From contig JAGVKQ010000019.1 in NCBI GenBank assembly GCA_020050435.1, positions 1-64,000 on the forward strand: a stretch of DNA of 64,000 bases. Reading direction: 5' to 3'. This stretch comes from Candidatus Caenarcanales bacterium. Lineage in GTDB: Bacteria; Cyanobacteriota; Vampirovibrionia; 2-02-FULL-35-15. The position numbers and the translations under genes were made by a program. This document shows positions 1-64,000 of the stretch, in pieces. A model generated the notes under the pieces. The model saw only the letters and a list, made by a program, of their open reading frames with translations. It was not told the origin of the DNA and did not search any database. Every line of letters begins with the position of its first letter. Within the stretch, counting starts at the first letter, position 1.

Positions 1-1
1 A

Positions 2-2827
2 ACTGATATTTATTGGGCAAGAAGTAGAGTTCTTGAATACTTAAATAGTATTAGAGGAAAACTTCCAGAAGGAGTAAACCCAATAATAGGTCCAGATGCA
101 ACTGGACTTGGCTGGGTTTATCAGTATGTTCTTATAGATAAAAAACATAAGTACAGCCTTGCTGAACTTAGATCATTTCAAGATTGGCATCTTAGGTATT
201 GGCTTGCATCAGTTCCTGGTATTAGTGAAGTTGCAACTATAGGAGGATTTGAAAAACAATATCAGGTTGAATTAGACCCCATTAAATTAAGAGCTTATAA
301 AATATCAATCCAAAAAGTAATTGAAGCAATTAAAAATAGCAACAACGATATTGGAGCAAGAAGTATAGAGCTTGCTGGGCATGAGTTTTTAGTAAATGTT
401 TCTGGATATATTAAAAAAGTAGAAGATATTGAGAAGGTTGTACTTGGGACAAAACTTAATGGTGTCCCTATAAGAATAAGTGATATAGCTCATGTTCATC
501 TTGGTCCAAATATGAGACGTGGTGTTGCTGATTACAACGGGAGAGGTGAAGCAGTCGGTGGCATAGTTGTAATGCGACATGGAGAAAATGCATTAAATGT
601 TATAAAAAGAGTAAAAGAAAAAATAAAAGAAATTGAAAAAAGTCTCCCAGAAGGAGTTGAAATAGTACCAGTATATGATAGGTCAAACTTAATATTAAAA
701 GCAGTTGATACTTTAAAAGATACACTAATTCAACAATCAATAATCGTTGCTTTAGTTATCATTGTATTTTTAGCTCACTTTCCAAGTTCTTTTGTAGTAA
801 TTGTTACTTTACCTATAGCAGTTCTTATGGCTTTTATTCCTATGTATTTTATGGGAATTACAATAAATATTATGTCTCTTGGTGGGATTGTACTTGCTGT
901 GGGTGCAATGGTAGATTCTGGGATTTGCATGGTTGAAAATGCACATAAACATCTTGAAAGGTGGGAAGAAACAGGCAAAAAAGAACCAAGGAATCAAGTA
1001 ATTTTAAATGCAGCAAAAGAAGTTGGGGAGCCGTTATTTTTTGCACTTTTAATTATTACAGTTTCTTTTATTCCAATATTTGCACTGGAAGCACAAGAAG
1101 GAAGATTATTTAAACCTCTTGCATATACCAAAACATTTTCTATGTTCTTTGCTTCGCTTTTATCTATAACATTAATACCTGCCCTCATGACAATTTTTAT
1201 TCGTGGGAAAATAAAACCAGAACATGAGAACCCACTTAATAGGGTACTAATGAAAATCTATGACCCGATTATTCACTTGGTTTTAAAAGCACCAGTAAAA
1301 ACTATACTTATTGGTGTATTGTTATTTGTTTTAAGTCTGCCCATCTTTAAAATAGTTGGTTCAGAGTTTATGCCACCATTAAATGAAGGAAGTATTTTAT
1401 ATATGCCTACCTCACTTCCAGGCATTGGGATATCTGAAGCATCTAGGCTTCTTCAAATTCAAGATAAACTAATCATGAAAGTCCCTGAAGTAGAATCTGT
1501 TTTTGGCAAAGTAGGAAGAGCAGATACACCTACTGACCCTGCACCAATGGACATGTATGAAACTATTATTAATTTAAAGCCAAAAGAAAAGTGGAGACCT
1601 GGTGTAACTTGGGACAAAATAATTGAAGAACTTGATAACCTGGTGAAAATCCCAGGAATAGTAAATGCCTGGATAATGCCTATAAAAGCAAGGATTGATA
1701 TGTTAACAACTGGAGTTAAAACTCCTGTAGGAATTAAAATATTTGGACCAGATTTAAAGGTGATTGAACAAATTGGTGAAAAGATAGAACCTCTTGTAAG
1801 ACAAGTAAAAGGGACAAGAAGTGTTTTTGCTGAACGTACTGTTACTGGCTATTACTTGAACATAAACATTGATAGAGAAAAGATTGCAAGACATGGATTA
1901 ACAATTGAAGATGTTGAAACTGTTATTGAATCAGCCTTAGGTGGTGAAGAATTAACAACTACTGTAGAAGGAAAAGAAAGATATACGGTAAATGTTCGAT
2001 ACCTAAGAGAATTAAGAGATTCACCTCAAAAAATTGAAAACATTTATGTTGAGTCTCCACTTGGATATCAAATACCACTTTCTCAGCTTGCTGAAATTAA
2101 ACTTGACACTGGACCAATGTTAATTAGGGATGAAGACGGCTCTCCAGTAGGATTTGTTTATATTGATTTTACTGGTAGAGATGTAGGAAGTTATGTAGAA
2201 GATGCTAAGAAATTAATTGAAGAAAAATTAGAGTTACCTGCTGGTTACGGTCTTGAATGGACTGGGCAATATGAATTTTTACAAAGAGTTAAAAAAAGAT
2301 TATTTCTTATTGTTCCAATGGTTATCTTTGTGATTTTTCTTTTTCACTATGTTGTTTTTGATTCAGTAGCAAAATCCCTTATGGTCATGCTTTCTGTACC
2401 ATTTGCAATTATTGGAAGTTTAATTTTCTTGCTTATGTATAAGTTTCATTTAAGTGTGGCTGTGGGGGTAGGATTTATTGCTTTAATTGGTGTAGCTATT
2501 GAAACAGCTATTGTTATGGTTGTATTTTTAGATGAATCTTATGAAAGAAGATTAAAAGATGGACTGATGAAAACAATTCAAGATTTAAAAGATTCTGTTC
2601 ATGAAGGTGCTGTCCAAAGAGTAAGACCAAAACTTATGACAGTTGCAGTAGATATATTTGGATTTTTACCCATCATGTTTAGTACTGGTGAAGGTGCTGA
2701 TGTAATGCAAAGAATTGCAATACCACTTTTTGGAGGGATACTAAGTTCAACAGTACTTGTACTAGTTATAGTACCTGCAATTTATTTCTTGTGGAGGAAG
2801 CGTCAGATTGCATGGTTAACAAAATAA
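2..2827 (+). CDS. CusA/CzcA-family heavy-metal RND efflux pump, 5' end outside window
   Basis: Inner-membrane RND proton antiporter of the heavy-metal efflux family, expected to work with a periplasmic adaptor and an outer-membrane channel that are not in the window. The frame is open from base 2 with no stop, so the gene starts upstream; by alignment to the next gene about 100 residues are missing. Visible family signatures are GPDATGLGWVYQY, NMRRG, GAMVDSGICMVENAHKH (the Asp of the proton relay), IDMLTTGVKTP and GVAIETAIVM in the last helix bundle. Glu in the last motif, rather than the Leu-Asn of CzcA, points to the CusA (Cu/Ag) branch; the substrate is inferred. Its 3' end overlaps the start of a second copy by 16 bp. 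Confidence 0.93.
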   Translation, partial: TDIYWARSRVLEYLNSIRGKLPEGVNPIIGPDATGLGWVYQYVLIDKKHKYSLAELRSFQDWHLRYWLASVPGISEVATIGGFEKQYQVELDPIKLRAYKISIQKVIEAIKNSNNDIGARSIELAGHEFLVNVSGYIKKVEDIEKVVLGTKLNGVPIRISDIAHVHLGPNMRRGVADYNGRGEAVGGIVVMRHGENALNVIKRVKEKIKEIEKSLPEGVEIVPVYDRSNLILKAVDTLKDTLIQQSIIVALVIIVFLAHFPSSFVVIVTLPIAVLMAFIPMYFMGITINIMSLGGIVLAVGAMVDSGICMVENAHKHLERWEETGKKEPRNQVILNAAKEVGEPLFFALLIITVSFIPIFALEAQEGRLFKPLAYTKTFSMFFASLLSITLIPALMTIFIRGKIKPEHENPLNRVLMKIYDPIIHLVLKAPVKTILIGVLLFVLSLPIFKIVGSEFMPPLNEGSILYMPTSLPGIGISEASRLLQIQDKLIMKVPEVESVFGKVGRADTPTDPAPMDMYETIINLKPKEKWRPGVTWDKIIEELDNLVKIPGIVNAWIMPIKARIDMLTTGVKTPVGIKIFGPDLKVIEQIGEKIEPLVRQVKGTRSVFAERTVTGYYLNINIDREKIARHGLTIEDVETVIESALGGEELTTTVEGKERYTVNVRYLRELRDSPQKIENIYVESPLGYQIPLSQLAEIKLDTGPMLIRDEDGSPVGFVYIDFTGRDVGSYVEDAKKLIEEKLELPAGYGLEWTGQYEFLQRVKKRLFLIVPMVIFVIFLFHYVVFDSVAKSLMVMLSVPFAIIGSLIFLLMYKFHLSVAVGVGFIALIGVAIETAIVMVVFLDESYERRLKDGLMKTIQDLKDSVHEGAVQRVRPKLMTVAVDIFGFLPIMFSTGEGADVMQRIAIPLFGGILSSTVLVLVIVPAIYFLWRKRQIAWLTK

Positions 2828-5800
2828 TTGATTACTGCAGCAGAAATGTTTTTATAGTTTTTACATTTACTATATTCCTTTTTTTTGGTTCAGTAGTTGC
2901 AATAAAAAATACTCCTGTAGATGCTTTACCTGATTTATCAGATGTGCAAGTAATAGTTTTTACTGAATGGAAGGGTAGAAATCCCAGGATTATTGAAGAT
3001 CAAATTACCTACCCCATAACTATAAAACTTCTTTCGGCTCCTAAAGTTCGAGATGTTAGAGCACAGTCTTTTTATGGTTTTTCTTTTGTTTATGTAATTT
3101 TTGAAGAAGGCACTGATATTTATTGGGCAAGAAGTAGAGTTCTTGAATACTTAAATAGTATCAGAGGAAAACTTCCAGAAGGAGTAAATCCTGCTATAGG
3201 TCCAGATGCAACTGGTCTTGGCTGGGTTTATCAGTATGTTCTTATAGATAAAAAACATAAATATGATTTATCTGAACTTAGATAATTTCAAGATTGGCAT
3301 CTTAGATATTGGCTTGCTTCAGTTCCTGGTGTAGCTGAGGTTGCAAGTATAGGTGGCTTTGAAAAGCAATACCAAGTAGAGGTAGACCCAAATAAACTAA
3401 GAGCTTACAAGATATCACTTCCTACAGTTATTGATGCAATTAGAAAAAGCAACAATGATATAGGAGCAAGAAGTATAGAAATTGCAGGACATGAGTATTT
3501 AGTTAATGTCTCTGGTTATATAAAAGGATTAAACGATATAAAAAAAATAGTTGTGAGCACTAAGCTAAATGGTGTTCCAATTCGAATAAATGATATTGCA
3601 AATGTACATCTTGGTCCTAATATGAGACGTGGTATAGCTGAATATAACGGAAAAGGTGAAGTGGTCGGTGGCATTGTAGTGATGCGTTTTGGTGAAAATG
3701 CATTAGGGGTGATTGATGATGTAAAAAAGAAATTAAAAGAAGTAGAAAAGAGTTTACCTGAAGGTGTTGAGATTGTGCCTGTTTATGACCGCTCTAACTT
3801 AATTTTAAGATCTATAAATAATTTAAAGGAGACATTAATTGAAGAGTTTATTGCTTCAGCATTGATAGTAATTTTATTTCTTTTTCACTTTCGTAGTGCT
3901 TTTATAGGAATTTTAACTCTGCCACTTGCAATGATAGCAACATTTATTCCTATGTATTTTTTAGGTGTTAATGCAAACATAATGTCACTTGCTGGGATCG
4001 GGATTGCTATTGGTGATATGGTGGATTCAGCAATTGTAATGGTTGAAAATGCTCACAAACATTTAGAAAAATGGGAAATGGAAGGAAAGAAGATTCCAAG
4101 AATAGAAGTAATAATAAACTCTGCTAAAGAAGTAGGACCAACACTATTTTCTGCCTTACTTATAATTGCAGTGTCATTCTTGCCGATTTTTGCCCTTGAA
4201 GCTCAAGAGGGAAAATTGTTTAAACCCCTTGCTATTACAAAAACACTAGCTATGTTTTTTGCTTCATTCCTTGCAATAACAGTTACACCAGCACTTATGG
4301 TCATATTTATAAAAGGTAAAATTGTAAAAGAAAAAGATAATCCTGTGAATAAGTTTCTGCTTGTAACTTATGAACCTATAGTAAGATTCGTTATTAAAAA
4401 TCCCTATAAAATGATAATTATCTCTTTTTTATTTTTTGTTTTCTCCTTACCAATAGCTACAAAAATTGGAACTGAGTTTATGCCACCTCTAAATGAAGGG
4501 ACACTTCTATATATGCCAACAACATTACCAGGCATAGGAGTTTCTGAAGCTACAAGAATAACTCATATTCAGGATAAATTAATAATGAAAGTCCCCGAAG
4601 TAGAATCAGTGTTCGGAAAAATAGGAAGAGCAGATACATCTACAGATCCTGCTCCGCTTGAAATGTGGGAAACAATTGTAAACTTGAAACCAAAGGAAAA
4701 ATGGAGACCAGGGATTACCTGGGAAAAAATTGTTGAGGAATTAAATAATGCAGTTCAAATACCAGGCATAGTAAATGCATGGATTATGCCAATTAAAACA
4801 AGAATAGATATGTTAACAACAGGAGTTAAAACACCTCTTGGAATAAAAATATATGGACCTGATTTAAAAACAATTGAACAAATTGGACAACATATTGAGA
4901 TGCTCATGAAAAAAATACAAGGGACAAGAAGTGCTTACTCTGAACGGACAGGTTCTGGTTACTATATTGAAATTGATATTAATAGAGAACTTATTGCAAG
5001 ACATGGGTTAACTATTAAAGATGTTGAGCTTCATGTTCAATCAGCATTGGGCGGTGAAGAAATAACTACAACTATTGAAGGGAAAGAAAGATATACGGTA
5101 AATGTAAGATATCCTAGGGAGGTCAGGGACTCGCCAGAAAAAATCAAGAGTGTCTACTTAATATCTTCAAATGGCTATCAAATACCGCTGTCACAAGTAG
5201 CTAATGTAAGATTAGTAAAAGGTCCTTCACAGATTAGAGATGAAAATGGTTCTCTTGTAGGCTATGTATATGTTGATATTAAAGGGATTGACATTGGCAC
5301 ATACGTAAAAAACGCAAAAAAACTTTTAGATACTGAACTTAAGTTACCTATTGGTTATACAATTGAATTTGCTGGTCAATATGAATACATTCAAAGAATG
5401 TATAAAAAGTTAACCCTTTTAATTCCACTGACTGTGTTTATTATTTTTCTTTTTTGTTATTTCAATTTTAATTCTGTTGCTAAAACACTTATGGTTATGC
5501 TTTATATACCATTTGCCGTAACTGGTGGGGTCTGGTATTTGTTTTTAAATGGGTTTAACTTTAGTATGGCTGTAGCTGTTGGTTTTATTGCACTTGCTGG
5601 TATGTCTATTGAAACTGCTATGGTAATGATTGTTTTTCTTGATGAAGCTATTGAAAGATTTAAAAAAGAAGGAAGACTAAACACGATAAATGATTTAAAA
5701 GAAGCAGTTATTGAAGGTGCTGTAAGGAGACTTAGACCAAAACTTATGACTATTGCAACAGATGTTGCAGCATTTCTACCAATTATGTTTAGTGCTGGTA

Positions 5801-5934
5801 CAGGAGCTGATGTAATGCAAAGAATGGCAGCTCCTCTAATTGGTGGAACTGTAACGTCCACAATAGTAGTTTTAGGAATACTACCTGCAGTTTACTACTT
5901 ATGGAGGATAAAGGAACTTAAGCTAACAACGTAG
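2812..5934 (+). pseudogene. Second CusA-family pump, interrupted by one in-frame TAA at 3283-3285
   Basis: Tandem paralogue of the preceding pump, about 1040 codons, close to the usual CusA length. ATG 2812 is chosen because MVNKIIDYCSRN then aligns with normal CusA N-termini; GTG 2791 is possible. After 157 codons the frame meets TAA where copy 1 has TCA (Ser), in the context GAACTTAGATAATTTC. The frame then stays open to 5934 and keeps GDMVDSAIVMVENAHKH, IDMLTTGVKTP and GMSIETAMVM. One C-to-A change explains the break. It could be a recent nonsense mutation, a sequencing error or a read-through site. The long intact remainder argues for a recent event. Confidence 0.85.
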
Positions 5935-5947
5935 ACTAAATAGCTAT

Positions 5948-8683
5948 ATGGATAACATTATATTAAAAGAAAAATTTGATTTAGTTAGCAAAAAATTATG
6001 GTGGGGTTTTGATACCAATGATTTATGTTTGGAACTAAAAACAGATATTCAAAATGGACTTACTTCACAGGAAGCAAAAGGCAGGCTAGAAAAATATGGC
6101 TTCAATCAACTACCAGAGCAGAAACGAGTATCTCCATTTAAAATATTTCTTAGGCAATTTTCAAGTTTTATTATCTGGGTGCTTATTGTAGCTGCAATTA
6201 TTGCACTGGCTATTGGTGAATTAGTTGATGCATCTGCAATTGGATTTATAATTCTTCTAAATGCCATTTTAGGCTTTGTTCAGGAATATCAGGCAGAAAA
6301 GTCTGTAATTGCCCTGCGGAAATTATCTACTCCAATCTCAAAAGTTATTCGTGATGGTGAGTTACAGCAAATACCATCAAATAAAGTAGTGCCAGGTGAT
6401 GTTATTTTACTGGAAGCAGGAGATAATGTCCCTGCAGATGGAAGATTAGTGCAATCCATTCAACTGGCTACACAAGAGGCTATACTTACCGGAGAATCAT
6501 TACCTGTTACAAAAAACATTAAAACACTAGATAAAAAAGAGCTTTCATTGGGCGATAGAAAAAACTTTGTTTTCCAAGGAACGATCACGGTAACTGGCAA
6601 AGGGTATTTTATTGTAACTGAAACAGGAAGTTCTACTGAGCTTGGAAAAATTGCATCTCTATTACAAGCAGGAACTGAAGAAAAAACTCCTTTACAAAAA
6701 AATCTTGAAAAACTAGGTCACAAGTTAGTTCTAATGTGTTTGTTAATTGTAATAGCTGTATTTTTACTTGGTCTTACAAGAGGCTATACATTTATCAGTA
6801 TATTACTTATAGCTTTAAGTCTTGCAGTAGCAGCTATTCCAGAGGGATTGCCTGCTGTAGTAACAATAGCCCTTTCAATAGGTGTACAAAGAATGGTCAA
6901 GCGTAATGTTCTTGTACGCAGATTGCCTTCCATTGAAACACTTGGATGTGCTTCAGTAATCTGCACAGATAAAACAGGGACACTTACAAAAAATGAAATG
7001 ACTGTATCAAAAATCTGGATAAATGAAAAGTTTATAAATGTTACAGGAGTTGGATATATACCAAAAGGTCAGTTTGAATTTGATAACAAAGTATTAGTTC
7101 CAAAAGATATTCCTGAACTTATGCTTGCTCTAAGAATTAGCATACTTTGTAATAATGCAAATCTGCAAAGAACTGGGGATCTGTGGCAGGTTGTTGGAGA
7201 TCCTACTGAAGGATCATTATTAGTTGCAGCAGCTAAAGCAGAGTTAAAAAAAGAATTGCTTGAACAAGAAAATCCTATTTTACAGGAATTCCTTTTTACA
7301 TCAGAGCGAAAAAGAATGAGCATGCTTAGAAAAGTAAACAATGAAAATATACTTTTTGTAAAAGGGGCTCCTGATGTTATTTTAAGCCTTTCAGAAAACA
7401 TGCTGGTAGATGGAAATAAGGTTTCTTTAAATGAAGATATTAAAAGAAGAATTACAGAAGCCAATAAAACACTTGCTTCACGATCTTTAAGAGTATTAGC
7501 TGTTGCTTTTAGAGAAGTATCAAATAATGAAATAACAGATGAAACTTTTGAGGAAAAACTAACTTTTGTAGGGTTGCTAGGAATGATGGACCCACCGAGA
7601 TCAGAAGTGAAAGAAGCAATTGAAAAATGTAAAAAAGCAGGAATTAAAACAGTAATGATTACTGGGGATCACAAAGAAACTGCTATTGCAGTTGCAAATG
7701 CAATTGGCTTAATGGAAAAAGATTCAATCTCATTAAATGGAGCAGAGCTCGACAAAATGAGTGATAATGATTTAAAAAATATTGTTCGTAAAGTAAGTGT
7801 TTATTCTCGTGTATCTGCTGAACATAAATTAAAAATTGTTAAAGCATGGAAAGAATTAGGTGAAGTCGTTGCAATGACAGGTGATGGAGTAAATGATGCC
7901 CCAGCATTAAAAAAAGCAGATATTGGAGTAGCCATGGGCATTACAGGAACTGATGTTACAAAACAAGCCTCAGACATAATAATTACAGATGATAACTTTG
8001 CTTCAATTGTAAATGCTGTAGAAGAAGGACGTGGAATCTATGACAATATTATAAAGTTTATAAATTATTTGCTTTCTTCTAATTTTGCTGAACTAATTGT
8101 AATTTTTGCTGCAATGGCAATAGGATTTAGTGATTCACAAGGACATCCTTTTCTATCACTTACTGCTGTACAGTTATTGTGGATGAATCTTGTAACTGAT
8201 GGTTTTCCGGCTATTGCACTAGCAATGGACCCATTAGATCCAACTGCTATGAATAAATCGCCAAGAAAATCCTCTGAGCCTATTTTATCTTTTCAATTTG
8301 CTATTCGATTAATCATTGTTAGTTTAATAATAGCTATTGGAACAATAATAGCTTGCCACTCCAGGCTTTTTCAAAATGTAGCCATGGCTCATACTATGGC
8401 TTTTACCACTATGATTATGCTTGAGTTTGTAAGGGTTCAAATTATTCGTTCTCAATATAAAATAGGCATATTCTCAAATCCTTGGCTTGTAGCATCGCTA
8501 GGTACTTCTTTTCTTCTTCAGCTTGCAGTCATTTACTTACCACCGCTACAAAAGATTTTTAAAACAGTTTCTTTAGGAATTACTGAATGGGGTGTAATCC
8601 TTTTAATAGTTATTAGCGTTTTCATTATTAGCAGTCTGTTTAACAAACTTTTTAAGAAAAGCGAGCACTATGCAAGAAAATAA
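5948..8683 (+). CDS. P-type (P2A) Ca2+-transporting ATPase
   Basis: A 911-residue cation-pumping P-type ATPase of the inner membrane, normal length for bacterial SERCA-like enzymes. It has the actuator TGES near residues 181-184, phosphorylated Asp in CTDKTGTLT near 341, the TGDH hinge and GDGVNDAPAL. The helix-4 motif AAIPEGLPAVVT, helix 5 SSNFAE and helix 6 NLVTDGFPA carry the Glu, Asn/Glu and Asp ligands known for Ca2+ sites in SERCA, so Ca2+ (or Mn2+) is the likely substrate. It lies 13 bp after the broken pump and overlaps the next gene by 14 bp, so they probably share an operon. The start is ATG 5948; no strong SD is seen. Confidence 0.93.
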   Translation: MDNIILKEKFDLVSKKLWWGFDTNDLCLELKTDIQNGLTSQEAKGRLEKYGFNQLPEQKRVSPFKIFLRQFSSFIIWVLIVAAIIALAIGELVDASAIGFIILLNAILGFVQEYQAEKSVIALRKLSTPISKVIRDGELQQIPSNKVVPGDVILLEAGDNVPADGRLVQSIQLATQEAILTGESLPVTKNIKTLDKKELSLGDRKNFVFQGTITVTGKGYFIVTETGSSTELGKIASLLQAGTEEKTPLQKNLEKLGHKLVLMCLLIVIAVFLLGLTRGYTFISILLIALSLAVAAIPEGLPAVVTIALSIGVQRMVKRNVLVRRLPSIETLGCASVICTDKTGTLTKNEMTVSKIWINEKFINVTGVGYIPKGQFEFDNKVLVPKDIPELMLALRISILCNNANLQRTGDLWQVVGDPTEGSLLVAAAKAELKKELLEQENPILQEFLFTSERKRMSMLRKVNNENILFVKGAPDVILSLSENMLVDGNKVSLNEDIKRRITEANKTLASRSLRVLAVAFREVSNNEITDETFEEKLTFVGLLGMMDPPRSEVKEAIEKCKKAGIKTVMITGDHKETAIAVANAIGLMEKDSISLNGAELDKMSDNDLKNIVRKVSVYSRVSAEHKLKIVKAWKELGEVVAMTGDGVNDAPALKKADIGVAMGITGTDVTKQASDIIITDDNFASIVNAVEEGRGIYDNIIKFINYLLSSNFAELIVIFAAMAIGFSDSQGHPFLSLTAVQLLWMNLVTDGFPAIALAMDPLDPTAMNKSPRKSSEPILSFQFAIRLIIVSLIIAIGTIIACHSRLFQNVAMAHTMAFTTMIMLEFVRVQIIRSQYKIGIFSNPWLVASLGTSFLLQLAVIYLPPLQKIFKTVSLGITEWGVILLIVISVFIISSLFNKLFKKSEHYARK

Positions 8684-9725
8684 ACATTTAAGTTGTCACA
8701 TTAAACAAAAGCATTGGTATCAAGAAAACTTGTTTTTAATTTTTTGTTTTATGTTTTTCATCTATGTAACTAACCTTATACTTGTTAGTTTGGAAATTAA
8801 CATACTTAAAAAATTAATCGATTCCTTTTTTGCATACCTGAATTTGATTTGGCTTTCAATTATTGCTGGACTTATCCTTGGTGGAGTAATTGATCATTTT
8901 GTCCCCAAAGAGTATATTTCAAAGTTTTTAGCAGGGAAAGATAAAAAATCTATTATCTATGCTGCAGGCTTAGGTTTATTAATGTCTGGTTGTTCACATG
9001 GTATCCTTGCAATTTCAATGGAGCTTTATAAAAAGGGTGCTTCAGTGCCTGCAATAATTACTTTTTTACTAGCCTCCCCATGGGCTAACATGACAGTTAC
9101 TATTTTATTAATAGGACTATTTTCAACAAAAGCCTTATATATCATATCTTCTTCAGTAATAATTGCAATTATTACTGGATTTATTTATCAGTTTTTAGAT
9201 AGCAAAAATCTTATAGAACGCAATAAATATACAACTGAAATTAATGAAGACTTTTCCATACGTGAAAATCTAAGCCTACGACTTGAAAATTACTCTTTCT
9301 CATTTCATAACATATTAAATGATATTAAAAAGGTTTTTCTTGCTTCATGGGAATTAGCAAAGATGGTTTTATGGTGGATACTTCTGGGTATGTTTCTAGC
9401 TTCTATTATTAGTGCATATGTTCCACATGATTTTTTTATGAAGTATTTGGGACCTACATTATTAGGGCTATTTATTACTCTAGCATTTGCTGCTGCAATT
9501 GAAATATGTTCAGAGGGATCAGCCCCTCTTTCATTTGAAATATTTAAACAAACTGGTGCTTTTGGAAATGCATTTGTATTTTTAAATGCTGGAGTAGCTA
9601 CTGACTATACCGAAATAGGACTTATATGGTCTAACATTGGGAAAAGAGCTGCTCTTTGGCTTCCAATCATTGCTGTACCTCAAGTGCTTTTATTGGGGTA
9701 TTTGTTTAATCGGTTTATAAAATGA
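8670..9725 (+). CDS. YraQ/ArsP_1-family (DUF318) permease
   Basis: A 351-residue multi-spanning permease of the YraQ/ArsP_1 family. Two homologous hydrophobic halves are visible (about residues 20-165 and 225-350), separated by a polar loop. Diagnostic stretches are GLLMSGCSHG with LLASPWANM in the first half, and EICSEGSAPLS, GVATDYTEIGLIWSNIGKR and LWLPI in the second. Relatives export organoarsenicals or act in redox-linked efflux; the substrate here is unknown. The ATG lies inside the 3' end of the Ca2+-ATPase gene (14 bp overlap), which suggests translational coupling. Its place after metal and cation pumps supports a transport role. Confidence 0.85.
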   Translation: MQENKHLSCHIKQKHWYQENLFLIFCFMFFIYVTNLILVSLEINILKKLIDSFFAYLNLIWLSIIAGLILGGVIDHFVPKEYISKFLAGKDKKSIIYAAGLGLLMSGCSHGILAISMELYKKGASVPAIITFLLASPWANMTVTILLIGLFSTKALYIISSSVIIAIITGFIYQFLDSKNLIERNKYTTEINEDFSIRENLSLRLENYSFSFHNILNDIKKVFLASWELAKMVLWWILLGMFLASIISAYVPHDFFMKYLGPTLLGLFITLAFAAAIEICSEGSAPLSFEIFKQTGAFGNAFVFLNAGVATDYTEIGLIWSNIGKRAALWLPIIAVPQVLLLGYLFNRFIK

Positions 9726-9749
9726 GATAAAAGAAGGAGCTAAATTAAT

Positions 9750-11108
9750 ATGAAACTAACATTCTTAGGTGCAACAAAAACAGTAACGGGTTCTAAATAT
9801 TTACTAACCATAGAAGGATTAAATGTGCTTATTGACTGTGGATTATTTCAAGGTTTAAAAGAATTAAGGCTTAGAAATTGGGATAAGTTTCCAATTTCAC
9901 CAAAGACAATAAATGCAGTTATACTTACTCATGCTCATATTGACCATTCCGGTTATTTGCCTGTACTTGTCAGAAATGGTTTTAAGGGAAGTATCTATTG
10001 CACACCAGCAACTTTTGATTTGTGCAAGATACTTTTACCCGATAGTGCAAAACTTCAGGAAGAAGAAGCCAGATATGCTAATAAAAAAGGCTATTCAAAG
10101 CATAAGCCTGCTCTACCTTTAATGTCTTCAGAGGATGTGGATAAAACACTTAAATTATTTAAGCCAATTGATTTTGGAACTAGTTTTAGTTTTGAAAATA
10201 AGTTAACTGCTAAGTTTATTCCTAATGGGCATATATTAGGCTCAGCATTTGTTGAAATAAAGAATGAACACACTTCTATTCTATTTAGTGGTGACTTAGG
10301 AAGACCTAATGACCTTATAATGCAATCACCAAAAGAGATATCAGCAGCAGATTATTTAATCTTAGAATCAACTTATGGTGATAGAAACCATGATCAAACT
10401 GATCCATTAATTCAACTAGAAGAAATTATTAATAAAACTACAAATAGAAAAGGTGTGATTATTATTCCAGCCTTTTCTGTCGGAAGAACACAAAGTATTT
10501 TGTACTCAATCTGTCGACTAAAGAAATTAAAAAAAATAAAAGATATCCCAGTTTTTCTAAATAGCCCCATGTCTATCAATGCAATGCATGTTTATTGTAA
10601 CCATAAGGAAAACCATAAACTTAGTCCTGATGAATGTAAAAGTATGTGTGAAGTTGCAACTTATGTAAATAGCATAGAAGATTCAATAGCTCTTAATTTA
10701 AAACATGGTCCTATGATAATAGTTTCAGCAAGTGGAATGGCAACAGGAGGAAGAGTTTTACATCATATAAAACAGTTTGGACCAGATTCAAAAAATACAA
10801 TACTATTTGTAGGATTCCAGGCACCTGGGACAAGAGGAGATTCATTAGTTCATGGTGCAAAGAGTATAAAAATGTACGGTGAATATGTACAAGTCAATGC
10901 TGAAGTTGTATGTTTGGATAGTTATTCTTCACATGCTGATCAATCTGAAATACTAGAGTGGCTAAAAAACTTTAAAAAGCCACCCAAACTTACTTTTATT
11001 ACACATGGAGAATTACACTCAGCAATAGCATTACAAGAAGAAATTAAAAAACATTTTAAATGGGATTCACATATCCCACATTATTTGGAAGCAAAGGAGT
11101 TGTTATGA
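9750..11108 (+). CDS. beta-CASP metallo-beta-lactamase-fold RNA nuclease
   Basis: A 452-residue MBL-fold hydrolase with a beta-CASP insert, the YSH1/CPSF-like group that processes RNA. Zn-binding motif THAHIDHSG lies near residues 54-62, GDLGRP near 185, the beta-CASP signature SASGMATGG near 325, and the terminal His motif SSHADQSE followed by THGE near the end. The start ATG 9750 has an SD AAGGAG about 10 bp upstream. The stop overlaps the next start in an ATGA arrangement. Why an RNA nuclease sits at the end of a transport operon is unclear. The family assignment is firm; the substrate is not. Confidence 0.92.
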   Translation: MKLTFLGATKTVTGSKYLLTIEGLNVLIDCGLFQGLKELRLRNWDKFPISPKTINAVILTHAHIDHSGYLPVLVRNGFKGSIYCTPATFDLCKILLPDSAKLQEEEARYANKKGYSKHKPALPLMSSEDVDKTLKLFKPIDFGTSFSFENKLTAKFIPNGHILGSAFVEIKNEHTSILFSGDLGRPNDLIMQSPKEISAADYLILESTYGDRNHDQTDPLIQLEEIINKTTNRKGVIIIPAFSVGRTQSILYSICRLKKLKKIKDIPVFLNSPMSINAMHVYCNHKENHKLSPDECKSMCEVATYVNSIEDSIALNLKHGPMIIVSASGMATGGRVLHHIKQFGPDSKNTILFVGFQAPGTRGDSLVHGAKSIKMYGEYVQVNAEVVCLDSYSSHADQSEILEWLKNFKKPPKLTFITHGELHSAIALQEEIKKHFKWDSHIPHYLEAKELL

Positions 11109-11758
11109 CAGAAAAATTAAAATGTTCTGGTCCTTGTTCTTGCAAATTAGAAGGTCATAAATCTAAGTTTGTAGTTCTTACTGGTGGACCAGGAGCAGGT
11201 AAGACTGCCATTCTTGAAATTGCTCAGAAAAGTTTTTGTGAACATATTTCTATACTTCCAGAAGCTGCAAGTATAGTCTTTAAAGGTGGCTTCTGGCGTA
11301 GTGACAGTATTCCAGCAAGAAAAGCTGCTCAAAGAGCTATTTTCCACATACAAAAAGAATTAGAAAATATTGTTAAAGAAGAGGGGGAAGTTGCAATTGC
11401 ACTATGTGACAGGGGTACAGTAGACGGAATGGCATATTGGCCTTCTGATGAAAAATCTTTCTGGGCTGAATTAAACACAACAAAAGAAAAAGAGTTTGAG
11501 AAATATTCAGCTGTTATCCACTTAAGAACTCCTCATATTGAACAAGGTTACAATCATGTAAATCCAATACGTATTGAAACTGCAAAACAAGCCTTAGAAA
11601 TAGATGAAAAAATTGCAAAAGCATGGAATGGGCATCCAAAGAGATACTTCATAGACAGCACAAAAGATTTTCTTGAAAAGATATCAATTGCAATTAATTA
11701 CATAAAAAATGAATTACCTGATTGCTGTAAAGGTCATGTATTAATATCCGGTAAATAA
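11105..11758 (+). CDS. AAA_28-like P-loop ATPase
   Basis: A P-loop NTPase of about 217 residues. Walker A is GGPGAGKT near residues 26-33, and CDRGTVDGMAYW near 100 matches the conserved Asp-Arg-Gly region of AAA_28 proteins. The N-terminus has a Cys cluster (CSGPCSCKLEGH) and the C-terminus a CCKGH, so it may bind a metal; that is inference. ATG 11105 is preferred over ATG 11060 because AAAGGAG lies 5-10 bp upstream and the ATGA overlap with the beta-CASP gene implies coupling. The cellular role is unknown. The pair of beta-CASP nuclease plus NTPase may act together. Confidence 0.8.
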   Translation: MTEKLKCSGPCSCKLEGHKSKFVVLTGGPGAGKTAILEIAQKSFCEHISILPEAASIVFKGGFWRSDSIPARKAAQRAIFHIQKELENIVKEEGEVAIALCDRGTVDGMAYWPSDEKSFWAELNTTKEKEFEKYSAVIHLRTPHIEQGYNHVNPIRIETAKQALEIDEKIAKAWNGHPKRYFIDSTKDFLEKISIAINYIKNELPDCCKGHVLISGK

Positions 11759-11790
11759 TTCCCGCAAACTGTTAAGTCGGGTATTTGTAT
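11757..11790 (+). terminator. Possible weak terminator after the transport operon
   Basis: AATTCCCG and CGGGTATT form an 8-bp stem with one mismatch around a 13-base loop, directly after the stop of the ATPase gene and followed by a T-rich stretch. The stem is short and the T run is broken, so this is tentative. Confidence 0.3.
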
Positions 11791-11833
11791 TACAGGAGCT
11801 TTTTGGAATATTTTTGTTTAAAATATTGTAATT

Positions 11834-13882
11834 ATGAATAAGAAACTAGTAGTTATTTCATTATCATTGATTTTTACTTTTTTTACCTTAGTTCAAATAA
11901 AAGCATATGTGGATGAAACTAAAAAAAGTACCTTTGCAAGGCAATATCCAACAAGCTCTTATGCTTATAATTTAGCTTCTCAAAACAAATCTCAAATCCA
12001 AGAACAAGATAAATATGTAGCTAGAAAAAACCTATTTACTTTATATTCATATGAAATTACAAAAAATCCTAAATATTCAATAACTGAAAAAGATAAAAGA
12101 ATAGCAAGAGCAAATCCAAATAGCTTATTTGCTTTTGGTATTTTAAGTAATCCTAACTTTGAAATTGAAGCTAGGGATAAAGAAGCTGTAAGAAACAATT
12201 CTGGTTCTTGTTTTGCTTGGAAGCTATCCAGGAGTCCTAAATATCAGGTAGAGTCAAAAGATAAGCTTATAGCAAAAGGAAATCCTAATAGTTGGTCTAC
12301 TTTAGAGCTTACTCAAAATAAAAACTTTAAAGTTGAAGAATCTGATAAAGATTTTGCAAGAAAAAATAGTAAGAGCTTATTCACAATAGGATTATTACAA
12401 AATCTTCTTTTATCTGAAAATAAAAAAAGTAATTTTAATAAAGATGAAGCTTTGGTAAAAGCTATACCAAATACTTTGATAGCTTTTCAGTTAGCATTAG
12501 ATGAGTCCTTAAAACTTACTCCTGAATTGAAAAAGTTTATCAGGTCAAATATAGATAGTCTTTTCTCATCAGCAATAACTCAAACTGGTAAATATATCAT
12601 TGAAAGTGAAGATAAAGTCATAGCTAGAAATAATCCAAGCTCTCTTTTTGCAAAAGGACTTTCTCAAAACTCACATTATATATTAGAAGTTGAAGATAAA
12701 AATATTGCAAGGAATAATTTAGATAGCGGTTTTGCATTAGGAATTACGCAGCAGCCAGGTTATGAAATAGAAGCAAATGATAAAGACATAGCCAGGAAAA
12801 ATCCAAACTCTAGCTTTGCAATAGGGCTTGTACAGAATCCAAATTATCTTGTTGATAAAGATGACATAGCGTTTGCTAGAAAAAATCCTGATACTTCTTT
12901 GACAATAGGACTAGTATTAAATCCAGCTTATAAAGTAACAAGGGAAGATAAAGTAGTTGCTAGAGAAAACTCAAATACTAAGTTTGCTTTAAACTTACCG
13001 CTAAATCCTAGTTTTAAACCTGATAAAGAAGATATTAAACATATACGAAATAATCCTGATACTTTATTTGCAAGTGGTCTTACACAGGTAGAAAGCTATA
13101 AAATTACACAAGAGGATATTAATTGTTTAAAAAGCAATCCAAAAAATCATTTTTCACAAGGCATAATTCAAAATCCCAAGTTTGAAATAACAAAAGAAGA
13201 CATCACTTATATAAGAAATAGTCCTGATAGTGAGTATTCTTCTCTACTTTCTAATACTAATTTATATCAAGTTGAAAAAGAAGATAAAATTATTGCAAGA
13301 AAAAGCCCAAATAGTAAACTTGCAGAGAGTATAGCTTTTAATCAGAGTTATTTTCTTGAAGAAGAAGATATTCAGTTTGCAAGAACTAATCCTGCCACCA
13401 AGCTATCTTTTGGTATTGTAAGCAATCCTGGATATAAAATTACTGAAGAAGATAAATTGATTTCAAAGAACAACCCGAACTCTTATTTTGCCTATGGTTT
13501 AACTGCTAATCCTTCATTTAGTTCTGAACAGCAAGCTCAGATAGTTCAGCAAGAAAATAATCAACAAAATCAAACTGCAAGTAATGGTCAATCTGGTTCT
13601 AAGGTTGGTAAATGGTTTAAAGGTTCACATCCAATAGCCAAAGCAACTGGGAAAGGATTATTTGAGCTTACAAAAGTTGCAATAGTTGGAGCTGCTGTAG
13701 GCTTGGCTGCCTATGGTGCTGCAAATGCTTCAAGACCTAATTATTATTACCCTCAACAACCAACATACGTTAGATTAAATAATGACAATAACTGGTTTGA
13801 ACACCAACAAATTAGGAGAGAATTAAGACAAGTAAATGATAATTTAGAACATATAGACAGGCATCATCACTATGGGTATTAA
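11834..13882 (+). CDS. Secreted protein made of nineteen ~28-residue repeats
   Basis: A 682-residue exported protein that I cannot place in a known family. Residues 1-25 form a signal peptide ending near IKAY. Residues 35-571 are nineteen tandem units of 28 residues (one is 33) with consensus ARxNPNSxFAxGLxxNPxYxI followed by ExxDKxI. A Gln/Asn-rich linker follows, then GKWFKGSHPIAKATGKG, one hydrophobic segment (VAIVGAAVGLAAYGAA) and a Tyr/Pro- and His-rich tail. The C-terminal helix could anchor it in a membrane. No strong SD precedes the ATG. Its 3' end overlaps the opposing gene by 4 bp. The regular repeats suggest an alpha-solenoid or binding scaffold; function unknown. Confidence 0.85.
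   Translation: MNKKLVVISLSLIFTFFTLVQIKAYVDETKKSTFARQYPTSSYAYNLASQNKSQIQEQDKYVARKNLFTLYSYEITKNPKYSITEKDKRIARANPNSLFAFGILSNPNFEIEARDKEAVRNNSGSCFAWKLSRSPKYQVESKDKLIAKGNPNSWSTLELTQNKNFKVEESDKDFARKNSKSLFTIGLLQNLLLSENKKSNFNKDEALVKAIPNTLIAFQLALDESLKLTPELKKFIRSNIDSLFSSAITQTGKYIIESEDKVIARNNPSSLFAKGLSQNSHYILEVEDKNIARNNLDSGFALGITQQPGYEIEANDKDIARKNPNSSFAIGLVQNPNYLVDKDDIAFARKNPDTSLTIGLVLNPAYKVTREDKVVARENSNTKFALNLPLNPSFKPDKEDIKHIRNNPDTLFASGLTQVESYKITQEDINCLKSNPKNHFSQGIIQNPKFEITKEDITYIRNSPDSEYSSLLSNTNLYQVEKEDKIIARKSPNSKLAESIAFNQSYFLEEEDIQFARTNPATKLSFGIVSNPGYKITEEDKLISKNNPNSYFAYGLTANPSFSSEQQAQIVQQENNQQNQTASNGQSGSKVGKWFKGSHPIAKATGKGLFELTKVAIVGAAVGLAAYGAANASRPNYYYPQQPTYVRLNNDNNWFEHQQIRRELRQVNDNLEHIDRHHHYGY
11936..13546 (+). 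repeat. Nineteen tandem 84-bp protein-coding repeats
   Basis: Each unit encodes about 28 residues. The conserved skeleton is A-R-x-N-P-N/D-S/T, an aromatic-Ala-x-Gly-Leu/Ile core, N-P-x-Y/F, then E-x-x-D-K-x-I/V. Units are clearly related in protein but well diverged in DNA, so the array is old. Unit 6 carries a 5-residue insertion. Confidence 0.85.
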
Positions 13883-14463
13883 TTTCTAAATTGCCCTGAT
13901 ATATTAAATGAATACCCTACAGCAACACATTGACCACTAGAATAGCAGTAAGTAATTCCTTCATTTGTACAAACAGCATTAAATCTATCTTTTATATCCA
14001 TGACACCTTGACAGGTAATGGTTGTTTGTTTCCTTGCAACGGTATTTCCATTGCTATCATTAAAATCAAAAGGTTCTGTCCAAGAAACAGCAAAATTACC
14101 ACATGAATGTCCTACTTGAAAAGTAGTACCACTCCCGCTATAAGCCCATAAAACAGCACCATTTCTTGAGATTCTTTTTAAGAAATTGGTGAAGCTTGGT
14201 CTAGTACTATTTTTACATTGGATATCAAAGGTTGTAAAACCAGAACATACACGAGTAGTTCCAGTGTTTTCTTGTAGAGTACCTCTTTTCCCAGGAATAT
14301 TATTACAAGTATTTGTTTGGTCTCTTACTTCAATATTGTTTTTCCCCTTATATTCTATAAGGTTTGTTTTCAAGGCTTTTAATAGAGAATCGTTATCTAC
14401 AGCAAGTGCCTTAGTGTTTGTAGTAAGCAAAGCTAATAATGCAAAAAGTATTATTTTTTTCAT
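13879..14463 (-). CDS. Secreted Cys-containing hypothetical protein
   Basis: A 194-residue protein with a clear signal peptide (MKKIILFALLALLTTNTKALA). The mature part holds about nine Cys spread along its length (CNNI, RVCSGF, IQCKN, HSCGNF, TCQG, AVCTN, YCYS, QCVA), which suggests disulfide-bonded beta structure. No family recognised. The start has AAGGAAG upstream. The gene follows the next minus-strand gene by 11 bp, so the two secreted proteins are probably co-transcribed. Its stop overlaps the stop of the repeat protein on the other strand. Confidence 0.75.
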   Translation of the reverse strand: MKKIILFALLALLTTNTKALAVDNDSLLKALKTNLIEYKGKNNIEVRDQTNTCNNIPGKRGTLQENTGTTRVCSGFTTFDIQCKNSTRPSFTNFLKRISRNGAVLWAYSGSGTTFQVGHSCGNFAVSWTEPFDFNDSNGNTVARKQTTITCQGVMDIKDRFNAVCTNEGITYCYSSGQCVAVGYSFNISGQFRN

Positions 14464-14474
14464 ATATTGCTTCC

Positions 14475-15137
14475 TTAAAAACTTGTCCCACTAAACTCGA
14501 CTACTACTGGACCAATATTTCCAGACTGGTCGAATCCTGCAATAAAACATAAACCACCAATTTGATTTGTGTTTCCATTAACAAAAAATCCTGCACAATC
14601 CCACGTATCTAGTCCTATTAAAGTTGTATTTGGTACAGGGGCTTCTACTGGTAGTAAAAAATGAAATGTATCATAAGCTGATAGTCCAATTCCACTGTTA
14701 AATTGTGTTCCACTGGGTGAATGGCTTACCGAGTAACCAAAACTTGCTGATGAAGTATCTTTGCTAGTTACTTGAAATGTAAAAGTGTCTGTTTGACCTT
14801 GATAAAAATTCCCTTGTATTCTATATCTGTTTGCGAGCTTTGAAACTGAGTCTTCAAGACCTGGGCAAGATACACTTGGACATGTTGGGCAATTTTGTTG
14901 TGGACATGAGGGTTGAGTTGGACATATAGGACATGTTGAATCTGTTCCAAATCCGCCTTTAGGATTCTTTGGTTTCTTTTTATCTAAACGTCTATTAATG
15001 CTTCTGAAAGAAGTTATATCACCATTGTGTTCTATTTGACCAACTCTTTCTTTTAAAACTTCTACCGTATGTGAATCAAATGCTATTGCTGGAAATGCAT
15101 ATATCAAAATAGCTAAACTTAAAATTACTGCTTTCAT
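14475..15137 (-). CDS. Secreted protein with CPxC-rich segment
   Basis: A 220-residue exported protein. The signal peptide runs MKAVILSLAILIYAFPAIAF. A short N-terminal helix is followed by a run of Cys-Pro motifs around residues 65-95 (CPICPTQPSCP, then NCPTCPSVSCPG), resembling a collagen-like or metal-binding linker, then a beta-rich domain with two Cys. ATG 15137 is preferred over ATG 15143 because AAGGA lies 8 bp before it, while the other spacing is only 2 bp. It is the first gene of a two-gene secreted-protein operon. Family and function not recognised. Confidence 0.7.
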   Translation of the reverse strand: MKAVILSLAILIYAFPAIAFDSHTVEVLKERVGQIEHNGDITSFRSINRRLDKKKPKNPKGGFGTDSTCPICPTQPSCPQQNCPTCPSVSCPGLEDSVSKLANRYRIQGNFYQGQTDTFTFQVTSKDTSSASFGYSVSHSPSGTQFNSGIGLSAYDTFHFLLPVEAPVPNTTLIGLDTWDCAGFFVNGNTNQIGGLCFIAGFDQSGNIGPVVVEFSGTSF

Positions 15138-15231
15138 AATCATATTCCTTTGTTTTATTTTTTGCAGGATTTTACTTTTGTTAATAAATCAAATTGATTT
15201 AAAACTTGAAAAACACCTACTGTAGAGTCTC

Positions 15232-15274
15232 ACCGTTCAAAGGGTTATTATAATCTGAACGGTAGCACCGTTCA
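15232..15274 (+). promoter_or_regulatory. Operator/promoter of the small HTH gene
   Basis: Three copies of the 8-mer ACCGTTCA or its complement: 15232-15239 (ACCGTTCA), 15256-15263 (TGAACGGT) and 15267-15274 (ACCGTTCA). The last two form the perfect hyphenated palindrome TGAACGGTAGCACCGTTCA. A consensus -10 box TATAAT sits between copies at 15249-15254. This is the typical layout of an autorepressed HTH promoter. Confidence 0.65.
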
Positions 15275-15319
15275 AGTCATCCTCTTAGCATTTATTGTAA
15301 TAGCTGGAGTATTTACAAT

Positions 15320-15577
15320 ATGGCTAGATGGAATACAAGGTTAAGGAAAGCTCGTGAAGCTATGCATCTATCTTTAGCTGAAGCCGTAAACCTACTTAAA
15401 CAAAGAGAAAGAATAACTGTTTGTAGGACATTTTTGGGACAAGTGGAAAGGGGAGAATGCGAAATTACAACCTCAAAGTTTAGGGCTTTATGTAAGGTTT
15501 ATTGTACTGATGCTAATTGGGTATTGGACTTACAAGAAGTCTTAAATGAGAAAAGGCAAAGTAAGTTTCAATCATAA
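15320..15577 (+). CDS. Small XRE-like HTH DNA-binding protein
   Basis: An 85-residue basic protein resembling a Cro/XRE helix-turn-helix domain. Helix 1 is LRKAREAMHLSLAEAVNLL, and FLGQVERGECEITTSKFRALCKVYCTDANWVL matches the recognition-helix and helix-4/5 region of the family. It would act as a transcriptional repressor. A set of ACCGTTCA inverted repeats around a TATAAT box lies 46-88 bp upstream, which suggests autoregulation. It sits just before the AbiE locus, about 95 bp ahead of the abiEi start, and may belong to that island, but the AbiE promoter has different operators. Confidence 0.75.
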   Translation: MARWNTRLRKAREAMHLSLAEAVNLLKQRERITVCRTFLGQVERGECEITTSKFRALCKVYCTDANWVLDLQEVLNEKRQSKFQS

Positions 15578-15596
15578 TCTAAAGATTTACGTATAA

Positions 15597-15668
15597 AACT
15601 TACATAAATCGTAAGTTTGGTGTTGATTGTTTAAGATTTGGTGTATAATACTTACGGAAATCGTAAGT
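15597..15668 (+). promoter_or_regulatory. abiE promoter with two inverted-repeat operators
   Basis: Two inverted repeats, ACTTAC-N7-GTAAGT, lie at 15598-15616 and 15650-15668 and share the centre sequence AAATC. A -10 box TATAAT at 15644-15649 directly abuts the second repeat; TTGATT at 15623-15628 is a possible -35 (15-bp spacer). AbiEi proteins are known to bind paired inverted repeats and repress their own operon, which fits this layout. A half site GTAAGT also occurs at 15561-15566. Confidence 0.75.
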
Positions 15669-15671
15669 TCT

Positions 15672-16283
15672 ATGCAAAGCAAAAATAAAACAAATAAAGA
15701 AAAAGAACTTATAGAACTAGCCATAAGTCAGGGTGGATACTTTACTGCTAAGCAGGCTCTTAAGTTTGGATATAGTTATAGGGCACAGAACTATTACGTA
15801 GAAACGAAGCAGTGGCTAAAAGAAGATAGAGCCCTCTATAGATTTAGCTTTTTACCTTTTTCAAAAGAGAATGAGCTTATAAAAGCTTACTTTTGGAGTA
15901 GGGATAAAAAAGATATTCCTCGGGCTGTAATTTCTCATGAATCTGCTCTTTATGTTCATGGAATAGGGGAAATGATATCAGACAAGATAAATCTTGCTGT
16001 ACCTAAATCCTTTAGAAAAAAAGCACCTAAAAAGTACTTAATTCATAAGGATGACTTAGGAAGTAAAGAAATTGAAAAAAGAGATTCTTTTAAAGTTACT
16101 AATGTAGTAAAAACTATTATTGACCTTGTGGAAAAAATTGACCCTGAGCAATTGAAAAAAATAGTTGAAGATGCTTATAAAAAAGGTCTTATAAGTCAGC
16201 ATGAAATAGAATTATCTAATAGTAATGTAGAAGTTAAAAGAAAACTTTTATCTGTTTTTGCACAAGTAAGAAGTAAAAGGTAA
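15672..16283 (+). CDS. abiEi: AbiEi-type antitoxin of a type IV toxin-antitoxin system
   Basis: A protein of 203 residues with the AbiEi layout: an N-terminal winged helix (ELIELAISQGGYFTAKQALKFGY) followed by a C-terminal antitoxin domain containing VISHESALYVHGI, LAVPKSFRKKAPKKY and the region VTNVVKTIIDLV. ATG 15672 is preferred over ATG 15627, which would lie upstream of the -10 box. The 5' leader would be only about 16 nt and no SD is clear. It overlaps abiEii by one base (TAATG). Known AbiEi proteins neutralise the toxin without stable binding and repress the operon; both roles are inferred here by homology. Confidence 0.87.
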   Translation: MQSKNKTNKEKELIELAISQGGYFTAKQALKFGYSYRAQNYYVETKQWLKEDRALYRFSFLPFSKENELIKAYFWSRDKKDIPRAVISHESALYVHGIGEMISDKINLAVPKSFRKKAPKKYLIHKDDLGSKEIEKRDSFKVTNVVKTIIDLVEKIDPEQLKKIVEDAYKKGLISQHEIELSNSNVEVKRKLLSVFAQVRSKR

Positions 16284-17149
16284 TGAAAAATAGTAAGTAT
16301 AAAACCCCAGAAGATTTTAGAAAGGCTCTTGAAGAAAGAATTAGAAAAACTGCTGAGTCTGAGAATAAAACTGTTAATGACATAATGTACAAAGTCTCTT
16401 TTGATAGATTTTTGGCTAGGATTTTTCATAATGGGAATGAAAACTGGATTTTAAAGGGTGGATATTCTTTAGAGCTACGGTTTAAAAATATTACTGGTAT
16501 TTCAAGAACAACTACTGATATAGATTTTGCTCTTAGAGAACTGAAAAATACTACTGAAGAAGAACTTTGGGATTCTTTAAAAGAAATAGCAAACAGAGAT
16601 TTAAATGATTGGTTTGTTTTTGAAGTGAATGCACCAACAAAAGAGCTAATTTTACCTACTTATGGTGGTTGGCGTTTTCTTGTGGTTTCAAAAATTGGAC
16701 CAAGAGAATTTAATAGGTTTAATGTAGATATTTCTCTTGCTGAAGGTTTTGTTTCAAATCCTATATGGGAAAAAGGGAGTGATATTTTAAGCTTTGCAGG
16801 TATTGAAGCACCTAAGATACTCCTTATCTCTACTGAAAAACAATTTGCAGAAAAGATACATGCCTATACAAATCCATTAATAGTTAACAATTCAAGAACA
16901 AGAGATTTAGTTGACTTAGTTATTTACATAGACCAAAGTTTTCAAGATAAAGAACTATTAAAAAAGGAAATAAACTTAACTTTTAAGACTAGAAATACTC
17001 ATGATGTTCCAAAAGTAATTTTAGAACCACCAAAAGATTGGGAAAAGCCATACCAAAATCTTGCTGGTCAATGGGGTGCTTCTAAGATATATTTAAAAGA
17101 TGCTTTTGAATATTTAAGTGATTTCTGGAGTGATTTGTATAACAGTTAA
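16283..17149 (+). CDS. abiEii: AbiEii-type nucleotidyltransferase toxin
   Basis: A 288-residue toxin of the AbiEii/COG2253 family, which belongs to the DNA polymerase beta-like nucleotidyltransferase fold. Visible motifs are WILKGGYSLELR (residues 55-66), the catalytic D-x-D in SRTTTDIDFAL (D79 and D81), TEKQFAEKIHA near 192 and TRDLVDLVIYI near 210. Family members modify tRNA or nucleotides and cause growth arrest or phage abortive infection. The length is normal and the frame intact, so the toxin should be active. It is translationally coupled to abiEi. Confidence 0.88.
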   Translation: MKNSKYKTPEDFRKALEERIRKTAESENKTVNDIMYKVSFDRFLARIFHNGNENWILKGGYSLELRFKNITGISRTTTDIDFALRELKNTTEEELWDSLKEIANRDLNDWFVFEVNAPTKELILPTYGGWRFLVVSKIGPREFNRFNVDISLAEGFVSNPIWEKGSDILSFAGIEAPKILLISTEKQFAEKIHAYTNPLIVNNSRTRDLVDLVIYIDQSFQDKELLKKEINLTFKTRNTHDVPKVILEPPKDWEKPYQNLAGQWGASKIYLKDAFEYLSDFWSDLYNS

Positions 17150-17163
17150 ATAGATAATTATTC

Positions 17164-18261
17164 TCATTCTTTTTCTTTCTTCTGCCTAGCTTGAACCAAT
17201 TTCATTAAATCTTCTTCATGTTCCAGCCCTCTTAATCTCCCTGATAGTATTCCTAGCTTGTAATAAATACCATCATCTATCAATTTCCAGTTCGTTTCTA
17301 AAAGAGCTTTATTGATGACTTTTTTTAGTTTCATTTTTCTGTCATGTTCGTGTATACCACTTTTTGAATCTTGAACAGTGAATTCTATTTTTATATCTCT
17401 GCTCATTTGAGGATTCTCTAGCTTTAATCTAATAAATCCTTCTTTTTCTAAGGATTTAGCTACAAGTTTTTCTACGTCCGATATATTTAACTTTTTAACT
17501 TTTGCTACTGCATCATAAAGCTCTCTTTGCTTTTTTCTTTCCTCTGCTTCTTCAAATGACCTTGTGACTTGTTTTAGGTTATCTATGCCAGTAAGGTACT
17601 TTAATCCTTCCTCTTTAGATAGACAAAAACGTTCTCTGTCAGCTATAAAGTTTTTATCTATGTTTTCTTTTGTTCTCTCATTAAAGTCCCAGATTTCTTT
17701 GTCTGTAAATTTACATTGAGGACAAATAAGTTTTATTGTTACCTTATTACCTTTTCTTGAATATTTTCTCTGAACTGTATTTTGACATTTAGTGCATTTG
17801 TCTGGAGCTACCTGAAATTCTTCACCGTTATCATAGAATGCTCTATTTTCTTTACACTTCTCGCAATAAAAGAAAAAGAGTACCCTAGTATTGTCGCCCC
17901 AATATATTTCCTTTTCCTTGCAAGTCATTGGATTGTAGCAATGGATACACGCAATATCTTTAGATGGGCTAGTATTTTCTATTAGTTCATCAAGCATCTT
18001 ATCTCTTTGTATCCACCTTCTAATAGTTTCAGATTTGCTTGCAAACTTATTACCTTTGAGAAAGCACAACGCTACATCTCCTATCATCTTTTTTACATTA
18101 TTTTTTAAATCTCGTAACTCAAAAGATTCTGGTGGTATTGGTGGTTTTTCTTCTGAATATATTTTTATATGCTCATGGCATTCTTTAATAGTAAACTTGT
18201 CGTAAAGGTCAATGTAATATTGCTCGTCCTTTAGGTTTTTGGTTGCTTTGATGTCTTGCAT
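17164..18261 (-). CDS. Unrecognised zinc-ribbon protein
   Basis: A 365-residue soluble protein of unknown family. The centre (about residues 101-192) has paired CxxC motifs: CIHC, CEKC, CTKC and CPQC, plus a further Cys in MTCKE, consistent with two zinc ribbons. The N- and C-terminal parts are charged and helical, with a Lys/Glu-rich C-terminus. It has a strong SD (GGAGG, 7 bp before ATG). It ends 15 bp from the convergent abiEii stop and is divergent from the DUF3800-like gene, with which it shares a short intergenic region. It may be part of a defence cassette with the next genes; that is inference. Confidence 0.65.
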   Translation of the reverse strand: MQDIKATKNLKDEQYYIDLYDKFTIKECHEHIKIYSEEKPPIPPESFELRDLKNNVKKMIGDVALCFLKGNKFASKSETIRRWIQRDKMLDELIENTSPSKDIACIHCYNPMTCKEKEIYWGDNTRVLFFFYCEKCKENRAFYDNGEEFQVAPDKCTKCQNTVQRKYSRKGNKVTIKLICPQCKFTDKEIWDFNERTKENIDKNFIADRERFCLSKEEGLKYLTGIDNLKQVTRSFEEAEERKKQRELYDAVAKVKKLNISDVEKLVAKSLEKEGFIRLKLENPQMSRDIKIEFTVQDSKSGIHEHDRKMKLKKVINKALLETNWKLIDDGIYYKLGILSGRLRGLEHEEDLMKLVQARQKKEKE

Positions 18262-18308
18262 AAATAAACCTCCATTGTTAATTATAAGAAAAAAGAATAA
18301 AATCCAAG

Positions 18309-18398
18309 ATGATTGCTAAAAAGATTTGTAAAGAATATACTGATTGGTGGTGCAATGAGATTCAGCGTTTACATGAAAATAGCTATAGGTGTTTATAA
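18309..18398 (+). CDS. Possible 29-residue upstream ORF
   Basis: A short open frame starting MIAKKICKEYTDWWCNEIQR, whose TAA overlaps the next ATG by one base (TAATG). The overlap suggests translational coupling to the downstream gene. No convincing SD is seen and no family is recognised, so it may be a leader peptide or chance. Confidence 0.3.
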   Translation: MIAKKICKEYTDWWCNEIQRLHENSYRCL

Positions 18399-19243
18399 TG
18401 CTAATGTTTATTGATGATGTAGGAAATGTTTGTATAAATGATACAAATGAAAAAAAACGCTACTTTGGTTTTTTAGCTTTAAACATTACTGCACCTTGTG
18501 CTCATGACTTAACTATGAGCTATAGAGAGTTGAAAAAAAAGCTTAAACTACCAGACGAATTTAGGGTAAATGACAATTTGAATAAGTCTATCAGCGATGA
18601 AACAATAGCTGAATACAAGGAATGGTTATACTCAAAGCTACAAAAATATGAAAAAAATGAATTAGGTTTTATTGTAAATATTAGTGATAAGAAAAGTAAA
18701 TCAGAATGGAATAAAATCATAGAAGATTTTATCAAAGATGTAAAAGAAGACTCAGGGTTGGATAAAGCAAAGCCAGAATGGTATAAAAACTTTGTACTTA
18801 AATCGGGGATTACAAAATATAAAAATGCAATGTTTAATTCAATACAACTTCATCATACTGTTTTTCAGTCATTGCTAATGCAATCACTAATGAATGATGA
18901 TGGATATAAACTTACAATACTTTGTGATAGAACAAACGATGAAAAAATAGAAGCTTTTATTCAAATGGATTTTCATAAAGACTATTGGGGACTTAGGCAA
19001 ATAGTTAGTAAATATGTTAAATATAAATATGATGAAAATGTAGAAATCCCTAAAAATTGTGTTCTTTCCTTTTTGAAAGGAAAGCATATACCACTTATAC
19101 AACTAGTTAATAATGTTGCTTATTTATGCAGAGAAGATACTTTTGTGGATGATTTCAAAGATAAATTGCTTTATGACTTTAATGGTTCACATGGAGAAAT
19201 TAAAGAATTGCTTAAACAAGGAACTATAACTATTAGTCATTAA
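18398..19243 (+). CDS. DUF3800-like protein
   Basis: A 281-residue protein that begins MLMFIDDVGNV and continues KKRYFGFLALNIT, like the acidic N-terminal strand of DUF3800 proteins (usually YIDESG), which are thought to have an RNase H-like fold. A later acidic stretch, LTILCDRTNDEKIEAF, fits the second conserved region of such proteins. ATG 18398 was chosen because AGGTG lies about 7 bp upstream; GTG 18389 and ATG 18404 remain possible. DUF3800 genes occur often in mobile and defence regions. The match is by eye and moderate. The following gene starts within 15 bp, so they form an operon. Confidence 0.55.
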   Translation: MLMFIDDVGNVCINDTNEKKRYFGFLALNITAPCAHDLTMSYRELKKKLKLPDEFRVNDNLNKSISDETIAEYKEWLYSKLQKYEKNELGFIVNISDKKSKSEWNKIIEDFIKDVKEDSGLDKAKPEWYKNFVLKSGITKYKNAMFNSIQLHHTVFQSLLMQSLMNDDGYKLTILCDRTNDEKIEAFIQMDFHKDYWGLRQIVSKYVKYKYDENVEIPKNCVLSFLKGKHIPLIQLVNNVAYLCREDTFVDDFKDKLLYDFNGSHGEIKELLKQGTITISH

Positions 19244-19256
19244 AAGAGTGAATAAA

Positions 19257-19931
19257 ATGAATAAAACATTTAAAAAACTACAAAAAAATAAATCATTTTT
19301 GAAGACTTTGTCTGAGCAAGAAAGATTAGCTTTTAACGAAGCCTGTAAGAGGTCTTATCAGTTAGATACTTTGTTTAAAAGAGTTAAGGTTCTGATGAAA
19401 AAAGAAGATACTTTTTTAAAAAAGAACTATAAATTAAAACCCTTAATAAGACAAGTTGTTGGCAAAAAAACTGATGAGGTAGATGTAAATAAAATACTTG
19501 AACAATGGCAAAACCAAATTACTAAAACATTTCAGGCAAAGGGCATTAATCCTAAATCTATAAATATTAAATGGGCAAAAATATTGTCCGAGTTAGAACT
19601 GGATGCAGAGTGCTATTATTTAATTGCTTTGAGATTTTTAGATTTGCTAGAACGAATCAAAGTCTTTAATAATATAAAAGATAGCTCACCTTGTAAGCCA
19701 ATTATCTTAGTTGCTAATGGATTAATAAAACACTCAGAAAAAAAGAACATGGGTGGAACCATGGAGCTATCATTAGAGGTTAACCATAAAACTGGTCCTA
19801 AAATAAAAGGAGCAGCAATCGGTAAAGACGATAGCCGAAGAATATTTGACCCAGGACTTTATATAAGTCATAAGTCTTTAGAAACTAAAATATCTAATCT
19901 TGTTGCAGAAAAAATCTTTAAGCAAACCTAA
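19257..19931 (+). CDS. Hypothetical protein, partner of the DUF3800-like gene
   Basis: A 224-residue basic protein with no recognised domain. The N-terminal half is Lys-rich and helical (KTFKKLQKNKSFLKTLSEQER); the C-terminal half contains CYYLIALRFLDLLERIKVF and a Gly-rich stretch, NMGGTMELSLEVNHKTGPKIKGAAIG. ATG 19257 is preferred over GTG 19248, although the SD is weak. It begins 13 bp after the DUF3800-like stop and is presumably co-transcribed. It converges on a small HTH gene. No function is assigned. Confidence 0.55.
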   Translation: MNKTFKKLQKNKSFLKTLSEQERLAFNEACKRSYQLDTLFKRVKVLMKKEDTFLKKNYKLKPLIRQVVGKKTDEVDVNKILEQWQNQITKTFQAKGINPKSINIKWAKILSELELDAECYYLIALRFLDLLERIKVFNNIKDSSPCKPIILVANGLIKHSEKKNMGGTMELSLEVNHKTGPKIKGAAIGKDDSRRIFDPGLYISHKSLETKISNLVAEKIFKQT

Positions 19932-19958
19932 CATCCTTAATCACTTTGCATAATCCTG

Positions 19959-20282
19959 TCAAAGATTTAATCTTAACTTTTGATTTTCTGGACTTAGTTT
20001 TAGCAATGTACGTAAAGTCTTTTCTCCAAACAATTTTTTATCAAAAGTTTCTCCAACTCCTTTTAATTTATCTATTACGTGGCTGTCCAGTTTTAAGAGG
20101 TTAAGCATTTGTATAACCCTTACCCTAGATACCCCAAGGTATTTAGCAAACTCAGCTTTAGACTTGTATTGCCCACTGTCAAGCATTTTTTGCCACTCCA
20201 TAGCTCTGTAAATCGGGTTCTGGTAAACTTTTTTAGACTTTCGTTTTCTCATATCTGCAAAATCTGGTAATATAAATTGCAT
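19959..20282 (-). CDS. ParB/KorB-like HTH protein
   Basis: A protein of about 107 residues with a helix-turn-helix like those in ParB/KorB-type and phage regulators: WQKMLDSGQYKSKAEFAKYLGVSRVRVIQMLNLLKL is too long to be chance, with GVSRVRVIQMLNLLKL as the recognition helix. The C-terminus, ending FGEKTLRTLLKLSPENQKLRL, follows the pattern of such small proteins. The longer frame begins with TTG at 20351; ATG 20282 is chosen as the first ATG, but no strong SD supports either. It is probably a regulator of the island. No partner is obvious. Confidence 0.6.
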   Translation of the reverse strand: MQFILPDFADMRKRKSKKVYQNPIYRAMEWQKMLDSGQYKSKAEFAKYLGVSRVRVIQMLNLLKLDSHVIDKLKGVGETFDKKLFGEKTLRTLLKLSPENQKLRLNL

Positions 20283-20351
20283 TATAAAAGTTCTCTTATT
20301 GGTATAGTTCGGGGAGCCATTTAGATTTAAGTTATAAGTTGCAAGTTTCAA

Positions 20352-20656
20352 GGAAGCAGCAGGCGAAAGTTTGCTGCTTTTTTTGTTTAAGTAAATAATT
20401 TAAAAATAACAGTACGTGGTACCTTCCTTAAATTTAATTTCTTTTAGGCAACTGGATTGCTTTTATCATTTCATCTTTCAAAGAATATAACTCTTGTCTG
20501 AAGATTTGAAGCTAACCTAACTAGAATTCAAATTCAAAACTCTCAAATTCAACAGCAACTACAACAAATACAAAGGCAGCAACAATGGGATGCTATTAGG
20601 CACTAAAAGTAATATCTTTTCTTTATGAATTAAGGTAAAATTGATTCTAAATTAGG
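20352..20656. other. Gene-free stretch with Gln-rich coding relic
   Basis: No intact gene is seen. From 20502 to 20606 an open frame of 34 codons without a start ends in TAA and encodes a Gln-rich tail (IQIQNSQIQQQLQQIQRQQQ, then WDAIRH). It looks like the 3' end of a lost gene. The rest is AT-rich without clear signals. Confidence 0.4.
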
Positions 20657-21898
20657 ATGAAAATTAAAATGTTTGAATGGCTTTCTGCAAACTTTCATGG
20701 CATATTTACTTTTATAGAAGAGCATTTACCTTTTCTCAAAGGAATCTTTTCATTCCCATCTCGCAAAAAAAAGTTTCATGTAGTGCAAAGACATAAAGGT
20801 TGGTGGCATCTAGGTTCTGTTGATAAAAAACCAGCTACTCAACTTTGTGCTGATTTTTGTGTAACAAATACAGATGATAAGCCAATCATATTACTAACTG
20901 CTAGGATTACTCGTTTTATATGTAACAATGAAAAAGCAAAATGGCTACGTAAGATACAGCTTTTTTTTATTAACAAATTTAGATTTCTACAAAAGACTTA
21001 TGATGGGCTTGTTTTATACAGAGATTTTTACGGTAGTACTTATGGCAAAGAACCAATACCTCCTAGTGGTACAACAGATGCCAGAATAGATTTTTTTATT
21101 GAGCCTCCAATTTGTAAGGAAGGAGAAGAAATTATAGCTACCATAATCTTAAGAGACCAATATAATAATAAATATATAGAAAAAAATATTTCATTTAGAC
21201 CACCAGTTAGTAAACCTGAAAAAGAAGAACGGATAGAACAATTAATTGAGCCTATTCATTCTTTATCCAACAGTCTAGAAAAAAATGTTGTTTCAATTCT
21301 TCAAGCAGAAATTTTCAGGTATAAACAATGTGGAAGGCGTGTAGGTGGACTTGGAAGTATTCAAATGTCTTATAATGGTCATAAGTTTACTGGAATGGGT
21401 GCTGATGGCAGAAAAGCAGATTCACCTGAAGTTCAGGTCTTTGTTAAAGATCCTGAAAATGCTTCAATAATTTCTGATAACGCAGATGCACTTTTAAATG
21501 TTTATAATCAATTAACCACTGATAAAGAGAAACAAAGTTTTGTTAAATACTTGCTAAAAAGACTTTCTAAGGATACTGAATATGCTTCTATAGGATATTT
21601 AATTTTATACGTCCTCATGAGAGTTGATAAATTTCCAGAGGCATTAAGTAAAGCAAAAAGGGATTTACAGAATGATGATAAATATGGTTTTAGTGATTTA
21701 TTGATTTTCCTTGATAGGTCATTAAAATATAAACATGAAATGTTTACAGAGAGCATGCTTGAAGAAACAGAAAAATTTATTGATAAATTACAAGAACACA
21801 CATTTTGTATAAAAGAGAGAGTAGTTTCAATAAGAGCAAGCCGGCTTGCTTTAAAAGTAATAGCTCCTAAGATTCCTTCAGCCCCCGTAAAAATATAG
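20657..21898 (+). CDS. Hypothetical protein with beta-sandwich-like N-terminal half
   Basis: A 413-residue protein without recognised family. The N-terminal 200 residues contain alternating strands (PATQLCADFCVTNTDDKPI, then ILLTARITRF and GEEIIATIILRDQYNN), reminiscent of a beta-sandwich. A segment RYKQCGRRVGGLGSIQMSYNGHKF follows near residue 217, then helices to the end, including PSAPVKI. No signal peptide or clear membrane helix. ATG 20657 has AGG immediately before it, so ATG 20669 is a possible alternative. It stands alone, bordered downstream by dispersed repeats. Confidence 0.55.
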   Translation: MKIKMFEWLSANFHGIFTFIEEHLPFLKGIFSFPSRKKKFHVVQRHKGWWHLGSVDKKPATQLCADFCVTNTDDKPIILLTARITRFICNNEKAKWLRKIQLFFINKFRFLQKTYDGLVLYRDFYGSTYGKEPIPPSGTTDARIDFFIEPPICKEGEEIIATIILRDQYNNKYIEKNISFRPPVSKPEKEERIEQLIEPIHSLSNSLEKNVVSILQAEIFRYKQCGRRVGGLGSIQMSYNGHKFTGMGADGRKADSPEVQVFVKDPENASIISDNADALLNVYNQLTTDKEKQSFVKYLLKRLSKDTEYASIGYLILYVLMRVDKFPEALSKAKRDLQNDDKYGFSDLLIFLDRSLKYKHEMFTESMLEETEKFIDKLQEHTFCIKERVVSIRASRLALKVIAPKIPSAPVKI

Positions 21899-21908
21899 GA
21901 CTTTCTCT

Positions 21909-21934
21909 AAGTTTTAAGCGGTAAGCGTTAAGTC
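21909..21934. repeat. Dispersed repeat B, copy 1
   Basis: AAGTTTTAAG followed by CGGTAAGCGTTAAGTC, located just after a stop codon. The core GCGGTAAGCGTTAAGTC recurs near 24476-24493, and a degenerate form lies around 23275-23310. Confidence 0.5.
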
Positions 21935-21998
21935 TTGCTGCTTTGTTTGTTTTTCAATAAACAAAGTTCGACTCTGTGCAATCTAGTTTCTTTTTCCT

Positions 21999-22020
21999 AA
22001 AAACATAAGGCTTTTCTTGG
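21999..22020. repeat. Dispersed repeat A, copy 1
   Basis: Contains AAAACATAAGGCTTTTCTTG plus a final G. The same sequence occurs in three other gaps of this region (23236, 25502 and 26510), always outside genes. Confidence 0.6.
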
Positions 22021-22032
22021 GGGATATAAGTT

Positions 22033-23133
22033 TTACATCTTCAAATCATACCTAGTGCCCTTAAGTTGTCCTTTTTTATCTAAAATCTTTTTATCAACTA
22101 AATCTTGGAGATCTCTTGTAGCTGTTGCTCTAGATGTTTTAGTAATAGAGATATAATTCTCAGCACTTAAACCTCCTTTAAAGCCCTCAATTCCTTCCTG
22201 GAATATGCGAGTAATAACTTTTTCTTGTCTGGGATTTAAGACAGTTTTATTTTTCTCATAAAATTTAGCTTTCTTGATTAGGAACTCTACCATTTTTTGG
22301 CTATAATTTTGAGCTTCTAATATGGTTTCAGAAAAATACTTTAGCCAATCAGTAATTTCAAGGCTTTTATTTGAGTAGTCAAGAGCATCATAGTATTTCT
22401 TTTTTTGTTTTTCAATTGCAATGGATAGTGCAATTAGAGTTGGTTGTCCTAAGCATTGAGATAGAGATTTTTCTGCAAGAGCTCGTGCAATTCTCCCATT
22501 CCCGTCTTCAAATGGATGAATGGATACAAAATATAAATGTGCTATGCCTGCACGTATAAGTGTTGGTAACGGCTCTTTGGCTTTTGGTTGAGATTTATTG
22601 AACCAGTCAATAAATCTATTCATCTCTTTAATCATATTTTGTGATGGTGGAGCCTCGAAATGTACTTTAGGATTATGAATAGGACCTGAGACTACTTGCA
22701 TGGGAGATTCATGAGTTCTATAGGACTTTATGTTATCTAAGTCTTTACGTCCACTTATTATCATGGAATACCATTGTTTTAAAGTTTGACTTGAAAGAGG
22801 TTTGGAGTAATTTTGGTAAAGATCTACCATTAATTCTGATATTCCTTCTTCAGCTAAAGAAGATTTTTTTTTATCTGCTTTTAAACCAAAATTTTTACTA
22901 ATTGATGAGTGTAAGCTATCGCGATTGAGATATTCTCCCTCAATAGCTGATGTTTTAAGTGCCTCATCACAAATCAAATTAATACTTAGGTCTAACTTTT
23001 CATTAGAATCTATGTGTTTAAATGTACCTAGAAACACCCCACTTTTATGAGTGAAATCTAGTTCAAGCTCATCCAATAAAGCCTTGTTGTACTTAAAATG
23101 AGGCCATTCTTTTTGTTGCCAATTCCATTTCAT
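22033..23133 (-). CDS. Fic-domain protein with N-terminal inhibitory helix and C-terminal winged helix
   Basis: A 366-residue Fic protein, likely an AMP-transferase acting on a cytosolic target. It has a DUF4172-like N-terminus with the inhibitory motif TSAIEG (Glu65), the class II arrangement that blocks ATP binding. The catalytic motif HPFEDGNGR is at residues 206-214. The C-terminal 70 residues (VITRIFQEG, SAENYISITKTSRATATRDL) form a winged helix. The start ATG lies inside one of two tandem inverted repeats that flank a TATAAT box, so the protein probably represses its own gene. Free-standing class II Fic proteins are self-regulated; the target is unknown. Confidence 0.92.
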   Translation of the reverse strand: MKWNWQQKEWPHFKYNKALLDELELDFTHKSGVFLGTFKHIDSNEKLDLSINLICDEALKTSAIEGEYLNRDSLHSSISKNFGLKADKKKSSLAEEGISELMVDLYQNYSKPLSSQTLKQWYSMIISGRKDLDNIKSYRTHESPMQVVSGPIHNPKVHFEAPPSQNMIKEMNRFIDWFNKSQPKAKEPLPTLIRAGIAHLYFVSIHPFEDGNGRIARALAEKSLSQCLGQPTLIALSIAIEKQKKKYYDALDYSNKSLEITDWLKYFSETILEAQNYSQKMVEFLIKKAKFYEKNKTVLNPRQEKVITRIFQEGIEGFKGGLSAENYISITKTSRATATRDLQDLVDKKILDKKGQLKGTRYDLKM

Positions 23134-23204
23134 GAGTTATAAACCTTAACTTTATAACTCATATTATACCCTTTTCTGAGCTATAAATCTTAACTTTATA
23201 ACTC
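23132..23204 (-). promoter_or_regulatory. Fic promoter with two tandem inverted repeats
   Basis: Two near-identical inverted repeats, TGAGTTATAAA-N7-TTTATAACTCA, at 23133-23161 (extended by one base pair to 23132-23162) and TGAGCTATAAA-N7-TTTATAACTCA at 23177-23204. Between them, on the minus strand, is TATAAT (23168-23163). The start codon (23133-23131) overlaps the first repeat. This predicts tight repression by a dimeric DNA-binding protein, most simply the Fic winged helix. Confidence 0.75.
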
Positions 23205-23235
23205 AGTTACCCTTAAAAAAAGGTGTTTTTTATTG

Positions 23236-23256
23236 AAAACATAAGGCTTTTCTTGG
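23236..23256. repeat. Dispersed repeat A, copy 2
   Basis: AAAACATAAGGCTTTTCTTG plus G, between the fic promoter and the end of the acetyltransferase gene. Confidence 0.6.
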
Positions 23257-23315
23257 GGATACAGTTACAAGCCTCAAGTTAAGTTATAAGCTTTAAGTCT
23301 TGCCGCTTTTCACTT

Positions 23316-23819
23316 TTACAACTCTTTCTCAAATTTATAATCACATTCATTATCAAAAAGCTCATTAGGTTCTGTAGCCACCATTTTAAAACCATTTCTT
23401 AAATAAAATTTGTGACCAATTTTATTTTCGCTTTGAGCATAACAATATATTTTCTTTATTTTTTTTGAGATTAAGAATTCTTCTCCATTTAGCAATAATT
23501 TCTTTCCAATTCCTTTTCCAATATGCGATGGCTTTAAATAAATACGAATGAGTTCAGCTTTTTCATTATCTCTTACTTGAATATTGCAAAAACCTAGAAT
23601 ACTATTCTCTTCCTCTGCAACTTCAAAAGAAGTTTCTCCCTTTTTAATGTAGGGTATGTGTTTTTGTAATTCTTCAGCAGTGTAAAACTTATCAACATAT
23701 TCTTTTATTTTAGATGGTATATAAATATCCTTATAAGTATAATTCCATGCTTCAAAAGCAACATCATAGATTTTTTCAAAATCGTTTTCACATAACTGTC
23801 TGTATTTAATATCTGACAT
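23316..23819 (-). CDS. GNAT-family N-acetyltransferase
   Basis: A 167-residue acetyl-CoA-dependent acetyltransferase of the GNAT superfamily, probably cytosolic. The N-terminal strand is KYRQLCENDFEKIYDV; the acetyl-CoA binding motif A is IYLKPSHIGKGIGKKLLL near residues 91-108, followed by YCYAQSENKIGHKFYLRNGFKMV typical of motif B. The length is normal for the family. The substrate is not predictable. It stands alone between the Fic gene and an AHSA1-like gene and is followed by repeat-A DNA. Confidence 0.88.
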   Translation of the reverse strand: MSDIKYRQLCENDFEKIYDVAFEAWNYTYKDIYIPSKIKEYVDKFYTAEELQKHIPYIKKGETSFEVAEEENSILGFCNIQVRDNEKAELIRIYLKPSHIGKGIGKKLLLNGEEFLISKKIKKIYCYAQSENKIGHKFYLRNGFKMVATEPNELFDNECDYKFEKEL

Positions 23820-23874
23820 AGTTTATATTATTGCAGGATTAGGCTACCTTTCAAAGGTATAAGTTAAAGAATTT

Positions 23875-24363
23875 TTATTGATCAGGAATTTCGGGTTCGA
23901 CGAGTTTGGACAGAAGCTCTAATGACTCTTGCCAGCCGAGGTAGCAGGACTCTGGCGGAATCATACTAGGAATGTTTTCCTGCGTGATATTTACTTCTGT
24001 ACCCACAGAAACTTTAGTTAATGTGTAAGTGGTTTTCATTTCACCAGGAAGATTTGGATCATCAAACACATCAGTGGCAACAATGCGCTCTGCAGGTTTG
24101 AGCTCAACATATTTGCCACCGAATGAATGGCTTTTTCCAGTGGAAAAGTTTGTGAAGGACATCTTAAATGTGCCGCCCACTTTAGCATCTAAATGATGGA
24201 CTGTACATGTGAAGCCATGAGGCGGAAGCCATTTGGAACATGCAGACGGATCAAGAACTGCTTTATAAATACGCTCTGGTGGTGCCTTGAGCACTCTGTG
24301 GAGTCTTATGGTGTTTGTATTCATAGTTTGTTTGGTATTTGTTTCTTCTGTTTTGGTTGACAT
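23875..24363 (-). CDS. AHSA1/SRPBCC-domain protein
   Basis: A 162-residue START-like protein of the AHSA1 (activator of Hsp90 ATPase homologue 1) group. Motifs include RVLKAPPERIYKAVLDPSA, CSKWLPPHGF, KVGGTFKMSF and the C-terminal GWQESLELLSKLVE. Such proteins have a hydrophobic cavity; most bacterial members have no proven function. The SD AAGGAG lies 10 bp upstream. Its DNA looks clearly richer in G+C than its neighbours (for example CCAGCCGAGG, CTCTGGCGG), suggesting recent acquisition from another genome. Confidence 0.9.
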   Translation of the reverse strand: MSTKTEETNTKQTMNTNTIRLHRVLKAPPERIYKAVLDPSACSKWLPPHGFTCTVHHLDAKVGGTFKMSFTNFSTGKSHSFGGKYVELKPAERIVATDVFDDPNLPGEMKTTYTLTKVSVGTEVNITQENIPSMIPPESCYLGWQESLELLSKLVEPEIPDQ

Positions 24364-24474
24364 GGTTCTTGATCTCCTTAGGTATCAATTAATAATACTC
24401 AGACTTGAATATAAAATCAACTCTTAAGATACTAAGAGCTTCAATTAGTGAGAGAATTTAAGTTTTAAGGAAAA

Positions 24475-24493
24475 AAGCGGTAAGCGTTAAGTC
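24475..24493. repeat. Dispersed repeat B, copy 2
   Basis: AAGCGGTAAGCGTTAAGTC, overlapping the 3' end of the adjoining minus-strand gene. Same core as at 21918-21934. Confidence 0.5.
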
Positions 24494-25410
24494 GTTTCTT
24501 CTTTTAGTCTTTTTAAGTCTTCATATAAACCTTCACATGCAGAGAGATATGCTCTACTTAATAGTGGAAATTCAGGTGATTCTGCAATTGAAATAACACC
24601 ATCAGCAAAATCCTTACTTAATAACTCACATTTATCTATAAATTCTCTTGTTTCAGCAATAGTGGGTTGAACTTCTTTTCTGATTCCTAAAAAAGGGTCT
24701 CCATTCTCTTGAGCAATTGATTCTCCAATTAAAGAATCACCTCTTATAAATGGTTGTATTCCAGTTGCAAGAATTTGCTCTTCTTCTTTTGATAATGGAT
24801 TTGCACAGTATAAGTTTACTGAGTCATGTCGTAAAGGGTAGCTTTGTACATCAATCTTATATTCAATTCTTTCTGGATACTTTATTAAAAAATTATCTAA
24901 AGCCCTTATAAGATCAGCTCTGATCTCTACATTCATAGAATACTTTATTATGTTATTTTCATCAGCTCTTTGGCTTAAATAGGTAGTCATTTTATCTGAC
25001 ATTCTAAAAACAAAATCATCGTAACTTGACTTAACCCCACCGTTTACTGTTTTTGCTCTTAGCAAAACAGGCACTTCTTTTTCAGTGTCGGAGTATAACT
25101 CAGATGCATATCTTATATTCTTATATCTTTTCTTGCATAAAATAATAAACAAATCAGTTGTTTCATTGCCAGTTTTTACTGGAATTCTTTTGCCGGGTCT
25201 TTCTTTTGCATGCAGAGCAAATACTTTATCTAACCATAGTTGTTTGGATAAATTTGTTCTTGCTAAGGCAGAAATGCTATTAGCATTGACTAAAGATTCA
25301 CCACCTTGGGAATTGTCCACAATTGGTGATGGATTCCCTTTTGTAGCTAAGGACCTTTGAGGTGTCCAAAATAACAATACAAACTTTTGAAGGTGTTGAT
25401 ATAATTTCAT
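24487..25410 (-). CDS. Hypothetical protein
   Basis: A 307-residue soluble protein with no recognised family. The first 20 residues are mildly hydrophobic (LYQHLQKFVLLFW) but are not a clear signal peptide. Residues 95-215 are mixed, including KSSYDDFVFRMSDKMTTYL and ADLIRALDNFLIKYPERIEYKI; the C-terminus is helical and acidic. The first ATG has no SD, so the start is uncertain. It is one of four large unrecognised minus-strand proteins between 24.5 and 31.4 kb; they do not obviously resemble each other. Confidence 0.5.
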   Translation of the reverse strand: MKLYQHLQKFVLLFWTPQRSLATKGNPSPIVDNSQGGESLVNANSISALARTNLSKQLWLDKVFALHAKERPGKRIPVKTGNETTDLFIILCKKRYKNIRYASELYSDTEKEVPVLLRAKTVNGGVKSSYDDFVFRMSDKMTTYLSQRADENNIIKYSMNVEIRADLIRALDNFLIKYPERIEYKIDVQSYPLRHDSVNLYCANPLSKEEEQILATGIQPFIRGDSLIGESIAQENGDPFLGIRKEVQPTIAETREFIDKCELLSKDFADGVISIAESPEFPLLSRAYLSACEGLYEDLKRLKEETT

Positions 25411-25501
25411 CTTTTAATTTAATATAAGCATATATTAAGGATATAAATCAACCTTTTGAAAGATAAAATTTTTCTCATAAAATATATTAGCCTTTTTACT
25501 G

Positions 25502-25522
25502 AAAACATAAGACTTTTCTTGG
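25502..25522. repeat. Dispersed repeat A, copy 3
   Basis: AAAACATAAGACTTTTCTTG plus G, one change from copies 1 and 2, in the gap between two hypothetical genes. Confidence 0.6.
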
Positions 25523-25562
25523 TTAATATAAGCTCGAGCATAATTAACCATTAAAATAAAAA

Positions 25563-26414
25563 TTATGGTATTTCACTAAGCCATTGTTTTAAAATATCTG
25601 TATTTGCTGTAGAGCTTAATTCTCCCCTATCAATTCTTCTATTTAATTCAGCTTCGAGCTCTCTAAAAAATCTTGCTTGGTCTAACCCAGTTAATCTTAT
25701 TATTTTAGGTTCATGTGCTTTTAAAACATCAGAGGTTAATTTGATACTTTGAAGCCTTTCTTCTTTACTTTCTAATCTACCTTTAGAAATTGTTCTTTCA
25801 AAAAAATTTGCAGGAGCAGAATGATTAATTAATCTATTGCTTTGGAGAAGAGTCTTTTTAGATGTTTCATCTAGCCTTTGTATAGGAAAACTAAATCCAT
25901 TAATATTTATAGTATTTTGTCCGGAAATTAAAATATTTACATCATCTGTTAAAACTTGTATAGGGGGATTTGTAGAAAAATCTATACCTCTCCAAGTTGC
26001 TCTTATATAGGAGCCGTCTCTGGCTGAATGTAATGTTCCTAATGCAGGAGGTTGGCTAGAACTAGATGACCTATTAAAGTTAGATTCATCAAATACAAAT
26101 ACACAAACCTCATTTCCTACTCCATGTTTTGCTGTGCTTTCATATAGTTTTTGAGAGTATAAATATACACTGTAATCTCTTTGTTTATCTGATTGCGAAG
26201 ATCTTCTTAAATCATCTATAGTTTGAGTCCAAGCAGGGTTTTCAAAAAGATTTTTTTGAGTAGTAGAGCGATTACAAATATTTTGCCATTCGGCCTCTGA
26301 AATAGAATTTAAAATATCTATTACTGGATCATTGCCACTTCCAGTATGGACTTGTACACCATGTGAAGGTGTTATGCCTCCTGCACCAAAACTACTTGCC
26401 CCATTAACATTCAT
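25563..26414 (-). CDS. Hypothetical protein
   Basis: A 283-residue soluble protein not placed in a family. The N-terminus is Gly/Ser-rich and low-complexity (MNVNGASSFGAGGITPSHG), then VIDILNSISEAEWQNI. The middle carries VCVFVFDESNFNRSSSSSQ and a beta-rich part; the last 60 residues are helical (RFFRELEAELNRRIDRGEL). No signal peptide, membrane helix or SD is visible. The disordered Ser/Gly start could be a secretion signal of an effector, but that is only speculation. Confidence 0.5.
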   Translation of the reverse strand: MNVNGASSFGAGGITPSHGVQVHTGSGNDPVIDILNSISEAEWQNICNRSTTQKNLFENPAWTQTIDDLRRSSQSDKQRDYSVYLYSQKLYESTAKHGVGNEVCVFVFDESNFNRSSSSSQPPALGTLHSARDGSYIRATWRGIDFSTNPPIQVLTDDVNILISGQNTININGFSFPIQRLDETSKKTLLQSNRLINHSAPANFFERTISKGRLESKEERLQSIKLTSDVLKAHEPKIIRLTGLDQARFFRELEAELNRRIDRGELSSTANTDILKQWLSEIP

Positions 26415-26509
26415 AAATATATAAAGTGTTTTTAATGCTATTTTTTATAATCTTTAATGAAAGCTTAAGTTTATTAATGGAATTTAATGTTAGTCAGTCT
26501 ATTTCCCTA

Positions 26510-26527
26510 AAAACATAAGGCTTTTCT
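26510..26527. repeat. Dispersed repeat A, copy 4 (shortened)
   Basis: AAAACATAAGGCTTTTCT, lacking the final TGG, in the divergent promoter region before the cyclase gene. Confidence 0.5.
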
Positions 26528-26547
26528 ATTTAAATCTTTTTAAAAGG

Positions 26548-26553
26548 TATAAT
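26548..26553 (+). promoter_or_regulatory. TATAAT box close to the cyclase start
   Basis: A perfect -10 hexamer ends 9 bp before the ATG at 26563 and no SD site is present, so transcription would begin within about 2-3 bases of the start codon. Confidence 0.5.
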
Positions 26554-26562
26554 AAATCCAAC

Positions 26563-27189
26563 ATGAAACTAATAGATTTAAGTCATGAGTTTAAGGAAAA
26601 TATGCCTGTTTACCCAGGAGATGAACCGCCCAAGTTTGTACAGGTTTCTGACTACTCTAAAGAAGGTTGTTTTAATTATAGAATCAATTCTGGTTTTCAT
26701 GTAGGTACTCATATCGATGCGCCATTTCATATGATTCCAGGTGCAAAAAAATTATCTGAAATTAATGTAGAAAGATTTTTTGGTAAGGGAGTATTAATTG
26801 ATGCCACTGGAAAAAAAGAAATTGATGTGGATTTACTGGAGAGAAAAAATGTTTTAAAAGATAGTATTGTTTTAATTATGACAGGATTTTATAAAGATTT
26901 TGGCAGTGAAGAATACTATAATAACTTTCCTGAAATTACAGAGGCATTTGCAAAAAGAATGGTTGAGCTTAAAGTAAAAATTGTGGCAATGGATACACCC
27001 AGTCCTGATAAGCATCCTTATAAAGTCCATAAAATCTTATTAAAAGAAGAAATATTGATAATTGAAAATTTAACTAATCTAGAAGAACTTCTAGGAGTTG
27101 ATGATTTTGAAGTAATTGCACTTCCTGCAAAATTTCATAGTGATGGTGCACCCATTAGAGTAGTGGTACAGGTTAATAATTCTCAATGA
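26563..27189 (+). CDS. Cyclase/kynurenine-formamidase-like metal hydrolase
   Basis: A 208-residue member of the cyclase family (PF04199), which includes bacterial kynurenine formamidase. The metal-binding signature HVGTHIDAPFH is at residues 47-57, with LSHEFKENMPVYPGD at the N-terminus and LPAKFHSDGAPIRVV at the end. It probably hydrolyses an amide or ester using a divalent metal. The substrate is unknown; no tryptophan catabolic genes are near. A perfect TATAAT lies 9 bp before the ATG and no SD is visible, so the mRNA may be leaderless. The 3' end overlaps the convergent neighbour by 17 bp. Confidence 0.88.
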   Translation: MKLIDLSHEFKENMPVYPGDEPPKFVQVSDYSKEGCFNYRINSGFHVGTHIDAPFHMIPGAKKLSEINVERFFGKGVLIDATGKKEIDVDLLERKNVLKDSIVLIMTGFYKDFGSEEYYNNFPEITEAFAKRMVELKVKIVAMDTPSPDKHPYKVHKILLKEEILIIENLTNLEELLGVDDFEVIALPAKFHSDGAPIRVVVQVNNSQ

Positions 27190-28264
27190 GTGGCTGAAGA
27201 TCTTGCCATAGCTTAGCAATTAATTCATCTTTCATTTTTATGTCTTGCTCTGCCTTAGCTGCTTTTAACATACAAAATTCATCATAGTCCCAAGTACCTG
27301 GTGGTATTGCTGGTGGATTTTTTAGTGGTTGCTTATATACTTCTAAAAAATCTCGTCCTTCTTTACTAGCCCAAGTTAAAGCTATTTCTGTTGCACGCTG
27401 GGAGAATCGTTGTAATTTCATGTATTCCTCTAAAATCTTTCCTTGAGGCAAATACAATCTTCCTTTATAGACGATTCTATATAACATATTTTCAAGGTCT
27501 GATGGATTTAGATCTCTAGGATTAATTACACACTGCTTACCACAATAAATATCTTGACAAGAACCAGCTGGAGACATAATATCTTCTTCAATTTCATGTC
27601 TTTTTTCACGTGGTATTTTTAGTATGGTTTGAAAATCAATTTGTTGTTGAAGTATTAGGCTGGCTTTATCTTCCCTTATTTCAGCTTTAGTTTCTTGCAA
27701 TTTTTCAGCATATTCTGAAGCTCTTGATCGCTTGGTGCTAAAGAACTGGGCATTAACACATTTAGCTGATTCTAAAAGAATGTTTCTAGTTAGTTCTCTT
27801 TCATTTTTATTATTATCTTCTTGACACTTCTCAAGATATTTTGCTGCATAATAGCAAGTCTGATGAAGTGGATTAGTTGTATCAAGTCTATTTGCCCTAA
27901 TCTTATAGTATCCGGGCTCTAATATTATTTCTGGTGAATCGTGAAATTGAGGAGGAAGAAAAACCATTACTGATGTTAAGCCTCTGAATAAATGTGGATT
28001 TGCTAAATCAAGTGGGAAAGAAACTATATCTATAAGTTTTAATGGAAGATGTTCAACAGTATGCTGTTTTAAACGTTGTAAGAGATTTAGCTTTTCGGTA
28101 TTACTCTGACTATGTTTACCTGAAGCAGTAGGTATCGTTGAATCGTTTGTTGAAACACTTTGAATATTATTTGATGCAGCAGCAGTAAATTGTGTACCCA
28201 TACTAGAATCAGGAAGTTTGCAATTACTTCTAACGGTTGGTTCTAATCTATTTAAAGTAGTCAT
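27173..28264 (-). CDS. Hypothetical protein
   Basis: A 363-residue soluble protein with no family recognised. It starts with about 50 polar, Ser/Thr/Asn-rich residues, then a helical region with KLNLLQRLKQHTVEHLPLKLIDI and a hydrophobic patch (FRGLTSVMVFLPPQF). Five Cys occur, two in CQDIYCGKQC near residue 240. The C-terminus is helical. Its upstream region carries an 80-bp element (28312-28392) that is repeated before the 793-residue gene, so the two may be co-regulated. SD weak. Confidence 0.5.
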   Translation of the reverse strand: MTTLNRLEPTVRSNCKLPDSSMGTQFTAAASNNIQSVSTNDSTIPTASGKHSQSNTEKLNLLQRLKQHTVEHLPLKLIDIVSFPLDLANPHLFRGLTSVMVFLPPQFHDSPEIILEPGYYKIRANRLDTTNPLHQTCYYAAKYLEKCQEDNNKNERELTRNILLESAKCVNAQFFSTKRSRASEYAEKLQETKAEIREDKASLILQQQIDFQTILKIPREKRHEIEEDIMSPAGSCQDIYCGKQCVINPRDLNPSDLENMLYRIVYKGRLYLPQGKILEEYMKLQRFSQRATEIALTWASKEGRDFLEVYKQPLKNPPAIPPGTWDYDEFCMLKAAKAEQDIKMKDELIAKLWQDLQPLIENY

Positions 28265-28311
28265 CTCTAATTCAATTATGTTAAATTTTAATTTGAAAAT
28301 CTACCCTTTCT

Positions 28312-28392
28312 GATTAAATGCCTCTCATAAATAGCCTTAACCTCATTTTCTTAACTAAGATTGTGTTTTTCATATAGGTTTTAGTTAAGTAG
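28312..28392. repeat. Shared 80-bp upstream element, copy 1
   Basis: Matches 31464-31545 closely: GATTAAAT-CCTCTCATAAA, then TTAACC, TTAACTAAGATTGTGT, TTTCATA, AGGTTTTA and GTTAAGTAG. It contains several TTAAC/GTTAA half sites and lies upstream of a minus-strand hypothetical gene. Confidence 0.65.
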
Positions 28393-28401
28393 AAGCCATA
28401 T

Positions 28402-28458
28402 TCCACTCCCTTTCATCGTGATGGTACGACGATTAGGGTAATTGCACAGGTATTATAA
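28402..28458 (+). pseudogene. Remnant of a second cyclase C-terminus
   Basis: The frame 28402-28458 reads STPFHRDGTTIRVIAQVL then stop. This matches the end of the cyclase at 26563 (FHSDGAPIRVVVQV). The rest of the gene is gone; the piece now supplies the promoter region of the acetyltransferase that follows. Confidence 0.6.
28453..28458 (+). promoter_or_regulatory. TATAAT box before the acetyltransferase
   Basis: A perfect -10 hexamer ends 9 bp before ATG 28468. It lies on the stop codon of the cyclase remnant. A 9-bp gap leaves almost no leader. Confidence 0.5.
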
Positions 28459-28467
28459 TAAGGCTAT

Positions 28468-28962
28468 ATGCCAGCGCTATTAACAATTACTCAATTCGAT
28501 CCTAAATATACTAAACAAGTATCAGATTTGATTTTAAATATTCAAAGAGAAGAATTTAGTGTTGAAATTACTTTAAATGACCAGCCTGATTTGTTAGACA
28601 TAAATGATTTTTATATTAAATCAGGTGGTACCTTTCTAATTGCACTTGATAATGATATTGTCATTGGCACTGTTGGACTTTTAAATATTTCTAATGATGT
28701 TTATGCATTGAGAAAAATGTTTGTCGATTCTAACTATCGTGGTAAAGAAACTGGTGTTGCCAGACTTTTATTGGATAAAACCCTACTATGGTCAAAAGAA
28801 AAAAAAGCTAAAGAAGTTTATCTGGGCACGATAAGTAAGTACAAAGCCGCACTTAGATTCTATGAAAAGAATGGTTTTGTAGAGGTGGAAAAAGAAAATT
28901 TACCCAAAACCTTTCCATTAATGAAAGTTGATGATAGGTTTTTTAAGTATTCTTTTGTGTAA
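28468..28962 (+). CDS. GNAT-family N-acetyltransferase
   Basis: A 164-residue GNAT acetyltransferase. The central strand GGTFLIALDNDIVIGTVGLL, motif A region ALRKMFVDSNYRGKETGVARLLL, and AALRFYEKNGFVEV near residue 130 follow the family order. The acetyl-CoA loop reads RGKETGVA, a normal variant of R/QxxGxG/A. The substrate is unknown. It is preceded by a TATAAT 9 bp before the ATG and only a weak AAGG, and its promoter lies within the tail of a degenerate cyclase gene. Confidence 0.85.
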   Translation: MPALLTITQFDPKYTKQVSDLILNIQREEFSVEITLNDQPDLLDINDFYIKSGGTFLIALDNDIVIGTVGLLNISNDVYALRKMFVDSNYRGKETGVARLLLDKTLLWSKEKKAKEVYLGTISKYKAALRFYEKNGFVEVEKENLPKTFPLMKVDDRFFKYSFV

Positions 28963-28977
28963 AATGTTTACCCGAAT

Positions 28978-31359
28978 TTATAAATATTCATCAAGATCTC
29001 TTTGTTCTACTTTAGCCTTTTCAGTTATATAATCCCTATTTTTATCCAGCCCAACTCTACCTCTTGCTCCCAATCTTTCTAGAACTACTGGTTCATCCAT
29101 GTCGCTACCTTCTCTCATAACACTTCTTAGTTCAGCTAATTCAGTTTCTGGAATCTCTTTATATCTTCCTTCATTTATCATGTTGAAAACTTTTTCAATT
29201 CTGCTATCTTCATGAGTTTCTTTTATCCCTGCTTTAGCAAGGTAATAGTAGTAATCAGCTTTAACTTGCTCTCTTGTTGGATCTTTTGGATTTCTTTCTT
29301 TTATTTGATGTTCAAGTAAAGGAATTAAATTCCCATCTTCATGTAGTGCATCTTTCACCTTACGACTAAATTCATAATTTTCAAGATAACTATAATTACC
29401 CGTATGAATTACAACCATAACCATATTTTTAATTGTTTCGCCAACTATTCCATCTAAGTTTGGACAGCTTGCGTATAATCCCATTGCTGATTCAAATATT
29501 TGGCGTGGAGAGTCTGAAAACGTTTTACTTAAAACCTCTAAATTTGGCGTCGAGTCTTTTGCAGATAGATCATTAGGAATTCCTAAATCTATCTTGTTGC
29601 GTATTCCTAACTTTCTAATTAGTTCTTCAAGAATATGTTTATCCTCACCTTCTGGTTTGCCAGCCTCAGCAATTTGTTTAATTAAAAGAGCAAGCCTGCT
29701 ATTAGGGTAAGTGGCATTTGGATTTTTCATTATTAGTGATGCAGCTTGTAAAGCTTTTTTTCTTCTATTAGCATTTATTTCATCTCTTCGTGTAGGAGAC
29801 TCCATGTCTTTTTTCATTTTTTCTTTTGCATTGGATAATCTTCTATATAATTCACCTCTGGTATGATACATTCCGCTTTGTATAGCCAACTCAAGAGTAT
29901 CTACTAAAGTGCCTTTTTGCTCCATTGCAGTAATAGCATCCATTCCAAATTTCCCTTCAGGGATTCTTCCACTTAATATTGCTGTTTCACATAGTGAAAT
30001 TATAATGTCTCTATTTGGTGGGTTCTGTAATCTTCTTTCAAGATCCAGTCCACCATCCATTTTACTCAAATTAAAAGCAAAGTCTAATGGAATGCTAGGC
30101 CATGCAACGACCTCACCTCTTAGTAAATTTTCATTTGTTACTTCAAGAACATGTAATAATCTTCCCTCTTCTTTGAGCTGTGTCATTTCACGTGCGCCTA
30201 ATGGTCTTGAACCTAAAGAACTTAGAGTTTCAAAACCTTTAACTGGTCTAAGCTCAACATCACCTAAAATCTTTTGAGGATTCTGCATGTAATAAACAAA
30301 CATGTTTAGGTCAGTAAAATAATATTGATTTAATTCATCTGGGGTTAAGTAACCACTACTTTCTATTGGTACGCCTTCATTATCTAGTTTAGTAAATCCA
30401 ACTCCACCCTCAGCTATGTTTATTCTAACAAGAGGACAAGTTCCAGCTCTATTAAACATAATCATATGAACTTGATAACCTGCAACAGCTTCTTTCATAC
30501 TTAAATCACTTGAAATAATATTAGGCCACTCTAAGAAAAATGCTTTTACTGCGTCGTCATTTAGGTATTCACTAAGCAAAGCTTCAGGTTCAATAGGATT
30601 GCTTTGTATGTGTGAACCTAATTCAGGAGAATATCTAATTAGTGAAACCTTTCCATCATTATGTGAAACAATTCCAACCATACCTCTTCCCTCTGGTCCA
30701 TGCGTTTCACAATTTCTATGAATCTCTGCAAGCAATGGTTTTCTGCTTAAATTTCCAGTAATTAAACCGGGGTGATCTAAATATAATTTAGGATCATTTG
30801 GTGCATTAAAATAATTTTGGACTAAAAAAGCTGGTGGAAGCGATGGACTAGCTCCTATGATTCTTTTAGTAGGATCTAACCTAACAACAGCTACGTTAGC
30901 ACCATCTTTTATTGGAAGCTTTACAACATCTTCTAATTCAAACTGTTGAATCAAACGTCTAATTATTTCATCCCCATAATAAAAGCCTGGATCTCCAATG
31001 GAAGATTGTGGAGAATTAATTGCCGATTTAGTACTATTAAAATCATGACAAATTTTTCTTAAAACTTTAGGATCAATATATGGAGTTCTGTATATTAGAT
31101 CACCACTTGGTGTTCTTCTCTCAATTGAGACTAGTCCATCTTCTTTTTTTTGATTGAAAATCACATGTTCTCTATCTTCAACTCTTCTTACTAAACTACG
31201 TAAAAGTTCTACATCTTGAAATCTTTCATTTAATAAATTATGAGAAGGTAATTCGTCCTCTGCTCCAGATTTATTTCTTTTCTTTACGCGAGAAGTATTA
31301 GGGGCCTGCCTAATTGCAACCTGAAATACTTCTACACTTTTTTGAACACCAACAGCCAT
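28978..31359 (-). CDS. Large hypothetical protein (793 aa)
   Basis: The largest unrecognised protein in the window; no signal peptide or membrane helix. Residues 55-130 hold ELLRSLVRRVEDREHVIF and RTPSGDLIYRTPYIDP; the middle is globular with many Pro and Gly; residues 500-560 are basic and helical (YRRLSNAKEKMKKDMES), and the C-terminus is acidic/helical with GRVGLDKNRDYI. The SD AGGA lies 5 bp before ATG. It shares an 80-bp upstream element with the 363-residue protein gene, which points to co-regulation. No function assigned. Confidence 0.55.
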   Translation of the reverse strand: MAVGVQKSVEVFQVAIRQAPNTSRVKKRNKSGAEDELPSHNLLNERFQDVELLRSLVRRVEDREHVIFNQKKEDGLVSIERRTPSGDLIYRTPYIDPKVLRKICHDFNSTKSAINSPQSSIGDPGFYYGDEIIRRLIQQFELEDVVKLPIKDGANVAVVRLDPTKRIIGASPSLPPAFLVQNYFNAPNDPKLYLDHPGLITGNLSRKPLLAEIHRNCETHGPEGRGMVGIVSHNDGKVSLIRYSPELGSHIQSNPIEPEALLSEYLNDDAVKAFFLEWPNIISSDLSMKEAVAGYQVHMIMFNRAGTCPLVRINIAEGGVGFTKLDNEGVPIESSGYLTPDELNQYYFTDLNMFVYYMQNPQKILGDVELRPVKGFETLSSLGSRPLGAREMTQLKEEGRLLHVLEVTNENLLRGEVVAWPSIPLDFAFNLSKMDGGLDLERRLQNPPNRDIIISLCETAILSGRIPEGKFGMDAITAMEQKGTLVDTLELAIQSGMYHTRGELYRRLSNAKEKMKKDMESPTRRDEINANRRKKALQAASLIMKNPNATYPNSRLALLIKQIAEAGKPEGEDKHILEELIRKLGIRNKIDLGIPNDLSAKDSTPNLEVLSKTFSDSPRQIFESAMGLYASCPNLDGIVGETIKNMVMVVIHTGNYSYLENYEFSRKVKDALHEDGNLIPLLEHQIKERNPKDPTREQVKADYYYYLAKAGIKETHEDSRIEKVFNMINEGRYKEIPETELAELRSVMREGSDMDEPVVLERLGARGRVGLDKNRDYITEKAKVEQRDLDEYL

Positions 31360-31463
31360 AAAAATCCTATAAAGAATTACGAAATGAAAAAATATGAATT
31401 TTTAACCAATGAGATTCTCTGTTTTAATGTTAAAAAATTGAAAAGTGAAAGTAAATAGATTTA

Positions 31464-31545
31464 GATTAAATTCCTCTCATAAACCGTCTTAACCTTGTTT
31501 CCTTAACTAAGATTGTGTCTTTCATAGAGGTTTTAAGTTAAGTAG
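31464..31545. repeat. Shared 80-bp upstream element, copy 2
   Basis: Second copy of the element at 28312-28392, about 105 bp before the start of the 793-residue gene. Most differences are single bases. Confidence 0.65.
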
Positions 31546-31607
31546 TTAGCTGTTTAGAAAAGTTTAGATATTAGTTTTATAAAAAAATAAAAGTGCATAT
31601 TTATTTT

Positions 31608-31991
31608 TTAAGAGAAAAACCCAAAGTATCCGAAAAGAAGTCCTAAAGCAAGAGAAATAATAGCAAACCCATTTATATTTTTAGGTTTATAAAAAGGTTT
31701 AATAAGAGGCAAATATTGATTTGGGAATATTAGTAAAACTATTCCTTTAATTAAACTAAGCCATCCAATAATGGTTATAAGCACTGTCCAATTGTTTACC
31801 CAAAAATTATGACCTTCAATAATTAGCGAACCAAATACAATGCCCATGAAGCCGCCTAAATAAAGTACGCCTGCATTGTTCACAATTCTTTCAAATTGAT
31901 TTTCATAATAGCTTTTACTAATAATAAGTCCAAAGCCTATAGATAAATAGGCTATGGCTATTATTCTTGCAATGGCTATTGATGTTTCCAT
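31608..31991 (-). CDS. Four-helix membrane protein
   Basis: A 127-residue hydrophobic protein with four predicted membrane segments, near residues 5-25, 39-60, 68-90 and 108-126 (for example AGVLYLGGFMGIVFGSLII and INGFAIISLALGLLFGYFGFF). It resembles small uncharacterised integral membrane proteins, with no catalytic residues visible. It is the last of a run of three small minus-strand membrane proteins with DoxX upstream, which suggests an envelope role. No SD is clear. Confidence 0.65.
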   Translation of the reverse strand: METSIAIARIIAIAYLSIGFGLIISKSYYENQFERIVNNAGVLYLGGFMGIVFGSLIIEGHNFWVNNWTVLITIIGWLSLIKGIVLLIFPNQYLPLIKPFYKPKNINGFAIISLALGLLFGYFGFFS

Positions 31992-32030
31992 ATACGTTAA
32001 CGATGATTCACAATTGTTTACTCTATATTA

Positions 32031-32267
32031 CTAGTCCTTAGTATTAACTTCTACATTCAAGTTTGGAATTTTATCTATTTCAGCACTTGGTTCATAAATT
32101 ACTCGTTCTGTTTTTGTCGTGTTGTAAGTGTTTGTGTTTGTCATAGGTGTAAGATAGCCTTTTCCAAAATAGAAAACTGCGAAAGCTATGATTAATCCTA
32201 TTACAAATAACCCTATCATTAGAGCCGTACTATCTGTGTTCTCTGTTTTATGTACTATTGTAGTCAT
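32031..32267 (-). CDS. Single-span membrane protein
   Basis: A 78-residue protein with one helix (MIGLFVIGLIIAFAVFYFG, residues 17-35) and a Thr/Asn-rich outer tail (TPMTNTNTYNTTKTERVIYEP). The layout is like the 109-residue protein at 37287, also a single helix followed by a Thr/Glu-rich tail, so the two may be related small envelope proteins. SD AAGGG lies before the ATG. No family name is certain. Confidence 0.6.
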   Translation of the reverse strand: MTTIVHKTENTDSTALMIGLFVIGLIIAFAVFYFGKGYLTPMTNTNTYNTTKTERVIYEPSAEIDKIPNLNVEVNTKD

Positions 32268-32424
32268 TGAAATACCCTTCCTTTTTTTTCTTCTTTCTTT
32301 TTACATAAGTAAATTATAAAGTTCTTTCAACTTTTTAATAAGATGATTACTCCTAGACTTTGTTTGACAATTACTTGTTTAATCATTATTTAATGAAGCT
32401 TCATTGCGGCTTTTTTAAATCTCA

Positions 32425-32808
32425 TTATTTTTTATCTATACTCCATTTTCCACCACCGCGACAAGCAATAAAAAGGAAAATAAAAGAATAAAGAGCAGCT
32501 AGCTCACCTTTATTTATAGCTGGGAAAAACGCAGGTCCACCTTGGAACTTCCAATGAAACTGGAAATAAGCTACAGCCATCGTACCGCTGCATAAGAAAG
32601 CTATTAAGTGTGTTTGAAATCCTACCATTACAGCTAGTCCACCGACTAATTCTATAATTCCACCAATCCAGGCTTGAGATCCTACTTGTGGTTGAAACTC
32701 TGAATACCATCCTAAGATTTTTTGAGCGCCATGAAATGAGAATAAAAAGCCCGTCACGATTCGCAGTAATGCATAAGCATGTTCAGTGTATTTTTTAAGT
32801 TGTTGCAT
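32425..32808 (-). CDS. DoxX-family membrane protein
   Basis: A 127-residue DoxX-like integral membrane protein with four helices. Signature stretches are LLRIVTGFLFSFHGAQKILGW near residue 15, IGGIIELVGGLAVMVGFQT near 48 and AVAYFQFHW near 79. DoxX-like proteins are linked to thiol or oxidant stress in some bacteria and to quinol oxidase subunits in archaea. SD GGGAGA lies upstream. It is followed on the same strand by two more small membrane protein genes, but gaps of over 150 bp leave operon structure open. Confidence 0.88.
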   Translation of the reverse strand: MQQLKKYTEHAYALLRIVTGFLFSFHGAQKILGWYSEFQPQVGSQAWIGGIIELVGGLAVMVGFQTHLIAFLCSGTMAVAYFQFHWKFQGGPAFFPAINKGELAALYSFIFLFIACRGGGKWSIDKK

Positions 32809-32947
32809 AAATTTATTCTCCCGCCTGTAATTCTATCAACCTTTACAATAAAGCAAAATTTTATTTAACAATTAGGAGTTCTCTCTTTAAATTTTTAATC
32901 AAATCTCTCAATTATTGTTAAAATGAAATTACTAAAAGGAGATGAAA

Positions 32948-33418
32948 ATGACTAAATCAACACCAGAAGGATATCATTCCGTTACGCCAAGTTTCATATT
33001 TAAAGATTCAAAGAAAGCAACAGAGTTTTATAAAAAAGCTTTCAATGCAAAGGTAATAGATCTTTTACCTAGCCCAACTGGAAAGGGCATCATGCATGCC
33101 ACTATGCAAATTGGTGATTCTATTATGATGATGGGTGATGAGAATCCAGAGTGTGGTAGTAGTGCTGAAACATTAGGTGGCTCTCCAATAAGCTTCTTTA
33201 TATATGTGCCAGATGCAGATGCAGCATTCAAGCAAGCTATTGAAGCTGGTGGAATAGCGGTAATGCCAGTGGCAGATATGTTTTGGGGAGATCGCTGTGG
33301 TCAGTTAAAAGATCCCTTTGGTTACTCATGGTGGATTGCTACTCATAAAAAAGATCTTACTCAAGATGAAATAAAAAAAGGTGCCGAATCATTTTTTGCT
33401 GAAATGGCGAAAAGATAG
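32948..33418 (+). CDS. PhnB-like VOC-fold protein
   Basis: A 156-residue vicinal-oxygen-chelate (glyoxalase/bleomycin-resistance) protein of the PhnB-like group. Signatures: VTPSFIFKDSKKATEFYKKAFNA, MHATMQIGDSIMMMGDE, and FWGDRCGQLKDPFGYSWWIATHKKDL. ATG 32948 is chosen because AAGGAG is 6 bp before it; ATG 32942 would touch the SD. The family is mostly uncharacterised. It is followed by a stress-type SYLF gene, but a separate promoter lies between. Confidence 0.9.
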   Translation: MTKSTPEGYHSVTPSFIFKDSKKATEFYKKAFNAKVIDLLPSPTGKGIMHATMQIGDSIMMMGDENPECGSSAETLGGSPISFFIYVPDADAAFKQAIEAGGIAVMPVADMFWGDRCGQLKDPFGYSWWIATHKKDLTQDEIKKGAESFFAEMAKR

Positions 33419-33458
33419 AGTTAGTAAACAATACAAGTCAAATAATTTAGTTTTTCGA

Positions 33459-33502
33459 ATAACCAAAAGGATGAGGCGTCTTTTAGAGCATTGATTTATA
33501 AT
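33459..33502 (+). promoter_or_regulatory. Promoter with reversed CATCC-type element
   Basis: AATAACCAAAAGGATG (33459-33474), the reverse complement of the CATCCTTTTGGTTAT half element described below, then TATAAT at 33497-33502. No -35 consensus is seen where expected, which fits an activator-dependent promoter. Gene start at 33530 with SD. Confidence 0.5.
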
Positions 33503-33529
33503 GGATATTCAACAATAAAAGGATAAAAT

Positions 33530-34093
33530 ATGCGAGTATTAAAAAATAATGTAAATGTTTTAATGTCATTAGTTTTCTGTTTAATCTTTATACTGGGCAT
33601 GACACAAGATTCCTTTGCTGCAACGGGTGGAGAAATTGATGCAAGTGTTGATGCTACTTTACAGCGCTTTTATTCTGAAGTTAAAAATGGAAGAGATGTT
33701 ATTAAGGATGCTAAGGGTGTACTCGTTTTCCCAAATGTTTATAAGGCTGGATTTCTCATTGGTGGTCAATATGGTCAGGGTGCATTAAGAATTAATGGTA
33801 AGACTGTTGATTACTATAGCACCACGGCTGGTTCATTTGGTTTTCAATTTGGTGCACAAAAAAAATCTATTATTGTATTGTTCATGGGAGATGAAGCATT
33901 AAATAGTTTTCGTAAAGCTCCTAATTGGGTTGCTGGTGTAGATGCTTCTATTGCAGTTATCAATATTGGTGCTGCTGAATCAATCGATACTGCTAAGTTT
34001 AATCAACCCATACTTGCATTTATAATTGACCAAAAAGGTCTTATGTATAACTTGACATTGGAAGGTTCAAAGTTTACGAAATTAAATAAGTAA
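33530..34093 (+). CDS. SYLF-domain (YSC84-like) lipid-binding protein, secreted
   Basis: A 187-residue protein with a signal peptide (VLMSLVFCLIFILGMTQDSFA) and a SYLF/YSC84 domain: AKGVLVFPNVYKAGFLIGGQYGQG, YYSTTAGSFGFQFGAQ, and AFIIDQKGLMYNLTLEGSKFTKL at the end. Such domains bind lipids and are common among periplasmic stress proteins. SD AAAGGA lies before the ATG. The promoter carries a reversed copy of the region-wide CATCC element. It is probably part of the same stress group as YtxH and the sll1863-type genes. Confidence 0.88.
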   Translation: MRVLKNNVNVLMSLVFCLIFILGMTQDSFAATGGEIDASVDATLQRFYSEVKNGRDVIKDAKGVLVFPNVYKAGFLIGGQYGQGALRINGKTVDYYSTTAGSFGFQFGAQKKSIIVLFMGDEALNSFRKAPNWVAGVDASIAVINIGAAESIDTAKFNQPILAFIIDQKGLMYNLTLEGSKFTKLNK

Positions 34094-34113
34094 TTTTTAA
34101 CTTGTTATAAAAT

Positions 34114-34968
34114 TTATTCATTACAAGTAGGGAGCTCTATTTTATCTAGGTTTCTATTACTTACAAATGGAGCAAAATGATTTTTTCTTGCTAGCTCTAT
34201 AAATTTACACTGCTTGCTTTTTTTAGTAGGATAATCTATTGCAAGAACAAATTTCCCCTCATCAGTAATCTTTTTTAAGAATCTGAGATCTCTGTTTACT
34301 GTTCTTTTCTTGACTTTTCTATTATCAAAAAAGAAAGTATCTTCTTTGCCAAGCCCATCAATAACATTTAAATATTCACTATCATTTACGAGTTCAGGCG
34401 AATTTTGTGGGATTATAAGAAATCCTGGCTTTCTTTCTCTTCCCCTTCTAGCAATTTCTATTACAAAATCTTCCATTTCTTTTCTTGCTGACGTTCTCCC
34501 TTTCTCTTCATAGTAGAAATAAGCATCAATAATATCTAAATAAACCCCATCATATCCAGCAGTTATAATTTCATCTAGTCTATTAAAAACAATTTGTTGC
34601 CATTCTGGATCCCAAAACTCAACTTTGTAATTATCAGGGAAATCAGGGTTTCTTTCATCAATAAAACTTGGTGGATTATTGTCAAAATTACCCTCAATCC
34701 AGTAGTCCCTATAATTTTCAGCTTCACCAATGCTTAAATATGAAACAATAGATTTGTTTTGATTTTTTAACTCTAATACTTCGCTAGGTGAAAAATTTGC
34801 ATCATCAATATCAATTACTCCTATATCAAAACTTGTGTTTGAAAGTGTCTTATGTTTTACATCCTGGAGCTGGTAGATAAATGAATTAATATCTTCCCCG
34901 TAGGATTTTAATGGGAAAACCATGGTTAAGATTAAGAGAGCTAATAATAATTTTTTGTAACTTAGCAT
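34114..34968 (-). CDS. MJ1477/TM1410-family putative glycoside hydrolase, secreted
   Basis: A 284-residue exported protein (signal MLSYKKLLLALLILTMVFPLKSYG) of the MJ1477/TM1410 (GH114-like) family with a TIM-barrel fold. Conserved parts are IGVIDIDDANFSPSEV, SYLSIGEAENYRDYW, YKVEFWDPEWQQIV and GYDGVYLDIIDAYFYYEE, where the Asp and Glu residues are the expected active site. Relatives cleave galactosaminoglycan-type polymers; the substrate here is unknown. It stands alone, convergent with the SYLF gene. Confidence 0.88.
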   Translation of the reverse strand: MLSYKKLLLALLILTMVFPLKSYGEDINSFIYQLQDVKHKTLSNTSFDIGVIDIDDANFSPSEVLELKNQNKSIVSYLSIGEAENYRDYWIEGNFDNNPPSFIDERNPDFPDNYKVEFWDPEWQQIVFNRLDEIITAGYDGVYLDIIDAYFYYEEKGRTSARKEMEDFVIEIARRGRERKPGFLIIPQNSPELVNDSEYLNVIDGLGKEDTFFFDNRKVKKRTVNRDLRFLKKITDEGKFVLAIDYPTKKSKQCKFIELARKNHFAPFVSNRNLDKIELPTCNE

Positions 34969-35028
34969 AATTTAATAAATTTATCCTACTTATAAATTAT
35001 AATCATAAAAGAGAAAAGAGAGGTACTC

Positions 35029-35421
35029 ATGAAAGAAAAAATAAAACCATTATGGATCTTAATTGCTGGTCCATATCGTTCAGGTACAAATGATGACCCT
35101 GAATTAATGGCTGAAAATGTACGTATAATGAATAGAATTGCTCTAAAGCTTTTCCGTGCTGGACATATGCCAGTTGTCGGTGAATGGTTTGCTTTACCTT
35201 TAGTTGAAACTGCAGGATCAAAAAAAGTAGGTGATGAGGCTTTTAATGAGATTTTCCATCCTAGTGCAGTATTGCTAGGAGAAAGATGTGATGCTTGTTT
35301 AAGAATTGGTGGTCCTTCTTCTGGAGCTGATGAAATGGTGAAATTAGCCAAAGAACGTGGACAAAAAGTATTTTTTAAACTGGAAGATATTCCAGGGTGT
35401 GAGTTGGAAGCAGTAAAGTAG
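35029..35421 (+). CDS. DUF4406 nucleoside 2-deoxyribosyltransferase-like protein
   Basis: A 130-residue protein resembling DUF4406, which is related to nucleoside 2-deoxyribosyltransferases. It starts LWILIAGPYRSGTNDDPELMAENV, typical of the AGPYR substrate loop, then AGHMPVVGEWFALPL, ERCDACLRIGGPSSGADEMVKLA and KVFFKLEDIPG. The SD GAGG precedes the ATG. No purine or pyrimidine salvage genes are adjacent, so the role is open. The assignment rests on these motifs. Confidence 0.8.
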   Translation: MKEKIKPLWILIAGPYRSGTNDDPELMAENVRIMNRIALKLFRAGHMPVVGEWFALPLVETAGSKKVGDEAFNEIFHPSAVLLGERCDACLRIGGPSSGADEMVKLAKERGQKVFFKLEDIPGCELEAVK

Positions 35422-35551
35422 AAAATAAATGAGTTAGACACAATGAGTGTTTGTAAGATTCTTGTATACATTAAATTTATTTAATCTTAAGTAGAATGAA
35501 AAACTTTTTATAAAATTTATTTTATGGAAGAATCTTTACAATCTTCTACTG

Positions 35552-35557
35552 TATAAT
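35552..35557 (+). promoter_or_regulatory. TATAAT box before the Gfo/Idh-like gene
   Basis: A perfect -10 hexamer ends 12 bp before ATG 35570; no SD is visible, so the leader would be about 6 nt or less. Confidence 0.5.
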
Positions 35558-35569
35558 TCTTATACTTAA

Positions 35570-37081
35570 ATGACTTTTCATATCCCACAAATTACTCGAA
35601 AAACCAATTTAGCTGAGGCTGCTATACATTGGAGAAGACATTTTGATTACAGGCGAGATCGGAGTCTTTTAAAACATGAAAAAATTAACCCCCCTAATGT
35701 TGTTGGAGATTTAGTAAATAGAATCCATGGAAATGGAAATGAAGTAAATATTGCTATTCAAGGACTTGGATCTGTAGTAGAAAGATTAATTGTCGGTGCT
35801 TATTCAAAGCTTAAGGGAAAATATCCAGGCGGAAATCTTCCTATTAAATTTGTCCCTGTTGATGTTCATAAAGCTGGAATACAATCACCTAGATTTGGAG
35901 AAGATGGGGGAATTGTTGCAGCCAGAAGAGTGGCACAGCTTGCAGAAATGGGATTGCCTTTTCATGAATATGGTTATGTGGATTTTGATAGTTTAGCTGA
36001 TCAGATGCAGACACAAGGAAATAAACTTACGGGATATGGAAGACCTGCTCTTAATATTCATGGTGCATATGTAGCTTCTGTTCCGACTCAACATGTAGAT
36101 AATTCTATTGTTTTCGCTGATGCTAAGATTTGGACTTTTCCTGATAAACCCATCTTTCCACCTGGAACAAAAGCCACTGCTAGCCATGTAAGTGAAATAA
36201 GAAAGCGAAAAAAAATCTTAGCAACTGATTTCTTTTTACATAGTGCATCTAGAAACTATGCTAATCAAGAATGGCAAGGAAGAGTAGAAGAATTAACCAG
36301 AGGATTTGGAGATATAGAGGAAGTTCATATCCATTGTGGAGAACCCTGGGGATTAGATCGACCTTTACTAGATCCAGAAATTGCTGGGTCTGGAATTTTT
36401 TCTGATACAGGCGGTTCACATGGAACAGCATTTTATAGAGATTTAATGTCTTGGAAAGGACTTGATTTAGGAGATACTGCTATCTTTAAAGACATCCATA
36501 GATTTAGATTACATTCTGATAATTTAGGGGCTAATGCAGGTGACCCTAATTATGAAACTGATGCAGTTGCATTGTGGGAATTAAATAATAGCCAAAATAC
36601 TGATTTGGTTATAGGGGGAGGAAAAGGTATTGGTTTTAGATATGGTGGAACAAGGAATGAAGATCTTCCTTATTTAGGGGCTACTTTTATTTATAACAAT
36701 GGCTATGTAAAAATAAATTTTGGTTACGATAATCATAATCCATACGTAGAAGTAATTCCACAAGATTTAGATAAGCCTATTACCACCATTGAATTTGAAA
36801 ACAGCAAGCTTAACTATGAAGAGATTTTAGCTCTTTGGATATTAATCTGCCAGGGAGACAGTGATGGAGTTGCATTAAAAAGATTGAGTGAAGTTCATAA
36901 TTCTTGTTTAGAGGGAATATTAATGTGTCACGAAGCATTAGAAGTTGCCCGTACAGATGACCTGACAACTTACAGACATGGAGAGCTTCCGCCTTCTTGT
37001 GTTGGCTGGGATCAGGGTGTAGTAAGTCATCAAATAGAAAGAGAATTGACAAAGTCTACCTTGGAAGGTTTAGTAAAGTAA
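35570..37081 (+). CDS. Gfo/Idh/MocA-like oxidoreductase (divergent)
   Basis: A 503-residue protein that looks like an NAD(P)-dependent oxidoreductase of the Gfo/Idh/MocA type. The Rossmann loop is NIAIQGLGSVVERLIVGAY (residues 59-77), followed by FVPVDVHKAG. A C-terminal-type domain includes ILATDFFLHSASRNYAN, VHIHCGEPWGLDRPLL, SGIFSDTGGSHG and a beta-sheet near GATFIYNNGYVKINFGYDN. A good family match was not found by eye, and it is longer than usual (about 330-450). It has a TATAAT 12 bp before ATG and no SD. The substrate is unknown. Confidence 0.6.
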   Translation: MTFHIPQITRKTNLAEAAIHWRRHFDYRRDRSLLKHEKINPPNVVGDLVNRIHGNGNEVNIAIQGLGSVVERLIVGAYSKLKGKYPGGNLPIKFVPVDVHKAGIQSPRFGEDGGIVAARRVAQLAEMGLPFHEYGYVDFDSLADQMQTQGNKLTGYGRPALNIHGAYVASVPTQHVDNSIVFADAKIWTFPDKPIFPPGTKATASHVSEIRKRKKILATDFFLHSASRNYANQEWQGRVEELTRGFGDIEEVHIHCGEPWGLDRPLLDPEIAGSGIFSDTGGSHGTAFYRDLMSWKGLDLGDTAIFKDIHRFRLHSDNLGANAGDPNYETDAVALWELNNSQNTDLVIGGGKGIGFRYGGTRNEDLPYLGATFIYNNGYVKINFGYDNHNPYVEVIPQDLDKPITTIEFENSKLNYEEILALWILICQGDSDGVALKRLSEVHNSCLEGILMCHEALEVARTDDLTTYRHGELPPSCVGWDQGVVSHQIERELTKSTLEGLVK

Positions 37082-37185
37082 TAGGCACTATCATTGATGT
37101 GGATGTAAATAGCACTGATGTTTATCAAATACTTACTAGTTTAGGGTTTGAGATGGCAGATTTGTCTAACCCTGTACAAACCTAG
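37082..37185 (+). pseudogene. Possible coding relic after the oxidoreductase
   Basis: After the stop, another frame stays open for 34 codons and reads GTIIDVDVNSTDVYQILTSL then GFEMADLSNPVQT, which looks protein-like but has no start. It resembles the tail of a small domain (it recalls the B5 region of PheT, weakly). It may be a lost fragment or chance. Confidence 0.25.
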
Positions 37186-37193
37186 CAATTAAT

Positions 37194-37247
37194 CATCCTT
37201 TTGATTATCTTTAGATGGATGTAAGTTGTGAATAAAACAACTATGCT
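37194..37247 (+). promoter_or_regulatory. Class I stress-type promoter (48 bp spacing)
   Basis: CATCCTTTTGATTATCTTTA then GATGG at 37194-37218, followed 23 bp later by TATGCT at 37242-37247. This is the reference form of the element shared by many genes between 37 and 59 kb. A -35-like TTGTGA lies at 37226-37231, which also fits TATAAG at 37249-37254 with 17 bp spacing. Confidence 0.7.
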
Positions 37248-37286
37248 TATAAGCTATATAAGTCTAAAAAAGGATGAATTAAAAAT

Positions 37287-37616
37287 ATGCCTGATACAAA
37301 TGTTGAATCTAAAATAGCTTCAGTTAATTATGATAATGGAACTAGTAATTTTAAAAAAGTAGAAACTCGAAATTCTAACATAGGCAATTTAGGGTTTTTA
37401 TTTGTAACAATGATAATAATTCTATGTGTAGTAGTTTTTACACAAAAAGCTTTTATATTTAATACAATTACACCAGCAGCAGTCACAAATACACCAGAAG
37501 TAGTTACTGAAACAGAAACCACTTATGTGGAAACTGAAAAGCCATCAGGTAATTCTGACACAAGTTTTATACAAACTGAAACTACAAAAACTGTTACTGA
37601 AACTGAAGTTGATTAA
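37287..37616 (+). CDS. Single-span membrane protein with Thr/Glu-rich tail
   Basis: A 109-residue protein with one hydrophobic helix (LGFLFVTMIIILCVVVF, about residues 35-51) and a tail made of TETETTYVETEKP and ETTKTVTETEVD repeats. It has no enzymatic motif. It is probably anchored in the inner membrane with the tail in the periplasm. It is the first gene after a class I CATCC promoter and so belongs to the proposed stress regulon. Its stop overlaps the glyoxalase gene end by 4 bp on the other strand. Confidence 0.65.
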   Translation: MPDTNVESKIASVNYDNGTSNFKKVETRNSNIGNLGFLFVTMIIILCVVVFTQKAFIFNTITPAAVTNTPEVVTETETTYVETEKPSGNSDTSFIQTETTKTVTETEVD

Positions 37617-38005
37617 TCACTTCTTTTAGGACTTAATAGCTCTATCTTATAGCCATCTGGGTCTTCCATGAAAGCTAATATGGAACCTCCATGTTTCATG
37701 GGACCTGCTTCTCTAGTGATCTTTGCACCTTTAAATCTAAACTCTTCACAGGATTTGTAAACATCTTCTACTTCTATAGCTATATGTCCAAAAGCATTAC
37801 CAAGATCATATTTATCCGTATCCCAGTTATAAGTCAGCTCTATGGCAGTGTGTTTTGATTCATCTCCATAACCTAAAAATGCCAACGTAAATCTGCCTTC
37901 AGGATATTCTTTCTGGCGAAGGATAGTCATACCCAGAACCTCTGAATAAAATTTAAGAGATCGTTCCAGGTTCGTAACTCTAAGCATGGTGTGAAGAATT
38001 CGCAT
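37613..38005 (-). CDS. gloA: Lactoylglutathione lyase (glyoxalase I)
   Basis: A 130-residue VOC-fold enzyme that isomerises the methylglyoxal-glutathione adduct to lactoylglutathione. It starts MRILHTMLRVTNLERSLKFY, with the first metal His at residue 5, followed by TAIELTYNW (Glu), AFGHIAIEV (His) and GYKIELLSP (Glu), the four metal ligands of GloA. Length is normal. No SD is evident. It fits the glutathione-based chemistry indicated by the Prx-Grx fusion and glutathione reductase nearby. The start at 38005 is the expected one. Confidence 0.93.
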   Translation of the reverse strand: MRILHTMLRVTNLERSLKFYSEVLGMTILRQKEYPEGRFTLAFLGYGDESKHTAIELTYNWDTDKYDLGNAFGHIAIEVEDVYKSCEEFRFKGAKITREAGPMKHGGSILAFMEDPDGYKIELLSPKRSD

Positions 38006-38112
38006 ACTAAGATTTTAGCGGATTTTAAATAAAATCTGACGTTTTTGTATTATGAAATCAAGCTTCTTAACATCCAAGCTATTTTTTTCATGAGTTTTTG
38101 AGTGAATGAAAA

Positions 38113-38433
38113 CTAAAAAACAGGAAGAGTTTCAATGTCTTCAGGTTTGATATTTTTAGCTTTACCATCTAGCTCATCTATACTTAAGCACATTCTATCG
38201 GCAGCATCTCTTAAAGCATGTCCCACTTTTCTAACTTTATTTACTCCAACATCTTCAAGTTCTTCAAGCTTTTCTTTTGTTAGCTCTTTAAATTTTAAAG
38301 TTTTATCAACTAAATCTTTTCTTGTCTCATCTCCTGACTTTGTAGTCATGAGCACTCCTACCAATACACCCAAAAATAAACCGGATGTAAAAACATTTGC
38401 TGCTTTAATGGTACTTGCTAGTTGCTTAAACAT
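38113..38433 (-). CDS. YtxH-like stress protein
   Basis: A 106-residue YtxH-type protein. It has one membrane-associated helix (VFTSGLFLGVLVGVLMTTKSG, about residues 13-32), then helices KDLVDKTLKFKELTKEKLEEL, typical of YtxH. ATG 38433 is chosen because GAAGGTG lies 6 bp before it; the longer reading to 38514 would put the start in the promoter. The class I CATCC element (38555) gives a -10 box at 38506-38501, so the leader is about 65 nt. YtxH proteins are general-stress proteins in Bacillus. Confidence 0.8.
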   Translation of the reverse strand: MFKQLASTIKAANVFTSGLFLGVLVGVLMTTKSGDETRKDLVDKTLKFKELTKEKLEELEDVGVNKVRKVGHALRDAADRMCLSIDELDGKAKNIKPEDIETLPVF

Positions 38434-38500
38434 ATTTTCACCTTCTTTATTGTAGTAGCTTGTTAATTTACAATTAAATAAATTTTTCTCTACATTAATA

Positions 38501-38555
38501 AGGTTACTCTTCAACTAAAAAAAATAAATCCTTCTTATGGTTAATCAAAAGAATG
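38501..38555 (-). promoter_or_regulatory. Class I stress-type promoter of the YtxH gene (49 bp)
   Basis: On the minus strand, CATTCTTTTGATTAACCATA then AGAAGG starts at 38555; the -10-like TAACCT is at 38506-38501, 49 bp from the first base (one base longer than the other class I copies). A weaker match than the others. Confidence 0.5.
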
Positions 38556-38557
38556 AT

Positions 38558-39304
38558 TTAAGCTAATTGCTTTTCTTTAAGTAAACACTTTTCTAAGTCC
38601 TCTGAACCACCTATATATTTCCCACCAATAAATATTTGAGGAACGGTGGTCTTTCCAGTTATAGCAAGAAGTGTTTTGACCGTAATATTTTTCCCTATAG
38701 AGATTTCTTCATACTTCATGCCTTGTTCTGTAAGCATTGCTTTTGCTTTAGTACAGAATGGGCATCCTTCTTTTGTAAATAATGTTACTGGTTCAGGTGA
38801 TTTTTCTTTAGGATTTATGTACTTTAACATAGTTTCAGCATCTGATACTTCAAATGGATCACCTTCTTTTTCAGGCTCAATAAACATTTTTTCAATCACA
38901 CTATTTTTAACAAGCATTGAATAACGCCATGATCTTTTTCCAAAACCAATAGCTTCTTTGCCAACAAGCATGCCCATTTTGTCTGTAAATTCACCATTTC
39001 CATCTGGAATAAATCTTATCTTCTCAGCATCTTCATCTTTTTTCCAAGCATTCATTACAAAAGCATCATTTACAGAAACACAAACAATTTCATCTATGCC
39101 ATTTTTTTTAAATGTTTCTATCAGATTATTATAGCCAGGTACGTGTGCTGAAGAGCAGGTAGGAGTAAATGCTCCAGGAAGTGAAAACACAACTACAGTT
39201 TTATTTTTAAAAATATAATTACTTGTAACCTCAGCCCATTTATTATCTTCACGAATTTTAAATGTTACATCAGGTACTTTTTGACCTTCCATATTTTTTA
39301 ACAT
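38558..39304 (-). CDS. Peroxiredoxin-glutaredoxin fusion (Prx5-Grx)
   Basis: A 248-residue hybrid peroxidase that reduces peroxides with glutathione. Residues 1-165 are a PrxV domain with peroxidatic Cys in PGAFTPTCSS (near 50). Residues 175-248 are a glutaredoxin with the active site GCPFCTKA. Fusion of the two lets the Grx part regenerate Prx directly. SD AAGGAG lies 6 bp before the ATG. Neighbours gloA and a glutathione-reductase gene support use of glutathione in this organism. Confidence 0.95.
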   Translation of the reverse strand: MLKNMEGQKVPDVTFKIREDNKWAEVTSNYIFKNKTVVVFSLPGAFTPTCSSAHVPGYNNLIETFKKNGIDEIVCVSVNDAFVMNAWKKDEDAEKIRFIPDGNGEFTDKMGMLVGKEAIGFGKRSWRYSMLVKNSVIEKMFIEPEKEGDPFEVSDAETMLKYINPKEKSPEPVTLFTKEGCPFCTKAKAMLTEQGMKYEEISIGKNITVKTLLAITGKTTVPQIFIGGKYIGGSEDLEKCLLKEKQLA

Positions 39305-39400
39305 AATGATCTCCTTGCGTTTATATTAATTTTACAACGATTGTCTTTTTATTGCTAATAAATTTAAATGACATTTTTAGGAGAATTGATAGTAAGCTCA

Positions 39401-39457
39401 TCTAAAGGATGATTCTTAGTGGTAATACAGAGCAGGCATTTTTTTTAGGAGTATGCT
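39401..39457 (+). promoter_or_regulatory. CATCC-type element before the exported protein at 39494
   Basis: CTAAAGGATGATTCTTAGTG followed by GTAATACAG, similar to the element at 58921, then TATGCT at 39452-39457, 41 bp from the GATTC start rather than 48. The spacing differs, so the -10 is less certain. Confidence 0.4.
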
Positions 39458-39493
39458 GAGAGTGTAAACTTTGAAAAAATATTTGGAGACAAT

Positions 39494-40033
39494 ATGAAAA
39501 AAACGCTTAATCTCTTACTAATAGTGGCATTACTTCTTCCTTCTACCTTTTTGGTGCCTTTAGCTTCTTTGGCAGAACATGAGAAGTTAAAAGTCCCAAG
39601 TGATTTATCTATTCCTATAAGCTTTGCTGAACCTGTTACTAGTAATAAAATTGCCTCTGGTGATTCTATTCCTGTAATTATAAATAAAGATATTTATGTA
39701 GAAGAAACCTTGGTTTTTAAAAGAGGAACTGATGGAGTTGTTTTTGTAGACTCGAGTAAAAAAAGTGGACGTTGGGGAAGTGCAGGAAAAATTAAAATTA
39801 CCAGTGGAAAATTGACAGATGTATTTGGAACTCAGCATGATGTGAAAATATCTGAAAAAGAAAAAGGTGACGGTAAACCTTCAGCAAAAATATTGCCAGT
39901 TGTAGGTTTAGTTGTTTTTTGGCCTTTAATTTTATTTGGACTTAAAAAAGGTGATCAGGCAGTTATTCCTGCTGGAAAAATAGCTTATGCCTTTACAAAA
40001 GATTCAGTAAGAGTTGATACTTCAAAAAATTAG
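39494..40033 (+). CDS. Exported hypothetical protein
   Basis: A 179-residue protein with a signal peptide (LLLIVALLLPSTFLVPLASLA). The mature part is beta-rich with KSGRWGSAGKIKITSG, ends near a hydrophobic stretch (ILPVVGLVVFWPLILFGL, about residues 132-149) and finishes PAGKIAYAFTKDSVRVD. The late helix could anchor it in the membrane. No family recognised. SD GGAG is 5 bp upstream. It lies after a CATCC-type element and could be in the same stress group; function is unknown. Confidence 0.7.
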   Translation: MKKTLNLLLIVALLLPSTFLVPLASLAEHEKLKVPSDLSIPISFAEPVTSNKIASGDSIPVIINKDIYVEETLVFKRGTDGVVFVDSSKKSGRWGSAGKIKITSGKLTDVFGTQHDVKISEKEKGDGKPSAKILPVVGLVVFWPLILFGLKKGDQAVIPAGKIAYAFTKDSVRVDTSKN

Positions 40034-40065
40034 ACAAATCAGTGCTTTTTACTTAGAAATAGGTT

Positions 40066-40071
40066 TATAAT
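40066..40071 (+). promoter_or_regulatory. TATAAT box before the glutathione-reductase-like gene
   Basis: A perfect -10 hexamer ends 7 bp before ATG 40079, with no SD, so transcription would begin at or next to the start codon. Confidence 0.5.
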
Positions 40072-40078
40072 TTAACTT

Positions 40079-41431
40079 ATGACAAATAAATACGATTATA
40101 TTGTTATTGGTGGTGGAAGTGGTGGAATTGCATCAGCAAGGAAAGCCGCTTCCTTTGGTGTAAAGGTTTTATTGGTTGAGGGAAAGCATATAGGTGGAAC
40201 CTGTGTAAATGTAGGCTGTGTCCCTAAGAAAATCATGTGGAATACAGCAGAGTTGGCAGAATCCATTCATGATGCCAGTGACTATGGCTTTAATGTTGAA
40301 TATAAAAACTTTGACTTAAAAAAATTAAAAGGTGACAGAGATGCATTTATAGAAAAACTCCATGGTATATATGAGAAAAATTTAAAAGGGTCTGGGGTTG
40401 AAAGAATAAATGGATTTGCAGAGTTTGTAAACGAAAAAGAAATTGAAGTCAATGGGGAAAAATATACAGCAGATCACATTTTAATTTCAACAGGTGGCTA
40501 TCCTGTTATTCCTGATTTACCTGGATCTGAGTTTGGGATTACCTCTGATGGAGTTTTCAATCTTGAAAAAATCCCTGCTAAGGTTGCAATAGTTGGTGCA
40601 GGCTATATTGCAGTTGAATTTGCAGGTATACTACAAAACCTGGGTTCGAAAGTAACTTGCATTATAAGAAAAGACAGAATGTTAAAGGAATTTGATAAAG
40701 ACATTCAGAATTTTCTTTTTGAAGAATTGGTAAATTCAGGAATTGAAATAATGCCAAATACTGAAGTTCTAGCGGTGGAAAAAAATGACAAAGGGCTTTT
40801 AACTATAAAAACTAAAGATGGAAAATCTTTCTCTGAATATGATGCATTGATATGGGCTGTGGGCAGAAATCCGAATGTTAAAAATTTAAAACTTGAAAAA
40901 GCTAATGTAAAACTAGATGAAAAAGAACATATTATTGTTAATGAATATCAAAATACAACCACTAAAGGAATATATGCAGTTGGAGATGTTACTGGTAAAA
41001 AAGGATTAACACCCGTTGCTATTGCTGCTGGAAGAAGGCTTTCCCGAAGGCTTTTTAATAAAGAGACTGAATTAAAGCTTGATTATACTAACATCCCCAG
41101 TGTTGTATTTTCACACCCACCCATTGGAACTGTAGGATTTACAGAAGAAAGAGCAATAGAAAAATATAAAGCTGAAAATCTAAAAACATATAAAACAGTT
41201 TTTACAAATATGTACCATGCTGTAACTAAAAGAAAAACAAAAACAATGATGAAACTTGTAACTCTAAAACCGGAGGAAAAGATAATTGGAATTCAAATAA
41301 TAGGTATTGGGGCGGATGAAATGCTTCAAGGCTTTAGCGTTGCTGTCAAAATGGGAGCTACAAAAAAAGACTTTGATGAAACGGTCGCTATTCATCCTAC
41401 TGCTGCTGAAGAATTGGTAACATTGAGTTGA
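40079..41431 (+). CDS. gor: Glutathione-disulfide reductase (class I pyridine-nucleotide disulfide oxidoreductase)
   Basis: A 450-residue FAD enzyme that reduces glutathione disulfide using NADPH. The FAD-binding motif [14 protein letters not shown] is at residues 7-20, the redox-active disulfide in [13 protein letters not shown] near 39-51, a second dinucleotide site [15 protein letters not shown] near 168, and the C-terminal His-Glu in [22 protein letters not shown] and the overall order fit glutathione reductase rather than mercuric reductase or dihydrolipoamide dehydrogenase; trypanothione-like variants cannot be excluded. There is a TATAAT 7 bp before the ATG and no SD. Confidence 0.9.
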
Positions 41432-41641
41432 TTTAAGATTAGCTTAACTTACTCAGTATTTGATTTTTTAGTAGAAAATTTAGAAGTATTGATATTCTCT
41501 AAGTTTACAATGTTTAAGTTCTCTTTACAATTGGGTTTCGCATAAGGATTCTTTAACCTAAATATATTTATAATTTTAGGAAGGTTGCAAAAAGGTTAAT
41601 TTACCCTAAAGGGATCCTATAGAAACTTGGTGGATCATTTT

Positions 41642-43879
41642 ATGGAACATTATATAGATTATTTAAAAAAAACTTTTCAAAAATTAAAAAATGAATTGAA
41701 TAATGCATTCATTGCATTAAAATACATTAAGCAAAAAGATACTAAATCATTAACATTTAAATATATGGTTCCTTTTTTGTTTCTTGTGGTATTACTTACA
41801 GCTGATTATTTACTTTTAAATAACTATATAAGCACCAATCAAAAACAAGCCATGGCTTTTATATTAACAGCAGATCAAAGAATGTTAACACAAAGAATTG
41901 CTCTGATTTCTAGAGAAATAACAAAAACAAAAGAAGAAGAAAGAATTAATAGACTTTCCAAACAATTAATAGACTCAATAAAGTTGCTGGAATCTACTCA
42001 TAATACCTTGACAAATAAAAATAAAATGAATGCTGCACCTTCAATACACTCAGAAAAAATACACTCAATATATTTTGAACCACCACATTCACTAGATTTG
42101 CAAATATCAACATTTTTGGAAAAAGCAAAAGCTGTTGCATTTATTCCTTCTAAAAAAATATCTGCAAAAGATAAGAACTTGATATATATTTTAACAACTG
42201 CTACGGATGAAAAATTACTATTTGGATTAGAAGAACTAATTCATCAACATGAAAAAGAATCAGAAGAATTTATATTAAATTCAAAAAAGTTAAATTCTTT
42301 ATTATTCCTATTAAACATATTAGTAATTATATTCATTGTTAGTTATGTTTTTCGACCTCTTACTAAAAGAATAGAAAATGAGGTGTTGGCACTTCAAGAA
42401 AGTAATAAATTTATTGAAAATTTACGTAAACAAAATGAATTAATCTTAAATGCAGCTGGTGAAGGTATATTTGGTATAAATAAAGAAGGACTCATAACAT
42501 TTGTTAATTCGGCGGGAGCCACCATGGTTGGTTGGAGTATTCCAGAGTTAATTGGAAAGTACCCGCATGAAATCATTCATCATACAAAAGTTGACGGTTC
42601 TCCATGTTTAAAAAGTGAGTGCCCTATTTATGAATCTTTAAAAGATGGTAATTCATATCATACAGATAATGAATTGTTTTGGAAAAAAGATGGTATTGCT
42701 TTTCCAGTAGAATATTTGAGTACTCCTATTAAAGAAAATGAGGAGCTTATTGGAGCAGTAATAATTTATAGAGATATAACTGAGCAGAGAAAAGAACAAC
42801 AATCAAAAAATAGATTAGCTTCTATCGTGGAATCATCAGAAGATGCTATATTAGGTTTATCTCTTAAGGGAAATATTGAAAATTGGAATGATGGAGCTGT
42901 AAGAAGTTATGGCTATTCAAAAGAGGAAGCTTTTAATAAGAATGTTTCAATTATTTTTCCTAACGATAATTTGGGCGAAATTGATGTACTTCTAGGAAGA
43001 ATTAAAAATGGAGAACATATTAATCACTTTGAAACTATTCGTAAAAAAAAGGATGGAAGCTTAATTTATGTATCTCAAGCAATATCTCCCATTAAAGATT
43101 ATGAAAATAAAGTTATAGGGGTTTCTTCTATAGAACGAGATATTAGTGAAAAGAAAATATCAGAAGAAAAATTGAATAATGTTTTACTAGAGCTTGAACG
43201 CTCTAACAAAGAGCTTGAACAATTTGCATATATTACCTCACATGATTTGCAGGAACCACTAAGAACAATAATAAGTTATTCTCAACTTACGCAAGAAATA
43301 TATGCTGACAAGCTAGATGAAAAAGGTAAACAATTTTTAAACTATGCATCTGAAGGTGCACAAAGAATGCAAAATCTAATAAATGATTTACTTGAATACT
43401 CAAGAATAGAAAAGGCTGGTACTACTTTTGAGCCAACAGTATGTAATGAAATTGTTAAAACAGCGATTACGAATTTAAATTTATCTATAAGTGAGAGCAA
43501 GGCAGAAGTAATATGTGATGATCTGCCAATAGTAATGGGAGATAAGATACAGTTAATCCAACTTTTTCAAAACTTAATTGGAAATGCTATTAAATATAGA
43601 GGTAAATTGTCACCAAAGATTTTCATTAATGCTACAAAAAAAGAAAATATATGGTTCTTTTCAGTTAAAGACAATGGAATAGGCTTTAATAGTGAATATG
43701 CAGAACAAATATTCTTAATATTTCAGCGTTTACATTCTAGAAAAACCTATAAAGGAAGCGGTATTGGGCTTGCTTTATGTAAAAGAATTGTTGAAAGGCA
43801 TGGCGGGACGATATGGGCAGAGTCTGAGCCTGAGAAAGGTAGTATATTTAACTTTACGATACCATCAATTAAGGGTTAA
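41642..43879 (+). CDS. Membrane hybrid sensor kinase with PilJ-like and two PAS domains
   Basis: A 745-residue histidine kinase. The N-terminal helix is MVPFLFLVVLLTADYLLL; a PilJ-type periplasmic domain follows with TADQRMLTQRIALISREI; a second helix is LLFLLNILVIIFIVSYVF. Two PAS domains follow (EGIFGINKEG and EDAILGLSLKG), then HisKA with ITSHDLQEPLRTI and an HATPase with FQNLIGNAIKY, DNGIGF and GSGIGLALCKRIVE. ATG 41642 is preferred because GGTGGA lies 7 bp upstream. It phosphorylates, presumably, the two receivers that follow (8 and 50 bp downstream). The ligand is unknown. Confidence 0.92.
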   Translation: MEHYIDYLKKTFQKLKNELNNAFIALKYIKQKDTKSLTFKYMVPFLFLVVLLTADYLLLNNYISTNQKQAMAFILTADQRMLTQRIALISREITKTKEEERINRLSKQLIDSIKLLESTHNTLTNKNKMNAAPSIHSEKIHSIYFEPPHSLDLQISTFLEKAKAVAFIPSKKISAKDKNLIYILTTATDEKLLFGLEELIHQHEKESEEFILNSKKLNSLLFLLNILVIIFIVSYVFRPLTKRIENEVLALQESNKFIENLRKQNELILNAAGEGIFGINKEGLITFVNSAGATMVGWSIPELIGKYPHEIIHHTKVDGSPCLKSECPIYESLKDGNSYHTDNELFWKKDGIAFPVEYLSTPIKENEELIGAVIIYRDITEQRKEQQSKNRLASIVESSEDAILGLSLKGNIENWNDGAVRSYGYSKEEAFNKNVSIIFPNDNLGEIDVLLGRIKNGEHINHFETIRKKKDGSLIYVSQAISPIKDYENKVIGVSSIERDISEKKISEEKLNNVLLELERSNKELEQFAYITSHDLQEPLRTIISYSQLTQEIYADKLDEKGKQFLNYASEGAQRMQNLINDLLEYSRIEKAGTTFEPTVCNEIVKTAITNLNLSISESKAEVICDDLPIVMGDKIQLIQLFQNLIGNAIKYRGKLSPKIFINATKKENIWFFSVKDNGIGFNSEYAEQIFLIFQRLHSRKTYKGSGIGLALCKRIVERHGGTIWAESEPEKGSIFNFTIPSIKG

Positions 43880-43887
43880 TTAAATAG

Positions 43888-44322
43888 ATGAAAAAAAATA
43901 ATATAATTAATGTTTTGTTAGTTGAAGATAGTCCAAGTGATATAGATCTGACTTTAGAAGCATTTAAAAGGATAACTACACCAAATCAAATTTCTGTTGT
44001 AGAAGATGGGGAGGAAGCGCTTTTATTTCTTAAGAAAGAGGGGCAATATAAAAATGTAAGCACGCCTGATATTATTCTTCTTGATTTAAACTTGCCAAAA
44101 ATAGACGGTAGAAATGTCCTAATTGAAATTAAATCTAATGATACTTTAAAACATATTCCAGTAATTGTTTTAACCACATCAAAATCAGAGGAGGATATAT
44201 TAAAATCTTATAAGTTACATGCAAATTGTTATATTACTAAACCCGTAGACATAAAACAATTTTGGGAAATGATTAATTGTATTGAATTATTTTGGTTTAA
44301 GATTGCACGCTTACCTAGTTAA
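43888..44322 (+). CDS. Stand-alone receiver (Rcp1-like response regulator)
   Basis: A 144-residue CheY-like receiver. It shows the Rcp1 pattern: VLLVEDSPSD, phospho-acceptor Asp66 in IILLDLNLPK, VIVLTTSKSEEDI, and ANCYITKPV with the conserved Lys. It has no output domain, so it passes phosphate or binds partner proteins. It begins 8 bp after the PilJ/PAS kinase gene and is surely its partner or one of them. Such proteins are common beside phytochrome-type kinases in cyanobacteria. Confidence 0.92.
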   Translation: MKKNNIINVLLVEDSPSDIDLTLEAFKRITTPNQISVVEDGEEALLFLKKEGQYKNVSTPDIILLDLNLPKIDGRNVLIEIKSNDTLKHIPVIVLTTSKSEEDILKSYKLHANCYITKPVDIKQFWEMINCIELFWFKIARLPS

Positions 44323-44363
44323 TTTATAACTCGATTTGAACATAATAAATAAAGGAGATCAAA

Positions 44364-44771
44364 ATGACAAAAGATAGCAATGTTGACACTATAAAAATTT
44401 TAATCATAGAAGATAATGAAAGTGATGCCGTATTGGTTCAGCATTTATTAGAGAGTCCAGAAAACAGTAAATTTAAATGCTCATCAGCAGAGTCAATTTT
44501 AGAAAGTATAGAACTACTAAAAAAAGAATCTTTTGATCTTGTAATATTAGATTTAAATTTACCTGATGGTAAGGGCTTTAATACGTTTTCACAAATAAAA
44601 GAATTAGTTCCTGATCTTCCAATTCTGATTCTTAGTGGATCTACCATGAAAAGGGAAGAGTTTAGACATTGTTTAGATAGTGCTGAGAATTATTTAGTCA
44701 AAGGATATCTTGATAGTGCAACATTAACTGAAACTATTATGAAAGCTTTAAATGAAAAGAAAAGTATTTAA
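44364..44771 (+). CDS. Stand-alone receiver domain protein
   Basis: A 135-residue receiver with the acidic pair IIEDNESD, Asp63 in LVILDLNLPDG, LILSGS and the Lys of NYLVKGYLD. It lacks an output domain. AAGGAG lies 7 bp before the ATG, so it is translated from its own signal, 41 bp after the first receiver. Phosphoryl exchange with the kinase at 41642 is the simple reading. The divergent LILSGSTMKREEFRH region differs from the Rcp1-like neighbour, so it may act in a different branch. Confidence 0.9.
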   Translation: MTKDSNVDTIKILIIEDNESDAVLVQHLLESPENSKFKCSSAESILESIELLKKESFDLVILDLNLPDGKGFNTFSQIKELVPDLPILILSGSTMKREEFRHCLDSAENYLVKGYLDSATLTETIMKALNEKKSI

Positions 44772-44787
44772 AAATAATTTTATAAGT

Positions 44788-45234
44788 TTAATGAATACTT
44801 GCTGGGTTTGAAGCTTGTATACCTAATCTTTTTATAGTTCTATAATGATGATTTATTATAATTGCATTACGAGCATCCATGAATGCTTCTTTTAAATCTT
44901 CTTTTTGAATACTGATGCCTGTTTCTAAATACTGAGCAACTTTTTCTAATTCTTCACTTGATTTGTTTAAAAGTTCTTCTCCTTCAATTGTTGTATTTAA
45001 AGAATCTTTTTTTACAAGTGCTAATGCTTTTCTTGTTTCTTTAGATGCAAGCTTCATGTCATTATTCAGGAAGTTTTCACTTGCTTCATTTGAGTACTCC
45101 TCAAAAGCATTCAACAAAGTTACTTCCTCTAACTTATTTACTTTAATAGGGGGAATTTGCATTTGAGCAAATGCATTACCTGTTGTAAAAACTGAAAGGG
45201 CTAATGATATTGCTATAAACCTTATACTATTCAT
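44788..45234 (-). CDS. Exported helical protein (YfdX-like in pattern)
   Basis: A 148-residue protein with a signal peptide (FIAISLALSVFTTGNAFA). The mature part is helical with repeated acidic segments (LLNAFEEYSNEASENFLNNDM, ETRKALALVKKDSL) and ends RLGIQASNPASIH. The pattern of repeated helices with Lys/Glu resembles YfdX-type periplasmic proteins, but I cannot confirm the family. It is convergent with the response-regulator genes. It may be a stress-related periplasmic protein. Confidence 0.55.
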   Translation of the reverse strand: MNSIRFIAISLALSVFTTGNAFAQMQIPPIKVNKLEEVTLLNAFEEYSNEASENFLNNDMKLASKETRKALALVKKDSLNTTIEGEELLNKSSEELEKVAQYLETGISIQKEDLKEAFMDARNAIIINHHYRTIKRLGIQASNPASIH

Positions 45235-45252
45235 TTTTATTCTTTTATTCCT

Positions 45253-46218
45253 TTATTCATTTATAAGAATTAATTTAGTGCCACTGTTTAATATTGCTTC
45301 ATCTCCTTTAGAAAGAAGAGCAGCAGCAGCACCTATTCCGCCACCAATTGCAGCACCTGACCATGCACCACGTCCCGGCATTCCACCAGCTATAGCACCT
45401 ACTGCTGTTCCTAATGCAGCGCCAGTTCCAGCACCAATTGCAGTTTGTCCAAGACCCTTTGCTACTCTTTCAGCACCACTAGCTCCTTTGATGTTATAAG
45501 TGGCACCTATAGGATAATTACCATTAGGAGTTTTTATATTTGTGAATCTAATACCTAGTGATCCAGGATTTCCTATTTTAAATCTTCTAGCAGGCACACT
45601 AGTAATCACACTACCAGTTAATACACCGCCTGTTGGAATGATAATACCTGAGGCTACAACAACAGGAGAACTAAGAGAGGCTCTTACAGAATCTCCTACC
45701 ATACTCACGGCAGAGCTTAAAGTAGTTTCTAAATTAGTATCTAACCTTGCACCAGCTGGTACATAAACAGTTCTTGCAATAACAGCATTCTGAGTCACGG
45801 TACCTGTTTCAGTTACAGATGTTGTTGTAATTTGTGAATATCCTTCAGGAATAGCTTGTGCAGGAATTGCTTTTGGTTGTACATAACTTGTACTTGGAGC
45901 AACTGGTTTTTTATATGTTGTCATTGTCGAAGCTGGTTTAGTAGGTGTATTTTGTTTACTAGGTACTTGTACATTATTTGCTACTGTTGGATTTTGATTT
46001 TCTAAAAGAGGTAAATCAGATACAATCTCTTGTTTAAAAGTTTTATTCATATAGATATTTTGTCCAATAATAACTAAAAGTAAAATTGCTACTACTCCAA
46101 TTGATATAACCATTAGCTTATTTGACTTAGGCTTGCTTGCCCTTGTTCTTTCATGTGTAGAGGTAGATGAAGAACCGTTTTCAGTGTTTTTTTGATCGTT
46201 GTGTGTGTATATTGGCAT
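45253..46218 (-). CDS. Membrane protein with glycine-zipper domain
   Basis: A 321-residue protein. A cytoplasmic tail is followed by one helix (KLMVISIGVVAILLLVIIG, about residues 34-52). The Pro/Thr-rich middle and a beta-domain (ARTVYVPAGARLDTNL) resemble the TrbI/VirB10-like fold. The C-terminus has two glycine-zipper-like stretches, AIGAGTGAALGTAVGAIAGG and GAAIGGGIGAAAALL. ATG 46218 is chosen because GAGGAG lies 7 bp before it, not ATG 46233. A class I stress promoter is placed 34-87 bp upstream. It is probably an envelope protein. Confidence 0.7.
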   Translation of the reverse strand: MPIYTHNDQKNTENGSSSTSTHERTRASKPKSNKLMVISIGVVAILLLVIIGQNIYMNKTFKQEIVSDLPLLENQNPTVANNVQVPSKQNTPTKPASTMTTYKKPVAPSTSYVQPKAIPAQAIPEGYSQITTTSVTETGTVTQNAVIARTVYVPAGARLDTNLETTLSSAVSMVGDSVRASLSSPVVVASGIIIPTGGVLTGSVITSVPARRFKIGNPGSLGIRFTNIKTPNGNYPIGATYNIKGASGAERVAKGLGQTAIGAGTGAALGTAVGAIAGGMPGRGAWSGAAIGGGIGAAAALLSKGDEAILNSGTKLILINE

Positions 46219-46251
46219 AGTATAACTCCTCATTTATTTATTGATAAACCA

Positions 46252-46305
46252 AGCATAATCTATTTGCAAGTAATTAAAATCCACCTAAAGATATCCAAAA
46301 GAATG
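46252..46305 (-). promoter_or_regulatory. Class I stress-type promoter of the glycine-zipper gene (48 bp)
   Basis: On the minus strand, CATTCTTTTGGATATCTTTA then GGTGG begins at 46305; TATGCT follows at 46257-46252, exactly 48 bp away as in the reference at 37194. The plus-strand side faces the small membrane gene at 46394. Confidence 0.7.
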
Positions 46306-46393
46306 ATCTATTCTCCTATATTTATTACGAGTGTAAAGCTATCTTTAATGGTAAATTTAATTGTAGGTAGTAATAGAGAAACGGAGCAAAAAT

Positions 46394-46546
46394 ATGCTTG
46401 AAACTATTGCAATTATATTGTTAGTTATGTGGTTACTAGGCTTAGTTTCCTCATATACTATTGGCGGACTTATTCATGTCCTTTTTGTTATTGCACTTGT
46501 GTTATTTTTACTTAGGATTATTCAGGGACAAAATCCCCTTAAGTAA
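46394..46546 (+). CDS. lmo0937-type (DUF5670) mini membrane protein, copy 1
   Basis: A 50-residue hydrophobic protein, not found by a length cutoff of 60. It reads MLETIAIILLVMWLLGLVSS, then IGGLIHVLFVIALVLFLLRI, and ends RIIQGQNPLK, the two-helix pattern of the lmo0937/DUF5670 family, which is stress-inducible in Listeria. SD GGAG is 7 bp before ATG. It shares a divergent promoter region with the glycine-zipper gene and has a near copy at 47016. Confidence 0.8.
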   Translation: MLETIAIILLVMWLLGLVSSYTIGGLIHVLFVIALVLFLLRIIQGQNPLK

Positions 46547-46567
46547 AAAGCCTTTCTTGTGTAAAAT

Positions 46568-46867
46568 TTACTTTAAACGAGCAAGCGCTGAATCAAATCC
46601 ATGTTTAAGTTCAGTACATGCTTTATCAACACTATTTTTTAATTCTTCATAGGCTTCTGCTCCAGAAGTTTTTAGTTCTTCCACTTTTTTCATAACTACA
46701 ATTTTCTTTGATTCTAATTCTTCTAATTCTTTTTGGTAGTTTATTTTTGCATCTGCTGTAGCATTTTGAGTTTTTGCTTTTAATAAATTAATTTCAGCAT
46801 CCCATTGATTGAGCTGAGCTTCAATTTTCCCATGATATTTTTCTTGATAGTCATTTTTTAAACTCAT
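46568..46867 (-). CDS. sll1863-type stress-response coiled-coil protein
   Basis: A 99-residue coiled-coil protein. The pattern EAQLNQWDAEINLLKAKTQN, ELEELESKKIVVMKKVEELK and a C-terminal GAEAYEELKNSVDKACTELK follows that of the sll1863 family of stress-response proteins. There is no membrane helix or signal peptide; location is probably cytosolic. AGGAG lies 7 bp before the ATG. The class I promoter at 46950-46897 places its start of transcription about 20 nt upstream of the ATG. Its place between two copies of the lmo0937-type gene supports a stress role. Confidence 0.75.
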   Translation of the reverse strand: MSLKNDYQEKYHGKIEAQLNQWDAEINLLKAKTQNATADAKINYQKELEELESKKIVVMKKVEELKTSGAEAYEELKNSVDKACTELKHGFDSALARLK

Positions 46868-46896
46868 AAATATTCTCCTTTATTAACTGATAAGTA

Positions 46897-46950
46897 AGCA
46901 TAGTCTATTTATAAGCAATTGAAATCCTTCCAAAGATAACCAAAAGGAGG
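46897..46950 (-). promoter_or_regulatory. Class I stress-type promoter of the sll1863-type gene (48 bp)
   Basis: On the minus strand, CCTCCTTTTGGTTATCTTTG then GAAGG begins at 46950, and TATGCT lies at 46902-46897, again 48 bp. It is a duplicate of the segment at 46252-46305. Confidence 0.7.
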
Positions 46951-47015
46951 ATGTATTCATTATGTATATAAAGCTATTCTTAAAGTTAGGCAGTTGATAT
47001 TAAAGGGAGAAAAAT

Positions 47016-47168
47016 ATGCTTGAAACTATTGCAATTGTTTTGTTGGTTATGTGGATTCTAGGATTGGTTTCCTCATACACTATTGGTGGACTTATTCATA
47101 TCCTTTTTGTTATTGCAGTTGTGTTATTCTTACTTAGAATTATTCAAGGACGAAGCCCCATTAAATAA
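47016..47168 (+). CDS. lmo0937-type (DUF5670) mini membrane protein, copy 2
   Basis: A 50-residue protein 90 % identical to the one at 46394. It reads MLETIAIVLLVMWILGLVSS, IGGLIHILFVIAVVLFLLRI and RIIQGRSPIK, with the same two membrane helices. GGGAG lies 7 bp before ATG. The AT-rich leader and the divergent regulatory region are also duplicated, so the whole promoter-gene unit was copied. It is followed by a strong terminator. Confidence 0.8.
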   Translation: MLETIAIVLLVMWILGLVSSYTIGGLIHILFVIAVVLFLLRIIQGRSPIK

Positions 47169-47198
47169 ACTGCTTACTTCTTAAAGTTATTGAAATCT

Positions 47199-47237
47199 AA
47201 AATGTAGTTATATCTTAAGTATAGCTACATTTTTTTT
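47199..47237 (+). terminator. Rho-independent terminator after the second mini membrane gene
   Basis: AAAATGTAGTTATA and TATAGCTACATTTT form a 14-bp stem with one G-U pair around a 7-base loop, then a T run. Confidence 0.7.
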
Positions 47238-47302
47238 ATGCTTAAACATTGAAAAGCACCGATCTAAGTTAAAGACCAGTGCTTACAATTTTTTATGCTG
47301 AG

Positions 47303-47325
47303 AAAAGACGCGATTAATCGCATCT
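47303..47325 (-). terminator. Terminator of the ice-binding-like gene
   Basis: On the minus strand, directly after the TAG, GATGCGATTAATCGCGTC forms a hairpin of 7-9 bp with one G-U pair, then TTTT. The loop is short, so this is moderate. Confidence 0.45.
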
Positions 47326-48888
47326 CTAGGGCTTCGTAATGATATTAGAGTCTAATGAAACTGCTCCAATTCTTGTCAATGCTCTGCCGTCTAATGTTGC
47401 ACCGGTCTGAAATGTAATTGATTGATCAGCTAATATATTTCCCTTGAAAGCAGAAGTTGTCCCAATGGTTGCTGAAGTACCAACTTGCCAATAAATATTA
47501 GAAGCCATAGCACCACCACTCAGGATGACCTGGCGGGCTGGTGTTGTAGTAAGTGTAGATGCTATTTGGAAAACGAAGACAGCATTTCCATCACCCATTG
47601 CATCAAGAGTTAAATCTCCTCCTGAAATTGCAAGTGTAGATGTGGATTTATAAAGACCAGGAGCAAGTGTTTGCCCACCTAGATTTCCAGATACAGTAAT
47701 GGGAGCCGTTGATCGTCCAGCAGCCTCATTGTATGCAGTAGTTAAATCAAGTTTAGCTTGGGTACTAGTAGCATCGTTTATATGTTGAGTACCATTTACA
47801 CTTCCCGGTGGAAATCCAGTTACAGCACTTCCTGGACTTAATCCAAGATCACCATTAATGATGGTAGGACCAGTGTTTGTAACAGTAGAGCCAGCTAAAA
47901 TTGCAAAAGTAGAGCCCGCAGCTCCAAGATCTATCGTTGCTTGTTGTGAGCCGCTTGAAGTACCTCCTGAAGAGGAAGAGGAAGAACTAGAACTAGAAGA
48001 TGTACCACCTGAAGATGAGGATGAACTGGTGGAAGATGTACTCCCTGAAGAAGAAGTAGAACTACTTGATGAAGAGGTTGATCCACTTGAAGTACTGCTT
48101 GAAGATGTAGAAGAAGAAGTTGTTATTATTGTTGTGTTACCAGTTGTAAAATTCCATACAAAGTCACTTGCTAATGGATTCCCTGCAAGATCTTTAACTT
48201 GATTTGTAATTGTTGCAGTGAAATTAGAATTAGCTGGAAGATTGCTTGTAGGATGAAAAGTTGCAATGGTGCCATAGTAAGTTACAGTACCTGGAATAGA
48301 TGTTGTTCCTTGTTTTAATGTAAATGTTGTTGCATTAATAGTTAAAGGATCTATAGCTTCACTAAATGATACGCCAAAATTTCTGTTAGTAGCTATATTT
48401 GCAGAACCACTACTAGGACTTACAAGTTGTACTGTGGGGGAGATGGAGTCAATGTTTAATTTTGGACCTGTTCTGAAAGTCCACACATAATCGTTTTCCA
48501 TTGCATTGCCATGTGTATCTTTTACGTTTGGTCCAGTAGTAGTGTCACCTTTAATTGTGACTGTGTATTGGACATCCTTTATAAGAGGTTGTTTTGGTCT
48601 GAAGATTAATTTTTTGTTCTTTGTAGAGTAGCGTATTTTTCCTAAAACTTGTGTTGTAGTACCTTCTTGGAGTACGATAAATGTTCTTTTATTAAACTTT
48701 AAAGGGTTCATTTGTTCACTAAAAGTCACTTTAATTTTTTGATTAATTTCTATATTAGTTTCTCCACTAGCTGGAATTGTTAAAACTACTGTAGGTGCAG
48801 TTTGGTCTTTGCCTAATGCAATTAATGGACTACTTGTTGTAGAAATTAGAACAACTAATAACATTAATGCAATTATCTTTTTGTACAT
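47326..48888 (-). CDS. Secreted SbsA-type Ig-like protein with C-terminal ice-binding-like (DUF3494) domain
   Basis: A 520-residue exported protein. A signal peptide is followed by two SbsA-type Ig-like (Big_5) domains, each starting VVLTIPASGETNIEINQKI or VQLVSPSSGSANIATNRNF and each ending VWTFRTG / VWNFTTG. A 50-residue Ser/Thr/Gly linker follows, then a DUF3494 domain with LGAAGSTFAILAGSTVTNTG, INGDLGLSPGSAVTGF, DAMGDGNAVFVFQIA, NIYWQVGTSATIG and GNILADQSITFQTGA. DUF3494 includes ice-binding proteins; other members are adhesins of unknown target. The site at 49003 lies upstream, although its spacing has no good -10 match. Confidence 0.88.
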   Translation of the reverse strand: MYKKIIALMLLVVLISTTSSPLIALGKDQTAPTVVLTIPASGETNIEINQKIKVTFSEQMNPLKFNKRTFIVLQEGTTTQVLGKIRYSTKNKKLIFRPKQPLIKDVQYTVTIKGDTTTGPNVKDTHGNAMENDYVWTFRTGPKLNIDSISPTVQLVSPSSGSANIATNRNFGVSFSEAIDPLTINATTFTLKQGTTSIPGTVTYYGTIATFHPTSNLPANSNFTATITNQVKDLAGNPLASDFVWNFTTGNTTIITTSSSTSSSSTSSGSTSSSSSSTSSSGSTSSTSSSSSSGGTSSSSSSSSSSSGGTSSGSQQATIDLGAAGSTFAILAGSTVTNTGPTIINGDLGLSPGSAVTGFPPGSVNGTQHINDATSTQAKLDLTTAYNEAAGRSTAPITVSGNLGGQTLAPGLYKSTSTLAISGGDLTLDAMGDGNAVFVFQIASTLTTTPARQVILSGGAMASNIYWQVGTSATIGTTSAFKGNILADQSITFQTGATLDGRALTRIGAVSLDSNIITKP

Positions 48889-48978
48889 TTTTATTTATTT
48901 CCTTATTGATTGTTATTGTGACTCTTTGTATGTGTCATCAATAATAGTAATTGTCTGTTCTTTATTAAATAAAGATAT

Positions 48979-49003
48979 CCATCCAAAGATAATCAAAAGG
49001 ATG
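48979..49003 (-). promoter_or_regulatory. CATCC element upstream of the ice-binding-like gene
   Basis: On the minus strand, CATCCTTTTGATTATCTTTG then GATGG starts at 49003, a near-perfect match, but the hexamer at 48 bp is GACAAT, a poor -10. TACTAT lies 6 bp further on. Confidence 0.5.
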
Positions 49004-49028
49004 ATCTTTAGAATTTAAAGAGATTAAC

Positions 49029-49072
49029 CATCCTTTAGTTCAATATCTATTTCAAATAAATAGAACTAAGCT
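49029..49072 (+). promoter_or_regulatory. Class II stress-type promoter (38 bp spacing), copy 1
   Basis: CATCCTTTAGTTCAATATCT then ATTT begins at 49029, and TAAGCT is at 49067-49072, 38 bp away. The first bases match the class I consensus, but the later half differs. Confidence 0.65.
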
Positions 49073-49105
49073 TACTCGACTAAACAAATTAAAGGAGTCA
49101 GAATA

Positions 49106-50173
49106 ATGGACAAGACAAAAAAAATAATTGCAATTGCAATGTTGATGAGTGTTTTAAATTTCTCATCTGCATTTGCAAACAATGGAAATCATGGAAAAAA
49201 TAACGGTAATCCTAACAGTCCGCAATGTTCTAGTGGTGAAGCACAGTGCCCCGCAGGTAGGGTTCCACAATGTATGGGAAATGATGCTATGAGTATAGTT
49301 ACATGCTCTAGTAATGAAGAAAGAGCTAAATGCTGTGACACTAATGGTAAATGTACTTCAGAAAGAATTTCATGTTTAAAGATCCCTGATGGGTATTGCC
49401 CATGTTCTCTTCCTTCAGGAGTTTCTTCAACTAATTTAGCTTTTTATGTAGATGCAATGAATATTGATGGTTCAGGATTCAACTCTGCAGACTCTAATGA
49501 TAGAACAACTATTTGGGATGACTTAAGTGGAAATGCTACTGATGGACTATTAACAAATTTCACCTTCCAAGATTTAAATACGGGTTGGGAAGGTGCAAAC
49601 AGAGTTTGTAATCCTTCTGATCTAGAATTTGATGGGGTAAATGATTTTGTTAATATTGGAAATCCAGATTCATTAAATATTCCAGGCAATGAAACAATAG
49701 CCTTATGGGTTAAATTTAAAGATCCATCTAACCTTTCATCCTTATTTAGTGATTTTGACGCAAATAAAAATATAACTCAAGGAAATCTTAGAGTTGGAAA
49801 TAATGGATCAACAATTGGATACACTCAAACACATACTGATGGAACTACATTAAGTTTTGATGGTTCTGATTCATTATCTGCTAACACTTGGTATAACATT
49901 GCATTAATAAGAAATGATAACTCAAAAACAATTCAACTATATTTAAATGGGCAGCCATATGGTAACTCACAAAACTATGTTGGAAAAACTATTGTTTCGA
50001 GTAATTTAGGAAATAAGGCTATAGGGCGTGCTGGAAGTTTTGATGGAAACTATTTTAATGGAAAAATTGCAAATGTAAGAGTTTATAATGCTGCTTTAAC
50101 AGGAAATCAGGTTAATATAAACTACAATGCAGAAGTCAATAATTTCCAAAATCCTACTCCATCGTGTCCGTAA
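49106..50173 (+). CDS. Secreted LamG-like (concanavalin-fold) protein
   Basis: A 355-residue exported protein. A signal peptide (MDKTKKIIAIAMLMSVLNFS, then SAFA) precedes a Cys-rich region of about 80 residues with 12 Cys (CSSGEAQCPAGRVPQCMG, RAKCCDTNGKCTS). A LamG/jelly-roll domain follows, with LEFDGVNDFVNIGNPDSLNI, LYLNGQPYGNSQNYV and KIANVRVYNAALTGNQV. Such domains bind carbohydrates or surfaces. AAGGAG lies upstream. It is driven by a class II promoter and has a strong terminator after it. Its signal peptide is nearly shared with the protein at 50975. Confidence 0.85.
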   Translation: MDKTKKIIAIAMLMSVLNFSSAFANNGNHGKNNGNPNSPQCSSGEAQCPAGRVPQCMGNDAMSIVTCSSNEERAKCCDTNGKCTSERISCLKIPDGYCPCSLPSGVSSTNLAFYVDAMNIDGSGFNSADSNDRTTIWDDLSGNATDGLLTNFTFQDLNTGWEGANRVCNPSDLEFDGVNDFVNIGNPDSLNIPGNETIALWVKFKDPSNLSSLFSDFDANKNITQGNLRVGNNGSTIGYTQTHTDGTTLSFDGSDSLSANTWYNIALIRNDNSKTIQLYLNGQPYGNSQNYVGKTIVSSNLGNKAIGRAGSFDGNYFNGKIANVRVYNAALTGNQVNINYNAEVNNFQNPTPSCP

Positions 50174-50217
50174 CTCATGAATTAAATTGATTGAAATCAT
50201 TTGATTAATTAACTTAA

Positions 50218-50257
50218 AGCAACACTTAAAGATTTTCTTGAGTGTTGCTTTTTTTTA
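50218..50257 (+). terminator. Strong rho-independent terminator
   Basis: AGCAACACTTAA and TTGAGTGTTGCT form a 12-bp stem with one G-U pair around an 11-base loop, then eight T. Confidence 0.85.
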
Positions 50258-50272
50258 TGAAAACAACCAAAA

Positions 50273-50336
50273 GGATGATCTAGAAAATAAACCATCCTTT
50301 AGTTCAATATCTATTTCAAGCTAATACAGTTAAGCT
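50273..50336 (+). promoter_or_regulatory. Class II stress-type promoter, copy 2, with an inverted half site
   Basis: CATCCTTTAGTTCAATATCT at 50293-50312 with TAAGCT at 50331-50336 (38 bp). A reversed copy, AACCAAAAGGATGATC, lies just upstream and ends at 50280, giving an inverted pair. Confidence 0.65.
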
Positions 50337-50366
50337 TAATTAATTAAAATAAATTGAGGAATTAAC

Positions 50367-50870
50367 ATGATGAAAAAAAATTGTACTTATTTGTTATTAG
50401 CATTTGTTCTTTCGTTGGGAGTAAGCTTTGTAAGTATAGGAAGTAATAAAGCTCTAGGACAAACAGTAGTTTTGAGTGACAAATTCTCAGGTGTCTGGAC
50501 AGCAAAAGTAAATAGGACTGTTAGTGTAAACGGAGTAATAGTGAGAGAAGGTACTCGCACTATTCATCTAAGACTATGTTCAAAGAATGGAGAAATAAAG
50601 GGTATTGTAGCTCACCCAGGATTTTTTACAAAAGCTCTTATAATTAACCAGAATGTAATATCTGATAAAGAAGTAGATGTAGATGTTAGAGATAGAAGAG
50701 GCAGAACAGCGACATTAAGACTTTCTTTGGTAGATGATCTTAAGTTGAATGGCTCTTTCTCAAATGGTGTCAACTTTGAATCTACTAAAAAATCTAACTT
50801 TAATCTTTGTGAAGCATTTAGAACATGCAACTTAAATGATTTGTTTAATACTAAAGAATTTAATGACTAA
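50367..50870 (+). CDS. Secreted hypothetical protein
   Basis: A 167-residue exported protein with a signal peptide (LLLAFVLSLGVSFVSIGSNKALG). The mature part is beta-rich with SGVWTAKVNRTVSVNG and basic stretches (VDVDVRDRRGRTATLRLSL), ending CEAFRTCNLNDLF with two Cys. No family recognised. AGGA lies 6 bp before ATG. Promoter, size class and neighbours make it a member of the proposed stress group. Function unknown. Confidence 0.65.
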   Translation: MMKKNCTYLLLAFVLSLGVSFVSIGSNKALGQTVVLSDKFSGVWTAKVNRTVSVNGVIVREGTRTIHLRLCSKNGEIKGIVAHPGFFTKALIINQNVISDKEVDVDVRDRRGRTATLRLSLVDDLKLNGSFSNGVNFESTKKSNFNLCEAFRTCNLNDLFNTKEFND

Positions 50871-50884
50871 AGATAGTTGCTTTG

Positions 50885-50941
50885 CTAAAGGATAAACCAT
50901 CCTTTAGTTCAATATCTATTTAAAGTTAATAGAGTTAAGCT
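50885..50941 (+). promoter_or_regulatory. Class II stress-type promoter, copy 3, with a perfect palindrome
   Basis: CTAAAGGAT-N5-ATCCTTTAG (50885-50907) is a perfect 23-bp hyphenated palindrome that contains the CATCC start (50898). TAAGCT is at 50936-50941, 38 bp away. Confidence 0.7.
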
Positions 50942-50974
50942 TAATGGATAAAATAAATTAAGGGAGTTAATATC

Positions 50975-51466
50975 ATGGATAAGACAAAAAAAATAGTTAC
51001 AATGGCAATGTTGATAAGTGTTTTAAGTTGTTCTCAGTCACAAGCATATACAGGTAATATGGATTGGGATAATTTTAAAGCAAAGGCTGCTGCTGGTGAA
51101 ACTACAAGAAAAAATTTCATAGGTGGAAATAACCTAAAGTATGAATGCAAATATAACCATAATAAAGATGGAGTATGTAAAAAATTCTATAAAAATGGGC
51201 ATGTAGCAAAGGAATCAACATCTTCAAATAATGGACAAAATGTTACATATAGAACCTTTTTTGAAAATGGTGGAATAGCTAGTGAAAGTCGCTACATTGA
51301 TAGTCTAAGAAATGGAAAGTTTAAACAATTCTACTGGAGTTCAGCTTCAGCATTATCTTATAGACAACCATCTTCAGAATCATCTTATAAGGATGGCTAT
51401 AGACATGGTGTATCAAAAACATTCTCACCAAATGGTGCTCTTACCTGGTCACAAAATTATAATTAA
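50975..51466 (+). CDS. Secreted YwqK/MORN-like repeat protein
   Basis: A 163-residue exported protein. The signal peptide is MDKTKKIVTMAMLISVLSCS then QSQA, near-identical in its first half to that of the LamG protein at 49106. The rest has MORN-like repeats: KKFYKNGHVAKEST, YRTFFENGGIASES and KQFYWSSASALSYRQ, and HGVSKTFSPNGALTW near the end, the pattern of YwqK-type proteins. AGGGAG is near the ATG. It is driven by the third class II promoter; role unknown. Confidence 0.7.
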   Translation: MDKTKKIVTMAMLISVLSCSQSQAYTGNMDWDNFKAKAAAGETTRKNFIGGNNLKYECKYNHNKDGVCKKFYKNGHVAKESTSSNNGQNVTYRTFFENGGIASESRYIDSLRNGKFKQFYWSSASALSYRQPSSESSYKDGYRHGVSKTFSPNGALTWSQNYN

Positions 51467-51472
51467 TGAGTA

Positions 51473-51500
51473 GGGGCAGATACAATCTGCCCTCTCTTGT
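51473..51500 (+). terminator. Possible terminator after the YwqK-like gene
   Basis: GGGCAGAT-ACA-ATCTGCCC is a perfect 8-bp hairpin, 51474-51492, followed by a T-rich but broken tract. Confidence 0.55.
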
Positions 51501-51563
51501 TATAAAAAACACTGGAGGATTATTTACTTAGTTCTCCAATATTTTATTGTTTAATTTGCGATA

Positions 51564-51661
51564 TGTCATTCTGAGCCCTTCATTACATTCAGGGTAAACT
51601 CTAGCGAAGAATCCACTAACGTAAGTAGATTCTTCGTTCGCTTCGCTCACTCAGAATGACA
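51564..51661. repeat. 98-bp palindromic MITE-like element
   Basis: Terminal inverted repeats TGTCATTCTGAG and CTCAGAATGACA enclose an inner inverted repeat GAAGAATC / GATTCTTC. No ORF is inside. Its richer base composition contrasts with the flanking DNA. It lies in an intergenic gap and resembles non-autonomous mobile palindromes found in many copies in other genomes. Confidence 0.7.
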
Positions 51662-51676
51662 ACCTGCGCTGGTTGG

Positions 51677-51703
51677 ATTGCTTCGGGCTAAAGCCCTCGC
51701 AAT
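51677..51703. repeat. Second GC-richer hairpin beside the palindromic element
   Basis: ATTGCTTCGGGCT-AAA-GCCCTCGCAAT can fold as an imperfect hairpin. It directly follows the palindromic element and could be part of the same repeat cluster. It may also act as a transcription end. Confidence 0.5.
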
Positions 51704-51753
51704 GACAATAGGATTCCCTGATCAAGCCAGTGAATGACATCACCTCAGAGTCT

Positions 51754-52194
51754 TTACTTACACCTTACATCACTACTTAATTCTTTAAGCATATTCATCA
51801 TGCATTGATCATCAAATTTAACCATAGAGTAAAGATTGCTAATTGAAACAATTCCAACAAGCTCTCCATCTTTTTCTACAGGTAATCTTCTGTAGCCATT
51901 AGCACCCATTATGTCTAATGCTTCTTTGCAAGTAGTCTCTGGGGAGATTGTCATTGGCCACTTTATCATTATATCTTTAACAGTTGTTGTAGAAGGATCT
52001 CTTTCATATGCAATAGCTCTGATTACAATTTGCCTGTCCGTTACAAAACCTAAAAGTTTTTTATGCCCATCTGATACCAGTACAGAGCCAACATTTTCTT
52101 CATTCATAAACTTTGCTATTTTATAAAGAGTTGTTTCTAGTCCTACTGTTACAGGATTTATTTCCATTACTTGACTTACGTTTGTTGTTAACAT
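51754..52194 (-). CDS. CBS-domain-pair protein
   Basis: A 146-residue protein made of two CBS domains, which bind adenine nucleotides and sense energy status. Units are VSQVMEINPVTVGLETTLYK with VLVSDGHKKLLGFVTDRQIV, and IMIKWPMTISPETTCKEALD with LPVEKDGELVGIVSISNLYS. No effector domain is attached. AAGGAAAT lies upstream. The promoter is not clear; a gap of 300 bp to the next gene holds a CATC palindrome that faces the kinase gene. It is often listed among stress proteins. Confidence 0.9.
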   Translation of the reverse strand: MLTTNVSQVMEINPVTVGLETTLYKIAKFMNEENVGSVLVSDGHKKLLGFVTDRQIVIRAIAYERDPSTTTVKDIMIKWPMTISPETTCKEALDIMGANGYRRLPVEKDGELVGIVSISNLYSMVKFDDQCMMNMLKELSSDVRCK

Positions 52195-52496
52195 TATGTT
52201 TTTATTTCCTTTTGAAAAAAAATATTAAATTCTTTCTCTTTATAAAGGTAAGTATGCTCTTTATTTGTTACCTTTATACGTTTATCTACCTAAACAATCT
52301 ATTGAAAGTATCATTTACATTTGTGAAGCGTAAAGCCTCATGATGTTTTTGCATTGTTAGTTGCCCATAGTTCCGTAAAGCAATAGCTTTAAACAAAATA
52401 AAAATCTTTAATGAATCATCTTTAGGATGATTATTAATAAGAGCCCCGCAAATCATTTGTATTTAATCATGTAAGTCAGGTACTTTAAATGAATAA
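52195..52496. other. Gap with a perfect palindrome before the histidine kinase
   Basis: No gene is seen. AATCATC-TTTAG-GATGATT at 52414-52432 is a perfect 7-bp inverted repeat with a CATC/GATG core like the stress element, but neither 38 nor 48 bp downstream has a matching -10 box. It may be a regulator binding site for the kinase/regulator operon. The rest, between the CBS gene and 52414, is AT-rich. Confidence 0.5.
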
Positions 52497-53636
52497 ATGA
52501 CTGACTTGTCTAACATGAAAGAATCGGCTGAAGAAAAAAAGCTTAACATTGTTCCTTCAATTAATGGTTTGAAATCTTTATCTGAGGAAACTTGGCAATT
52601 TGCTAAAGCAAAAAAACTGGCAGATTTAGAAAGCTTATTTGATAACTTAGGTGAAGGTATTGTTGCCTTTAGTTTGGATTTAAACGTCACAGATTCAAAT
52701 AAAGTAGGAAAGCATATAATAGAAAACTTTATAAATTTTTATTATGATGGAAAAAACTATAAATTAAAGGATCTTTTAATAATCCAAGAAGTTTTTATAA
52801 AAAATACTAACTCATTAGCTTTAATGGAAACAGCTTCTTATAATCTTTTTGGAGAAAAACATATATTTAATATTAGTGCTTCACCAATATTTTCTGAAGC
52901 GCATGTTCTTACTGGAGCCTGCTTAATTCTTAATGATATAACAGAGTCTAAAAAACATACAAAAGAGTTGGAAGATCTAATTAGTGGATTAACGCATGAT
53001 TTAAAAACTCCATTGATAGCTGCTGAAATAAACTTTATTCATTTGATAAATGAAGACTTTGGGAAAATATCAAAAGAGCAATTAGAAATTTTGACTTTAT
53101 TAAATCAGAATAATACTGATGCACTAAGATTTGTGAAAAATTTACTTGCTGTTTTTAAATATGAAGCAAAGGTGCAAAAAATAATACTTGAACCAGTTGA
53201 ACTATCAGAGCTTTTTAAGCAAGTAAATAGTTCTATTAAATCAATGCTTGAAGAGAAAAAGATTGATTTAATAGTTTCAACTTCAAACTTTCAATTTATT
53301 TGTGATCCATTTGAAATTGGCAGGGTTTTAGTGAATGTACTTACAAATGCAATTAGTGCTACTCTTAAAGGTGGACGGATTGAACTTACAGCAGTAAAAA
53401 ATGAAGAAGGAGCTGTAATTTTTACAATTGAAGATTTTGGAAATGGTATATCTGAGGAAGATTTGCCAAACCTTTTTAAAAGATTTTGGCAATCATCAAG
53501 GTCACCAAATAGTAGTGGATTAGGTTTACATCTATGCAAACATATTTTAGCAGCCCATGGGGGTAAGATAAGGGCTGAAAGTAAACTGGGGAAATGGACA
53601 AGGATAACATTTGAAATCCCTGATCTTATTGCTTAA
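52497..53636 (+). CDS. Soluble PAS histidine kinase
   Basis: A 379-residue kinase without membrane helices. Residues about 40-155 look like a PAS domain (SLFDNLGEGIVAFSLDLN, ending LILNDITESKKH). HisKA contains ISGLTHDLKTPLIAAEIN with the phospho-His. HATPase has NVLTNAISA (N box), DFGNGISEEDL (G1) and NSSGLGLHLCKHI (G2). It is 19 bp before the NarL-type regulator gene, so the two are a classical pair. No clear SD is seen at ATG 52497. A CATC palindrome lies 65-83 bp upstream. Confidence 0.9.
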   Translation: MTDLSNMKESAEEKKLNIVPSINGLKSLSEETWQFAKAKKLADLESLFDNLGEGIVAFSLDLNVTDSNKVGKHIIENFINFYYDGKNYKLKDLLIIQEVFIKNTNSLALMETASYNLFGEKHIFNISASPIFSEAHVLTGACLILNDITESKKHTKELEDLISGLTHDLKTPLIAAEINFIHLINEDFGKISKEQLEILTLLNQNNTDALRFVKNLLAVFKYEAKVQKIILEPVELSELFKQVNSSIKSMLEEKKIDLIVSTSNFQFICDPFEIGRVLVNVLTNAISATLKGGRIELTAVKNEEGAVIFTIEDFGNGISEEDLPNLFKRFWQSSRSPNSSGLGLHLCKHILAAHGGKIRAESKLGKWTRITFEIPDLIA

Positions 53637-53655
53637 AAATTAACTGTAAATTACC

Positions 53656-54390
53656 ATGACAGAAAACCAACAAAAGAAAATTAGACTTATGCTCGTGGAA
53701 GACCATATCTTAATTAGAATTGGTATGAAATTGTCTCTTGAAAAACTTGAAAACATTGAAGTTATTGCTGAGACCTCAAATGGTAGAGAAGCCATTGACC
53801 TTGCTAGAGAAAAAAATCCAGATGTAATAATTATGGATATTGGTTTAATTGAATTAGATGGCATTGAAGCTACAAAAAAAATTAAGGAAACTAATCCAAA
53901 TATAAAAATAGTAATGTTAACAGTTCATGAATCAGAGAAAGAAATTTTAGCTAGCTTAACTAGCGGTGCCGATGGCTACTGTTTGAAAGACATCTCTCCA
54001 GAGCAATTATATATAGCAATAAAATCAGTTAATGCTGGAGAGATTTGGCTTGCAAAAGAAGTGGCAGAAAAAGTTTTAAGAAATCTTTATGGTAAAGACT
54101 TAAGCGATATTAAAAAAGTTGATTTTGCTAATAAAGTCACTGAAACTAAAAATGAAATGGCTATAAAAAAGCCATATGAAAGAACATCAGTAACCCAATT
54201 GTCTGACAGAGAACTGGACGTTTTAAAGCTAATTGTTGACGGTAAAAGCAATCAAGAAATTGCAGGAAAACTTTTCATTACTTTAGCTACTGTAAAAACC
54301 CATGTTAGGAGTATCTTAACTAAGTTAAGTGTTGATGATAGAACTCAGGCTGCAGTAAAGGGAATGAGAGAAGGATTAGTTTCATTTTAG
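53656..54390 (+). CDS. NarL/FixJ-type response regulator
   Basis: A 244-residue two-domain regulator. The receiver has LMLVEDHILI, phospho-Asp61 in VIIMDIGL, and LKDIS with the Lys. A linker of about 60 residues separates a LuxR-type HTH: LSDRELDVLKLIVDGKSNQE, IAGKLFITLATVKTHVRSIL and TKLSVDDRTQAAVKG. It is partner of the kinase at 52497. It is a good candidate for the activator that binds the shared CATCC element; this is inference. Confidence 0.93.
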   Translation: MTENQQKKIRLMLVEDHILIRIGMKLSLEKLENIEVIAETSNGREAIDLAREKNPDVIIMDIGLIELDGIEATKKIKETNPNIKIVMLTVHESEKEILASLTSGADGYCLKDISPEQLYIAIKSVNAGEIWLAKEVAEKVLRNLYGKDLSDIKKVDFANKVTETKNEMAIKKPYERTSVTQLSDRELDVLKLIVDGKSNQEIAGKLFITLATVKTHVRSILTKLSVDDRTQAAVKGMREGLVSF

Positions 54391-54410
54391 CCAGTCTTGC
54401 AGATATAAAT

Positions 54411-54464
54411 CATCCTTTTGGTTACCAAGAGTAGGGGGTTTTTTCAAGAAGAATTTGCTAGTCT
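54411..54464 (+). promoter_or_regulatory. Class I stress-type promoter (48 bp) before the endonuclease-like gene
   Basis: CATCCTTTTGGTTACCAAGA then GTAGG begins at 54411, and TAGTCT lies at 54459-54464, 48 bp away. The ATG is at 54470, so transcription would begin at about the ATG. Confidence 0.6.
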
Positions 54465-54469
54465 AGATC

Positions 54470-55975
54470 ATGAGAATTTTTACACTGGTTTTAATAAATC
54501 TAAGTTTGTTAATTTTGACTTGTAATATAGCAAATAGTGAAGATTTAGCCATTCTTTTTAAGCAACAGATAGAAGAACGTATTGATGTAAGAGATCCAGA
54601 GTTAAAACAAATTTCTGATTTTACTTTTGATGAGCTTAAAGAATTAAGTCAAACAGCTACACCTAAAGCAGATCTTCAAGCTAAATTAGATAATCATTTA
54701 TCAATGGTCTATCTCGTAGAGCGCAATAACAGCCATAAATTGGATAAACCATATCTTCGAATAGCACACTGGAATGTTGAAAGAGGACTTAATGTTGAAG
54801 ATATTAAGGAAATTCTTATTAATCAACATGATTATGAAAATAAACATATTTCAAATGTAAAACCTAGACTCAGGAAGAATTTTAAAGAAGAATTAAATAC
54901 TTTTGCAAACACTGACATCCTTTGTTTAAATGAAATAGATATTGGAATGCCTCGTACAAAATATAAAAATATTGTCTCGGAATTGGGCGATACTCTTAAT
55001 TGGGACTATGCTTATGCCACTGAATTTGTAGAAGTTGGACCTTTATTTCAAAATAAATTAGTTGATAAAGCCCTTTATAAAGGTTTGCATGGAAATGCAA
55101 TAATCTCAAAATATCCAATAATTTCTACTAAGGTGATTAGAATACCTAATGAATATGACTGGTATAGAGCTGAAGCCGTTAAGCGTCAATCCCCTCTTGA
55201 ACATGTGAGGCATTTTGGTGCAATGGCAATTTTCAGTGAAAAAATTGAATATAAAGAAGTGAGGCATGGAAGTAGGAATGCATTAATTGCTGATATTCAA
55301 CTTCCAGATGGTCAAATAATTACAGTAGTTTCTACACACTTAGAAGACAGAGCTTATGCTGATAAAAGGCTTAAACAATTTAAATATCTTTTAGAAAATC
55401 TAAAAGATAAAAAAACTCCTGTAATTCTAGCTGGGGATTTAAATACCTCTACTACTGAGACCATACCTACATCTTTAAAGAAAGAAGTTGTAAAAAGAAT
55501 TAGAGATCCACATTTTGTTTTAAGAGCGGCTGCTACTCCATTTATCCCTGGATTGCCGATAGCATGTGCATTGGCTTCTGTTCCAATTAGTAAGCTCCTT
55601 GCATATAAAGATCCTTTTTTCCCTAGCATCCCCATAGTATTTCCAAACCATGAAAGACGATTTTATGCTTCCTTAAAGAAATTTAAATTTAATGATGGAA
55701 ATACTTTTGATTTAAGTGGAGATAAAGAAAAAAGCTCAAATAGAAGAGGGGGGCTTCTTGCAAACTCTAATCAAAGACACTGGAAAGGATTTAAAAGCAC
55801 TTTTAAATTGAAAGAACCTAGATTAATTGCATACTTTAAACTAGATTGGTTTTTTGTAAAACCAGTAGGAGAACACTTTATGCCTTTTAATGGAAAAACA
55901 TTAAAAACTTTAAACTATTCTTCAATAGGTCATATTTCTGATCATAATCCTATAACTGTAGATTTAACTCTTTAG
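54470..55975 (+). CDS. Exported endonuclease/exonuclease/phosphatase-family protein
   Basis: A 501-residue secreted member of the EEP superfamily (DNase I-like phosphodiesterases). A signal peptide (LVLINLSLLILTCNIANS) precedes the domain. Catalytic stations are LRIAHWNVERG (Asn), DILCLNEIDIG (Glu), AIISKYPI, VSTHLEDR, ILAGDLNTS (Asp/Asn) and SDHNPITVDL (His). Length is longer than most EEPs, with inserts in the C-terminal half. A class I promoter places the probable transcription start within about one base of the ATG, so the mRNA may be leaderless. Substrate unknown. Confidence 0.88.
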   Translation: MRIFTLVLINLSLLILTCNIANSEDLAILFKQQIEERIDVRDPELKQISDFTFDELKELSQTATPKADLQAKLDNHLSMVYLVERNNSHKLDKPYLRIAHWNVERGLNVEDIKEILINQHDYENKHISNVKPRLRKNFKEELNTFANTDILCLNEIDIGMPRTKYKNIVSELGDTLNWDYAYATEFVEVGPLFQNKLVDKALYKGLHGNAIISKYPIISTKVIRIPNEYDWYRAEAVKRQSPLEHVRHFGAMAIFSEKIEYKEVRHGSRNALIADIQLPDGQIITVVSTHLEDRAYADKRLKQFKYLLENLKDKKTPVILAGDLNTSTTETIPTSLKKEVVKRIRDPHFVLRAAATPFIPGLPIACALASVPISKLLAYKDPFFPSIPIVFPNHERRFYASLKKFKFNDGNTFDLSGDKEKSSNRRGGLLANSNQRHWKGFKSTFKLKEPRLIAYFKLDWFFVKPVGEHFMPFNGKTLKTLNYSSIGHISDHNPITVDLTL

Positions 55976-56000
55976 ACTAGAAAATATTGAAATAACTATA

Positions 56001-57563
56001 ATGAATAAAAATACAGAAGATATTAAAAATACAGAACGAACAAACATTGAAGTTGTTCAACGGGAAGCATTAACACTTGCAGAAAGTATTATAAGCACAG
56101 TTAGGGAGCCGCTTATAGTTTTAGATGCTAATTTAAAAATTCAAAATGTAAATAAATCTTTTTACGATACCTTTAAGGTACATGAAAAAGAAACAATAGG
56201 AACCTTGATTTATGATTTAGGAAACAAGCAATGGGATATACCTAAACTTAGAGAATTATTAGATGAAGTTCTAACAAAAAAACAAGATTTTATGAATTAT
56301 GAAATGGAGCATGATTTCCAGCAAATTGGACAAAAATCAATGCTATTAAATGCAAAAAGAATATTTAGAAAAGATATAGGAACTGAGACTATTCTTCTTG
56401 CTATTGAAGATATTACTGAGCGTAAAAATGTTGAAGTTATCCAACAAGAAGCATTAACGTTTGCAGAAAGTATTATAAGCACTGTTAGAGAACCACTCAT
56501 AGTTTTAGATGCTAATTTAAAAATTCAAAATGTAAATAAATCTTTTTACGATACCTTTAATGTAAATGAAAAAGAAACAATAGGAACCTTAATTTACGAT
56601 TTAGGAAATAAACAATGGGACATACCTAAACTAAGAGAATTATTAGATGAAGTTTTAACAAAAAAACAAGATTTTATGAATTATGAGATGGAGCATAATT
56701 TCCAGCAAATTGGACAAAAATCAATGCTATTAAATGCAAAAAGAATATTTAGAAAAGATATAGGAACTGAGACTATTCTTCTTGCCATTGAAGACATTAC
56801 TGAGCGTAAAAAGGCAGAAGAAGAAATTAAGCAGTATTCTTTTGAACTAGAGCGCTCAAATACTGAGCTAGAATACTTTGCATATGTAGCATCTCATGAC
56901 TTACAAGAGCCTCTAAGAATGGTAGCGGGTTACACTCAGCTTCTGGAAAAAAAATATAAAGATCAATTAGATGATAATGCAAAAAAATATATTAATTTTG
57001 CTGTTGATGGAGCAGTTAGAATGCAAGCTTTAATTAATGATTTACTTGACTATTCACGAGTTGGTGCAAAGAAAAAAGAAATTACAAAGATAAATTGTAT
57101 AAGTGTAATAAATAGAATCTTAACAAATATGAAAGATGTAATAACTACATCAAATGCACAAGTTAAGTTTAATAAATTCCCTGAAATATATGGAGATGAA
57201 GTGCAAATTGAAAGATTGTTTCAGAACTTAATAAGCAATTCAATTAAGTTCCACTCTGATAAATCACCCATAATAGAAATTGAAGCAAAGGGAAAGGACA
57301 ATAACTCATGCTTGTTTTCATTTAAAGATAATGGAATTGGATTTGAGAAAGAATTTAGTGAGAAAATCTTTCAAATATTTCAACGATTACATACAAAACA
57401 AAAGTATACTGGAACTGGAATAGGGCTTGCTGTTTGTAAAAAAATAGTTGAAATACATGGCGGGCAAATTTGGGTAGACTCAGCAATTGGTGAAGGAAGC
57501 ACTTTTTATTTTACCCTACCCATGACTCATAGAATCCATATTGGATACAAAACAACTAAATAA
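56001..57563 (+). CDS. Histidine kinase with two nearly identical PAS domains
   Basis: A 520-residue soluble kinase. Two PAS domains of 128 residues are near-identical (LIVLDANLKIQNVNKSFYDT, NKQWDIPKLRELL and GQKSMLLNAKRIFRKDIGTE in both). Then HisKA with VASHDLQEPLRMVAGYTQLL, and HATPase with LFQNLISNSIKF, DNGIGFEKEF and TGTGIGLAVCKKIVE. It is followed by a stand-alone receiver (29 bp) and a receiver-HTH protein, its likely partners. The duplication is in frame and recent. No strong SD at the ATG. Confidence 0.92.
   Translation: MNKNTEDIKNTERTNIEVVQREALTLAESIISTVREPLIVLDANLKIQNVNKSFYDTFKVHEKETIGTLIYDLGNKQWDIPKLRELLDEVLTKKQDFMNYEMEHDFQQIGQKSMLLNAKRIFRKDIGTETILLAIEDITERKNVEVIQQEALTFAESIISTVREPLIVLDANLKIQNVNKSFYDTFNVNEKETIGTLIYDLGNKQWDIPKLRELLDEVLTKKQDFMNYEMEHNFQQIGQKSMLLNAKRIFRKDIGTETILLAIEDITERKKAEEEIKQYSFELERSNTELEYFAYVASHDLQEPLRMVAGYTQLLEKKYKDQLDDNAKKYINFAVDGAVRMQALINDLLDYSRVGAKKKEITKINCISVINRILTNMKDVITTSNAQVKFNKFPEIYGDEVQIERLFQNLISNSIKFHSDKSPIIEIEAKGKDNNSCLFSFKDNGIGFEKEFSEKIFQIFQRLHTKQKYTGTGIGLAVCKKIVEIHGGQIWVDSAIGEGSTFYFTLPMTHRIHIGYKTTK
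56043..56810 (+). repeat. Two 384-bp direct repeats coding PAS domains
   Basis: Unit 1 is 56043-56426 and unit 2 is 56427-56810, with an exact 384-bp period. Most differences are silent and few residues change (for example FKVHEKE / FNVNEKE). Confidence 0.85.
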
Positions 57564-57592
57564 GTTTAAAAAAGTAAAAGAGTGAGAAAATT

Positions 57593-58051
57593 ATGACAAA
57601 TAACAATATAAACAGTGAACCAATAGAAATACTTCTTGTTGAAGACAATCCTGGTGATGCTGAATTAACAGTAGAGGCTTTTAAAGAAGCCAAAGTGAAC
57701 AATAATATTTACATTGTCGAAGACGGCAAAGAAGCCATTGCATTTTTAAATAAAGAAGGGAAGTACAATTTATCAGTTACGCCAGATATCATTCTCCTTG
57801 ATTTAAATTTGCCAAAAATGGGTGGACTGGAAGTTCTTTCTATAATTAAAGAGGACGATAATTTAAAACATATTCCTGTTGTCGTGCTGACCACCTCAAG
57901 CTCAGACCAAGATATTTTAAAGAGCTATAAACTTCATGCAAATTGTTATATAACTAAACCTGTTAAATTAGATAACTTTATTGAAGCTATTCAGAAACTA
58001 GACAGTTTTTGGTTAAGCTTTGTTAAGTTGCCTGTGGGGATAAAAATTTAA
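57593..58051 (+). CDS. Stand-alone receiver (Rcp1-like response regulator)
   Basis: A 152-residue receiver closely like the one at 43888. It has ILLVEDNPGDAEL, phospho-Asp70 in IILLDLNLPKM, VVVLTTSSSDQDI and ANCYITKPV with the conserved Lys. It lacks output. It follows the double-PAS kinase by 29 bp and is its expected partner. Its sequence likeness to the earlier receiver suggests that the two kinase-receiver modules come from a duplication. Confidence 0.92.
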   Translation: MTNNNINSEPIEILLVEDNPGDAELTVEAFKEAKVNNNIYIVEDGKEAIAFLNKEGKYNLSVTPDIILLDLNLPKMGGLEVLSIIKEDDNLKHIPVVVLTTSSSDQDILKSYKLHANCYITKPVKLDNFIEAIQKLDSFWLSFVKLPVGIKI

Positions 58052-58054
58052 TAT

Positions 58055-58642
58055 ATGAATGAAGTAATTAAAATTTTATTAGTCGAAGATAACCTGGGTG
58101 ATGCAGGGTTAATCCAAGAAAGCTTGGCAGAAAAAGCTGCATTATTTGAAATTACGCATGTTGATAGACTTTCTGAAGCTATCAAGCTTCTTGAGGGAAA
58201 TAATTTTGATCTAGTTTTATTAGATCTTTCACTTCCAGATAGTAGTGGAATTGATACATTTAGAAAAGTACAGTTAAAAATTCCAAATCTCCCAATTATC
58301 TTATTAACAGGACTTGATGATGAAGTATTGGCTCTTAAATTGATTAAAGAGGGTGCTCAAGATTATTTAGTAAAAGGACAAATAAATAGTAAAGTTCTCA
58401 TTAAATCTATTTGTTATGCATTTGAAAGACACAATAAAAATAGTGAAAAAGCTCAAAGAAAAGATGAGATCGTAAAAAGTGAGGAAACCGAGCATGCAGT
58501 TAGTGAAATTGAAAAATCAATTTTAACACTTATAGCAGAAGGCATGTCTAATGAGAAAATTGCAGAGAAGTTACACTTAAGTCTTTCTACAATTAGAAGC
58601 CATATGGGTGTAGTAATTACAAAGCTGTATGTTTCTAACTGA
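58055..58642 (+). CDS. Receiver-HTH response regulator with short LuxR domain
   Basis: A 195-residue regulator. Receiver: ILLVEDNLGDAGL, phospho-Asp57 in LVLLDLSLPDSS, and YLVKGQ with the Lys. A Glu/Lys linker follows. The HTH has ILTLIAEGMSNEKIAEKLHL and SLSTIRSHMGVVITKL, then stops at YVSN, about 10-15 residues before the usual end of a LuxR domain, so the last helix is missing. It lies 3 bp after the stand-alone receiver. The missing helix may weaken dimerisation. No downstream frame restores it. Confidence 0.82.
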   Translation: MNEVIKILLVEDNLGDAGLIQESLAEKAALFEITHVDRLSEAIKLLEGNNFDLVLLDLSLPDSSGIDTFRKVQLKIPNLPIILLTGLDDEVLALKLIKEGAQDYLVKGQINSKVLIKSICYAFERHNKNSEKAQRKDEIVKSEETEHAVSEIEKSILTLIAEGMSNEKIAEKLHLSLSTIRSHMGVVITKLYVSN

Positions 58643-58655
58643 TCTTAAATAGTTT

Positions 58656-58880
58656 TTATACTTTCTTTGTACTACTCATGATAAGTAAAATTACTCCACT
58701 AGCTAATGCAATTGTTCCAAAAGCTGGTAGTAGTGGTACTTCTTTTGTTTTCTCACTTGTTATTTCCAGTGGTCCTAAATCTAGGACTTTTTCTTTTGAT
58801 GTATAAGTAATTCCTTGATAAGCAAATGCTAGGATTCCCATAGAAATTAGCACGATTATAAGTATGGTATTTTGTTTCAT
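58656..58880 (-). CDS. Two-helix small membrane protein
   Basis: A 74-residue protein with two membrane helices (ILIIVLISMGILAFAYQ, residues 6-22, and LPAFGTIALASGVILLIM, about 51-68) joined by YTSKEKVLDLGPLEITSEKT. The sequence AYQGITYT with a KVLDLGP loop is conserved in a family of short inner-membrane proteins; it resembles DUF3185, which I could not verify. It converges on the regulator gene. Confidence 0.7.
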   Translation of the reverse strand: MKQNTILIIVLISMGILAFAYQGITYTSKEKVLDLGPLEITSEKTKEVPLLPAFGTIALASGVILLIMSSTKKV

Positions 58881-58920
58881 CTGCTAAGTTTAGCTTTATT
58901 GGTTTGGAAAAGATATTGAA

Positions 58921-58983
58921 CTAAAGGATGATCCTTTTGGTTATCTTTGGGAGGAATCGCATCGTATGCAAAAGATGTATTCT
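58921..58983 (+). promoter_or_regulatory. Class I stress-type promoter (48 bp) with palindrome
   Basis: CTAAAGGATGATCCTTTTGG then TTATCTTTGGGAGG: AAAGGAT-G-ATCCTTT is a palindrome at the upstream edge. From GATCC (58930) to TATTCT (58978-58983) is exactly 48 bp. Gene start at 59023. Confidence 0.7.
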
Positions 58984-59022
58984 TAAATCCAGGAATTAGC
59001 CAAAAAAATGAAATGGGGAAAT

Positions 59023-59346
59023 ATGACACAACTAGAATACATGGAAGAGTTATTAACAGAAAGTGCTAATGTGGGAAAATGTGAAGAATTGCTCTCAAAT
59101 GCATGTAATTGTTTGGATAACTACGATTCAGAAACTGCATTTAATGAAATCAATAGAGCAATTGCTATTTTAAAATTAGATGTTAGAACTACTTGTTCTA
59201 AAGAAAGAAGAAATCTTCTTAAAGACTCTACTGAAACATTACAAATGCTTACACATGAGATGAAGCTAGGAAATAGAAATCAAGAAATAAGTCTCAGTGC
59301 ATCATTAACAAGAGTTCACAAAACCATTATGCAATGTAATTGGTGA
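59023..59346 (+). CDS. Small helical hypothetical protein
   Basis: A 107-residue soluble protein, probably all-helical (MTQLEYMEELLTESANVGKC, YDSETAFNEINRAIAILKL), with several Cys (KCEEL, NACNCL, TTCSKE). ATG 59023 is chosen because GGGG lies 6-9 bp before it; ATG 59008 is also possible. The pattern of short helices recalls the exported protein at 44788. It is the first gene after a strong class I promoter and is likely part of the stress group. Function unknown. Confidence 0.6.
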   Translation: MTQLEYMEELLTESANVGKCEELLSNACNCLDNYDSETAFNEINRAIAILKLDVRTTCSKERRNLLKDSTETLQMLTHEMKLGNRNQEISLSASLTRVHKTIMQCNW

Positions 59347-59378
59347 AAACTTCCTGTAGATTTATTAGGAGCTAATAA

Positions 59379-59822
59379 GTGAATAGAGAAATCAAGTTTA
59401 GATCTTGGGTATTAAGATCTTCTGATAAAGATGAAAAAGGTAATCCAAAAGGCCGTATGAATTATGATTTTTATCTAAATTCTGATGGGAAAACTCAATC
59501 TGTTACTTTTGATGAAGATGAAAGTGATTTTTTGAATGAAATAGCTCTTATGCAGTATACAGGCTTCAAAGATAAAAACGGAAAAGAAATCTATGAAGGA
59601 GATATTCTAGAATCCAAACATGGACTTGAGAAAGTCATATTTCGAGATGGTGGATTTTATCCTTTTATAAAGGTTGTATGGCAGTTCGCCTCTGATTCAA
59701 CTGCAATCACAGTTTTAGGAAATATTTGTGAATCGCCAACATTAATAAATAACCAAACCATAGTTAAAACGCAGGACGCTTCTCAAATAGCTGATTTAGA
59801 AGCTGAGGCATTTAGCGTATAA
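59379..59822 (+). CDS. YopX-family protein
   Basis: A 147-residue YopX-like protein. It starts REIKFRSWVLRSSDKDEKGN and contains LMQYTGFKDKNGKEIYEGDI, the family signature. YopX proteins occur in phages and mobile elements of Firmicutes and are of unknown role. GTG 59379 is used because AGGAG lies 7 bp before it. It starts 32 bp after the helical protein. No phage genes are next to it, so it may be a lone remnant. Confidence 0.85.
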   Translation: MNREIKFRSWVLRSSDKDEKGNPKGRMNYDFYLNSDGKTQSVTFDEDESDFLNEIALMQYTGFKDKNGKEIYEGDILESKHGLEKVIFRDGGFYPFIKVVWQFASDSTAITVLGNICESPTLINNQTIVKTQDASQIADLEAEAFSV

Positions 59823-59870
59823 TATTTATTTACAAGAGCTATTGTTACTTGATTGTTGGGAGAAATTATT

Positions 59871-60032
59871 ATGCTATTTAAAGAATGGTTTAAGAAAAAT
59901 TTTTCTAACAATCGTGCAAACAATGAAAGAATAGAGCAACTGATAAAAGAGTCCAAAGTTAAAGCTGCTGAGCTGGCTGTTTGTGAAGAAGCTGAAGCTA
60001 TAAGTCTTAAAGAAACAGCAACAGAACATTAA
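59871..60032 (+). CDS. Small 53-residue protein
   Basis: An ORF too short for a 60-residue cutoff: MLFKEWFKKNFSNNRANNER, then a helical Glu/Lys/Ala segment and ETATEH at the end. GGGAGA is 7 bp before the ATG, so translation is likely. It has an amphipathic helical character and no recognised family. It follows the YopX gene by about 50 bp. Confidence 0.6.
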   Translation: MLFKEWFKKNFSNNRANNERIEQLIKESKVKAAELAVCEEAEAISLKETATEH

Positions 60033-60065
60033 ATTAAAGAAAGTTTAAATAGAATCAAAGAGTAT

Positions 60066-60347
60066 CTAACTCCAGTATTGAATAGAAAAATGAGGTTCTC
60101 TACGTGTATTAGCTAAGACTACTCCAATAGTTTTTCCTTGTAACTTAGTCCCATTTAAAGCTTTTATTGCATGGCAAGCGTCCTTATGATTAAACATATT
60201 TATAAATGCAAAACCATTAGGCATATGTGTAAATTTTTCTTTTATAAGTTTTGCAAATACAGTCTTGCTGAAGTGTCCAAATAAAATATCTAAGTCTTGC
60301 TTCAGTGTTATAACAGCTAAATTACTAATATATAATCGTGTTGTCAT
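60066..60347 (-). CDS. RRM-domain RNA-binding protein
   Basis: A 93-residue protein made of one RNA recognition motif. RNP2 is LYISNL near residue 4 and RNP1 is GFAFINMF near 47-54; the second helix is ACHAIKALNGTKLQGKTIGV. Such short RRM proteins (Rbp) are typical of cyanobacteria, where several are cold-induced; here the role is inferred. GAGG lies before ATG. The long AT-rich upstream gap (60348-60655) holds no other gene. Confidence 0.92.
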   Translation of the reverse strand: MTTRLYISNLAVITLKQDLDILFGHFSKTVFAKLIKEKFTHMPNGFAFINMFNHKDACHAIKALNGTKLQGKTIGVVLANTRREPHFSIQYWS

Positions 60348-60655
60348 TTTTATTTCCTCTTTAAATAGTGCTAGCAGCTATATAAAAAATATGATTTACT
60401 TGCTAGTCTTCTTAAGTTAAATAATGCTTGTTTATGAATCTAGTGTACTCTTCTATAAATAAGCTTCTATTAATGACATGCCCTTATTTATAATCTTTCC
60501 ACAATAAGTTTTGTAATTATAATTACTCCTTGAAAAGCTCATGAATACTAGCACTTATGAAAATATTTATCTAAAGTAGTAATCATAAATGATTAGTAGC
60601 TTACTCTTTACTAAATAAGATTTGATTTGATAAACTAATAAAAAAAGGAAAAACC
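60348..60655. other. Gene-free AT-rich gap
   Basis: No gene, clear promoter or repeat is recognised. It probably carries the 5' leader of the RRM gene on the minus strand; several AT-rich runs but no obvious hairpin. Confidence 0.4.
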
Positions 60656-61051
60656 ATGATTAGACTTGATCATATTGTATTAAATGTTGAGAATGTAGAT
60701 AAAATACTAGACTTTTATATAAATGTTTTAGGTCTTGAGCCTGAACGTCTTGAAGAATTCAGACAAGGAAAAGTAAAATTCCCATCAGTAAGAATTAATG
60801 CTGATACGATAATTGATTTATTCCCAAAAGGTCCAAAACCTCCTGGTAATGTGCCTTCCCATGTTGATCTTAATCATTTTTGTTTAGTAATAGAAAAGAA
60901 CGATATGGCAGGATTTATTGAACACATAAAAAAGCATAATGTTGTAATTGAAGATGGACCTGGTGAGCAGTGGGGCTCTCATGGCATTGGCATGTCTATT
61001 TACTTTCGTGATCCTGAGAATCGTCAGATAGAAGTCCGTTATTATGATTAA
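60656..61051 (+). CDS. VOC-family (glyoxalase-like) protein
   Basis: A 131-residue VOC protein: IRLDHIVLNVENVDKILDFY with the first metal His, VDLNHFCLVIEK (second His), GSHGIGMSIYFRDPENRQIEVRYY (Glu). The order matches fosfomycin/glyoxalase-type family members; no specific substrate can be given. AAAGGA lies 6 bp before the ATG. The next gene starts 5 bp later, so the two are probably co-transcribed. Confidence 0.88.
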   Translation: MIRLDHIVLNVENVDKILDFYINVLGLEPERLEEFRQGKVKFPSVRINADTIIDLFPKGPKPPGNVPSHVDLNHFCLVIEKNDMAGFIEHIKKHNVVIEDGPGEQWGSHGIGMSIYFRDPENRQIEVRYYD

Positions 61052-61055
61052 ACTC

Positions 61056-61608
61056 ATGAAAAAAAGTAGATGTCCATGGTCAGGTGAAAAAGATTTTTAT
61101 ATTGAATACCATGATACTGAGTGGGGAGTACCATCATAATGATAGATTGCACTTTGAAATGCTTTGCCTGGAAGGTGCTCAGGCAGGTTTGAGCTGGGAA
61201 ACCGTTTTAAAAAAGAGAAGTAATTATAAAAAACTATTTGCTGATTTTGATCCTGTAAAAGTATCTAAGTTTACTGATGAAAAACTAGAAAAAATACTAT
61301 TAGATCCGGGAATTATTCGAAATAGATTAAAAGTGTTTTCTGTTCGTCAAAATGCAATAGCATTTTTAAAAATCCAGAAAGAGTATAAAAGCTTTGATAA
61401 ATATATTTGGGGATTTGTGAATCATAAGTCTATAAAAAATAAGCGAAAAAATTTAAAAGAAGTGCCAACTAATACAAAAGAGAGTGATTTGATCTCAAGT
61501 GATCTTAAGAAAAGAGGGATGAAGTTTATCGGAAGTACTATAATTTATGCTTATATGCAGGCTGTCGGGCTAGTAAATGATCATATAACGTCTTGTTTTA
61601 AATACTAA
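61056..61608 (+). pseudogene. tag: 3-methyladenine DNA glycosylase I (TagA), frameshifted
   Basis: The N-terminal part CPWSGEKDFYIEYHDTEWGV is in one frame and ends at TAA 61137-61139; the rest HNDRLHFEMLCLEGAQAGLS, QAVGLVNDHITSC is in the +1 frame. Joined, they give the normal TagA order (HDTEWGVP, then NDRLHFEML). The shift lies in CCATCATAAT (about 61131-61140), either a 1-base gain or a 2-base loss. The enzyme would remove alkylated adenine. It is probably inactive, or a sequencing error; no known programmed-shift signal is seen. The 3' end overlaps the sulfotransferase gene on the other strand by 11 bp. Confidence 0.85.
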
Positions 61609-62536
61609 GATTATATTTTTTTAAAAGAGGGAGAGTTAAAAGAGTTGTAATCATCTTATCTTTAAAATTTAAATTTTCTTTCCACTCTTCATCAATTTTC
61701 AGCTTTATTACACCATTGTGAAATCTGTCAGGATTTCCCCAGGCTGAATGATTTACACCTAGTTTTACCTCAGTATCAGAGATAAAAGGAGTGTTAGTGA
61801 CAGGCTCATTAATTAGATTCATGATGTTATTGAAAGTTTCTTTTGGATTTAAAATAAAATCTTTGTAACTAACTACAAGATGCTTATTATTTAATTTTTT
61901 GCATAATTGTTCAGAGGCTATATTTCTAGTGTTCCATAAAAGTGAATTTGATACAGCGTCATATTGACTCATAAAAATAACTTTATTTTTATCAGGTTGA
62001 ACAACTTTTTTTTGTCTTGAGTAGGCAATTCCTCTTGGATCCCTAATTAAATGAACAAAATAAAGATCTATATTTTGCAATTGAGTTAATAAATACCCAT
62101 AAAATGGAGATTTTGAGGAGTCAACTATAACTTTAGCGTTAGTTACATCTTTGATGGCTTTAAATAATTTTTCGTGATTCGATATATAGTAATTTAATTT
62201 AGATTGAATAAATTCCTTATCATTGGATGAAAAAATATGTGGATAATATCTTACTCTGTCGTACTTCTTGGATAATGAAATCATTTTTTTGATATCAATA
62301 TTCTCAATTCCATCAAATGCTTTATTTAAAATATCTTTCCATAAGCTGCATTCATTTATGGGAGTTCCACATCCACAAAGCCTGTTTTCAACTAAAACCC
62401 TGCCCCAAATATTCCTAATTTCACCACCATAAAATGAGCCTTCTGCTTCACCTAATATTTTTCCTAAAAGGGTACTACCGTTTCTTCCCCATCCGGTTAT
62501 ATTTATTACTTTTACTTTATTGTTGTTATCATTCAT
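61598..62536 (-). CDS. Sulfotransferase-domain protein
   Basis: A 312-residue protein of the PAPS-dependent sulfotransferase type. The 5' PAPS loop is ITGWGRNGSTLLGKIL (residues 13-28), the 3' phosphate region is VDSSKSPFYGYLL followed by LIRDPRGIAYSRQKK. Acceptor is unknown; relatives sulfate carbohydrates or lipids at the envelope. There are 6 Cys; length is normal. It stands alone, convergent with the frameshifted TagA gene. No signal peptide or membrane segment. Confidence 0.85.
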   Translation of the reverse strand: MNDNNNKVKVINITGWGRNGSTLLGKILGEAEGSFYGGEIRNIWGRVLVENRLCGCGTPINECSLWKDILNKAFDGIENIDIKKMISLSKKYDRVRYYPHIFSSNDKEFIQSKLNYYISNHEKLFKAIKDVTNAKVIVDSSKSPFYGYLLTQLQNIDLYFVHLIRDPRGIAYSRQKKVVQPDKNKVIFMSQYDAVSNSLLWNTRNIASEQLCKKLNNKHLVVSYKDFILNPKETFNNIMNLINEPVTNTPFISDTEVKLGVNHSAWGNPDRFHNGVIKLKIDEEWKENLNFKDKMITTLLTLPLLKKYNLSI

Positions 62537-62662
62537 AAAATTGATTAAAAGTTAGTTTTTAATTTACTTGAATAGTAATTTTAACAAACAATGATTTGTA
62601 AATCTGTCCGTATTGGTAATACAGTTTCATGTTAGTCTTGTAATGGGTAGAAGTTTTTAAGA

Positions 62663-63646
62663 ATGAATAATACAATTACTCAAAATTTTATACGTGAAAT
62701 AGATTTAAAAAAATTCCTCGTGTTTTCTCTCTCTATTTCAAGTCTTATTTTAGCTTTTCCGCTTCTTTATTTCCCTATAATCAGAATAACTAAGTTGGCA
62801 AAATTTGAACAGGCAAATATTATAGAGATAATTGTAAGGCTGTTTGATTCTACTCCTGTTGTTGCATTAATTACTCTTTTTTCTATTGTTATTGCGCCAT
62901 TACTTATGGCTTTATGTTGTATATTTTTTACTCTTTTTGATGAGGCTGTTAATGAACACAGTTTCTATTACAAAGCATATTTCTTTTCAAAGCAATGGAT
63001 GATGCTAGATATTTTTACGATTGCTGTCTTTGCCAGCATGATTAAGTTAGGCGAGCTTGTAGATGTAGCTATTGGACTTGGTACATTTTTTTGTTTTTCT
63101 TTTTGGTTATTAGTCTTTTTCACAGATAAATCTCTTTGGTTTCAAGAAAGAAAGAAGACTAAAAAGAAATCAAATTTAAATGCATTTTGCTATGCTTTGG
63201 CAGCATTATTTCTTTTAATTCCTGCAAATATATTACCTATTATGACTACAGCAAAACCTGGAATGGTAGAAAAAACTAATTTATGGGAGTCCATAATGCA
63301 TTTATTTGAAGGACCTGCATGGCCAATTGGTATAATCGTTTTTTTAGCTAGTTTTTGTGGTCCTTGGTTTAAGATAGCCTCTTTGTTTTATTTAAGCTTG
63401 ACGGCTAAAAGTAAAAAAAATATGAATTTTAAAAGAAATCTTTATCATTTTTTTGAAAATGTAGGCAGGTGGTCAATGATTGATATATTTATAGCTGTAA
63501 TATTGGTAAGCATAGTTAAACTTAATGCTCTAGCTAACATAAGTTTAGAAAGTGGTAGTTTAATATTTACAGCTATGGTAATTTTAACTTTGCTATCATC
63601 TGCAAGTATTGATTTAAAGGAGCCTATTGCAAATGAATCCGTTTAG
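62663..63646 (+). CDS. PqiA-like membrane protein
   Basis: A 327-residue integral membrane protein with eight hydrophobic segments arranged as two PqiA domains (about residues 20-150 and 175-320). The second domain has LFLLIPANILPIMTTAKPG and IGIIVFLASFCGPWFKIAS. The Cys pairs of the zinc ribbon found in many PqiA proteins are not present, and it is shorter than the usual 400 residues. It overlaps the MCE protein gene by 14 bp, forming a PqiAB-type lipid-transport module at the envelope. Confidence 0.85.
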   Translation: MNNTITQNFIREIDLKKFLVFSLSISSLILAFPLLYFPIIRITKLAKFEQANIIEIIVRLFDSTPVVALITLFSIVIAPLLMALCCIFFTLFDEAVNEHSFYYKAYFFSKQWMMLDIFTIAVFASMIKLGELVDVAIGLGTFFCFSFWLLVFFTDKSLWFQERKKTKKKSNLNAFCYALAALFLLIPANILPIMTTAKPGMVEKTNLWESIMHLFEGPAWPIGIIVFLASFCGPWFKIASLFYLSLTAKSKKNMNFKRNLYHFFENVGRWSMIDIFIAVILVSIVKLNALANISLESGSLIFTAMVILTLLSSASIDLKEPIANESV

Positions 63647-64000
63647 AAAAATAAAAAAAGCTGCAATTCTAACTCTGCTTATTCCGTTTGCATCTCTTCT
63701 TGTTTCCGGATATGCTATTTATAAATACTATGATGATTTAGGACCTATTATACATGTGGAATTTACTTCAGCCGAAGGAGTTGAAGAAGGAAAAACACTT
63801 TTAAAATATCATGGAATTCCTGTAGGAAAAGTTATTAAACTGGATGTAAGTAAAGATCTTCGTAAAGTTGACCTTGTAATTAGACTTGTGAAAAATGCTT
63901 CTCACGTTGCCAACCATGGAGCAAAATTCTGGATTGTCAGACCAAAAGCTGGGATTAGTGGATTAGAAAATATTGAAACTTTCGTTACTGGGGATTATAT
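63633..64000 (+). CDS. PqiB/MCE-domain protein, 3' end outside window
   Basis: The first 122 codons of an MCE (MlaD/PqiB) protein. An N-terminal helix (AAILTLLIPFASLLVSGYAI) is followed by IIHVEFTSAEGVEEGKTLLKY, HGIPVGKVIKLDVS, and VDLVIRLVKNASHVANHGAK, the MCE pattern. AAGGAG lies 11 bp before the ATG. It would form hexameric rings or tunnels for lipid transfer with PqiA. The gene continues past the window. Confidence 0.9.
   Translation, partial: MNPFRKIKKAAILTLLIPFASLLVSGYAIYKYYDDLGPIIHVEFTSAEGVEEGKTLLKYHGIPVGKVIKLDVSKDLRKVDLVIRLVKNASHVANHGAKFWIVRPKAGISGLENIETFVTGDY

Follow-up and report, generated by a model that had tools for sequence, protein, structure and literature searches.

A putative NarL-family operator placed at two distances, one helical turn apart, from the -10 region in a Candidatus Caenarcanales bacterium

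Results

A short box precedes -10-like hexamers at two discrete spacings

In the 64,000-nt stretch of DNA analysed here (the window), a short conserved box lies upstream of a -10-like hexamer at one of two discrete spacings, 48 or 49 bp in class I and 38 bp in class II, about one helical turn apart. These constant spacings support the suggestion of the first-pass annotation that the box is a candidate protein-binding site held at a fixed distance from the hexamer. We propose, with a probability of roughly 0.7, that the box is the operator of an autoregulated NarL-family stress regulon, and that the response regulator encoded at 53656-54390 would activate transcription from both positions. The sites and genes are collected in Table 1.

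Table 1. Candidate promoters, boxes and associated genes in the window
Feature	Position	Strand	Details
Class I promoter	37192..37247	+	TATGCT at 37242, 48 bp; gene 37287-37616
Class I promoter	46897..46952	-	TATGCT at 46902, 48 bp; gene 46568-46867, sll1863-family stress protein
Class I promoter	46252..46307	-	TATGCT at 46257, 48 bp; gene 45253-46233, Gly-zipper (weak match)
Class I promoter	58928..58983	+	TATTCT at 58978, 48 bp; gene 59008-59346; overlaps divergent class II box
Diverged class I promoter	38501..38557	-	Box ATCATTCTTTTGATTAA; TAACCT at 49 bp; YtxH gene 38113-38514
Class I box ATCATCCTTTTGATTAT	48989..49005	-	Faces gene 47326-48888 (Big_5/Ice_binding)
Class II promoter	49027..49074	+	Box ACCATCCTTTAGTTCAA; 20-mer 49029-49048; TAAGCT at 49067, 38 bp after CATCC
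Class II promoter	50291..50338	+	20-mer 50293-50312; TAAGCT at 50331, 38 bp
Class II promoter	50896..50943	+	20-mer 50898-50917; TAAGCT at 50936, 38 bp
Class II promoter	58885..58932	-	Fourth copy 58930-58911; TAAACT at 58892, 38 bp
Gene	49106-50173	+	Laminin_G_3; signal peptide by eye; class II promoter 49027..49074
Gene	50367-50870	+	Behind class II promoter 50291..50338
Gene	50975-51466	+	MORN_2; behind class II promoter 50896..50943
74-aa ORF	58880-58656	-	Membrane-like; class II promoter 58885..58932; promoter and spacing kept in G002 orthologue
Near-perfect palindrome ATCATCTTTAGGATGAT	52415..52431		82 bp upstream of kinase ORF start; between CBS gene and kinase-regulator operon
Box ATCATCCTTTTGGTTAC	54409..54425	+	Diverged class I; precedes gene 54470-55975 (Exo_endo_phos)
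Second box ATCATCCTTTTGGTTGT	50263..50279	-	Immediately upstream of 50293 promoter
Box ATCATCCTTTAGATGAG	39397..39413	-	Between divergent genes 38558-39304 (peroxiredoxin-glutaredoxin) and 39494-40033
Histidine kinase	52497..53636	+	HisKA weak, HATPase_c; proposed partner kinase
NarL/LuxR-type response regulator	53656..54390	+	Response_reg and GerE; proposed box binder

Class II is a closed set of seven sites

It had been reported that the 20-mer CATCCTTTAGTTCAATATCT lies 38 bp before TAAGCT at three sites, and the distance is exact at all three, counted start to start. When up to three mismatches were allowed, the window held four matches to the 20-mer, against 0.03 expected by chance; the copy on the minus strand at 58930-58911 is additional to the three. 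Because the upstream 20-mer was the search key, the constant distance to a -10-like hexamer counts as independent evidence. Three further sites were located outside the window (C12:278703, C19:98280 and C19:100388), each 38 bp from TAAGCTTA or TAAACTTA. The bacterium's own genome (2.49 Mb, 30 contigs) contains seven class II sites in total, with a spacing of 38 bp in seven of seven. A 53-nt profile built from the sequences of these seven retrieved precisely the same seven at 55-62 bits, and the next match scored 15.7 bits; class II is therefore a closed set.

The stretches 49022-49129 and 50891-50998 (108 nt, signal-peptide codons included) are 83% identical, so the class II sites 49029 and 50898, which both sit in this duplication, are not independent. 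The mature proteins that follow the duplicated promoter and signal-peptide codons (Laminin_G_3 and MORN_2) are unrelated, which looks like reuse of a promoter-signal-peptide cassette. Such copies could be taken to mean that the element plays no part in regulation and is a small sequence that is mobile or has been duplicated. We consider this hardly credible, as the other class II sites have only the promoter of about 50 bp in common, its position ahead of the genes is fixed, and a second genus retains the spacing. An attC-like reading of GTTAAGC was dropped, since other copies read ACTAAGC or GCTAAAC.

The genes behind the 49029, 50293 and 50898 promoters had all been described as encoding secreted proteins. 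By eye this stands for these three genes, but not for the class: the other four class II genes encode a PBP1A-type enzyme, a DUF326 protein without signal peptide, the 74-aa membrane-like protein and a short ORF, which rules out secretion as its defining property. The 74-aa ORF begins 12 nt after the start of TAAACT (58880-58892), which would leave its mRNA with little or no leader; the leader of its orthologue in G002 is slightly longer.

Class I promoters hold a spacing of 48 or 49 bp

In the window, the related class I sites, with the sequence ATCATCCTTTTGRTTATCTTTRGRWGGAT (ATCATCCTTTTGRTTATC...), are found at 37194(+), 58930(+), 49003(-), 46950(-) and 46305(-), with diverged forms at 38555(-) and 54411(+). 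The genome contains five strong class I sites, every one of them inside the window. The diverged site at 38555(-) belongs to a YtxH gene (38113-38514) whose G002 orthologue is preceded by a full class I promoter. Some class I boxes have no -10-like hexamer at 48-49 bp, and none was found at this distance from the box at 48989..49005 (-). The gene that this box faces encodes a secreted-looking protein of 520 aa with Big_5 and Ice_binding domains.

Among 38 class I-like promoters of the family, the hexamer TA[TA]NNT occurred at offset 48 in 7 and at offset 49 in 9 (16/38); these promoters are related by descent, so the counts show that spacing is conserved and do not amount to 38 separate events. 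Over the range of offsets from 15 to 84, all remaining positions carried at most four such hexamers, with about one expected per offset, and in shuffled class I-like sequences at least seven at a single offset were obtained with a frequency of about 0.0001. For class II, counted over the own genome and G002, a hexamer stood at offset 38 in eight of nine promoters. The mean spacings of the two classes differ by about 10.5 bp, which is one helical turn.

The hexamers TAAGCT, TAAACT, TATGCT and TATTCT all carry the T1, A2 and T6 of a sigma-70-type element, and we infer that TAARCT/TATKCT is the -10. With the start of the -10 hexamer set at -12, the 17-bp box of class I would be centred near -54; for class II the centre would fall near -44, where the box overlaps the -35. 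Both values are estimates that rest on the -10 hexamer instead of mapped starts.

The two classes are distinct promoter architectures

The first-pass annotation had treated class II as the class I element moved by 10 bp. This did not hold, as the two classes have nothing in common beyond ATCATCCTTT[AT]G and the -10 module. The 20-30 bp that follow the shared ATCATCCTTT[AT]G differ (AGTTCAATATCT versus TGRTTATCTTTRGRWGGAT), and the promoters, when aligned on the -10, share the -10 module (AATAGA..TAWRCTTA at best) and not the intervening sequence. Because the sequence between box and -10 module differs, we regard the classes as two promoter architectures and not as one moved element.

In class II the -35 is a poor hexamer, TATCTA or a similar sequence, as would be expected of an activator-dependent promoter. 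Class II has no recognisable second half-site, and its conserved stretch exceeds what a palindrome explains; given the conservation through the -35, a second factor or a sigma subunit may read it. Taken further, class II could be mainly an alternative-sigma promoter, with a dedicated sigma factor reading the whole 53 nt, TTCAATATCT over the -35 and AATAGAGYTAARCTTA included. Its conservation does extend through the -35 to the -10, and the -10 module is common to class II and the class I promoters of the same genome. This module also resembles the extended -10 of sigma-S-type promoters, which we counted for the sigma reading. However, the block with the strongest conservation, CATCCTTTAG, is situated about 40-50 bp upstream of the start, farther than a sigma subunit normally reaches, and both class I and the regulator operon carry it without the remainder of class II. 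In other genera, moreover, class I -10s are TATTCT-like. A dedicated sigma factor as the main reader is accordingly quite unlikely in our judgement.

We entertain, as a doubtful extension of the operator reading, that class II is a distinct, lineage-specific architecture in which a fixed -35/-10 block, perhaps read by a dedicated sigma factor, has been joined to one regulator half-site, exactly one turn closer than in class I, the more widespread of the two. If so, one regulator would activate in two discrete modes in this lineage, and two sets of genes could be kept apart in this way.

The box is a usually half-degenerate palindrome

Comparison across the family indicated that the element is a palindrome, ATCATCCTT-AAGGATGAT, which is usually half-degenerate. 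Symmetrical forms were found before the kinase-regulator operon: ATCATCCTAAAGGATGAT in G003, ATCATCCTTAAGGATGAC in G008 and ATCATCTTTAGGATGAT at 52415 in the window. The class I and class II boxes retain one strong half, ATCATCCTT.

Where neighbouring genes diverge, the two boxes in the intergenic region point away from each other, which accounts for the longer inverted repeats AAAGGATGAT..ATCATCCTTT. No clear phasing was seen by eye among these pairs, whose centres are 12 to 40 bp apart. Inverted repeats of this kind can form a stem, in one case of 14 bp with a 6-nt loop, and might be transcription terminators or RNA hairpins instead of operators. This is very improbable: the repeats lie upstream of the -10, in the gap that separates divergent gene starts, their loop length varies, and many boxes have no partner at all. 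An Rfam search of the window gave no RNA family match. At 58916-58944 the divergent class I and class II boxes share 5 bp, an overlap that makes simultaneous occupancy hardly possible.

The boxes are linked to a kinase-regulator operon

The protein encoded at 53656-54390 combines a receiver domain (Response_reg, E=1e-26) with a C-terminal helix-turn-helix (GerE, E=7e-20), and its phosphoacceptor, D61, is invariant in 13 orthologues and paralogues. The kinase gene lies 20 bp upstream in the window, and a kinase homologue accompanies the regulator in most family genomes. Orthologues of the regulator are present in all 11 family genomes, at 66-81% identity.

Strict boxes (ATCATCCTTTWGNTT) numbered 19 in these 11 genomes, whereas the reversed control gave 2, and 96 other genomes of the class contained 11; the element is concentrated in this family of groundwater Melainabacteria. 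Sixteen of the 19, in seven of the nine box-bearing genomes, lie on the same contig as the regulator gene and within 30 kb of it, a limit chosen after seeing the data; the other three, found singly in G000, G003 and G008, are not near the regulator. A simple binomial puts this linkage at about 1e-17, which overstates it because sites in one island are not independent; with genomes as units the value is about 5e-5, for a per-genome chance of 0.15 that was roughly set by hand. Clustering of stress genes could account for part of the linkage.

A box with at most one mismatch was found upstream of, or at the start of, 9 of 15 regulator operons, several times as a full palindrome, compared with 12% of background windows of equal size, none of which held an exact copy. 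About 6 of the 15 operons had no upstream box, and no box was found near the regulator of G006.

The same promoter logic could serve another binder, such as the NarL-type regulator at 58055-58642 or a regulator whose gene lies elsewhere. The former likewise has Response_reg and GerE domains and lies 270 bp from a box pair. Its counterparts near boxes elsewhere are weak or absent, however, whereas the 53656 regulator and its kinase occur in nearly all genomes and boxes precede the 52497-type operon in several genera. None of the other regulators of the window is co-located with boxes as consistently as 53656-54390, and a different binder appears unlikely to us.

Under the preferred reading, that of an operator for the 53656-54390 regulator, CATCCTTT would be the strong half of the operator palindrome. 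The kinase (52497-53636) would phosphorylate the regulator, which would then bind ATCATCCTT-AAGGATGAT. In class I it would activate from a position centred near -54, with CATCC 48-49 bp before the -10 hexamer, and in class II from near -44, overlapping the -35, at 38 bp. Since these positions are about one helical turn apart, the activator would meet RNA polymerase on the same DNA face. Binding upstream of its own operon would provide autoregulation. We infer both the identity of the binder and activation by it from the sequence comparisons described here.

The genes downstream overall encode Hsp20, CBS-domain, YtxH, norB-like, sll1863-family, DUF326, PBP1A and secreted or membrane proteins, and universal stress protein genes adjoin box-bearing genes. 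Hsp20, norB (nitric-oxide-reductase-like) and the universal stress proteins were named by eye from translations. By these predicted functions, the boxes precede stress genes (hsp20, CBS, ytxH, norB and the sll1863 family).

Both spacings are kept in other genera

The first-pass annotation had called for a search for the same spacing classes in other genomes, and both were seen in other genera. Spacing did not vary freely between orthologous promoters, which would have spoken against the proposal: it stayed at 38 or 37 bp in class II and at 48 or 49 bp in class I, although orthologous genomes are non-independent samples. Outside its own genome, class II was found in one of the 59 relatives searched (G002, a sister genus), before the orthologue of the 74-aa membrane-like gene at 38 bp and before that of the MORN gene at 37 bp with TAACCT. 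Class I was found in G001, G002 and G009, before hsp20, ytxH and norB, and the class I -10s of other genera are TATTCT-like. The named records with close orthologues are all metagenome assemblies of Candidatus Melainabacteria, several of them labelled groundwater. Weak R1 matches in other families (e.g. groEL-like L065, L072 and L073) were discarded, as they look like coding sequence by eye.

Discussion

Profile matches of the 53656-54390 regulator were strongest to VraR (9e-50), followed by NarL (4e-37), DesR (1e-28) and DevR (1e-28). VraR/LiaR, NarL and DevR (DosR) have the same receiver and GerE helix-turn-helix, and VraR/LiaR is the closest by sequence. Members of the NarL family usually have a palindromic operator upstream of the -10, and an operator at their own operon as well. 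The present case differs in the operator itself, ATCATCCTT-AAGGATGAT, in its two sharply defined spacings and in the kinase, where 52497 has HisKA and NarL-type partners usually have HisKA_3.

In content, the mycobacterial DosR/DevR dormancy regulon is alike, with Hsp20, universal stress, CBS and redox/NO genes around a kinase-regulator pair. The DosR/DevR operator is TTSGGGACTWWAGTCCCSAA and the kinase is of the DevS/DosT type (GAF, HisKA_3). Here the box reads ATCATCCTTWAGGATGAT, and the 52497 kinase matches only HisKA (weakly) and HATPase_c. Because operator, kinase type and lineage differ, we do not file these genes as a DosR regulon.

The class I and class II promoters of CRP likewise have discrete activator positions, whole helical turns apart, that present the same face to polymerase. 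Their centres are at -61.5 and -41.5, compared with near -54 and -44 here, values reckoned from the -10 hexamer rather than mapped starts.

A search of the open literature on regulons and promoters of this uncultured non-photosynthetic cyanobacterial sister group found nothing on the subject. For a stress response in this group, the present analysis supplies a candidate operator, a candidate regulator and a list of targets. It also offers a natural promoter series, with one box at two positions one helical turn apart, as a test set for activator-polymerase geometry.

Near distant homologues of the regulator (Nitrospirae, Desulfobacterales and Microvirga), a search for the palindrome gave nothing convincing. 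A single near-perfect ACCATCCTTTAGGATGAT palindrome occurs 5 kb from a distant regulator homologue on a Desulfobacteraceae contig (L169:5001) and is probably due to chance. Elsewhere in the window, long direct repeats (2-180 and 3112-3290, at a constant spacing of 3110 bp) mark two tandem paralogous large ORFs (512-2827 and 3553-5934).
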